From NCBI GenBank assembly GCA_024686085.1, contig JAIBDT010000023.1, positions 1 to 37,020 of the forward strand: DNA of 37,020 bases. The letters run 5' to 3'. The notes under the pieces were generated by a model. The model saw nothing but the letters and a program-made list of their open reading frames with translations. It made no database searches and had not been told where the DNA came from. This DNA is from Loktanella sp. Its GTDB lineage: Bacteria; Pseudomonadota; Alphaproteobacteria; Rhodobacterales; Rhodobacteraceae. Both the position numbers and the translations under genes were made by a program. Positions 1-37,020 of this stretch are shown piece by piece; positions within the stretch are counted from its first letter, which is position 1, and each line of letters starts with the position of its first letter.

Positions 1-113
1 ATTTCTGGAATCGTTAGGTTGAAATAGAATCAATGGGCTGATTCTGGCCGATTCTACGGGGCCACAAACTTGCATTCTCAAATGTTCCTATTATGTCCTG
101 TTTTATTAACCCC

Positions 114-249
114 TGTGGATAAGTTTTTTGGGAATTTCTGGAAATTTCCAGAATGTTCAATTTTTATACAACATGTTGTGATCAATTGAGTAGTTGGCAC
201 AGTATGATCCCTATTGCCGCTGTGGATAACACAAGATGTTGGTGGATAA
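114..249. promoter_or_regulatory. Cluster of DnaA-box-like sites
   Basis: TGTGGATAA occurs at 114-122 and again at 221-229; both are exact reverse complements of the consensus DnaA box TTATCCACA. GGTGGATAA at 241-249 differs by one base. All three point the same way. DnaA is the replication initiator and also a transcription regulator; in Caulobacter it is known to activate ftsZ. A role in tying dcw transcription to replication is inference. The base matches are seen directly. Confidence 0.5.
136..153. repeat. Perfect 18-base palindrome TTCTGGAAATTTCCAGAA
   Basis: The 18 bases are identical to their reverse complement. The half-site TTCTGG also appears at 3-8 (as ATTTCTGGAA, shared over ten bases with 134-143) and at 42-47. 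Such symmetry fits a dimeric DNA-binding protein. A second perfect palindrome, ACAACATGTTGT, lies at 168-179. No regulator can be named from the sequence. Confidence 0.5.
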
Positions 250-294
250 GTCGGTGTAAAACACCATGTAGTACCATGAAATCCCAAAAAGATG

Positions 295-323
295 TTGATC
301 GGACCGCGAACTGGTGTCACTAA
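295..323 (+). promoter_or_regulatory. Possible sigma-70-type promoter of the dcw leader RNA
   Basis: TTGATC (295-300) and CACTAA (318-323) are separated by 17 bases. The -35 is a fair match and the -10 a weak one, as is common in Rhodobacteraceae. A start near 330 would give a leader RNA of about 210 bases ending at the terminator at 498-540. This is a placement by eye; other start points are possible. Confidence 0.3.
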
Positions 324-329
324 GGATGC

Positions 330-540
330 ACGGTAACGACGAGAACATGACAACAAGGGGCGACAAAGAACCCCACGGCAATAAGCAGGTTTCATACAGG
401 CCTTGTCATTACCGAACGAAGAGATCCGGCGCGCGAGCGAGCAGACATCCCCCCAGGTGGCGCGCGCAGCTGGACATACCCGGAAACGGGACGATGGCGG
501 CGGATTGAGTAGTGGCAGCTAACTCAATCCGCCGTTTTCA
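330..540 (+). ncRNA. upsM: UpsM-like leader sRNA upstream of mraZ
   Basis: In Rhodobacter sphaeroides the dcw cluster is preceded by a long 5' leader that yields the abundant small RNA UpsM by partial termination ahead of mraZ. The same layout is seen here: no protein gene, a long structured leader, then a strong intrinsic terminator just before mraZ. Visible pairings are CGGTA (331-335) with TACCG (410-414), ATGACAA (347-353) with TTGTCAT (403-409), GGGG (357-360) with CCCC (371-374), and CCCG-GAAA-CGGG (479-490), a GNRA tetraloop hairpin. The 5' end is inferred from a possible promoter. It is not RNase P RNA, whose conserved GAGGAAAGTCC core is absent. Identity rests on position and architecture, not on an alignment. 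Confidence 0.65.
498..540 (+). terminator. Intrinsic terminator of the mraZ leader RNA
   Basis: CGGCGGATTGAGT (498-510) pairs perfectly with ACTCAATCCGCCG (522-534), giving a 13-base-pair stem with an 11-base loop, followed by TTTTCAGTT. It lies only tens of bases before mraZ, so transcripts must read through to express the dcw genes. This is the expected 3' end of a UpsM-type sRNA. Confidence 0.8.
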
Positions 541-591
541 GTTAAAATGCTCGGTTTTCGAGCAGGTAGTTTTAGAAGGGTCAACGGGACA

Positions 592-1089
592 GTGGTTCTG
601 AGTTTTACAGGCGAACACACCCAAAAGGTGGACGGTAAGGGGCGCATGTCGATCCCTGCCGATTTTCGTCGCGTACTCGAATCTCAAGATCCCGAATGGA
701 CCGAAGGCCTGAACCCCCGCATGTATTTGCTGTACGGCGACCATCTCAAGAATGAGTTGCACGTCTATACGGTTGAGGAATTTGGCACATTGGTCGCGTC
801 GATCAATGCGATGCCAAAGGGCTCGCCTGCAAAGAAGAAATTGTCGCACCTCTATATCGGTCAATCCATGAAGATGGAGATCGACAAGGATGGACGCACG
901 GTGATGCCAATCCGCCAGCGCGAAAAGCTGGGCCTGAAAGATGGTGAGCTTTATTTCCGCGGCGTGGGTGATCACTTTGAAATCTGGAAGGCCGAGACCT
1001 TTACCGAGACAGTCGCCGAGGATATGTCCTCGTGGCTGGATGAGCAGGGCGATGACTTTGATCCGCTCTCACTTTTGGATGCAGGGTAG
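592..1089 (+). CDS. mraZ: Division/cell wall cluster transcriptional repressor MraZ
   Basis: MraZ is a nucleoid-associated, AbrB-fold DNA-binding protein that usually represses its own dcw operon. The protein has the two SpoVT/AbrB half-repeats with the hallmark DxxGR motifs at about D14-R18 (KVDGKGRMSIP) and D98-R102 (IDKDGRTVMP). From the GTG at 592 it is 165 residues, normal for the family, and begins close to the conserved F-x-G-E region. An SD-like AGAAGGG lies at 574-580. An in-frame ATG at 547 would add 15 residues but has no visible ribosome binding site and sits right behind the terminator, so GTG 592 is preferred. It is separated from rsmH by 9 bases. Family identity is sure; the start is moderately sure. 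Confidence 0.93.
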   Translation: MVLSFTGEHTQKVDGKGRMSIPADFRRVLESQDPEWTEGLNPRMYLLYGDHLKNELHVYTVEEFGTLVASINAMPKGSPAKKKLSHLYIGQSMKMEIDKDGRTVMPIRQREKLGLKDGELYFRGVGDHFEIWKAETFTETVAEDMSSWLDEQGDDFDPLSLLDAG

Positions 1090-1098
1090 GAAAATTTG

Positions 1099-2076
1099 AT
1101 GTCAGCTGCCACTGAAACATCCCCACACATTCCAGTTCTGATCCGCCCGCTGATTGCGGCGGTATCCCCTGTTAAGGGCGTTTGGCTTGATGGCACGTTT
1201 GGCAATGGCGGCTATACCCGTGAGTTGCTGGCCGCAGGTGCTGATAAGGTGATCGGCGTTGATCGTGATCCTTTAGCCTTTGAAATGGCGGCGGATTGGA
1301 TTGCAAGTTTTGGCGACCGCATTGAAACCGTGCAAGGCGAATTTTCCAAGTTAGATCAATACGCAAGCAACCTTGATGGTGTTGTGCTGGACTTGGGTGT
1401 CTCGTCGATGCAGTTGGATATAGCCGAGCGTGGTTTTTCGTTCATGCGCGATGGACCGCTGGATATGCGCATGTCGCAAGAGGGCAAGTCTGCCGCTGAT
1501 ATTTGCAATGAGGCGGATGAGGCCGAGATTGCATCGATCATCTATCTTTATGGTGAAGAACGCGCATCGCGCCGCATTGCGAAGGCAATTGTCGCCAATC
1601 GTCCACTGACGACGACGCTGCAGCTTGCCAGTATTGTGTCGGGCTGTTTGCCGCGTGCCAAACCGAACCAAAGCCACCCAGCAACCCGCACGTTCCAAGC
1701 GTTACGTATTGCCGTGAACAATGAGTATGGCGAATTGGCCGAAGGTCTGATGGCCGCAGAGCGCGCGCTTAAACCGGGCGGTCAGTTGGCAGTTGTGACG
1801 TTCCATTCGGTCGAGGACCGTATGGTCAAGCGGTTCTTGCAGGCCAGGTCAGGCAGCTTGTCGAATGCTAATCGTTACGCGCCTGAAGTCGTGCAAGATG
1901 TTGCGGCTTTCCGCGTGGAAAAGCGCAAAGCCATCGGCCCAGATGATCACGAATTAAACGAAAACCCACGTTCGCGGTCCGCAAAGCTGCGTGTGGCGAT
2001 CCGTACGGATGCCCCCGCCCAAGCGATCGATCCCGCGAAATTGGGCATGCCTATGATGAACAAGGGAGGCAGATAA
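1099..2076 (+). CDS. rsmH: 16S rRNA (cytosine(1402)-N(4))-methyltransferase RsmH
   Basis: RsmH (MraW) methylates N4 of C1402 in the decoding centre of 16S rRNA using S-adenosylmethionine. The SAM-binding motif I is seen near the N-terminus as [12 protein letters not shown], followed by the acidic residue region GVDRDP, and [10 protein letters not shown] further on. [12 protein letters not shown] and the basic C-terminal [10 protein letters not shown] are also typical. The protein has 325 residues, near the usual 310-330. ATG 1099 is chosen because GGTAGGA at 1084-1090 is well spaced; the in-frame TTG one codon earlier is unlikely. The stop codon directly abuts the ftsL start. Confidence 0.97.
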
Positions 2077-2436
2077 ATGCGCAGCTTTCTTTTCGTACTC
2101 GCCGGACTTGCGGTGATGGGATTGGCCTTTTGGTCGTATCAAGAGAACTATAAAACCCGCGATGCATTGTCAGAAGTGCGGAACTTGCACGCTCAAATCG
2201 GCCGCAATCACGAGCGCTTGGGCATGTTGCGCGCTGAATGGGCCTATCTTAACCGCCCTGATCGTTTGTCAGATTTAGCCGAGTTGAACTTTGACCGCCT
2301 TGGCCTTTTGCCGATTATGCCTGACGCATTTGGCCGCGTTGATCAGATTATCTATCCGCTACCAGACGTGTTGCCGATTATCGTCCCGATTGAGGTCGAT
2401 AGTGCGCCCGTCAACCTAGATGAGGACGCGCTATGA
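2077..2436 (+). CDS. ftsL: Cell division protein FtsL
   Basis: FtsL is a small bitopic protein of the FtsQLB complex that activates septal FtsWI. The sequence fits: an N-terminal membrane segment at about residues 3-20 (FLFVLAGLAVMGLAFW), then a charged, helix-forming stretch at about 25-60 containing LRAEWAYLNRPDRL, which is the conserved FtsL-type segment, and a variable C-terminus. It has 119 residues. It starts directly after rsmH, with GGGAGG at 2064-2069 as SD, and its stop overlaps the ftsI start (ATGA). FtsL diverges fast, so the call leans on position plus topology and the short motif. Confidence 0.88.
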   Translation: MRSFLFVLAGLAVMGLAFWSYQENYKTRDALSEVRNLHAQIGRNHERLGMLRAEWAYLNRPDRLSDLAELNFDRLGLLPIMPDAFGRVDQIIYPLPDVLPIIVPIEVDSAPVNLDEDAL

Positions 2437-4217
2437 TCCGCACGCCGCTTCGCCCGCTCGCCCGTATCTTGAAAGCCCGCGAAAAGGGTGAAGATACCGA
2501 CGCCATTGAGGCCGAAAACCTGCGTTTGCGCCATGAAGCGGTGCGTGACCGGTCCCGCCTGCGTGCTGAGGGCCGTTTGTTGGTTTTGGGCGGCATGTTT
2601 GTTCTGGCCTTTGGCACCATCGGGATGCGCATGGGTGCGCTTGCTGGCACCGCCCCCGAGGAACCCCAATCCGCAGCTACCGGCAGTCCGATCATTGGGC
2701 AACGTGCTGATATTACAGACCGCAATGGCCGTATTTTGGCGACGAACCTTGAGACACATTCCCTATACGCCCATCCGCGCGATATGGTTGATCCAGCCCG
2801 CGCGGCGCGCGAATTGGCAGTAATCTTTCCTGAGTTAGAGGAAGAAGACCTTGTGAAAGATTTCACGGGTTCGCGTAAATTTGTCTGGGTGCGCAGGCAG
2901 TTAAGCCCTGAGCAGATGCAGGCTGTGCATGACATTGGCAGTCCCGGTCTGCTGTTTGGTCCCCGCGAGATGCGTCTTTACCCCAATGGCGCGATTGCTG
3001 CGCACATCCTTGGTGGTGCCTCTTATGGCCGCGAAGGTGTGGCCAGCGCCGAAGTCATCGGTGTCGCGGGTGTTGAGCGCAAATTTGACGAATACCTGCG
3101 TGATCCAAGTCAAGAAAACAAGCCGCTTGAATTGTCCATTGACCTGACGATCCAAGCCGCCACCGAAGAAGTGCTTTCAGGCGGCATGTCGATCATGAAT
3201 GCCAAGGGCGCGGCCTCTGTTTTGATGGACTTGCATACCGGCGAGATCATTGCCATGGCGTCCTTGCCGGACTTTGACCCCAACAATCGTCCGCAGGTTT
3301 TGCTGACAGGTGATCAGTCTGACAGTCCGCTGTTTAACCGCGCAGTGCAGGGTGTTTACGAGCTAGGTTCGACATTCAAGATTTTCGCTGTCGCACAAGC
3401 GATGGAATTGGGGCTGATTAATCAAGACACGATGATTGATACCCAAGGCCCATTGAAATGGGGTCGCTTTAAAATCCGCGACTTCCACGATTATGGCGCA
3501 CAGTTGTCTGCGACAGATGTCATCGTGAAATCGTCCAACGTGGGGACGGCGCGGATTGCCATGCAAATTGGTGGCGAGCGTCAGCAGAGCTTCTTGCGCT
3601 CGTTGGGCTTTATGGAAGCCACCCCTGTTGAGTTACAAGAGGCCCCGTCGGGCGCGCCGCTTTTGCCGCGCCAATGGTCCGAGATTTCGACCATGACCAT
3701 TTCCTACGGCCACGGTCTGTCGTCTTCGCCGCTGCATTTGGCAACTGGATATGCATCTTTGTTGAACGGCGGAACACGCGTCACTCCAACATTGCTGAAG
3801 CGCGATACTGCGCAATATGGCCCGCGCGTCGTCAGTGAAAGTATCAGCACCCGCGCCCGCGACATGCTGCGGGCCGTGGTTGTGCGCGGTACCGCGTCTT
3901 TTGGTGAGGTCGCAGGTTATGAGGTCGGTGGCAAAACCGGCACAGCCGACAAGCCCGAAGAAAACGGCGGCGGCTATTACGATGACAAGGTTATCGCGAC
4001 GTTTGCCTCGGTGTTTCCTGCGAATGATCCGAAATATGTGTTGATTGTGACGCTCGACGAGCCATCCGAAAACTCGGGCGACAAGCCACGCCGTACTGCC
4101 GGTTGGACCGCCGTGCCTGTTGCCGCCGAGATGATCCGCCGCGTTGCACCTTTACTTGGATTGCGACCACAAGTGGACACTTCAGAGCCGATCGGTGTAA
4201 CACTCACCTCAAACTAG
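2433..4217 (+). CDS. ftsI: Septal peptidoglycan transpeptidase FtsI (PBP3)
   Basis: FtsI is the monofunctional class B penicillin-binding protein that crosslinks septal peptidoglycan. A single membrane anchor lies at about residues 48-70 after a charged cytoplasmic tail. The PBP dimerisation domain follows (GQRADITDRNGRILA). The transpeptidase domain has all three active-site motifs: S313-T-F-K316, S367-S-N369 and K501-T-G503. The length of 594 residues is normal. The ATG overlaps the ftsL stop by four bases, suggesting translational coupling. Its partner glycosyltransferase FtsW is encoded further downstream. Confidence 0.97.
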   Translation: MIRTPLRPLARILKAREKGEDTDAIEAENLRLRHEAVRDRSRLRAEGRLLVLGGMFVLAFGTIGMRMGALAGTAPEEPQSAATGSPIIGQRADITDRNGRILATNLETHSLYAHPRDMVDPARAARELAVIFPELEEEDLVKDFTGSRKFVWVRRQLSPEQMQAVHDIGSPGLLFGPREMRLYPNGAIAAHILGGASYGREGVASAEVIGVAGVERKFDEYLRDPSQENKPLELSIDLTIQAATEEVLSGGMSIMNAKGAASVLMDLHTGEIIAMASLPDFDPNNRPQVLLTGDQSDSPLFNRAVQGVYELGSTFKIFAVAQAMELGLINQDTMIDTQGPLKWGRFKIRDFHDYGAQLSATDVIVKSSNVGTARIAMQIGGERQQSFLRSLGFMEATPVELQEAPSGAPLLPRQWSEISTMTISYGHGLSSSPLHLATGYASLLNGGTRVTPTLLKRDTAQYGPRVVSESISTRARDMLRAVVVRGTASFGEVAGYEVGGKTGTADKPEENGGGYYDDKVIATFASVFPANDPKYVLIVTLDEPSENSGDKPRRTAGWTAVPVAAEMIRRVAPLLGLRPQVDTSEPIGVTLTSN

Positions 4218-4231
4218 ATTTGGTGGGTAAC

Positions 4232-5731
4232 ATGGCCGAACATACAAAAACATTGACCGAGTTGGGGCTGACTGCTGCCGCAGGGCGCGATGCCCATGTG
4301 ACGGGTTTGACCGTCGATAGCAGGGCTGTCAAAAAGGGCATGCTTTTCGCCGCATTGCCGGGTACGCATGTGCATGGCGCGAGCTTCATTGAAACCGCAC
4401 TGAATGCAGGCGCGAGCGCGATTTTGACGGACGCCAAAGGCGCTGAATTGGCTTCCGTTGATTTGCTGGGCAGTGACGCTGCTTTGATCGTGGCCCAAGA
4501 CCCGCGCCAAACCCTTGCCCAAACCGCCAGTCTCTGGTTTGGCGCACATCCGCGCACTGTTGTTGCTGTGACGGGCACGAACGGGAAAACATCCGTGAGT
4601 ACTTTTGCGCGCCAGATTTGGGAAGAGATGCAGATTGCAGGCGTGAACCTTGGCACGACGGGGGTCGAGGGCGCGTGGACCCATCCGCTAAAACACACCA
4701 CCCCAGAGCCAATTACCTTGCACCGCGTGATGTCGCAGGCCACAGCCGCGGGCATTACCCATGTTGCGATGGAGGCGTCGTCTCATGGGTTGGATCAACG
4801 TCGCCTTGATGGTGTGTTGCTGACCGCGGCTGCGTTTACGAACTTTACCCAAGACCATCTGGACTATCACGAGACATTCGAGGCTTATTTCGACGCGAAG
4901 ATGGGTCTTTTCACCCGCGTTCTGGCTGATGATGGCGTGGCGGTGATAAACCTTGATGATCCCAAAGGGCCGCAAGTCGCTGATATTTGTGTAGCGCGGG
5001 GCCAAGAGGTTATCGGCGTCGGCCGCCATCCTGATGCGCGATTGCGCCTGACGGGTCAGCGCTATGATGCAACGGGCCAAGACCTGTTGTTTGCGTGGCA
5101 AGGCAAGCCGCACCAAATTCGTCTGAACCTGATCGGCGGATTTCAGGCCGATAATGTGCTGCTGGCCGCAGGATTGGTGATTGCGGCGGGTGCCGACCCT
5201 GATGAAGTGTTCGAGACCCTAGCGCACCTTTCAACTGTGCGCGGCCGTATGGAGCTGGCCGCAACCCGTGAAAATGGTGCTGCCGTTTTTGTCGATTACG
5301 CACATACTCCCGACGCGGTGGCAACGGCGCTGAAGGCGATGCGCCCACATGTTATGGGCCGTATCGTTGCGATTGTTGGGGCTGGCGGTGATCGTGACGT
5401 GGGAAAGCGTCCCTTGATGGGCGCTGCGGCGGCAGAGTTTGCCGATGTGGTGATCGTGACCGATGACAACCCGCGCTCGGAAGATCCTGCGTCCATTCGA
5501 GCCGCTGTGATGGCGGGTGCCTTGAACGGTGTCGGAACGCCAAGCGTGACCGAAGTTGGCGACCGTGCCGAGGCGATTTTGCGCGGTATCGATGCGCTTG
5601 GGGCAGGGGATGCGTTGTTGATTGCTGGTAAAGGGCATGAAAGCGGGCAAACCGTCGGCGATGTCACGCTACCTTTTGACGATGTGGAACAAGCCAGCGT
5701 AGCTGTCGCAGCTTTGGAGGGCCGGATATGA
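4232..5731 (+). CDS. murE: UDP-MurNAc-L-Ala-D-Glu:meso-diaminopimelate ligase MurE
   Basis: MurE adds the third stem-peptide residue in the cytoplasm using ATP. The ATP loop GTNGKTS is at residues 115-121 with K119 as the phosphate-binding lysine. DNPR at 412-415 (within DDNPRSEDP) is the signature for meso-diaminopimelate rather than lysine, as expected for a Gram-negative. The protein has 499 residues. The ATG at 4232 (MAEHTKTLTELGL) is chosen because upstream in-frame codons lie inside ftsI and encode nothing MurE-like. The stop overlaps the murF ATG (ATGA). Confidence 0.97.
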   Translation: MAEHTKTLTELGLTAAAGRDAHVTGLTVDSRAVKKGMLFAALPGTHVHGASFIETALNAGASAILTDAKGAELASVDLLGSDAALIVAQDPRQTLAQTASLWFGAHPRTVVAVTGTNGKTSVSTFARQIWEEMQIAGVNLGTTGVEGAWTHPLKHTTPEPITLHRVMSQATAAGITHVAMEASSHGLDQRRLDGVLLTAAAFTNFTQDHLDYHETFEAYFDAKMGLFTRVLADDGVAVINLDDPKGPQVADICVARGQEVIGVGRHPDARLRLTGQRYDATGQDLLFAWQGKPHQIRLNLIGGFQADNVLLAAGLVIAAGADPDEVFETLAHLSTVRGRMELAATRENGAAVFVDYAHTPDAVATALKAMRPHVMGRIVAIVGAGGDRDVGKRPLMGAAAAEFADVVIVTDDNPRSEDPASIRAAVMAGALNGVGTPSVTEVGDRAEAILRGIDALGAGDALLIAGKGHESGQTVGDVTLPFDDVEQASVAVAALEGRI

Positions 5732-7152
5732 GCGCACTTTGGACATCCACAGAGGCCGTTGCTGCGACGGGTGGTCAATCCAGTACTGACTGGATCGCAA
5801 ACGGCGTCTCAATAGATACCCGCACCATTCAAGCGGGCGACTTGTTTGTGGCGCTCAAAGATGTGCGTGACGGACATGACTTTGTTGCGATGGCGTTGGA
5901 AAAGGGCGCTGCAGCGGCATTGGTCACACACCGACCTGAAGGCGTGGCTGAGGACGCGCCGTTGTTGATTGTGCCTGACGTTTTGGCTGCACTTGACGCC
6001 ATGGGTGTCGCATCGCGTAACCGCACGAAGGCGAAAGTTGTCGGTGTGACTGGGTCGGTTGGTAAAACATCGACCAAGGAAATGTTGCGTGTTGTCTTAG
6101 GCTTGCAAGGTAAAGCGCATGTCGCGGAGGCATCCTACAATAACCATTGGGGCGTGCCTTTGACGTTAGCACGGATGCCCGCAGACGCAGATTTCGCCGT
6201 GATCGAGATCGGCATGAACCACGCTGGCGAAATTGCGCCGCTCGCAAAAATGGCGGCTCCGCATGTCGTGATGATTACGACGGTCGCGGCCGCGCATCTG
6301 GAAGCCTTCGAGAATGTCGAAGGCATTGCCGTCGAGAAAGCGTCCATCATGGAAGGCTTGGTTTCCGGCGGCATAGCGGTTTTGAATGCTGACATTTCAA
6401 CGGCGGGCCTTTTGGTTGATGCGGCAGAAAAATTAAGCGTTCCGTACCTGAGCTTCGGCGTAAATGGCGCAGACTGGCGGGCGGTCGATGTGCGGCTCAA
6501 TGATGATGTCACGGTCGTTTCTGCGCAAAATGCTGACGTCGACTACCTTTTCAAACTTGCTGTCCCTGGGCGTCACTTTGCAATGAATGCGGTCGGCGTT
6601 CTGGCGGTTGTTGCGGCGTTGGGTGCTGATCCGATGCGCGCTGCAATTGATATCTTCGGCTGGGTGCCGCCCGGTGGACGCGGGACGCGTGAAGTTGTCC
6701 AGCTTGATCCTGCGAGCCAAGACGATACGCTTGATCTGATTGATGATGCCTTTAACGCAAACCCGACATCAATGATTGCAAGTTTGGAAATCCTTGCAAG
6801 TGCGACCCCGCGTGACAATGTCGGCCGCATTGTGAAAGGTCGCCGCATTGCGTTTCTGGGGGATATGCTGGAATTGGGTCCGTCAGAGCGCGAAATGCAC
6901 CGCGCCATCGGTCATGATAAACATTTGCAATCGCTTGATGTTGTGCATTGCGTTGGTCCCCGTATGAAGCATTTGTATGATGCCTTGCCTGAGGCGATGC
7001 GCGGCATTTGGACTGAGGATGCCGCATCCATGTCGACGCAAGTCGGCCAGTTCGTCGATGCGGGCGATGTTGTGCTCGTGAAGGGGTCGAAGGGCAGTAA
7101 AGTTAGCTCTGTCGTTGACGCTATCCGTAAATTGGGGCATCGCAGGGCCTAA
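5728..7152 (+). CDS. murF: UDP-MurNAc-tripeptide D-alanyl-D-alanine ligase MurF
   Basis: MurF joins D-Ala-D-Ala, made by Ddl (encoded downstream), to the UDP-MurNAc-tripeptide. The Mur ligase fold is clear: an N-terminal substrate domain with [16 protein letters not shown], the ATP loop GSVGKTS at residues 109-115 (K113), an [10 protein letters not shown] motif typical of MurF, and a C-terminal domain with [11 protein letters not shown] and FLGDMLELG. It is 474 residues long, normal for the family. It overlaps murE by four bases and is followed after 29 bases by mraY, so it belongs to the same transcription unit. Confidence 0.97.
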
Positions 7153-7181
7153 GGCTTTGGACGCGTAAAAAGGTTATAAAC

Positions 7182-8264
7182 ATGCTCTATTGGTTAACCG
7201 CACTGTCAGATGGCGGCGATTTCTTTAACCTCTTTCGCTATATCACGTTCCGTGCAGGCGGTGCGTTCATTACGGCTTTGGTCTTCGGCTTTATCTTTGG
7301 ACTACCCTTGATCAATGTGCTGCGCCGCAAGCAGGGCAAAGGGCAACCCATCCGAGACGATGGCCCCGAAGGTCATTTTGCCAAGGCTGGCACACCCACG
7401 ATGGGCGGGTTGTTGATTGTTGGTGCGCTGACATTCTCGACACTTCTTTGGGCACGTTTGGACAATCCTTTTGTTTGGCTCGTGCTTTTTGTGACTTTGT
7501 CTTTCGCGGCCATTGGGTTTGCAGATGACTACGCCAAAGTGTCCAAGCAAAATACAGCAGGTGTATCTGGTAAGATACGGTTATTACTTGGCCTTTTGAT
7601 CGCAGCGATTGCCGGTTATTGGGCGGCGCAATACCACCCTGCGGACCTAACCAATCAACTAGCATTGCCAATTTTCAAGAATACGCTGATTAATCTCGGC
7701 CTGTTTTTCGTGCCTTTCTCGGTAATAGTTATTGTCGGATCGGCGAATGCTGTGAACCTGACAGATGGCTTGGACGGCTTGGCAATCATGCCTGTGATGA
7801 TCGCGGCTGGCACCTTTGGCATCATCTCTTATGCCGTTGGACGGACCGACTTTACCGAGTATCTCGACCTGCACTATGTGACCGATACCGGTGAAATCCT
7901 TATTTTCTGCATGGCGCTGATTGGCGGCGGCTTGGGCTTTTTGTGGTACAATGCGCCCCCTGCGGCCGTGTTCATGGGCGACACTGGGTCCTTGGCTTTG
8001 GGGGGCGCGCTTGGGGCGATTGCCGTTGCCACGAAACACGAAATCGTTCTGTCGATTGTCGGCGGTCTTTTTGTTGTCGAGGCCATGTCCGTCATCATTC
8101 AGGTCCTCTACTTTAAACGCACAGGCAAGCGGGTCTTTTTGATGGCCCCGATTCACCATCACTATGAGAAAAAGGGTTGGGCCGAGCCACAGATCGTGAT
8201 CCGCTTCTGGATCATATCACTGATCCTCGCGATGATCGGCCTTGCGACTTTGAAAGTTCGGTAA
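7182..8264 (+). CDS. mraY: Phospho-N-acetylmuramoyl-pentapeptide transferase MraY
   Basis: MraY is the integral membrane enzyme that transfers phospho-MurNAc-pentapeptide to undecaprenyl phosphate, forming lipid I. It is 360 residues with about ten hydrophobic segments. Signature motifs are present: [25 protein letters not shown] with the catalytic aspartate pair, [25 protein letters not shown], and the histidine-rich loop [19 protein letters not shown] at 7167-7173 is a good SD for ATG 7182. The last base of the stop codon is the first base of the next gene's ATG (TAATG). Confidence 0.98.
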
Positions 8265-8671
8265 TGACCACAATTATCGGCGACACCGCTGGCATGATTG
8301 CGGGTATGTCGCCCGAGTTGATGGCAGGGGCGTTTGACTTTTGCACGCTGAACGCAGACGACCCACGACTGGTCAAACTCATCCCCCTTGCACGAGCGGT
8401 GTTTCAAGAAGCTGAAGGCACTTCGCTTATTCTTCCGGTTAACGTTATGAAAGCAGAAGGTTTTGCTGAAACCGCGCCGATGGCGCAGATCACATTGAAT
8501 GTGTTCTCTTCACTCGAGGGCGTCGGGTTGACCGCCGCCGTGGCCCAAGCGCTTGCCGCCCAAAACATCGCCTGCAACATGGTGGCGGCGTTCCACCACG
8601 ACCACGCTTTTGTGCCGCTTGATCGGGCAGAGGATGCGATGGCGGTATTAAGAAAACTGGCAGCCGAATAG
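8264..8671 (+). CDS. ACT domain protein (ACT_3/DUF2241 type)
   Basis: A 135-residue soluble protein between mraY and murD. The segment from about residue 50 onward (EGTSLILPV, ITLNVFSSLEGVGLTAAVAQAL, HHDHAFVPLDRAEDAM) matches the conserved pattern of the ACT_3/DUF2241 family, whose members resemble amino-acid-sensing ACT domains. The function of the family is not established. The ATG shares a base with the mraY stop (TAATG), so translation is likely coupled. A 127-base gap separates it from murD. A regulatory role in precursor synthesis is a guess from position only. Confidence 0.8.
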   Translation: MTTIIGDTAGMIAGMSPELMAGAFDFCTLNADDPRLVKLIPLARAVFQEAEGTSLILPVNVMKAEGFAETAPMAQITLNVFSSLEGVGLTAAVAQALAAQNIACNMVAAFHHDHAFVPLDRAEDAMAVLRKLAAE

Positions 8672-8798
8672 CAGGTTGGGCTTTGATTCATTGAAGCACC
8701 TTGTCTTTCGCTGGATTGGGGGAATTCAATAGTCCTGTGCCCTTGTCTCTACCCGTCGCAAAAGGCACTCTGCGCAGGACTTAAAAAGGGTGCGTCAG

Positions 8799-10202
8799 AT
8801 GATTCCAGTGCAGGGTTACGATGGTAAAACAGTGGCCGTTTTGGGCCTTGGTCGTTCGGGGCGTGCTGCGGCTTTGGCTTTGTCTGAAGGTGGCGCAAGT
8901 CCTGTTGTTTGGGACGACGGCCAAGCTGCTCGTGACGCGGCAGAGGCGGATGGGTTTACCCTGCGCGATCTGACCCAGCCTGACGCTTTTGCCGGCGTAG
9001 ATCGTCTGATCGTTTCCCCTGGCATCCCGCACCTCTATCCTAATCCGAACCCTGTGATTGCGCTTGCTTGGGCCGCGGGTGTGCCGGTTGATAACGATAT
9101 CGGCTTGTTCTTTCAGTCCTATGCGACTGATGAATGGTCGGGCTTTAATACGATCCCTAAGGTCATCGCGGTCACTGGATCAAATGGGAAATCCACGACT
9201 TCGGCCTTGATCCACCACATCTGCGAGGCCAATGGGCGCGCGTCCCAACTTGCGGGCAACATCGGGCGCGGGGTCTTGGATATCGACCCTGCACATGACG
9301 GTGAAGTCGTGGTGCTAGAGCTTTCATCCTATCAGACAGACCTTGCCCGTAGTTTGACGCCTGACGTGGCTGTGCTGACCAATATCTCGCCTGATCATTT
9401 GGATCGTCATGCCGGTTTGGGCGGGTATTTTGCGGCCAAGCGCCGCCTGTTTGCCGAAGGTGGACCAGATCGCGCCGTGATCGGGGTTGATGAGATTGAG
9501 GGGCAGTTTTTGGCCAATCAATTGTCCGAAGGCGCTGCGGATGACCGCGTGATCCGCATTTCTTCGGGGCAGAAACTGGAAACAGTGGGCTGGACCGTTT
9601 TTGCGCGTAAGGGTTTCCTGAGCGAATACCGCAAGGGTCGCCAAGTCGCCTCGATTGATCTGCGCAGTATCCAAGGTTTGCCCGGTGCGCATAATCATCA
9701 GAACGCATGTGCCGCTTATGCAGCCTGTCGCACCTTGGGCTTTAGTCCCAAGGGGATCGAGGCCGCAATGCAATCGTTTGGTGGCCTGCCGCATCGGTCT
9801 CAGGTTGTGGGCGAAAAGGATGGGGTGCGCTTTGTGAATGACAGCAAGGCCACGAATGTAGATAGCGCGGCTAAAGCCCTGCAGGCGTTTGCTCGGGTCC
9901 GCTGGATTTGTGGTGGTTTGCAAAAAGAAGGCGGATTGACTGGGGTGCTGCCCCATGTCGGTCATGTCGCCAAGGCCTACGTGATTGGTCGCGAAGCCGA
10001 AGATTTTGCCCGCCAGTTGATTGGGGTTGAGGCGGTTGTTTGCACCACGATGGAGGCTGCTGTCGCTGCTGCCGCGAAAGACGCCCAAAGCGGTGAGGTC
10101 GTGCTGCTGGCCCCTGCCTGTGCAAGTTTTGATCAATACGATAACTTTGAGCAGCGCGGGGATGATTTCATGGCCCAAGTGCGCGCTGTTATTGGGGCAT
10201 AA
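8799..10202 (+). CDS. murD: UDP-MurNAc-L-alanine:D-glutamate ligase MurD
   Basis: MurD adds D-glutamate to UDP-MurNAc-L-Ala. The N-terminal Rossmann-like part contains [10 protein letters not shown]; the ATP loop GSNGKST is at residues 127-133 (K131); [10 protein letters not shown] and [10 protein letters not shown] follow; the C-terminal domain has FVNDSKATN, the classic MurD motif, and a [14 protein letters not shown] tail. It has 467 residues. ATG 8799 is preferred over the in-frame GTG at 8790, because the SD AAAAAGGG (8783-8790) is correctly spaced for the ATG and would overlap the GTG. It is the last gene of the first plus-strand block. Confidence 0.97.
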
Positions 10203-10229
10203 GGATTGTCCTAGACGTGTCTTGAAGGG

Positions 10230-10414
10230 TTAGAGTGCCGGTTGATCGCCGCGCATAACAAGGCTGATCTGTTTGCTGCGATATTTCGGGGCATATAGTT
10301 GCATCTGAAAGGTATCTTTTTGCGTTTGCGACCCGATCCATCGTGGACTTGACGGGAAAGCCAGAGTGCGTCGGACAGTGTGTGGCTGCGTGTAGAGACT
10401 GTTGCTGCAGCAGT
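10230..10414 (-). pseudogene. Possible degraded coding remnant downstream of the FAD oxidoreductase
   Basis: On the minus strand an open frame continues from inside the neighbouring gene, in a different frame, to a TAA at 10230-10232. Its last residues include FQMQLYAPKYRSKQISLVM. It has no start codon of its own with a ribosome binding site and I recognise no family. It could be the tail of a lost gene or chance. The plus strand of the same 212-base gap shows nothing convincing. Confidence 0.2.
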
Positions 10415-11590
10415 CTAGAAATGCGCTTTTATCGCTTGCCCTGCGGCCCATCCGGATGACCATGCCCATTGAAAGTTATATCCGCCCAACCAGCCTGTTA
10501 CATCGACGCATTCTCCGATGAAATAAAGGTTCGGCATCGTTTTCGCGGCCATCGTTTTGCTGTCGAGGTCTGCCGTGTCGACGCCACCAAGGGTCACTTC
10601 GGCGGTTCGGTATCCTTCGGACCCAGAGGGGGTCTGCACCCAGTTCTGCAACGCTTCACAAAGCGTTTGTAGTTTCGCGTCCGATTGGTCCGCGAGGTTT
10701 CCGCTCATGTCGATTTGATCGGCAAGGTAGGTCACCAGTTTTGACGGCAGGTGCTGCCCAATGACCGTGGTCAAGGCCTTGCGTCCGTCCGTTTGGCGCG
10801 CAGTCTTGAGATGGCCGAAAAGGTCAGTTTGCGGGATCAGGTTTGTCGTGATCGGATCCCCTTCTGCCCAATAGCTGGAGGCTTGCAAGATCGCGGGGCC
10901 GGATAGGCCGCGGTGCGTGAAAAGCATGGCTTCATCAAAACTTGTGCTATTTGCTGTGACCCGCGCGGGCAGGGCGGTGCCCGCTAGCGGTTTGAACCGT
11001 TCGTCGGTGAACGTGAGTGGCACAAGCGCGGGGCGTGTTTCGATTATCTCCAGCCCGAATTGTGTGGCAATTTGATAAGATAGGCCAGTTGCCCCCATTT
11101 TTGGAATTGATTTTCCGCCTGAGGCCATCACCAGATTTGTCGCTGTGATTTGACGAGTGGTGCCGTCACGGCTCAAGGGCACGTGGAAATGCGTGCCGTC
11201 ATGGCTTATGCCGCCAACATCGGTTTGCAGCCAAAGCTGCGCGCCTTTCATCTCGGTGCGCAGCATGGCGATGATGTCTTTTGCTGTGTCGTCGCAGAAC
11301 AGCTGTCCCAGCGTTTTTTCATGGTATGCAATACCGTAGGATGCGACGAGGCCAATGAAGTCCCATTGCGTATATCGCTTGAGCGCGGATTTCGCGAAAT
11401 GCGGGTTCTGGCTAATGAAATTTGCAGCCGTGGTGTGCATGTTCGTAAAATTACAGCGTCCGCCGCCAGAAATGCGGATTTTCTCCCCAGCCGCTTTGGC
11501 GTGATCGACGATAAGGACGTCCGCGCCCGCGTGGGCTGCGCACATCATGCCTGCGGCCCCTGCGCCGATGATAAGTGTTTTGACTTGCAT
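10415..11590 (-). CDS. BaiN/HI0933-type FAD-dependent oxidoreductase
   Basis: A 391-residue flavoprotein of the HI0933/YhiN (BaiN-like) family. The N-terminus has the dinucleotide-binding GxGxxG (G9-A-G11-A-A-G14), the family signature SGGGRCNFTN at 41-50, and the C-terminal FAD-contact block GECVDVTGWLGGYNFQWAWSSG-type motif. The physiological substrate of most members is unknown; the best-studied relative acts on bile acid intermediates, which does not predict the role here. It is encoded opposite to the dcw genes and splits the cluster between murD and ftsW. Its start (CAT at 11588-11590) faces ftsW across a 194-base region. Confidence 0.88.
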   Translation of the reverse strand: MQVKTLIIGAGAAGMMCAAHAGADVLIVDHAKAAGEKIRISGGGRCNFTNMHTTAANFISQNPHFAKSALKRYTQWDFIGLVASYGIAYHEKTLGQLFCDDTAKDIIAMLRTEMKGAQLWLQTDVGGISHDGTHFHVPLSRDGTTRQITATNLVMASGGKSIPKMGATGLSYQIATQFGLEIIETRPALVPLTFTDERFKPLAGTALPARVTANSTSFDEAMLFTHRGLSGPAILQASSYWAEGDPITTNLIPQTDLFGHLKTARQTDGRKALTTVIGQHLPSKLVTYLADQIDMSGNLADQSDAKLQTLCEALQNWVQTPSGSEGYRTAEVTLGGVDTADLDSKTMAAKTMPNLYFIGECVDVTGWLGGYNFQWAWSSGWAAGQAIKAHF

Positions 11591-11784
11591 GGTCCTGAGG
11601 TGCCGCGAAAACGCGGCGTGTGCAAGGGGGCAGGTTGTCTTGTCGTAACATCAGGTTTTCACAAACCAAAGAGGCGGACAGGCGCGCATACACAATTTGC
11701 AGTAGAAATAGGGTAACAAACCCGCTATTGCTGGTGTCAGACCCGAAAAATCGGGCGAATAGAGGCAGTATTGGCGGTGATCCC
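11591..11784. promoter_or_regulatory. Divergent intergenic region between FAD oxidoreductase and ftsW
   Basis: This 194-base gap must hold the promoter of the minus-strand gene and probably one for the ftsW block, since the cluster is interrupted here. Two small hairpins are visible: GCCGCG-AAAA-CGCGGC (11602-11617), in the leader of the minus-strand gene, and CCCGA-AAAA-TCGGG (11742-11755), 29 bases before the ftsW ATG. No -35/-10 pair is good enough to name. Confidence 0.4.
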
Positions 11785-12951
11785 ATGACGGAAATGGTCT
11801 ATGGTACGGTTCCAGTGTATTCTGGTGATCCAGTTCTTCCACGGTGGTGGCGAACGATTGATAAATGGACAATGTCCTGCATTCTTTTGCTTTTCGGGAT
11901 CGGTTTGCTGCTGGGCTTGGCATCGTCGCCGCCTTTGGCAAGCAAGAACGGGCTAGAGCCGTTCCACTATGTGTCCAGACAAGCGTTCTTTGGCGGTGTC
12001 GCGATGATGGTCATGTTGGCCATGTCGATGATGACTCCGCAAATGGTCCGCCGCGTGGCGGTCGTTGGCTTTTTAGTGTCCTTTATCGCATTGATGGGCT
12101 TACCACTTTTTGGCACTGACTTTGGAAAAGGCGCCGTGCGCTGGTATTCTTTAGGATTTGCGTCTTTTCAACCGTCAGAGTTTCTGAAGCCCGGGTTCGT
12201 TGTTATGGCTGCGTGGTTGATGGCTGCTGGCCTAGAGATTGGCGGCCCTCCGGGGCGTATGTATTCGTTTGTTTTGACCGTTTCGATTTGCCTGATGCTG
12301 GCTTTACAGCCGGATTTCGGCCAAGCCTGTCTTGTCTTGTTCTCGTGGGGCGTGATGTACTTTGTTGCGGGTGCACCGATGATGATCTTGCTTGTGCTTG
12401 CCGCGTTGGTCGTTCTTGCGGGATCATTTGCCTACGCGAACTCTGAGCACTTCGCCCGCCGAATTGACGGATTTTTGTCCCCCGATGTCGATCCAACAAC
12501 GCAGCTAGGTTATGCTACAAATGCAATCCGCGAGGGTGGTTTCTTTGGCGTGGGCGTCGGGGAAGGCCAAGTAAAGTGGTCGTTGCCAGACGCGCATACT
12601 GATTTCATCATCGCCGTGGCTGCCGAGGAATACGGTTTGATCTGCGTGATCGCGATTATCGCGCTGTATAGCATTGTCGTTGTTCGCTCGCTTATGCGTT
12701 TGATGAAAGAGCGCGATCCGTTTATCAGGCTTGCGGGCACTGGATTGGCTTGCGCTTTTGGTGTCCAGGCGATGATCAACATGGGTGTTGCGGTGCGGTT
12801 GCTGCCTGCAAAGGGCATGACGCTGCCTTTCGTATCTTATGGCGGATCGTCGTTGATTGCAGGTGGCATTGCGATGGGCATGCTTCTGGCCTTTACGCGC
12901 AGCCGCCCACAGGGCGAGATTGGTGATATTTTGATGCGGAGAACGCGGTGA
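11785..12951 (+). CDS. ftsW: Septal peptidoglycan glycosyltransferase FtsW
   Basis: FtsW is the SEDS-family polymerase that builds septal glycan from lipid II together with FtsI. From ATG 11785 the protein has 388 residues and starts [16 protein letters not shown], followed by [10 protein letters not shown]. About ten membrane segments are visible. Family motifs include [20 protein letters not shown] and, near the C-terminus, [13 protein letters not shown] longer reading to 11620 would add 55 polar residues with no family resemblance and is rejected. The stop overlaps the murG GTG (GTGA). Confidence 0.95.
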
Positions 12952-14030
12952 GCAAGTTACTGGTAATCGCAGCAGGCGGCACGGGCGGGCATATGTTCCC
13001 AGCCCAAGCGCTGGCCGAGGCGATGTTGGCGAAGGGATGGCGCGTAAAGCTATCCACCGATAATCGCGGAGCGCGCTATGCGGGCGGGTTCCCTGACGCG
13101 GTCGAAATCGTGCAGGTGAAATCTGCGACGTTTGCCCGTGGTGGGGTTCTGTCCAAGTTTGCTGTTCCATTCCGCATTCTTGCAGGGATCGGTGGTGCCA
13201 AGTGGCGCATGTTCCGTGATCGTCCTGATGCTGTTGTGGGCTTTGGTGGCTACCCAGCTATTCCAGCGATGACTGCTGCTTGGGTATTGCGGATCCCGCG
13301 CATGATCCACGAACAAAACGGTGTTTTGGGTCGCGTCAATAAAGTGTTTGCCAAGCGCGTCTCCAAAGTCGCCTGCGGGACGTGGCCGACCACTTTGCCT
13401 GATGGCGTTGATGGCGTCGACGTTGGGAACCCTGTTCGCGCCGCAGTACTGGAGCGCGCAGGCGCGGGCTATATCCCGCCCGGTGATTATCCGATGTCAA
13501 TTTTAGTCATGGGCGGTTCGCAAGGTGCCCGCATTTTGTCCGACATTGTCCCCCCTGCAATTGACGCTTTGCCTGAACATATCCGTCGCAATGTCCGTGT
13601 CGCGCATCAAGCCCGTGACGAGGATATGTTGCGCGTTGCAACCTTCTATGCCGACAATAGCATTGATGCCGATGTGCAACCGTTTTTCACAGACGTTCCG
13701 AACCGCATGTCGGAGGCTCAGTTGGTGATTACACGCTCGGGTGCGTCGACAATCGCAGATTTGACCGTCATTGGACGCCCTGCAATATTGGTGCCCTTTG
13801 CAGCCGCGACCGGCGATCACCAGACCGCCAATGCGCGTCAGATGGTCGATGCCGGTGCTGCGATTTTGATGCCTGAAAGCGAATTTGAAGTTTCGGCCCT
13901 GACTGCTCAGATCGAACTGGTCTTGAGCAATGAGAAGGGCGCGTTGCAAATGTCTCAAGCTGCCCAAGCCTGCGGCAAGCCTGATGCCACGACCCGTTTG
14001 GTCGCATTGGTCGAAGACCTGGCCCAATAA
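12948..14030 (+). CDS. murG: UDP-GlcNAc:lipid I N-acetylglucosaminyltransferase MurG
   Basis: MurG is the peripheral membrane GT-B glycosyltransferase that converts lipid I to lipid II. The N-terminal glycine-rich loop [12 protein letters not shown] and the central [23 protein letters not shown] and [12 protein letters not shown] motifs are typical, as is [12 protein letters not shown] followed by [14 protein letters not shown] in the UDP-GlcNAc-binding domain. It has 360 residues. The start is GTG at 12948, overlapping the ftsW TGA by four bases, which couples the two. murC follows after 23 bases. Confidence 0.97.
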
Positions 14031-14053
14031 CATTACAGTGAAAGAACGTCCCG

Positions 14054-15454
14054 ATGAACGCGAGTGCTACCAAACTACCCCTTGATGTTGGCCCGATCCA
14101 CTTTGTCGGCATTGGCGGCATTGGCATGTCAGGTATTGCCGAAGTCTTGTTGAACCACGGCTATACGGTACAGGGGTCTGACTTGAAGGCCACGCCGATC
14201 ACCGAGCGTTTAAAAACGCTGGGGGCCACTATTTTTGAAGGCCAGAAAGCTGAAAATCTGGAACTTGCCGAAGTTGTTGTGATCTCATCTGCGATCAAAT
14301 CGGGAAACCCTGAACTGGACGAAGCCCGCTTGCGCGGCTTGCCCGTCGTGCGCCGCGCGGAGATGCTGGCTGAACTGATGCGTCTGAAATCGAACGTGGC
14401 GGTCGCCGGCACCCACGGTAAGACAACCACGACCACAATGGTCTCTGCGTTGCTTGATGAGGGCGGCCTTGATCCAACGGTGATCAATGGCGGCATTATT
14501 CACGCTTACGGATCGAACGCCCGCATGGGGCAGGGCGAATGGATGGTGGTCGAAGCTGACGAAAGCGATGGCACATTCAACCGCTTGCCCGCGACAATCG
14601 CGATTGTGACCAACATTGACCCGGAGCATATGGAGCATTGGCACACTATCGAAAATCTACGTCAGGGGTTTTATGAATTTGTGTCGGGCATTCCGTTTTA
14701 CGGTCTTGCTGTGTGCTGCACGGATAACGCCGAAGTTCAGGCACTTGTCGGACGTCTGACGGACCGCCGTGTTGTGACTTACGGCTTTAACGCGCAGGCA
14801 GATGTCCGCGCGATTAACCTGACATATAAGGCTGGTGTTGCGCATTTTGATGTGGCTTTGCAGGCTGAAGGTCTTGTCATTGAGGGCTGTGAGTTGCCGA
14901 TGCCGGGCGATCACAATGTCTCAAACGCGTTATCGGCTGTGGCCGTTGCCCGTCATTTGGGCATGAAGAAAGACGAAATTCGTGCGGCCCTTAAGGCCTT
15001 TGGCGGCGTAAATCGTCGCTTTACGAAGGTTGGTGTCGTGAACGACGTCACGATCATTGATGATTACGGCCACCACCCTGTCGAAATTACTGCGGTCTTG
15101 AAGGCCGCACGTCAGGCAACGGAAGGCCGCGTCATCGCGGTGCATCAGCCGCACCGCTATAGTCGTTTGCACCACCATTTTGACGAATTCTGTGCCTGCT
15201 TTAACGATGCTGATGTTGTGGGCATTACCGATGTCTACGCCGCTGGTGAGCAGCCGATTGAAGGCGCATCACGCGATGATTTGGTCGCGGGTCTTATTCG
15301 CCACGGCCACCGTCATGCACGTGCTGTTGCCTCAGAGGATGATCTCGAACGCTTGGTGCGTGAACAGGCCAAGCCGGGAGACATGGTTGTTTGTTTGGGC
15401 GCGGGCACGATCAGCGCGTGGGCGAACGGGCTGCCGGCGCGTTTGGAAAAGTGA
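14054..15454 (+). CDS. murC: UDP-N-acetylmuramate:L-alanine ligase MurC
   Basis: MurC adds L-alanine, the first stem-peptide residue, to UDP-MurNAc. The N-terminal domain starts [18 protein letters not shown], the ATP loop GTHGKTT is at residues 119-125 (K123), [10 protein letters not shown] follows, and the C-terminal domain has [11 protein letters not shown] and the HQPHRYSR motif specific to MurC. The protein is 466 residues, normal for the family. The stop overlaps the GTG of the next small gene (GTGA). Confidence 0.98.
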
Positions 15455-15705
15455 GCTATTCTCTCATCATAGCCGCCCTTTGGGCCTTGCTTGCGACGTT
15501 CACTGCGTTCTTGCCGATGCGCCGCCAATATGTGCCAGGTGTCACGCTGCTGATCGCGGCACCCGTGCTGATTATCTGGGTCGGCTATGATTTTGGGTGG
15601 TTCTACGGCGTGTTAGCCTTTGCAGGCTTTGCATCAATGTTCCGCAACCCGTTGCGCTATATCTATGCGCGCTTGAAGGGCGAAAATCCGGAGATACCCC
15701 GCTGA
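15451..15705 (+). CDS. DUF2484-type small membrane protein, copy 1
   Basis: An 84-residue hydrophobic protein with about three membrane segments ([48 protein letters not shown]) and a basic C-terminal end. It resembles the DUF2484 family, which is found in Rhodobacteraceae next to murC/murB; function unknown. The GTG start overlaps the murC stop, and its own stop overlaps the next ATG (TGATG), so three genes are likely translated in a chain. It is clearly related to the following gene. Confidence 0.75.
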
Positions 15706-15953
15706 TGGCCCCGTCTTTGATCTTTGCCGCACTTTGGTTGTTGGCTGCCAACGTCATGGCAATGATCCCATCGCGTGATAATCACTGGCAGCGCGCCTAT
15801 TTGCTGATCGGTCTCGGTATCCCTTTGCTGGGCTGGCTGACCTATGAAAACGGGCCTTGGGTCGGTTTGATTGCGCTGGCAGCGGGCGGGTCTGTGTTGC
15901 GTTGGCCCGTGGTTTATCTCGTGCGCTGGCTACGCCGTATGATGTCGCGCTAA
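15705..15953 (+). CDS. DUF2484-type small membrane protein, copy 2
   Basis: An 82-residue paralogue of the preceding protein. Both start S-L-I-x-A-A-L-W-x-L-x-A, share a P-x-R turn after the first helix, a glycine/tryptophan-rich middle and a basic end with a Y-x-x-R pattern, so the pair looks like a tandem duplication. Three membrane helices are likely. The ATG overlaps the previous stop (TGATG) and the stop overlaps the next ATG (TAATG). Function unknown. Confidence 0.75.
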   Translation: MAPSLIFAALWLLAANVMAMIPSRDNHWQRAYLLIGLGIPLLGWLTYENGPWVGLIALAAGGSVLRWPVVYLVRWLRRMMSR

Positions 15954-16237
15954 TGGCGGACGTGGCGATCCTTGCGATTATGTTGGCTTTCGCATTGCTT
16001 GGCTTTTTCATGATGCACCGATTGGTTTTGGCGCAACGATCTGGCGCTGCGCTGACGTTTATCTCTGTGATATCTGCCGCACTCGCGTTTTTCGTCTTTG
16101 CAGGCACAACCCCTATCGGCATGGATCCGCTGCGTGCGATGGGGGCTGCTTTGGTTTGTTTGTTGCCCACACTTGTCGGTGCGGGGGCAGGTGCGTTATT
16201 GGGCTGGCTGATGTTGCGCCGCCGATTTAGGAAATAA
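15953..16237 (+). CDS. Small hypothetical membrane protein before murB
   Basis: A 94-residue protein with three strong hydrophobic segments ([58 protein letters not shown]) and a very basic tail LRRRFRK, which suggests an inside C-terminus. I do not recognise the family; it is not obviously a third copy of the two preceding proteins. It is linked to both neighbours by one-base overlaps (TAATG each side), so it is very likely a real gene in the murC-murB unit. Confidence 0.7.
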
Positions 16238-17178
16238 TGATGATTGAGACTATGCCAGACGTGCGCGGCACGTTGACCCCAAGTCGCCCCTTGGCTGATC
16301 TGACTTGGATGCGTGTCGGCGGCCCTGCGGATGTTCTATTTCAACCTGCTGATGTTGATGACCTTTCTCAGTTTTTAGCGACCTTAGATCCAAGCGTGCC
16401 TGTGTTCCCGATGGGTGTCGGCTCCAACCTGATTGTCCGTGATGGCGGCATTTCGGGCGTTGTGATCCGTCTTGGTCGTGGGTTTAACGGGATCGCTTTT
16501 GATGGAGATATCGTGACCGCAGGGGCTGCGGCATTGGATGCGCATGTCGCGCGCAAAGCTGCGATCGAAGGACTTGATTTAACCTTCCTGCGCACGATTC
16601 CGGGCACAATTGGTGGTGCTGTGCGGATGAACGCGGGCTGCTATGGCAGCTATACGGCCGATGTTTTGAAGTCGGTGACGGTTGTGATGCGCAACGGGAC
16701 GGTCGTAGACGTGCCCGCAGTTGACCTGCAGATGGCTTACCGGTCTTCTGTTCTTCCCGAAGGCGCGGTCATAGTTGGCGCGACCTTGCTGGCACCAAAG
16801 GCTGATCCTGTCGCCTTGGATGCGCGCATGGTTGATCAATTGGCCAAGCGTGACGAGACACAACCCACCAAGGACCGTACAGCAGGGTCAACGTTTCGAA
16901 ATCCCGCTGGTTTTTCCAGCACAGGACGTGCGGATGATGTGCATGATCTAAAAGCTTGGAAAGTCATTGATGACGCAGGAATGCGCGGCGCGACATTGGG
17001 CGGGGCCGTCATGAACGTCAAACATTCCAACTTTTTGACCAACGCGGGTGGTGCAACTGCCGCTGATCTTGAGGATTTGGGTGAGTTGGTTCGGAAAAAG
17101 GTTTACGATTCCAGTGAGATCACGTTAGAGTGGGAAATTATGAGGGTTGGAAACCGAACCGGTGAACGGCCCGCGTAA
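16237..17178 (+). CDS. murB: UDP-N-acetylenolpyruvoylglucosamine reductase MurB
   Basis: MurB reduces UDP-GlcNAc-enolpyruvate to UDP-MurNAc with FAD and NADPH. The FAD-binding PCMH-type domain shows [22 protein letters not shown] and [17 protein letters not shown]. The active-site serine lies in GSTFRNP, and [11 protein letters not shown] closes the C-terminal domain, whose glutamate is the conserved catalytic one. It has 313 residues. ATG 16237 shares a base with the previous stop; ATG codons at 16240 and 16252 are alternatives. It is followed by a 96-base gap rich in hairpins. Confidence 0.97.
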
Positions 17179-17191
17179 TTCGAAAAATTTA

Positions 17192-17255
17192 CCCCGCAAA
17201 AGGGGATGGCCCCAAAGGCAGGGGCCAACGGCGAAAGACGGATCGCAAAGATCCG
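17192..17255. repeat. Three consecutive hairpins between murB and ddl
   Basis: Three stem-loops stand back to back in 64 bases: CCCC-GCAAAA-GGGG (17192-17205), TGGCCCC-AAAGGCA-GGGGCCA (17207-17227) and CGGATC-GCAAA-GATCCG (17239-17255). None is followed by a T-run, so they are not standard terminators. They lie just upstream of the ddl ribosome binding site (GGTGGTAGGG). They could stabilise or process the mRNA. The pairings are seen directly; the function is unknown. Confidence 0.6.
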
Positions 17256-17274
17256 CGATATAAGGTGGTAGGGT

Positions 17275-18189
17275 ATGTCGAGCAGGGCAAACCCGAAAGT
17301 TGTTGTTTTGATGGGTGGCCCATCAGCGGAACGTGAAGTTTCGTTGAGTTCAGGCACCGAGTGCGCGGCAGCTTTACGGGAATCTGGATGTGATGTGATC
17401 GAGGTCGATGCTGGCCCCGATCTTTGTGCGCGTTTAGAGCAGATCAAGCCTGATGTTGTGTTTAATGCCTTGCATGGTCGCTGGGGCGAAGACGGCTGCG
17501 TGCAAGGTTTGCTTGAATGGATGCGTGTGCCTTATACGCATTCGGGCGTGCTTTCGTCTGCGCTGGCATTGGATAAGCAGCGTACCAAAGCCGCTTTTGA
17601 GGGCGCGGGCTTGCCTGTTGTTCCTAGTATTATTGCGGATAAAGCCGACGTTTCTGCAGCGCACGTGATGCCCCCACCTTATGTTGTGAAGCCTAATAAC
17701 GAGGGCTCAAGCGTTGGCATCTATCTGGTGCATGATGACGCGAATGGTCCGCCACGGCTTGCCGATGATATGCCGCAGAGGGTGATGGTCGAAGCCTTTG
17801 CCCCCGGTCGTGAGATGACAACAACTGTGATGGGTGATCGCGCACTGGGTGTGACCGACATTATTGTTGATGGCTGGTACGACTATGACGCCAAGTATAA
17901 GGCGGGTGGATCACGGCACGTGATCCCTGCCAATATTCCTGCCGAAATCTTTGAAGCCTGTCAGGACTATGCCTTGCGCGCGCACCGCGTTTTGGGCTGC
18001 CGAGGTGTCAGTCGCACAGATTTTCGCTGGGACGAAAGCAAGGGGTTGGCAGGTTTGATCTTGCTTGAAACCAATACGCAGCCGGGCATGACCCCGACTT
18101 CATTGGCCCCAGAGCAAGCCGCGCATGCAGGGATTACATTCCCGCAGCTGTGTCGTTGGATGGTGGAGGATGCGTCATGCGACCGTTAA
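17275..18189 (+). CDS. ddl: D-alanine:D-alanine ligase
   Basis: Ddl makes the D-Ala-D-Ala dipeptide used by MurF. The ATP-grasp enzyme shows MGGPSAEREVSLSSG at the N-terminus, ALHGRWGEDGCVQGLLE with the first substrate contacts, the ATP-grasp loop KPNNEGSSVGI, and LLETNTQPGMTPTSL at the C-terminus with metal and substrate ligands. It has 304 residues, typical for the DdlB type found in dcw clusters. GGTGGTAGGG precedes the ATG. Its 3' end overlaps ftsQ by 13 bases. Confidence 0.97.
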   Translation: MSSRANPKVVVLMGGPSAEREVSLSSGTECAAALRESGCDVIEVDAGPDLCARLEQIKPDVVFNALHGRWGEDGCVQGLLEWMRVPYTHSGVLSSALALDKQRTKAAFEGAGLPVVPSIIADKADVSAAHVMPPPYVVKPNNEGSSVGIYLVHDDANGPPRLADDMPQRVMVEAFAPGREMTTTVMGDRALGVTDIIVDGWYDYDAKYKAGGSRHVIPANIPAEIFEACQDYALRAHRVLGCRGVSRTDFRWDESKGLAGLILLETNTQPGMTPTSLAPEQAAHAGITFPQLCRWMVEDASCDR

Positions 18190-19052
18190 CCGCTACCCGC
18201 CGCCACCGCGCCTTGCCGCGTGATCCCGCGCCGAGCAAATGGAAATACAAGTATCAGCGCATGATGCTGACACCTGGTGTGCGTGGTATGTTGCGCGTTG
18301 GCGTGCCCTTGGCGTTGGTCGGAATCATTGCGGTCAGCTGGTACAGCCACGAAGAAAACCGCGTTGCGACCGTCGCCAAGTGGGAAGAGTTGAAAGACAA
18401 AGTTCAGCAGCGCCCAGAGTTTATGATTTCGGAAATGGCAGTGACGGGAACCGATGAAAGTTTGTCCGCACAAGTATTGTCAGCTTTGCCAATGACATTT
18501 CCTGTCTCATCGTTCGAGTTGGACCTCGAGGCGATGCGCAAAGCGGTCGAAGTCTTGGACGGTGTGCGGTCTGCGCGCGTTCGTCTTGGCGACGCGGGCA
18601 CCTTACAGATTGATGTTAATCCGCGCGTCCCCGTTGCGCTTTGGCGTGATGGTGAAACTTTGCGTCTTATCGACGAAGAGGGTGTATTTGCCGGATTTGC
18701 AGCTGCCCGTGCCGAACGATTGGATTTGCCACTGATTGCGGGGGACGGCGCACAAGAGCATATCGCCGAAGCTTTGTCGCTTTATCGTGATGCAAAGCCT
18801 TTGCATGACCGTCTGCGCGGACTTGTCCGTATGGGTGAGCGCCGCTGGGACGTCGTTCTTGATCGTGACCAGCGTATCATGTTGCCAGCCGATGGGCCTG
18901 TGGCTGCACTAGACCGTGTGATTGTCTTGCAGCAAGCCAATGATTTGCTAGACCGCGATGTGGCCGTCGTTGATATGCGCAACGCGGATCGACCGACATT
19001 AAGAATGAATAAAGAAGCGGCCGACGCCTTGCGTCGCGTCAGCTCAGATTGA
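18177..19052 (+). CDS. ftsQ: Cell division protein FtsQ
   Basis: FtsQ is the bitopic scaffold of the FtsQLB complex. The layout is right: a basic cytoplasmic tail of about 38 residues, one membrane segment at about 39-56 (VGVPLALVGIIAVSWY), a POTRA domain beginning near residue 75 (FMISEMAVTGTDE) and the beta domain with VNPRVPVALWRDGETLRLIDEEGVF. It has 291 residues. ATG 18177 is supported by GGTGGAGGA at 18162-18170 within the ddl end. ftsA follows after 13 bases. Confidence 0.93.
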   Translation: MRPLTATRRHRALPRDPAPSKWKYKYQRMMLTPGVRGMLRVGVPLALVGIIAVSWYSHEENRVATVAKWEELKDKVQQRPEFMISEMAVTGTDESLSAQVLSALPMTFPVSSFELDLEAMRKAVEVLDGVRSARVRLGDAGTLQIDVNPRVPVALWRDGETLRLIDEEGVFAGFAAARAERLDLPLIAGDGAQEHIAEALSLYRDAKPLHDRLRGLVRMGERRWDVVLDRDQRIMLPADGPVAALDRVIVLQQANDLLDRDVAVVDMRNADRPTLRMNKEAADALRRVSSD

Positions 19053-19065
19053 GGACGAGTTAACG

Positions 19066-20400
19066 ATGGGCGACCTATACGATAGCCAACGGGCCATGCG
19101 GAATATGCGCAAAGCAGCGATGCAGCGCGGTGTGATTGCAATTCTGGATATTGGGACAAGCAAAATTGCGTGCCTTGTTCTGCGTTTTGACGGACCGGAA
19201 TCTTTCCGTGCTGCCGATGGGGTCGGTTCATTGGCGGGTCAGTCATCATTCCGTGTCATCGGTGCCGCAACAACACGTTCGCGCGGCGTGAAGTTCGGCG
19301 AAGTCGATGCAATGCAAGAAACAGAGCGTGCGATCCGCACGGCCGTTCAGGCGGCCCAAAAGATGGCGAATGTCCGTGTTGACCACGTGATTGCCTGTAT
19401 TTCTGGAGGACGACCCAAGTCCTATGGCCTTGATGGCGCCGTTGATATTGAAAACGGTCTGGTCACCGATGGCGACATCGGTCGCGTGATGGCGGCCTGT
19501 GAAGTACCTGACTACGGCGCAGAACGTGATGTCTTGCACGCGCAGCCAGTGAATTTCGCGCTTGATCATCGGTCTGGTATGGCTGACCCGCGCGGGCAGA
19601 TCGGCAACCAGCTGACAACAGACATGCACATGCTGACCGTTGATAGTATTGCGCTGCAGAATATTTTCTTCTGTATCAAACGCTGTGATTTGGAATTGGC
19701 AGGGATTGCGTCGAGCGCTTATGCGTCGGGGATTTCGTCTTTGGTTGAGGACGAGCAAGAACTTGGTGCTGCCTGCATCGACTTTGGCGGTGGCTCGACG
19801 GGCATCTCAGTCTTTATGAAAAAGCACATGATCTATGCTGATGCGGTGCGCATGGGCGGGGATCACGTGACATCCGACATCTCTATGGGCTTATCGGTTC
19901 CGATGGCGACGGCTGAGCGGATCAAGACATTCTACGGCGGCGTCGTGGCCACTGGCATGGATGACCGCGAGATGATCGAGATCGGTGGCGACACCGGTGA
20001 CTATGAGCACGATCGTCGCACCGTGTCGCGCGCCGAATTGATTGGCATCATGCGGCCGCGTGTTGAGGAAATTCTGGAAGAGGTTCGCGTCCGTTTGGAC
20101 GCCGCTGGGTTTGAGCATTTGCCAAGCCAGCAGATCGTTTTGACGGGTGGCGCAAGCCAGATTCCGGGGCTAGATGGATTGGCAAGCAAGATTCTTGGCC
20201 AGCAGGTGCGCCTTGGTCGTCCGTTGCGCGTTCAGGGTCTGCCGCAGGCCGCAATTGGCCCTGCGTTTTCGGGCGCTGTCGGGCTGACATTGTTCGCAGC
20301 ACACCCTCAGGACGAGTGGTGGGATTTCGAGATTCCTGCGGATGCACATCCAGCACGGTCGCTGAAAAGGGCCGTTCGCTGGTTTAAGGACAACTGGTAA
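19066..20400 (+). CDS. ftsA: Cell division protein FtsA
   Basis: FtsA is the actin-like ATPase that anchors FtsZ filaments to the membrane. The phosphate-1 motif is AILDIGTSKIACLV, the phosphate-2 motif is CIDFGGGSTGISVF, and the adenosine motif is VLTGGASQIPGL. The last residues, SLKRAVRWFKDNW, form the amphipathic membrane-targeting helix expected for FtsA. It has 444 residues; an N-terminal extension of about 20 residues precedes the conserved start, as in other alphaproteobacteria. ftsZ follows after 174 bases. Confidence 0.97.
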   Translation: MGDLYDSQRAMRNMRKAAMQRGVIAILDIGTSKIACLVLRFDGPESFRAADGVGSLAGQSSFRVIGAATTRSRGVKFGEVDAMQETERAIRTAVQAAQKMANVRVDHVIACISGGRPKSYGLDGAVDIENGLVTDGDIGRVMAACEVPDYGAERDVLHAQPVNFALDHRSGMADPRGQIGNQLTTDMHMLTVDSIALQNIFFCIKRCDLELAGIASSAYASGISSLVEDEQELGAACIDFGGGSTGISVFMKKHMIYADAVRMGGDHVTSDISMGLSVPMATAERIKTFYGGVVATGMDDREMIEIGGDTGDYEHDRRTVSRAELIGIMRPRVEEILEEVRVRLDAAGFEHLPSQQIVLTGGASQIPGLDGLASKILGQQVRLGRPLRVQGLPQAAIGPAFSGAVGLTLFAAHPQDEWWDFEIPADAHPARSLKRAVRWFKDNW

Positions 20401-20574
20401 TACGCAAGATATTGCCTATTCGTCCAAATCGAGCGGAAATCGTACTTAATTCACCCATATTTGGTGTCTGATTTGCGATTTATGCGTGACCTGACAGGGC
20501 GAAGTGTCTAAGATCGGCCCTAATTTGATACGAACGCTCGGTGGGACGGGCCAAAAAAACAGGCGGACATAGCG
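20401..20574 (+). promoter_or_regulatory. ftsA-ftsZ intergenic region
   Basis: This 174-base gap is unusually long for the cluster and probably carries a separate ftsZ promoter, as is common for ftsZ. It contains TTAATTC at 20447-20453 and AT-rich stretches, but I cannot place a convincing -35/-10 pair. No strong hairpin or T-run suggests a terminator for ftsA, so read-through from ftsA is likely. Confidence 0.35.
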
Positions 20575-22170
20575 ATGACATTGAACCTCTCCATTCCAGG
20601 TCAGGACGAACTGAAGCCCCGCATCACCGTATTTGGTGTAGGTGGTGCTGGTGGTAACGCGGTCAATAACATGATCGAAAAAGAGCTGGATGGGGTCGAG
20701 TTTGTCGTTGCCAATACAGACGCACAAGCGCTGCAACATGCAAAGGCAAATGCACGCATTCAGATGGGCATCAAAGTCACTGAAGGCTTGGGCGCTGGTG
20801 CCCGTGCAACCGTTGGAGCAGCTGCCGCTGAAGAAAGCATCGAACAGATCGTTGACCACCTTGCTGGGGCACACATGTGCTTTATCACGGCTGGCATGGG
20901 CGGCGGCACTGGGACTGGTGCGGCCCCAATCATCGCACAAGCGGCGCGTGAACTTGGCGTTCTAACTGTTGGTGTTGTCACCAAGCCATTCCAGTTTGAG
21001 GGTGGCAAGCGCATGAAGCAAGCCGAGGAGGGCATCGAAGCCCTGCAAAAGGTTGTTGATACGCTGATCATCATTCCAAACCAGAACCTGTTCCGCTTGG
21101 CCAACGAGCGCACAACATTCACCGAAGCATTCCAGCTTGCTGATGATGTGCTGTACCAAGGTGTTAAGGGCGTGACTGACCTGATGGTCCGTCCAGGCCT
21201 AATCAACCTCGACTTTGCCGACGTTCGCGCCGTTATGGACGAAATGGGCAAGGCGATGATGGGCACAGGCGAGGCCGAGGGCGAAAACCGCGCTATCGAG
21301 GCTGCCGAGAAGGCGATTGCAAACCCACTGCTCGACGAGATTTCTCTCGAAGGCGCACGTGGCGTGTTGATCAACATCACGGGTGGCTACGACCTGACAT
21401 TGTTCGAACTCGACGAAGCTGCGAACAAAATTCGCGAAAAGGTCGACCCAGAAGCCAACATTATCGTGGGTTCCACGCTGGATACAGCCATGGAAGGGAA
21501 GATGCGCGTTTCTGTGGTTGCCACCGGTATCGATGCTGCTGTCAAGCGTGACGAAATGCCGTTGCCACGCCGGTCTATGGCTGCTCCTTTGAAGCCGCAG
21601 CCTGCGGTTGAAAAAGCGACAGTATCCGAGCCAACACCAGCGCCACAGCCGGTTGCTGCACGCGTTGCACCTGCGGCACCTGTTGCGGCAGAAGCGTCTC
21701 CAACTCTGTTCGAAGGCATGGACGACGAGCGCCGCGTAGAGCCGATGGAAGATGACTTCGCCGATATCCACGAGGCATTGGCCGAAGACGATAGTAATGA
21801 TCTGCCACCACCAGCATACACGCCACGTCGTGAGCCTGAGCTGGAAGCAGTCGAAACTTTTGTTGCACCACGCGCGCCAAGCGCTGGCACGCCATCGCCA
21901 GAAGCACTTGCACGTTTGCAAGCGGCTGTCAGCAAAGCGCCAAACCAACAGCAACGTGCACCGCAAGCACCCGCTGCGTCTGAGGGGGATCGCCCACGCT
22001 TTGGGATCAATTCGTTGATCAACCGCATGACAGGGTCCGGTGTCGAGGCGCAGCAACCAAGCCGCGCACAGCCACAGGTAACGGCATTGCGCGAAGAGTC
22101 AGCGCCACAAGCTGACCCAGAGCAAGAGCGTATCGAGATTCCTGCGTTCCTGCGTCGCCAAGCAAACTAA
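20575..22170 (+). CDS. ftsZ: Cell division protein FtsZ
   Basis: FtsZ is the tubulin-like GTPase that forms the division ring. [13 protein letters not shown] (residues 21-33) and the tubulin signature GGGTGTG (109-115) bind [14 protein letters not shown] contains the T7 loop region. The globular core ends near residue 320. It is followed by a long linker of about 190 residues rich in proline, alanine and glutamine, as in other alphaproteobacteria, and by the conserved C-terminal peptide [12 protein letters not shown] (520-531) that binds FtsA and other partners. The length of 531 is long compared with E. coli but usual for this class. It ends in a clear terminator. Confidence 0.98.
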
Positions 22171-22210
22171 GCGTTTCGCGTCAGTCGTGACGCTACGGAA
22201 TATCGAGATC

Positions 22211-22241
22211 GGCCACCCAGTTGGGTGGCCTTTTTCGTTTT
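22211..22241 (+). terminator. Intrinsic terminator after ftsZ
   Basis: GGCCACCC (22211-22218) pairs perfectly with GGGTGGCC (22223-22230) across the loop AGTT, followed by TTTTTCGTTTT. The 8-base GC-rich stem plus T-run is a textbook Rho-independent terminator. It separates ftsZ from lpxC. Confidence 0.88.
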
Positions 22242-22298
22242 AATTCAAAGCTTTAACAGAGAAATTTCGGCATGTTTCAGACCGTTGCAATCTGTGAG

Positions 22299-22327
22299 TT
22301 GAGCCAAGCGCATAGGGGACTTAGATA
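22299..22327 (+). promoter_or_regulatory. Possible lpxC promoter
   Basis: TTGAGC (22299-22304) and TAGATA (22322-22327) have a 17-base spacer, and lie behind the ftsZ terminator, about 35 bases before the lpxC ATG. The -35 matches well, the -10 only in part. Because a terminator precedes lpxC, some promoter is needed in this stretch. Confidence 0.35.
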
Positions 22328-22360
22328 CTGGTCAAGAAATGATGAATCAGCCCGGGGCGG

Positions 22361-23287
22361 ATGAACGTGCAGACGACATTAAAATCGATAGTCAGTTTTG
22401 ACGGGACAGGCCTACACACAGGCCAGCCCGCCAAATTGGTATTGCGCCCCGCACCTGCCAACACAGGCATTGTGTTTCGGCGGATTGATGTCACGGGCCC
22501 CGGTAACCTGCTGCCTGCCAAATGGGATCACGTTGTTGTATCCCCGCTGAATACATGTTTGACCAATCACGCAGAGGTGACCGTTTCCACAATCGAACAC
22601 CTGATGGCTGCTCTGGCGGGTACTGGCGTGCATAACGTCATGATTGATATCGACGGCCCCGAAGTGCCGATTATGGACGGTAGCGCTGCTGCGTTTGTGC
22701 GTGGCATTGTGCAAGCGGGACTGACACGTCACGCGGCACCATTATATGCGATCGAGATTCTGCGAGACGTATCCGTTGAAGATGGCTTAGCTGTGGCCAG
22801 CCTGTCGCCCGCGACGAGCTTGCAAATCGCGTTTGATATCGACTTTGCTGATGCGGCCATCGGCCATCAAGAAAAGACACTGAACATGGCAAACGGCGCT
22901 TTTGTGCGTGAACTGTGTGACAGTCGCACATTCTGCCGGAATTCTGACGTAGAATTGATGCGGGCAAATGGGCTGGCGCTTGGCGGCACTTTGGAAAATG
23001 CTGTCGTCGTGGATGGGGATAAAGTTCTTAGTCCTGGTGGTTTGCGTCACGCAGATGAAGCTGTGCGACACAAAATGCTGGACGCATTGGGTGATCTTTA
23101 TACGGCTGGTGCACCGATTTTGGGCCGATACAATGGCACGCGGGCAGGGCATGCGATGACCAACCGTTTGCTGCAAGCCTTGTTTGCAGACCCAACCGCA
23201 TGGCGGATGGTGCGTTGTGACGCAAAAATCGCGGCGCGTTTGCCAGGTGTGGGCGTGAGTAAAGCTGATCTTTTTGCCGTTGCGTGA
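22361..23287 (+). CDS. lpxC: UDP-3-O-acyl-N-acetylglucosamine deacetylase LpxC
   Basis: LpxC is the zinc deacetylase that commits UDP-GlcNAc to lipid A synthesis. Zinc ligands are visible at H80 (STIEHLMAAL), H237 and D241 (RHKMLDALGDL); E79 is the catalytic base position and H264 (RAGHAMTNRL) the conserved second histidine, one residue off E. coli numbering. It has 308 residues. ATG 22361 follows GGGGCGG. Its presence confirms a lipopolysaccharide-bearing outer membrane. It lies in the usual place after ftsZ. Confidence 0.97.
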   Translation: MNVQTTLKSIVSFDGTGLHTGQPAKLVLRPAPANTGIVFRRIDVTGPGNLLPAKWDHVVVSPLNTCLTNHAEVTVSTIEHLMAALAGTGVHNVMIDIDGPEVPIMDGSAAAFVRGIVQAGLTRHAAPLYAIEILRDVSVEDGLAVASLSPATSLQIAFDIDFADAAIGHQEKTLNMANGAFVRELCDSRTFCRNSDVELMRANGLALGGTLENAVVVDGDKVLSPGGLRHADEAVRHKMLDALGDLYTAGAPILGRYNGTRAGHAMTNRLLQALFADPTAWRMVRCDAKIAARLPGVGVSKADLFAVA

Positions 23288-23420
23288 CCAGAGTTTTGCT
23301 TAGGTTTCTATCTGAAGCTCAAAAGGCATTTTGCACCCGAATTTTCTATGCTAGACCGTAAAGCAATACGCTAGGCTCCCGTCGCCATCAGCGTGATAAT
23401 TGAGCTACGAGGCCCCGCGT

Positions 23421-24281
23421 ATGTCAGCACCGAAGTTTCAGATTGTACCAAAAACCGTCCGCTTGGCTGGCGTATTGGCATTTGGTCTGCTGATTGGCTG
23501 CGATAACTTTAATGATCCCGGCATGAATCCTGCATTATTAGAGCGCTATTCAGCCTCAGAAATCTTTGAGCGTGGCGAATATGAGCTAGAACGCGGCCAG
23601 CCTGACAATGCGGCGATGTTTTTTGGCGAAATCGAGCGCCTGTATCCCTACTCGGATTTTGCCAAGCGCGCGTTGATTATGCAGGCATATGCTTATCATA
23701 AAGACCGTGATTATCCCAATAGCCGTGCTGCCGCGCAGCGTTATGTCGATTTCTATCCTGCGTCCGAAGATGCGGCCTACGCGACTTATTTGCTGGCGCT
23801 GTCATACTACGACCAGATTGACGAAATCGGCCGCGACCAAGGCCTGACGTTCCAAGCGCTGCAAGCCCTTCGTGCCGTGATCGAACAGTATCCTGATACC
23901 GAATATGCACGGTCGTCAATTTTGAAATTTGACTTGGCGTTTGATCATTTGGCAGCCAAGGAAATGGAAATTGGCCGCTATTACCTTAAGCGCAAGCATT
24001 ACGCCGCTGCGGTGAACCGATTCCGTATTGTGGTTGAAGACTTCCAAACGACATCGCATACGGCGGAGGCCTTGCACCGACTGGTCGAAAGCTATTTGTC
24101 GCTTGGCCTGACGGAAGAAGCACAAACTGCGGGCGCAATTCTGGGTCTGAATTACCAGTCCACCGAGTGGTATCAGGACAGCTATGACCTACTGACGGGA
24201 CAAGGGTTGTCTATGTCGTCCGTTGGCGACAGCTGGCTTGCCTCGGTTTACCGCCAAGTGGTTCGTGGTGAGTGGCTTTGA
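23421..24281 (+). CDS. bamD: Outer membrane assembly lipoprotein BamD
   Basis: BamD is the essential TPR lipoprotein of the BAM complex that inserts outer membrane beta-barrels. The signal peptide ends in the lipobox LLIGC with C27 as the lipidated residue. The mature part consists of TPR-like helices: SASEIFERGEYELERGQPDNAAMFFGEIERLYPYSDF and following repeats match the BamD/YfiO pattern. It has 286 residues. ATG 23421 is preferred to an upstream in-frame TTG because it starts directly before the signal peptide and has GAGG at a usable distance. Confidence 0.93.
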   Translation: MSAPKFQIVPKTVRLAGVLAFGLLIGCDNFNDPGMNPALLERYSASEIFERGEYELERGQPDNAAMFFGEIERLYPYSDFAKRALIMQAYAYHKDRDYPNSRAAAQRYVDFYPASEDAAYATYLLALSYYDQIDEIGRDQGLTFQALQALRAVIEQYPDTEYARSSILKFDLAFDHLAAKEMEIGRYYLKRKHYAAAVNRFRIVVEDFQTTSHTAEALHRLVESYLSLGLTEEAQTAGAILGLNYQSTEWYQDSYDLLTGQGLSMSSVGDSWLASVYRQVVRGEWL

Positions 24282-24287
24282 TAGGGA

Positions 24288-24305
24288 GATGGGTTAAAAC
24301 CCATC
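24288..24305. repeat. Inverted repeat before recN
   Basis: GATGGGTT (24288-24295) and AACCCATC (24298-24305) are perfect reverse complements two bases apart. The repeat fills most of the 34-base gap between bamD and recN, 10 bases before the recN ATG. With so short a loop it is more likely a protein-binding palindrome than an RNA hairpin. I do not see a standard alphaproteobacterial LexA box here. Confidence 0.4.
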
Positions 24306-24315
24306 CTGCGCAGAT

Positions 24316-25968
24316 ATGCTTCGCCACATAGATATACGTGACATGCTTATTATTGATCGGCTGGAGCTTTCGTTTCAGCCGGGTCTGAATGTGCTGACTG
24401 GTGAGACCGGCGCAGGTAAGTCGATTCTTTTGGATAGTCTTGGTTTTGTACTGGGATGGCGTGGCCGTGCCGAATTGGTCCGCGCTGGTGCCGAGCAAGG
24501 TGAAGTGACTGCAGCTTTTGATTTACCCTCAGACCACGCGGGGCGTGCGGTTTTGAATGAGGCAGGCATCGAGGTTGAGGATGGCGAAGTAATTTTGCGC
24601 CGTATCAATACCCGCGACGGCCGCAAGACCGCATGGATCAATGATCGCCGTGTCAGTGGCGAAGTTTTGCGTAATCTATCGGAAACTTTGGTCGAACTGC
24701 ATGGCCAACATGATGATCGTGGGTTGCTCAATCCGCGGGGCCATCGATTGATGCTTGATACATTTGCTAGTCTTGAAGCGGACATCGAGAAGTGTCGCGG
24801 CGCATGGCGCGCATTGAGCGCTGCACAAAAGGCGCTGAATGCGGCCGAAGTGCGCGTCGCCGAAGCTCGCGCCGAAGAAGAGTATTTGCGCCATGCGGTG
24901 GGTGAATTGGATGCGCTGATGCCACTTGCGGGCGAAGAGGCAACACTGGATACACAGCGCCGATTGATGCAGGCCGCTGAGAAAATACGCGAAGATATAG
25001 TGAAAGCCCGCGAGGCGATTGGATTGCAGGGCGCCGAGGGCTCTGTGTCGGATGCTGTGCGCTGGTTGAACGGTGTTGCAGGTAAGGCCGAGGGTGGTTT
25101 GGATGGCGCTTTGGAGGCGCTAGAACGGGCCGCTTTAGCGCTTGATGAGGCACAGGGCGGCGTTGAAGAGTGTCTGGATCAGTTGTCGTTTAATCCGTCG
25201 GAATTGGAAGATGTCGAAGAACGCCTTTTCGCGATCCGTGGCTTGGCTCGAAAGCATAATGTGCTGGCTGATGACCTTGGGCCGTTTGCAGATGAGCTAC
25301 GGTCTCGATTGGGATTGCTCGATGGAAGTGCTAAAGAATTGAAGCACTTGCAGGGCGATGTTCAGACCGCTCAGGCGGCCTATGATGCGGGTGCTGCACG
25401 CCTGACTGCCGCACGCAAGGTGGCCGCAAAGAAGCTTGATAAGGCGATGGCGGCGGAGTTGGCACCGCTCAAAATGGAACGCGCGGTGTTTGTCACCGAG
25501 GTGGTTGAGGCCGACGCTGGACCTGACGGGCGCGACGCTGTGGCGTTTACCGTGGCCACGAACCCCGGTGCGCCTGCGGGGCCGATCAATAAGATCGCAT
25601 CGGGCGGAGAATTGTCGCGGTTCTTGCTGGCTTTGAAAGTGTGTTTGACTGCCACTGACGCGGGTCTGACGATGATTTTTGACGAGATTGACCGCGGTGT
25701 TGGGGGTGCGACGGCCGACGCTGTGGGCCGTCGTTTAGCGGACTTGGCTAAGGGCGGGCAGGTTTTGGTTGTGACGCATTCGCCGCAAGTGGCAGCCTTA
25801 GGCGGTCATCATTGGCGTGTTGAGAAGCGGCAGACGAAGACGGAAACGCTCTCGACTGTGACGCCGCTGGACGCGGATGCGCGGATCGACGAGATCGCGC
25901 GTATGCTGTCAGGTGATACGATCACCGAGGCGGCACGCGAGGCGGCGCGGGCATTGATGCCCTCTTAA
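24316..25968 (+). CDS. recN: DNA repair protein RecN
   Basis: RecN is an SMC-like ATPase used in double-strand break repair. Walker A GETGAGKS is at residues 29-36; a long, charged coiled-coil region with many A/E/K/R residues fills about 150-380; the ABC signature ASGGELSRFLLAL and Walker B MIFDEIDRGVGG follow, and a typical histidine switch VVTHSPQVAAL. It has 550 residues, normal for the family. Its TAA stop shares four bases (TTAA) with the stop of the converging gene. Confidence 0.96.
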   Translation: MLRHIDIRDMLIIDRLELSFQPGLNVLTGETGAGKSILLDSLGFVLGWRGRAELVRAGAEQGEVTAAFDLPSDHAGRAVLNEAGIEVEDGEVILRRINTRDGRKTAWINDRRVSGEVLRNLSETLVELHGQHDDRGLLNPRGHRLMLDTFASLEADIEKCRGAWRALSAAQKALNAAEVRVAEARAEEEYLRHAVGELDALMPLAGEEATLDTQRRLMQAAEKIREDIVKAREAIGLQGAEGSVSDAVRWLNGVAGKAEGGLDGALEALERAALALDEAQGGVEECLDQLSFNPSELEDVEERLFAIRGLARKHNVLADDLGPFADELRSRLGLLDGSAKELKHLQGDVQTAQAAYDAGAARLTAARKVAAKKLDKAMAAELAPLKMERAVFVTEVVEADAGPDGRDAVAFTVATNPGAPAGPINKIASGGELSRFLLALKVCLTATDAGLTMIFDEIDRGVGGATADAVGRRLADLAKGGQVLVVTHSPQVAALGGHHWRVEKRQTKTETLSTVTPLDADARIDEIARMLSGDTITEAAREAARALMPS

Positions 25969-27341
25969 TTTCTTGGCGGGACCAGCTTGTCCGGATTCAT
26001 GATATTCTGCGGATCGAGCGTGGTTTTGATGGCGCCCATGACGCCCCAAGCGGGGCCGTGTTCGGCCTCCATGTAGCCGCGTTTGCCCATTCCGACCCCA
26101 TGTTCGCCTGTGATTGTGCCGCCTAAGGCGAGGGCGCGTTTGGCCATGCGGGCGGCGAGGGCAACGGCGATGTCGCGCTCTTCGGGGATGTTTGGGTCGA
26201 TCAGAAGGGCCGCGTGGAAGTTGCCGTCGCCGACATGGCCGACGATCGGGCCGGGAATGCCAGAGGCGGCGATATCGGCTTTGGTTTCTAGCAGAGCCTC
26301 GGCCAGCCGCGAGATGGGGACACAGACGTCGGTGACGACCGCAACGGCCCCCTTGCGCGAGGCAAGCATGGCGTAATACGCTTCGTGGCGCATCTTCCAC
26401 AGGCGGTTGCGGTCCTCTAATTTCGCAGACCATTCAAAGCCTTGGGAGCCGTGCTCGGCAGCTATCTCGCCAAATGTGGCCGCGTCTTCGGCGACAGAGG
26501 CGTTGGTGCCGTGGAATTCGAGCAGCAGGTGCGGTGCATCGGCGAAACTGGCCCCAGAGTAGGCATTCACGGCGAGGGCCGCATCATTGTCGACAAGCTC
26601 GATCCTTGCGACTTGGATGCCCATTTGGATGGTCTCGATCACGGCGTTTACCGCCCCTTCGATGGTTTCAAAAGCGCAGATTGCCGACGAGATAGCCTGC
26701 GGTTGGCCTTGGAGCTTGAGGGTGATTTCGGTGATAATGCCAAGCGTGCCCTCTGATCCGACCATGAGCGCCGTGAGGTCGTAACCTGCGGAGGATTTGC
26801 GGGCGCGCGTGCCCGTGTGGATGATCTCGCCCGAGGCCAGAACCACGGTGAGCCCCATAACGTTATCGGCCATCGTGCCGTAACGGACGGATGTTGTGCC
26901 AGAGGCGCGGGTCGCGGTCATGCCGCCAAGGGACGCGTTGGCACCAGGATCCACTGGAAAGAAAAGCCCTGTGTCGCGTAAGTGAGTGTTCAACGCTTCG
27001 CGCGTCACGCCCGCCTGCACGGTGGCGTCCATATCTGCTAGGTTGACCTCTAGAATCGCGTTCATCCGTGACAGATCGACCGTTATCCCGCCACGCGGCG
27101 CAAGGCCGTGACCCTCTAACGATGTGCCTGTTCCCCAGGGAATGATCGGGCAATTATACTGGCTACAAATCTTGGCGATTTCTGCGACCTCTGGCGTTGA
27201 AACCGGATAAACCACCGCATCGGGGGGCATCGAGGCAAAGTGGCTTTCGGAATGCCCATGCAAATCCAAATCGGACTTGGACCGCGAAAGCCGATCCCCT
27301 AGAAGTGTAGACAGCGCGTCTATTGCGGATGTGATATTCAT
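25965..27341 (-). CDS. FAD-binding oxidase, D-lactate/glycolate dehydrogenase type
   Basis: A 458-residue flavoprotein of the GlcD/DLD family. The N-terminal PCMH-type FAD domain shows the family block IPWGTGTSLEGH and VDPGANASLGGMTATRASGT; the C-terminal FAD-linked oxidase domain has HVGDGNFHAALL with metal-binding histidines and GEHGVGMGKRGYM. Members oxidise D-lactate, glycolate or D-2-hydroxyglutarate and pass electrons to cytochrome c or the quinone pool. The closest general match is cytochrome-type D-lactate dehydrogenase, but the substrate cannot be fixed by eye. It is single here, without glcE/glcF. It diverges from the ClC gene across 49 bases. Confidence 0.88.
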   Translation of the reverse strand: MNITSAIDALSTLLGDRLSRSKSDLDLHGHSESHFASMPPDAVVYPVSTPEVAEIAKICSQYNCPIIPWGTGTSLEGHGLAPRGGITVDLSRMNAILEVNLADMDATVQAGVTREALNTHLRDTGLFFPVDPGANASLGGMTATRASGTTSVRYGTMADNVMGLTVVLASGEIIHTGTRARKSSAGYDLTALMVGSEGTLGIITEITLKLQGQPQAISSAICAFETIEGAVNAVIETIQMGIQVARIELVDNDAALAVNAYSGASFADAPHLLLEFHGTNASVAEDAATFGEIAAEHGSQGFEWSAKLEDRNRLWKMRHEAYYAMLASRKGAVAVVTDVCVPISRLAEALLETKADIAASGIPGPIVGHVGDGNFHAALLIDPNIPEERDIAVALAARMAKRALALGGTITGEHGVGMGKRGYMEAEHGPAWGVMGAIKTTLDPQNIMNPDKLVPPRN

Positions 27342-27390
27342 GTGGTGATCCTAGGATAAGGATCTACCCAAGACCAGAGGCGGAGAGCAA
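27342..27390. promoter_or_regulatory. Short divergent region with palindrome
   Basis: These 49 bases separate two divergent starts and hold the perfect palindrome ATCCTAGGAT (27348-27357), nested in GATCC (27347-27351) and GGATC (27360-27364). The promoters of both genes must overlap the neighbouring coding ends or this site, so one regulator bound here could affect both. Confidence 0.35.
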
Positions 27391-29067
27391 ATGGCGGGCC
27401 CAATTTCAAGGCTGGCAGGACAGGGCGTTGTAAGCGCGAAGTCCGCGATCCGTTTGATTAAGACGCACGGCCCCAGCCAGCTGCAGTTTTGGTTCATCGC
27501 GCTTGCGATTGGGATTGCTGCGGGGTTTGCAGCGCTATTTTTTCGACTTGGTATCAACTGGTTACAAGGTCTGGTTTACGGTGCTGAGGATACCGCGCGT
27601 TTGCATAGTTTTGCGGCAGGGCTGGCATGGTATCAGATACTGATAATTCCGATCATCGGTGGGTTGGCCGTGGGGTTGATCTTAAACCGCTTTACCGATG
27701 ATGGTCGTGCCCGGTCTGTCAGTGACGTCATTGAAGGGGCCGCGCTGAACGAAGGTCGAGTTGCAGTCCGTCGTGGCTTTGCCTCTGCGGCGGCGAGTTT
27801 AATTACACTTTCCACGGGTGGATCGTCGGGCCGCGAGGGGCCCGTTGTTCACTTGGCCGCAGTTTTGTCGACGATCGTTTGCCGACTGATCCGTGCCAAC
27901 GGTATCACGGGGCGGGATCTGCTGGGTTGCGCTGTCGCTGCGGCGGTTTCGGCGAGTTTTAATGCACCTCTTGCGGGCGCATTGTTTGCACTTGAGGTCG
28001 TGTTGCGCCATTTTGCGGTGCACGCATTCGCACCGATTGTGATCGCGAGTGTCGCAGGAACGGTCATCAACCGTTTGGCGTTCGGGGACGTGACCGAGTT
28101 CGCACTGCCCGTCCAAAATGCCTTGGCGTTTTATGTCGAATTACCAGCGTTTTTGTTTCTGGGACTTGTGTGTGGCTTTGTCGCTTTCATTCTGATGCGA
28201 ACGATTTTCTGGGTGGATAGTCTGGCCAGCGCGTTCCAAGACGCAACATCGTTGCCGCGCTATTTGCGACCAGCCATTGCTGGGGCTTTACTGGGGAGCT
28301 TGGCGATCTTCTGGCCACATATCATTGGGGTCGGCTATGAGACGACGTCGATCGCGCTGACTGGCGGATTGTTGTTTCACGAAGCAATCGTGTTTGCTGT
28401 CCTCAAGGTTATAGCTGTTGCAATCACGCTCGGTGGCCGCATGGGCGGCGGGGTGTTTTCACCGTCGTTGATGATTGGTGCGCTGACCGGCAGTGCCTTT
28501 GGCGCGATTGCCACGTCGATCTTTCCAACGGTGTCAGGTGAGGCGACGCTTTATGCTTTGGCTGGGATGGGGGCTGTTGCGGCGGCTGTTTTGGGCGCAC
28601 CGATCTCGACAACGTTGATCGTTTTCGAGCTGACTGGCGACTGGCAAACCGCGATGGCCGTCATGGTGTCTGTGTCGTTATCAACGGCGCTTTCATCCAG
28701 TCTTGTTGACCGGTCGTTCTTTTTGACCCAATTAGAGCGCCGCAATGTCCATCTGGCCGCTGGCCCGCAAGCCTATTTGCTTGCGACCTTCCGTGTCGCG
28801 ACCATCATGCGCAAGATGGATGCAAAACGCGCACCGCCTGAAGACGACTGTTGGGCTTTGGTGCAAGAGGGTATTTATATCGACGGGAATGCCACGCTAG
28901 AGCAAGCGATGCCGATGTTCGAGCAAGGCAATCACCGCTTTATTCCAGTTGTCACGCTAGGCGGAGATGACAGCCCGCCCGAGTTATGGGGCGCGCTGTT
29001 TCAGGTCGATGCGTTACGGGCAATGAACAAAGCCCTCGCTGCCACTGCGAAAGAAGAGCATTCCTAG
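27391..29067 (+). CDS. ClC-type chloride channel or Cl-/H+ antiporter
   Basis: A 558-residue membrane protein of the ClC family. The three anion-selectivity segments are present: GSSGREGP (residues 144-151) with the gating glutamate E149, the GGVFSPSLMIG motif, and a GAPISTTLIVFELTGDW stretch corresponding to the later conserved helix pair. About ten or more membrane segments can be counted between residues 30 and 450. The cytoplasmic tail of about 105 residues looks like only one clear CBS unit (NATLEQAMPMFEQGNHRFIPVV) where many ClCs carry two. Whether it is channel or exchanger cannot be decided by eye. Its stop shares CTAG with the converging DUF427 gene. Confidence 0.92.
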   Translation: MAGPISRLAGQGVVSAKSAIRLIKTHGPSQLQFWFIALAIGIAAGFAALFFRLGINWLQGLVYGAEDTARLHSFAAGLAWYQILIIPIIGGLAVGLILNRFTDDGRARSVSDVIEGAALNEGRVAVRRGFASAAASLITLSTGGSSGREGPVVHLAAVLSTIVCRLIRANGITGRDLLGCAVAAAVSASFNAPLAGALFALEVVLRHFAVHAFAPIVIASVAGTVINRLAFGDVTEFALPVQNALAFYVELPAFLFLGLVCGFVAFILMRTIFWVDSLASAFQDATSLPRYLRPAIAGALLGSLAIFWPHIIGVGYETTSIALTGGLLFHEAIVFAVLKVIAVAITLGGRMGGGVFSPSLMIGALTGSAFGAIATSIFPTVSGEATLYALAGMGAVAAAVLGAPISTTLIVFELTGDWQTAMAVMVSVSLSTALSSSLVDRSFFLTQLERRNVHLAAGPQAYLLATFRVATIMRKMDAKRAPPEDDCWALVQEGIYIDGNATLEQAMPMFEQGNHRFIPVVTLGGDDSPPELWGALFQVDALRAMNKALAATAKEEHS

Positions 29068-29405
29068 ACGTTTTCGACGGCGACCTTGTCATGGCGGAAT
29101 GCGATGTGTCCCTTGATCGCTGCAACAGCATCGTTTGGGGTTTCGTAGGACCAGCCTGCATCAACAATTGGGCCACTTTTCGCGACGATTGTGACGTAGG
29201 ACGCCGCACCTTTGTGTGGGCAGCTAGCCGATGTTTCCGATGCGTCAAGGAAGGCCATCGCAATATCGCTACGCGGGAAATAGATAACGGGCGGATAATC
29301 CCCTTCTGTCAATTCCAGAGCGTTTTTAGATTCGCCGATAACGGCACCCGCTGCGCGCACGACCCATGTCCCAGTTGCGGGGCGAATTTTAATATAGTCA
29401 GACAT
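29064..29405 (-). CDS. DUF427 domain protein
   Basis: A 113-residue soluble protein matching the DUF427 pattern: an N-terminal R-x-x-x-G-x-W-V-V-R-A-A-G strand, the VIYFPRSDIAMAFL segment, SCPHKGAASYVTI and a WSYETPNDAV end. Function is not established for the family. ATG at 29405 is preferred over the GTG two codons earlier because AGGAG is better spaced for it. It lies 27 bases downstream of the aminopeptidase gene and is probably its operon partner. Confidence 0.88.
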   Translation of the reverse strand: MSDYIKIRPATGTWVVRAAGAVIGESKNALELTEGDYPPVIYFPRSDIAMAFLDASETSASCPHKGAASYVTIVAKSGPIVDAGWSYETPNDAVAAIKGHIAFRHDKVAVENV

Positions 29406-29432
29406 CGTCACTCTCCTGTTAGCGGCTGAGGG

Positions 29433-31205
29433 TCATAATGGGGCGCAAGCCTGTACGAGCCAGTTGTGCGCAGCGCCGATTATGTCCTCTTTAAGAAGGT
29501 TCACTGTAGCTTGGTGATAGGCATCAATCCAGTCCCGTTCGTCGTTGGACAGCAACGAGACGTTGATCAACCTGCGATCAAGCGGCACAAGCGTGAGCGT
29601 TTCAAATGCGAGCATATCGCGGTCATCGACACCTTTTGCGGCAGGGACAACTGTGATCAGGTTTTCAATCCTGATCCCAAAGCTACCTTCGCGATAGTAT
29701 CCCGGCTCATTGGACAAGATCATACCCTGCGCGAGTGCTATGTTTGATTTTCTCGAAATACTTTGCGGCCCTTCATGCACACTCAGATAACTGCCGATGC
29801 CGTGGCCCGTGCCGTGGTCATAATCCATGCCTGCGGTCCAAAGTGGAAAACGAGCAAGTGCATCTAGGTGCTGTCCTCCAACACCTTTGGGGAACTGCGC
29901 ACGGGATAGGGCGATCATGCCTTGTAAGACACGGGTGTAGCACATCCGATGCTCTTCTGTCGGGTCGCCGACGATGACCGTGCGGGTGATGTCGGTCGTG
30001 CCGTCAACGTATTGACCGCCACTATCAACGAGCAATAATTCACCCGATTTTACAGGCGCGTTGGTCGCCTCGGTCACGCGGTAATGCACGATGGCACCAT
30101 GCGCGCCCGCCCCGCAGATCGTTTCAAAGCTAACGTCACGCAAGGCATTGGTTTCGCGGCGGAAGGATTCAAGTTTTTTGACCACGTCGATTTCGGTCAA
30201 GGCGCCGTTGGGTGCTTCTGCATCAAGCCAAGCCAAAAAGCGGACCATCGCCGCACCATCGCGTTTCGCGGCCGCTTTTGCGCCTGCGATCTCGGCCGCG
30301 TTTTTGATCGCTTTTGGCAACAGGCAAGGATCGGGCGCATGTTTGATCGTGGCACCAGCCAGCGCAAGGCGCAGGGCTTCGGGCGCAGTCTTTGGATCCA
30401 ACTGCACTTTGCCCTCTAGCGACCCGACTGCATCCGCGAATTGCGAAATGTCATGACAAATCACCTCATCGCCCAAATGATCTGCGATATCAGCCGTTTT
30501 TCCGGCCCCTGCGAATAGTTCGACGGTTCCAGATTTATCAAATATCGCAAAGGCTTGTGGGACCGGATTGCGTTCGATGTCGGCCCCGCGGATATTCAAA
30601 AGCCACGCAATGCTGTCTGGCTGGGTGATAATCGCGCAATCCGCTTTTAGGTCTTTTGCAAGGCGGACGCATTTTTCGCGGCTGGTTTCGCCTGCGTGGT
30701 TGATCTTTTGAGCAAAGAACGCGGCAGTTGGAGCGGAGGACTGGTCGGTCCAGATATGATCAATCAGGTTGTCGATTGGCTTGAACGTAACTTCAGGCAG
30801 GGCAGTCCGTAAGGTTTCTATCTCATCAACCGGATGCAACCATGGGTCAAACCCAATGATGCAACCCTTTGGCAGATTTTCGGCAATCCAATCCGCTGCA
30901 CTGATTTCAGGCCAGTGTACTGGGGTAAATACGTCAGAGACCTGGTCGCGGACCTGAACACGGTAGCGACCATCAATGAAAACGCCTGCGATGTCTTGGG
31001 TTGCGATGCAAAACCCGGCAGACCCTGTAAATCCAGTGAGCCATGACAGGCGCGCATCGCGAGGGGCTACATATTCACCCATATGAGCGTCAGCACGCGG
31101 GACAAAAAACGCGTCTATCTGCTGTGATGTCATCTGGGCCCGAAGGGCGGTCAGACGGTCAGGGCCTTGGCTTGGATTCGAACTGATTTCAAAGGTCTGA
31201 AACAT
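29433..31205 (-). CDS. Xaa-Pro aminopeptidase P (M24B metallopeptidase)
   Basis: Aminopeptidase P removes N-terminal residues preceding proline. With 590 residues this is the long, three-domain form, resembling eukaryotic APP1 rather than short PepP. The C-terminal pita-bread domain carries the dimetal ligands D394 (LLVDSGG), D405 (GTTDITRT), H468 (GTGHGIG), E500 (SNEPGYY) and E514 (IRIENL). Two creatinase-like N-terminal domains precede it. ATG 31205 is chosen since a GGGGGCG stretch lies just upstream; an ATG at 31220 is an alternative. It follows cobT after 45 bases on the same strand. Confidence 0.93.
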   Translation of the reverse strand: MFQTFEISSNPSQGPDRLTALRAQMTSQQIDAFFVPRADAHMGEYVAPRDARLSWLTGFTGSAGFCIATQDIAGVFIDGRYRVQVRDQVSDVFTPVHWPEISAADWIAENLPKGCIIGFDPWLHPVDEIETLRTALPEVTFKPIDNLIDHIWTDQSSAPTAAFFAQKINHAGETSREKCVRLAKDLKADCAIITQPDSIAWLLNIRGADIERNPVPQAFAIFDKSGTVELFAGAGKTADIADHLGDEVICHDISQFADAVGSLEGKVQLDPKTAPEALRLALAGATIKHAPDPCLLPKAIKNAAEIAGAKAAAKRDGAAMVRFLAWLDAEAPNGALTEIDVVKKLESFRRETNALRDVSFETICGAGAHGAIVHYRVTEATNAPVKSGELLLVDSGGQYVDGTTDITRTVIVGDPTEEHRMCYTRVLQGMIALSRAQFPKGVGGQHLDALARFPLWTAGMDYDHGTGHGIGSYLSVHEGPQSISRKSNIALAQGMILSNEPGYYREGSFGIRIENLITVVPAAKGVDDRDMLAFETLTLVPLDRRLINVSLLSNDERDWIDAYHQATVNLLKEDIIGAAHNWLVQACAPL

Positions 31206-31250
31206 GGCACACGCCCCCATTTTCTTTTGTTTAAATACCTCTGTAAGAGG

Positions 31251-33125
31251 CTAGCCGACTTTGCGCATTCCCAAGACACGCGCGCGTTTGCGCGGATCCG
31301 TGTCAAAGAGGCTGGCAAGTTGTTCGGTCATCGCGCCTGCAAGCTGTTCGACATCGGTGATCGTCACTGCGCGGTCGTAATAGCGGGTCACGTCGTGACC
31401 TATGCCGATAGCCACCAGTTCAACAGCCTTGCGTTTTTCAACCATCGCAATCACGTCGCGCAGATGCTTTTCAAGATAGTTGGCAGGGTTCACCGACAGC
31501 GTGCTGTCATCAACGGGCGCACCGTCAGAGATCACCATCAAGACTTTACGTTGCTCGGGGCGGTTTACGACACGGCGATGCGCCCACTCTAGCGCCTCTC
31601 CGTCGATGTTCTCTTTCAGCAGGCCTTCTTTCATCATCAAACCCAAGTTCGGGCGTGCGCGCCGCCAAGGCGCATCGGCAGACTTGTAAATAATGTGCCG
31701 CAGATCATTCAAACGACCGGGGGTCGCTGGTCGGCCGTCGGCGAGCCATTTTTCGCGAGACTGGCCACCTTTCCAAGCTTTGGTGGTAAAGCCCAGAATT
31801 TCAACCTTAACCGCGCACCGTTCTAACGTGCGTGCCATCACATCAGCGCAAATCGCCGCAATCGAGATCGGCCTGCCACGCATCGAACCAGAGTTATCTA
31901 GCAAAAGCGTCACCACGGTATCGCGGAACTCGGTGTCTTTTTCGACCTTGAACGATAGCGGCGTGGTGGGTGATGCCACGACACGCGCAAGACGGCCCGC
32001 GTCCAGGATGCCTTCTTCGCGGTCGAACTCCCACGATCTGTTTTGTTGCGCCTGCAAGCGGCGCTGAAGCTTGTTGGCAAGACGCGAAACAGCGCCTTTC
32101 AGCGGTTCTAGCTGCTGGTCGAGATAGGCACGTAGTCGTTCCAATTCAGCCGCTTCTGCCAAATCTTCGGCGCGAATTTCTTCATCAAATTCAGTCGCGT
32201 AGACGTTATAGTTGGGATCAGCATCCGAAATAGGTTGCGGGGTCGGCGGATCGAGGGGAGCTTCACCTTCGGGCATTTCGGTTTCTTCGCCCATTTCGGT
32301 GTTGGCTTGATCGTCCATCGAGATTTGCGCCTCGGACGCATCCTGCTGGTCCTCTTGCGACTGCTCTGGGGCGGCTTCGGCGTCGTCCCCGTCACTATCA
32401 TCGCCATTGCTATCAGGCTGTTCTTCTTCGTCGGACCCCTCTTCGGCCTGATCTTCCTGATCGTCGTCTTGCCCGTCGGGATCATCGCCAAGCTGGTCGG
32501 CATAGCCGAGATCGGCGATCATTTGTCGTGCAAATTTGGCAAAGGCCTGCTGGTCGGCAAGCAAATCTTGCAGGTCATTCAGCTTGTCGCCCGCGTGGTC
32601 CTCGATAAAGCCGCGCCAGAGCTCCATAACGTTCTCGGCGCCTTTTGGCAGGGGGCGGCCCGTCGCTAAGTGGCGGATCAGATAGCCCGCAGCGGTCGCA
32701 AGCGGCGCGTCGGCGGCTTGGGTGATTTGATCATAGCCTTTGCGTGCAGCCTCATCACTGATTTTCGCGTCAATATTGCCCGCCGTGCCGGGCATATGGC
32801 GTGCACCCACGGCCTCGACACGGGCAGTTTCCATGGCCTCATAAAGATCGCGCGCCATTTGCCCTTGAGGCATGTATTTGGCCGCAGTCTTGGCATCATG
32901 AAATTTGTGACGCAGCGCAAAAGCGTCCGCCGTGCCGCGCGCTAGCAGGACCTCGTCGCGGGTCATACGGCGGGTGACTTGGGGCAGGCGGATCGTGTCG
33001 GCGGTCTGTCCCGCAGGATCGACCGAATAGCTAACAGTCAAATCGTGATCGCCGGCCATGACTTTGGTGGCCTCAGCGAGGGCCTTTTTGAACGGATCGG
33101 CTGGGTTGTCCGATGGTTTTGTCAT
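31251..33125 (-). CDS. cobT: Aerobic cobaltochelatase subunit CobT
   Basis: CobT is the large accessory subunit of the ATP-dependent cobaltochelatase CobNST, which inserts cobalt into hydrogenobyrinic acid a,c-diamide in aerobic cobalamin synthesis. Of its 624 residues, about 215-310 form a very acidic linker rich in D, E and Q, typical of CobT and BchD/ChlD. The C-terminal von Willebrand A domain has the MIDAS motif DNSGSM and later [17 protein letters not shown] precedes the ATG. It lies 18 bases downstream of cobS. The large catalytic subunit CobN is not in this window. Confidence 0.96.
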
Positions 33126-33143
33126 GACGCGCCCTTTATTGGC

Positions 33144-34130
33144 TTAGCCCAAGCTCAAGCTTGCCGCTGACTCTGGCAGTTCTTCGTCAAAGCAGCGCTG
33201 GTAGAATTCAGCGACTGTTTGGCGCTCGAGTTCGTCGCATTTGTTCAGGAAGGACAGACGGAATGCATAGCCCACGTCTTGGAAAATGCGTGCGTTTTCG
33301 GCCCAAGCCAGAACGGTTCGTGGGGACATGACGGTGGACAGATCACCTTGCATGAAAGCGGTCCGTGTGAGGTCGGCGACAGTCACCATTTGGGACACGA
33401 TCTTGCGGCCCTTGTCGGAGTTGTAGTGTGGGGACTTGGACAGAACGATGGCGGCCTCGGCGTCGTGGCTAAGGTAGTTCAGGGTTGCAACGAGGGACCA
33501 GCGGTCCATCTGGGCTTGGTTGATCTGTTGTGTGCCGTGGTAGAGGCCGGTTGTGTCGCCAAGACCAACAGTGTTGGCGGTCGCGAACAAACGGAAATAT
33601 TTGTGCGGGGTCAGAATCTGGTTCTGATCCATCAAGGTCAGTTTCCCGTCGGTTTCCAGCACGCGCTGGATCACAAACATAACGTCCGCACGGCCCGCAT
33701 CATATTCGTCAAAGACAATCGCAACAGGGTTACGCAAGCACCACGGCAAGATGCCTTCGTGGAATTCTGTGACCTGCACACCGTCGCGCAGCTTAATCGC
33801 GTCTTTGCCGATCAGATCGATCCGGCTGATGTGGCTGTCTAGATTGACACGCACGGCAGGCCAGTTGAGGCGGGCCGCGACTTGTTCAATGTGGCTGGAT
33901 TTACCCGTGCCATGATACCCTTGGATCATGACGCGACGGTTGTATCCAAAACCCGCAAGGATCGCGAGAGTGGTGTCAGGATCAAACTTATAGGTGCTGT
34001 CGATATCTGGCACCCGCGAGGACCGATCGGCAAACCCTTTGATTTTCATATCGCTATCAATGCCAAACACATCACGGACAGACACGTCCTCGGTTGGAAC
34101 TGCGTTAATATCGATCATTTCGTCGGCCAT
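33144..34130 (-). CDS. cobS: Aerobic cobaltochelatase subunit CobS
   Basis: CobS is the AAA+ ATPase subunit of CobNST and forms a ring chaperone with CobT. Walker [10 protein letters not shown] is at residues 71-79, Walker B IVFDEYD at 138-144 with D141-E142, and an arginine-rich sensor region follows. The ATG at 34130 gives 328 residues, the usual length, with AGGAAGG as SD eight bases upstream; a longer in-frame reading to 34235 has no family resemblance. Note that the same symbol is used for the unrelated cobalamin synthase in other species. Confidence 0.96.
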
Positions 34131-34329
34131 TGTGGATGCCTTCCTAAGTCCTGCGTTTTTCGCGTCTGCGTTCACTGTCATTTGGATGCAACATAACTGT
34201 AAGCGCTGCAAGGGGAAGGGGCGTTGATGCCTCACCCAAATTTTTTCATTCAGAACTTAAAATCAACAGCCGAGTTGCGTTTATAGAATATCGTGTCAGA
34301 GTATATAAAACGGGTGGTTTTGGGGTGCT
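34131..34329. promoter_or_regulatory. Divergent region between cobS and the ECF sigma gene
   Basis: This 199-base region must hold the cobS operon promoter (minus) and the sigma factor promoter (plus). It is AT-rich near 34240-34310, with TATATAAAA at 34302-34310. I searched for an autoregulatory ECF-type promoter (GGAAC-like -35 and CGTC-like -10) and found no clear match. No cobalamin riboswitch-like block is recognised ahead of cobS. Confidence 0.35.
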
Positions 34330-34875
34330 ATGAGCGATCTTAAAGATATTGAAGGATATATTGCTAGATGCGCCTTGGGAGACAGGGACGCATTCTCACT
34401 GCTTTATTCTGCCACCTCCGCGAAACTTTTTGGCATTTGCTTGCGTGTGTTAGGTAACCGCGCAGAAGCAGAGGATGCGTTGCAGGACGTATTCGTCAAG
34501 ATTTGGCGAAATGCGGAACGCTATCAGGTGAATGGCCTCAGTCCGATGACGTGGCTGATCACGATCGCACGTAACCTGTCGATTGACAGATTGCGAGCAC
34601 GCAAGACGGCTCAGGGTGCTGGACTGGAGGAAGCAGACGATTTGGCAAGTGCATCTCCTGGCCCAGAAGCCTTGGCAATTGCCGCATCAGAGCGCGGACA
34701 GATTGTGGACTGTATGGCCGAACTAGAAGCCGATAAATCGGATGCGGTGCGCCGCGCCTATCTGATGGGTGAAACATATCAAGAGCTGGCAGACCGATAT
34801 AGCGTGCCGCTTAACACCGTTCGGACGTGGTTACGCCGCAGTCTGATCAAATTGAAAGAGTGTTTGTCGCGATGA
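34330..34875 (+). CDS. ECF-type RNA polymerase sigma factor
   Basis: A 181-residue sigma-70 family protein with only regions 2 and 4, the ECF layout. Region 2 spans about 20-95 (DRDAFSLLYSATSAKLFGICLRVLG, DALQDVFVKIWRNAERY, SPMTWLITIARNLSIDRLR). Region 4 spans about 125-180 and ends in a helix-turn-helix, YQELADRYSVPLNTVRTWLRRSLIKL. The stop overlaps the start of the anti-sigma gene (ATGA). The gene pair resembles SigK/RskA-type systems. Its regulon is unknown, but the nearby msrB suggests an oxidative stress link. Confidence 0.93.
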   Translation: MSDLKDIEGYIARCALGDRDAFSLLYSATSAKLFGICLRVLGNRAEAEDALQDVFVKIWRNAERYQVNGLSPMTWLITIARNLSIDRLRARKTAQGAGLEEADDLASASPGPEALAIAASERGQIVDCMAELEADKSDAVRRAYLMGETYQELADRYSVPLNTVRTWLRRSLIKLKECLSR

Positions 34876-35561
34876 CCGATGACAGTAACACAGAAGACGA
34901 GATCGTCCTCTCCGCCGAATATGCTTTGGGTCTTTTGACCCCTGGAGAAGCTGTGGCTTTTGAGGATGTCTTGTCCGTTGATCCTGAAATGCGCGAACAG
35001 TATGCCTCTTGGGCGGAAAGCCTGGCGACTTTGACCGACGAAATAGCGCCAGTGGACCCGCCAAAGGCCCTTGAGGCGCGTATCACTGACGCGTTGTTTG
35101 GTGTATCCGAAAAACGATCATTTTTAAGCCGACTTGGATTTCTGAGTCCCGTTCTCGGTGGGCTTGCGGCCGCGGTGATTGTGCTTGTGGTGCTGGGGCA
35201 GACCAACTTCATGCGCGACGATGGTCCGACCTATGTCGCTGAAATTGTTGCAGAAGATTCCAGCTTGATCGTGCAAGCACAGTTCAATCCAGAGGATCGA
35301 AGTTTGCGGATGACCCGTACCGCCGGTGTGCCGATTGAAGGACGTTCCCAAGAATTGTGGCTGATTGCAGGAGATGCCGCGCCCGTGTCATTGGGTGTTT
35401 GGCCGCAGGGCCAAGTAGAAGCTGTGCTCGAGGTTTCAGCAGAGTATGCGTCCTTGATGGCTGATGGTGTTCTTGCGATTTCAGATGAACCACAGGGTGG
35501 GTCACCGACTGGTGCGCCGACCGGAGATATTCTGGCAGTCGGACCAGTGACGCTTCTATAA
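34872..35561 (+). CDS. RskA-type anti-sigma factor
   Basis: A 229-residue membrane protein. The cytoplasmic N-terminal part (SAEYALGLLTPGEAVAFED, MREQYASWAESLATL) fits the anti-sigma helical domain of the RskA family. It lacks the HxxxCxxC zinc motif of ChrR-type anti-sigmas. One membrane segment lies at about 100-116 (PVLGGLAAAVIVLVVLG). The periplasmic part has the RskA C-terminal pattern SQELWLIAGDAAPVSLGV and SPTGAPTGDILAVGP. ATG 34872 overlaps the sigma stop. It presumably holds the sigma factor at the membrane until a periplasmic signal arrives. Confidence 0.88.
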   Translation: MTDDSNTEDEIVLSAEYALGLLTPGEAVAFEDVLSVDPEMREQYASWAESLATLTDEIAPVDPPKALEARITDALFGVSEKRSFLSRLGFLSPVLGGLAAAVIVLVVLGQTNFMRDDGPTYVAEIVAEDSSLIVQAQFNPEDRSLRMTRTAGVPIEGRSQELWLIAGDAAPVSLGVWPQGQVEAVLEVSAEYASLMADGVLAISDEPQGGSPTGAPTGDILAVGPVTLL

Positions 35562-35591
35562 TTGCAATTTGATTGAAACTCTTTGGCGATC

Positions 35592-35622
35592 TGCCGCGTG
35601 ACTTCACCGTTGTCGCGCGGCA
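35592..35622. repeat. Inverted repeat after the anti-sigma gene
   Basis: TGCCGCG (35592-35598) pairs with CGCGGCA (35616-35622) over a 17-base loop. It lies 31 bases after the anti-sigma stop and could be a weak terminator, though only a mixed CCCCTTTGTG tract follows. Confidence 0.4.
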
Positions 35623-35654
35623 CCCCTTTGTGTTGTTACGCGCCGCGGACAACG

Positions 35655-35717
35655 CATGTGACCAAAGATCCAAGCCACAACCTCGGCCCTCCAAATGGAT
35701 CACCTCTTGGTCACATG
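35655..35717. repeat. Long two-part stem-loop upstream of msrB
   Basis: CATGTGACCAA (35655-35665) pairs perfectly with TTGGTCACATG (35707-35717), and the inner GATCCA (35667-35672) pairs with TGGATC (35696-35701), leaving an internal loop of one base against five and a terminal loop of 23 bases. This is 17 base pairs of nested complementarity in 63 bases. No known riboswitch class is recognised. It may be a leader RNA element of msrB or a small RNA. Confidence 0.55.
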
Positions 35718-35722
35718 ATCGT

Positions 35723-35757
35723 GCGTTCTCCTGAAATGAGTATTTTTAGGAGAACGC
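35723..35757. repeat. Strong inverted repeat in the msrB leader
   Basis: GCGTTCTCCT (35723-35732) and AGGAGAACGC (35748-35757) are perfect complements, and GAAA (35733-35736) can extend the stem with TTTT (35744-35747) including one G-T pair, leaving a 7-base loop. It ends 40 bases before the msrB ATG. No T-run follows the stem, so it is probably not a plain terminator. It could act as an operator or as an RNA switch with the preceding stem-loop. Confidence 0.55.
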
Positions 35758-35797
35758 CACCCTTACATAACAGCACATAAATGAATGGAGACCACAG

Positions 35798-36259
35798 ATG
35801 ATGAACCGCCGCACATTTACATTGGCCGCTTTGGCTGGCGCTGTTGCCCCTGCCGCATTACGCGCCGAAAGTTTCGAAGTGACCCGTACTGATGCAGAAT
35901 GGCGGGCGATGCTGTCGGACCTGCAATACCAAGTCATGCGCCAAGAAGCGACGGAGCGGGCAGGCACATCCCCGCTCGACAAAAACTATACGGCTGGTGT
36001 TTATCAATGTCGCGGGTGCGACTTATCACTTTATGACAGCAGCACCAAATTCGACAGTGGCACAGGGTGGCCGAGCTTTTTCCAGAGCTTGCCGAACGCG
36101 ATTGGCACGAAAGATGACCGCAAGCTTTTCTCAGTGCGCACAGAGGCTCATTGCCGCCGCTGCGGCAGCCACTTGGGACATATCTTTGACGATGGTCCTG
36201 AACCGACAGGTAAACGGCATTGCTTGAACGGTGCAAGTTTGGTGTTTGTTGCAGCTTAA
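35798..36259 (+). CDS. msrB: Peptide-methionine (R)-S-oxide reductase MsrB, Tat-exported
   Basis: MsrB reduces the R-sulfoxide of methionine in oxidised proteins. Zinc-binding cysteines are seen as C71-x-x-C74 and C119-x-x-C122, FDSGTGWPSF is the substrate-site motif, and the catalytic cysteine is C142 in RHCLNG. The N-terminus NRRTFTLAALAGAVAPAALRA has a twin-arginine pattern, a hydrophobic stretch and an A-x-A-like cleavage end, so the enzyme is probably periplasmic. It has 153 residues. GGAGA lies before the ATG pair at 35798/35801. The sigma/anti-sigma pair upstream may control it. A strong terminator follows. Confidence 0.95.
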   Translation: MMNRRTFTLAALAGAVAPAALRAESFEVTRTDAEWRAMLSDLQYQVMRQEATERAGTSPLDKNYTAGVYQCRGCDLSLYDSSTKFDSGTGWPSFFQSLPNAIGTKDDRKLFSVRTEAHCRRCGSHLGHIFDDGPEPTGKRHCLNGASLVFVAA

Positions 36260-36272
36260 GTCTATGATTTAT

Positions 36273-36316
36273 AATAAAAATGCAGCGCAATTAACAATGC
36301 GCTGCATTTTTATTTA
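36273..36316. terminator. Perfect bidirectional terminator after msrB
   Basis: The 17 bases at 36273-36289 are an exact reverse complement of 36298-36314, with the 8-base loop ATTAACAA. The stem has a GC-rich core TGCAGCGCA flanked by A-runs on one side and T-runs on the other, so it can end transcription in both directions. Confidence 0.88.
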
Positions 36317-36402
36317 CGCGGTGATTAATGGCAATCGCGAAACAGTCCTTTTCACAATCTCACGTCGGAAATCAGAGCGACTTATGCTATCTGATTTGGA
36401 CA

Positions 36403-36906
36403 ATGTTAGTCATTTTTGATCCCTTTCGGCGCCTCATAAGCCGCCTGAGCCTGACACAGGGCGAGCAAAGCCTTTTTATGGCCTTTTTCGGCGTAGCGTT
36501 TTTCGGGGGTGCGATGGCCATGAACGTCGTGCTGACGTTGGGCGGCGTCGCGGCTATGCTGACACCGTTTTCCACCTATGACTACTGGGTCATCTTGTCT
36601 GGCGCGATGGGTGCCTGCGGTGGGCTTTATGTTGGCCGCGACTGGTTGGGACATGGCGGCTTGCGCGGTGCCGCCTTTGCGATGATCGGGATAGTGTGGG
36701 TTAGCTTTCTGGGCGGCCTTATCGGCGGATCGTTAGCATTGCCATTATATGGCACGATGTTTGGGCCTTTCACGTTGTTTGTATCGTTGTTCTCGGCACC
36801 GATGCTGGCGTTGTTTTGGGGATGCGTTTTGTTCGCGTCCCATTTGTTGATCAGGCTTTGGCGCCAAGAGCGGGACAGCATTTTTACTTTCCACAAACGG
36901 GATTAA
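36403..36906 (+). CDS. Hypothetical four-helix membrane protein
   Basis: A 167-residue protein with four likely membrane segments (SLFMAFFGVAFFGGAMAMNVVL; YWVILSGAMGACGGLYVG; a glycine-rich AAFAMIGIVWVSFLGGLIGG; PFTLFVSLFSAPMLALFWGCVLF) and a charged C-terminal tail RLWRQERDSIFTFHKRD. I do not recognise the family. ATG 36403 (MLVIFDPFRRLI) is chosen since it fits a membrane protein start; an in-frame ATG at 36328 would add 25 polar residues and falls right behind the terminator. It stands alone between a terminator and the hairpins at the right edge. Confidence 0.65.
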   Translation: MLVIFDPFRRLISRLSLTQGEQSLFMAFFGVAFFGGAMAMNVVLTLGGVAAMLTPFSTYDYWVILSGAMGACGGLYVGRDWLGHGGLRGAAFAMIGIVWVSFLGGLIGGSLALPLYGTMFGPFTLFVSLFSAPMLALFWGCVLFASHLLIRLWRQERDSIFTFHKRD

Positions 36907-37020
36907 AGCCACCGGCTTCCAGCCGGTCCGCTTTAGCGTAATGTACTATAATCTTCCCTCTCATTTTTAAGACCCAGCGAAGCGGTAAGGGTCTTAAAAA
37001 TGAGAGGGAAGATTATGATC
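36904..37020 (+). mobile_element. Possible left edge of an IS200/IS605-like element, truncated by window end
   Basis: A REP-like hairpin stands right at the end of the preceding gene: TAAAGC (36904-36909)/GCTTTA (36930-36935) outside and ACCGGC-TTCCA-GCCGGT (36911-36927) inside. It is followed by a very strong inverted repeat and by ATG codons at 37000 and 37015 with an AGAGGGAAG ribosome-binding-like sequence before the second. IS200-family ends carry such subterminal hairpins, and IS200 is known to fold its transposase leader to hide the ribosome binding site. No transposase sequence is inside the window, so the call is tentative. Confidence 0.35.
36948..37016. repeat. Perfect 28-base inverted repeat with 13-base loop
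   Basis: Bases 36948-36975 are an exact reverse complement of 36989-37016; the loop is AGCGAAGCGGTAA. The right arm contains AGAGGGAAGATTATG, that is a ribosome binding site and start codon, so in RNA the hairpin would hide the start of whatever gene lies beyond. Symmetry ends exactly at 28 bases on both sides. It is one of the two strongest secondary structures in the window. Confidence 0.85.

Follow-up and report, generated by a model that had tools for sequence, protein, structure and literature searches.

A UpsM-type leader RNA with a predicted StsR partner before the dcw cluster of a Loktanella genome, and conserved NrdR-type boxes upstream of it

The dcw locus and its leader

The window, by which we mean the whole stretch of 37,020 nucleotides analysed here, lies at the start of a contig, and its MraZ is nearest to those of Loktanella/Yoonia metagenome genomes (up to 98%). 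On the plus strand, mraZ (592-1089, Pfam MraZ) is the first dcw gene and is followed by rsmH, an ftsL-sized gene without a Pfam hit, ftsI, murE, murF, mraY and murD (1099-10202), the first one-strand run of the cluster. A minus-strand gene encoding an HI0933-like flavoprotein (10415-11590) then interrupts the cluster, which resumes on the plus strand (11620-25968) with ftsW, murG, murC, a DUF2484 gene, murB, ddl, ftsQ, ftsA, ftsZ, lpxC, a YfiO-type gene and an SMC-type gene in the recN position. An earlier note on this DNA had described a dcw operon of some 20 genes. This was overstated: because the HI0933-like gene lies on the opposite strand between murD and ftsW, a single 20-gene operon is unlikely from the layout alone, and the first run covers mraZ to murD (592-10202).

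The region before mraZ carries a putative terminated leader RNA at 332-540 (plus strand), delimited by fold, alignment and covariance model, its start near 332 being placed by alignment with Rhodobacter sphaeroides; the predicted RNA, from about 332 to the T-run, is some 205 nt long. Its elements, all on the plus strand, are the R1 stem, with a 5' strand at 331-343 and a 3' strand at 402-414 (predicted fold, strand-swap test), the R2 hairpin with its near-invariant loop (425-474), a short predicted R3 hairpin (479-490) and the R4 terminator (498-538). The arms of R4, CGGCGGATTGAGT (498-510) and ACTCAATCCGCCG (522-534), form 13 bp around an 11-nt loop that holds the near-invariant GTGGCAG, and are followed by TTTT at 535-538. 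This T-run is short, as it is in 62 relatives examined. A simple terminator scan with a loop limit of 8 did not list R4, whose loop measures 11 nt.

The minimum-energy fold of 330-545 consists of R1, R2, R3 and the terminator, at -85.3 as against -62.9 ± 4.2 for 200 shuffles (z -5.4, none of the 200 as good). With this fold and a 13-bp stem ending in TTTT, the 13-base-pair terminator and the several internal helices that had first been noticed in the leader are borne out. The terminator had also been placed only tens of bases before mraZ, which stands with a more exact figure: judged by the starts of aligned relatives and by Pfam MraZ, mraZ most likely begins at GTG 592 and not at ATG 547, so that about 54 nt separate the T-run from the start codon.

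Homology of the leader to UpsM

Leaders of this kind before dcw have been described for Rhodobacteraceae and, according to that report, are confined to this family (Weber 2016, PMC5089854). The R. sphaeroides representative, UpsM (RSs0682), is given there as a 206-nt RNA from a 268-nt UTR, cut by RNase E from 206 to 130 nt (Weber 2016, PMC5089854). Its further traits, as described, are that the transcript is made, that read-through is about 1%, that mraZ has no other promoter and that the RNA binds Hfq. The R. sphaeroides genome in our sample was recognised by a PufL match of 100%, and in it the published 268-nt UTR and 206-nt RNA coincide with the aligned start and terminator.

A covariance model was built from 26 of 31 candidate leaders, all from other genera and R. 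sphaeroides included. It matches the window at 403-544 with 145.2 bits (E 6.5e-41), which is the kind of check that the earlier note had proposed for its comparison with UpsM. Given this score, the place before mraZ, the R1-R4 order and an StsR partner in the genome, the identity of the leader as an ortholog of R. sphaeroides UpsM is well supported, as is the likeness in layout proposed earlier. The two RNAs share a position before mraZ, a length of about 205 nt, the R1-R4 order, a terminator ahead of mraZ and the R2 and R4 sequences. They differ in that one base of the block at 385-401 is C in R. sphaeroides and T in the window (where all 17 of 17 StsR pairs form) and in that the predicted R1 stem has 12 pairs in the window and 11 in R. 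sphaeroides; moreover, the RNA of the window is a predicted one. Being homologous to UpsM, the leader itself belongs to a kind already known. An Rfam scan of positions 1-1500 returned nothing near cut-off (best mir-9447, 21.8 bits against 67), and in the one alphaproteobacterial locus from outside the family that was tried (L103) the UpsM model found no match.

Conservation and covariation across genera

Family samples comprised one genome per genus, 248 from the larger group, and shuffled controls were random sequences generated to first order from the dinucleotides of the region concerned. A strict UpsM motif is present in 94 of 108 one-per-genus mraZ loci. Thirteen of the 14 genera without it were run against the covariance model, the remaining locus (L214, 349 bases) being left out; 12 score at least 34 bits and one (L219) 19.6. 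A wider alignment excluded four loci with too little upstream DNA (L032, L077, L095, L101), seven from Lachnospiraceae and L103; once duplicates and near-duplicates had been removed as well, 60 of 62 kept leaders were aligned (L038 contains N; L025 was dropped). Three blocks are near-invariant in these 60 leaders: GCAGGTTTCATACAGGC, the hairpin R2 including its loop, and the terminator, whose loop contains GTGGCAG. The R2 loop CGAGCAGACATCCCCCCAGGTGGC is identical in 78 of 94 genera. In a Celeribacter-labelled relative (L092, 2266-2439), R2 is absent, with site 1 (the GCAGGTTTCATACAGGC block) and a terminator-like end kept.

Covarying helices among related leaders, on which the earlier note had made its proposal depend, are present. 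Pairing is kept in 99.0% of cells of the 26-leader alignment, and two-sided changes occur at 9 pairs against a shuffled mean of 3.9 (0 of 500 as high), counted on a structure taken from that same alignment. The covariation score is 0.225, compared with 0.136 for shuffled and 0.026-0.085 for slid alignments; the number of pair types is less clear (30 versus 27.5 shuffled, 40 of 500 as high). Compensatory changes fall mostly in the terminator (7 of 9, with 1 of 9 in R2), and in the 60-leader alignment they affect 14 of 32 consensus pairs.

R1 has been termed hardly conserved (Weber 2016, PMC5089854). Nevertheless, its pairing is kept while its letters change, as seen in a strand-swap test over 91 genera: own 5' and 3' strands pair at -17.1 kcal/mol, swapped strands at -13.9 (p 1e-12, relatedness between genera not removed). 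The effect is modest per genus: the median rank is 0.20, and a quarter (25%) of genera have the own partner within the top 5%. An upstream control stretch gave no own-strand advantage in this test.

A candidate StsR gene and its pairing sites

The near-invariant block GCAGGTTTCATACAGGC at 385-401 (plus strand) is probably a pairing site for the small RNA StsR, as it is a 17-nt perfect complement of an StsR-type sRNA gene in the same genome. Perfect copies of the 14-nt GCCTGTATGAAACC number two in this genome, namely the leader's own complement and one elsewhere, and the latter sits in a compact promoter-to-terminator unit with a strong terminator (L111, 1455-1535, minus strand), which we regard as the StsR candidate. 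From CACTG to the T-run the unit measures 77 nt, as does its counterpart in R. sphaeroides (L176); by length, promoter and complementarity L176 would be R. sphaeroides StsR (RSs0827). The 5' segment and the site-1 complement are letter-identical in the two units, while some bases differ in the linker and the terminator hairpin. In R. sphaeroides, StsR is described as a 72-nt RNA that promotes RNase E cleavage of UpsM (PMC8307010). The candidate lies upstream of a dehydrogenase-like gene, and its R. sphaeroides counterpart (L176) upstream of a similar reading frame.

An RpoHI/RpoHII-dependent promoter counts among the traits of StsR. The putative promoter pattern TTGG-N14-22-TATA was found at 28 of 30 loci with enough upstream DNA. 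Among the matches listed, 237 of 248 family genomes show the StsR pattern (208 of 215 when only good genomes are taken), with reversed-control matches in one genome only (G090); the listed match of one other genome (G127) is the leader's own complement. In a draw from the class, the pattern was present in 5 of 5 family genomes and in none of 380 others. Rfam gave a weak match only at the StsR locus (Hrs13, 24.7 bits against 52).

The match is near-invariant in both RNAs. With G-U counted, 77 of 94 genera retain at least 16 of the 17 pairs at site 1. Just before the site-1 complement, the StsR segment CTGCTCGATAGGTTTCTTGC is identical in 31 of 31 loci (CA precedes it in 27), and the 5' end of StsR is complementary to a proposed second site at 504-514 (plus strand), in the rising arm and loop of the terminator. 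At this site 2, 81 of 89 genera retain 10 or 11 of the 11 pairs when G-U is counted; its arm pairs 5.2 of 6 positions versus 2.7 shuffled, and among 1000 shuffles 1.4% (window) and 0.3% (R. sphaeroides) attain its duplex energy. The head of StsR against UpsM gives -46.5 in the window, beyond the range of 300 shuffles (minimum -39.7); the R. sphaeroides pair, at -40.3, lies within that range (mean -31.7, minimum -43.3).

Proposed mechanism and alternatives

On this basis the leader is very probably a 5'-UTR-derived sRNA, orthologous to UpsM, that is opened by StsR, cut by RNase E and gates the dcw cluster by read-through. StsR of R. sphaeroides reportedly acts on UpsM in this way, with dcw expression lowered. 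Transcription would start near 332 and mostly stop at the T-run (535-538), yielding the RNA of about 205 nt, with occasional read-through producing dcw mRNA. In the free RNA, the R1 stem would hide 402-414. Under stress or in stationary phase, StsR would pair over 17 nt with 385-401 and open R1, so that RNase E could reach 402-414 both in UpsM and in the leader of the dcw mRNA. The homology in sequence and structure, the StsR gene and the complementarity are seen directly in these genomes; for termination, read-through, Hfq binding, cleavage and stress control we extrapolate from R. sphaeroides. By our own placement, the cut that shortens the RNA from 206 to 130 nt would fall in the 3' strand of R1.

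The complementarity at site 2 suggests that StsR could also touch the terminator. It might then be a trans antiterminator, its 5' end CACUGCUCGAU pairing with 504-514 and its middle with 385-401 so that read-through into dcw rises. The identity of CTGCTCGATAGGTTTCTTGC and the site 2 statistics given above speak for such a role, and from their order sites 1 and 2 can pair simultaneously without a knot. Cofolding, however, leaves the terminator closed and site 2 unformed, for the window pair and the R. sphaeroides pair alike, and conservation of the terminator arm serves the terminator itself. What is reported for R. sphaeroides is RNase E cleavage and an effect on dcw (PMC8307010), and we consider antitermination unlikely.

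Less likely again is a riboswitch-like sensor, in which the R2 loop would bind a small molecule or protein and control the terminator. This possibility was raised by Weber 2016 (PMC5089854), and the near-invariance of CGAGCAGACATCCCCCCAGGTGGC is left unexplained by StsR pairing. Yet the same authors found no R2-R4 interaction to be conserved within the family (Weber 2016, PMC5089854), and positions 1-1500 hold no Rfam match above cut-off. As for an RNA partner, the sole perfect complement of the R2 loop in the genome is the leader itself and 19 others have 2-3 mismatches, for which reason none is proposed. Very improbable is a merely leaky attenuator whose short RNA lacks a trans role, with StsR conserved for other targets such as the rpoE mRNA described in R. 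sphaeroides (PMC8307010), since the match is near-invariant in both RNAs across the family and UpsM makes up about 60% of Hfq-bound sRNA in R. sphaeroides (Weber 2016, PMC5089854).

UpsM and its presence in the family were already described (Weber 2016). New here are an StsR-type partner in the same genome, a family-wide pairing site and a conserved promoter region (1-300). The UpsM-StsR gate of R. sphaeroides thus appears to extend to almost all sampled genera of a large family, and its near-invariant pairing site can be tested in many members.

GANTC sites, MraZ-type repeats and promoter

For the region upstream of UpsM, profiles from 94 genera were anchored on site 1. A candidate -35 element of the UpsM/dcw promoter, TTGATC at 295-300 (plus strand), is suggested by TGATTTCC- and GTTGATTT-type words that are enriched at this place in relatives. 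Farther upstream, GANTC occurs at 8, 27, 40 and 50 (cluster 8-54), which we take to be putative CcrM-type methylation sites. Across the 94 genera, GANTC density rises to 0.90 (bin at -400) and 1.01 (bin at -350) sites per 50 bp, compared with 0.01-0.06 between -900 and -550; at least two sites lie within -420 to -300 in 56 of 93 genera (14.8 shuffled) and at least one in 87 (44.8 shuffled). The cluster is a conserved feature some 540 bp ahead of mraZ in the family loci sampled.

The window also holds two MraZ-type half boxes, TGGGA-N5-TGG at 129-141 (plus strand) and a proximal CCA-N5-TCCCA at 274-286 (minus strand), named after the E. coli consensus. E. coli MraZ is reported to be autoregulated, with TGGGA repeats separated by 5-nt gaps before mraZ. 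Repeats, gaps and position are alike in the family, where, unlike in E. coli, several clusters spread over about 400 bp: TGGGA-N5-TGG concentrates near -430, -290 and -90 relative to site 1 in the 94 genera. The proximal half box is present in 70 of 93 genera (0.8 shuffled). The full TGGGA-N5-TGGGA repeat of the consensus precedes mraZ in 48 of 93 (0.2 shuffled), the window having half boxes only.

Two perfect DnaA-box-like sequences TTATCCACA, at 114-122 and 221-229 (both minus strand, sequence scan), are the only perfect DnaA boxes in the window, and both precede the UpsM promoter. A replication origin at this place was considered and dropped, because only 13 of 94 genera have a perfect DnaA box within the 450 bp that precede site 1 and a GANTC cluster alone is no test for an origin.

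NrdR-type boxes at dcw, ccrM, mipZ and nrdJ

Words such as ATATATAG and ATATTGTG, found near -225, turned out to be 16-bp palindromes, which we take to be of NrdR type by comparison with the NrdR consensus. In the window, such boxes lie at 166-181 (ATACAACATGTTGTGA, 15.7 bits with a matrix trained on other promoters), at 229-244 (ACACAAGATGTTGGTG, 11.5 bits, 63 bp from the first) and, weakly, at 259-274 (AAACACCATGTAGTAC, 6.9 bits, 30 bp from the second). With up to three mismatches the palindrome precedes UpsM in 41 of 94 genera, compared with 0.35 shuffled.

Training sites of UpsM and of the other promoters were kept apart, the NrdR consensus having been the starting point. Built from 11 ccrM, mipZ and nrdJ sites and nothing else, one matrix detects boxes upstream of UpsM in 62 of 94 genera (mean of the shuffles 1.9, maximum 4) and, at a lower cut, in 78 (2.6, maximum 7). 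At the higher cut, UpsM box-to-box distances between 12 and 75 bp were 29-32 bp twelve times, 63-65 bp thirteen times and other values twice. Conversely, a matrix from 35 UpsM boxes alone finds boxes at 29 of 30 ccrM and 17 of 28 mipZ loci (0.3 and 0.2 shuffled); in coding controls for ccrM it scores 2 of 30 with the cut at 9 and 6 of 30 with the cut at 7, and for mipZ 0 of 28. The 30 ccrM and 30 mipZ loci were chosen for their similarity to the query of one genome (G112) and do not form an even draw; two of the mipZ loci dropped out because their start or upstream sequence could not be used. Pfam served to check two ccrM, two mipZ and three nrdJ proteins, further ccrM and mipZ loci being taken by similarity to the G112 query.

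Among 27 distinct two-mismatch sites in six genomes, 15 lie before mraZ (4), ccrM (5), mipZ (3) or nrdJ (3) and 12 fall outside these assignments; in G112 all four such sites belong to the four genes. The Loktanella genome itself has the two-mismatch pattern no more often than a reversed control (4 and 4 versus 6 and 4). Its ccrM, nrdJ and nrdR carry boxes and its mipZ does not (best 0.5 bits), as is the case for 11 of 28 mipZ loci. At UpsM of R. sphaeroides, two boxes 31 bp apart score weakly, with 5.9 and 5.4 bits.

As conserved sequence the boxes are firmly established; their binder, their effect and the identities of the regulators are inferred. According to PMC12051234, NrdR represses RNR genes, binds box pairs with 14-17-bp spacers in vitro, represses best in vivo with 15-17 bp and does not bind a single box. 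What the boxes here share with NrdR regulons is the 16-bp palindrome, a box upstream of an RNR gene and a spacing of about three helix turns; they differ in also preceding ccrM, mipZ and dcw. UpsM box pairs at 29-32 bp, of which the window's spans 30 bp (14-bp spacer) and has a second box of only 6.9 bits, put this spacing at the edge of the NrdR range.

We see an even balance for and against a model in which NrdR of Rhodobacteraceae governs a cell-cycle regulon of nrdJ, ccrM, mipZ and dcw entry, its boxes lying about 60-165 bp before the UpsM start, and would report the dNTP/ATP state to division; MraZ repeats and GANTC sites would contribute feedback from division and a link to replication timing, ahead of the UpsM-StsR gate. 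Somewhat less probable, though a serious contender, is another S-phase regulator common to the four genes. As nrdJ is itself cell-cycle linked, the co-occurrence of boxes does not name the protein. At -29/-31, second boxes never exceed 3 bits before ccrM (0 of 29) or mipZ (0 of 16) and cannot be called, which sits ill with a protein said not to bind a single box (PMC12051234), and the 14-bp spacer of the window lies outside the in vivo optimum. Against such a regulator, the boxes fit the NrdR consensus, nrdJ is boxed in 3 of 6 genomes, the UpsM distances cluster at 29-32 and 63-65 bp, and nrdR is present in 6 of 6 genomes. In the Loktanella genome nrdR is itself preceded, at about 106 bp, by a box of 11.0 bits (L262, 2041-2056), pointing to possible autoregulation; no upstream box above 7 bits was found at nrdR in the five other genomes.

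The boxes tie dcw to nrdJ, ccrM and mipZ, and under the NrdR model they offer a testable route by which division and DNA methylation could be tied to DNA-precursor supply. In the literature searched, no link between GANTC and mraZ, NrdR and mraZ, or NrdR and CcrM was apparent, PMC8959179 included. Of separate note, the window also carries the cobalt chelatase genes cobT and cobS (31251-34235, minus strand), and nrdJ is B12-dependent.
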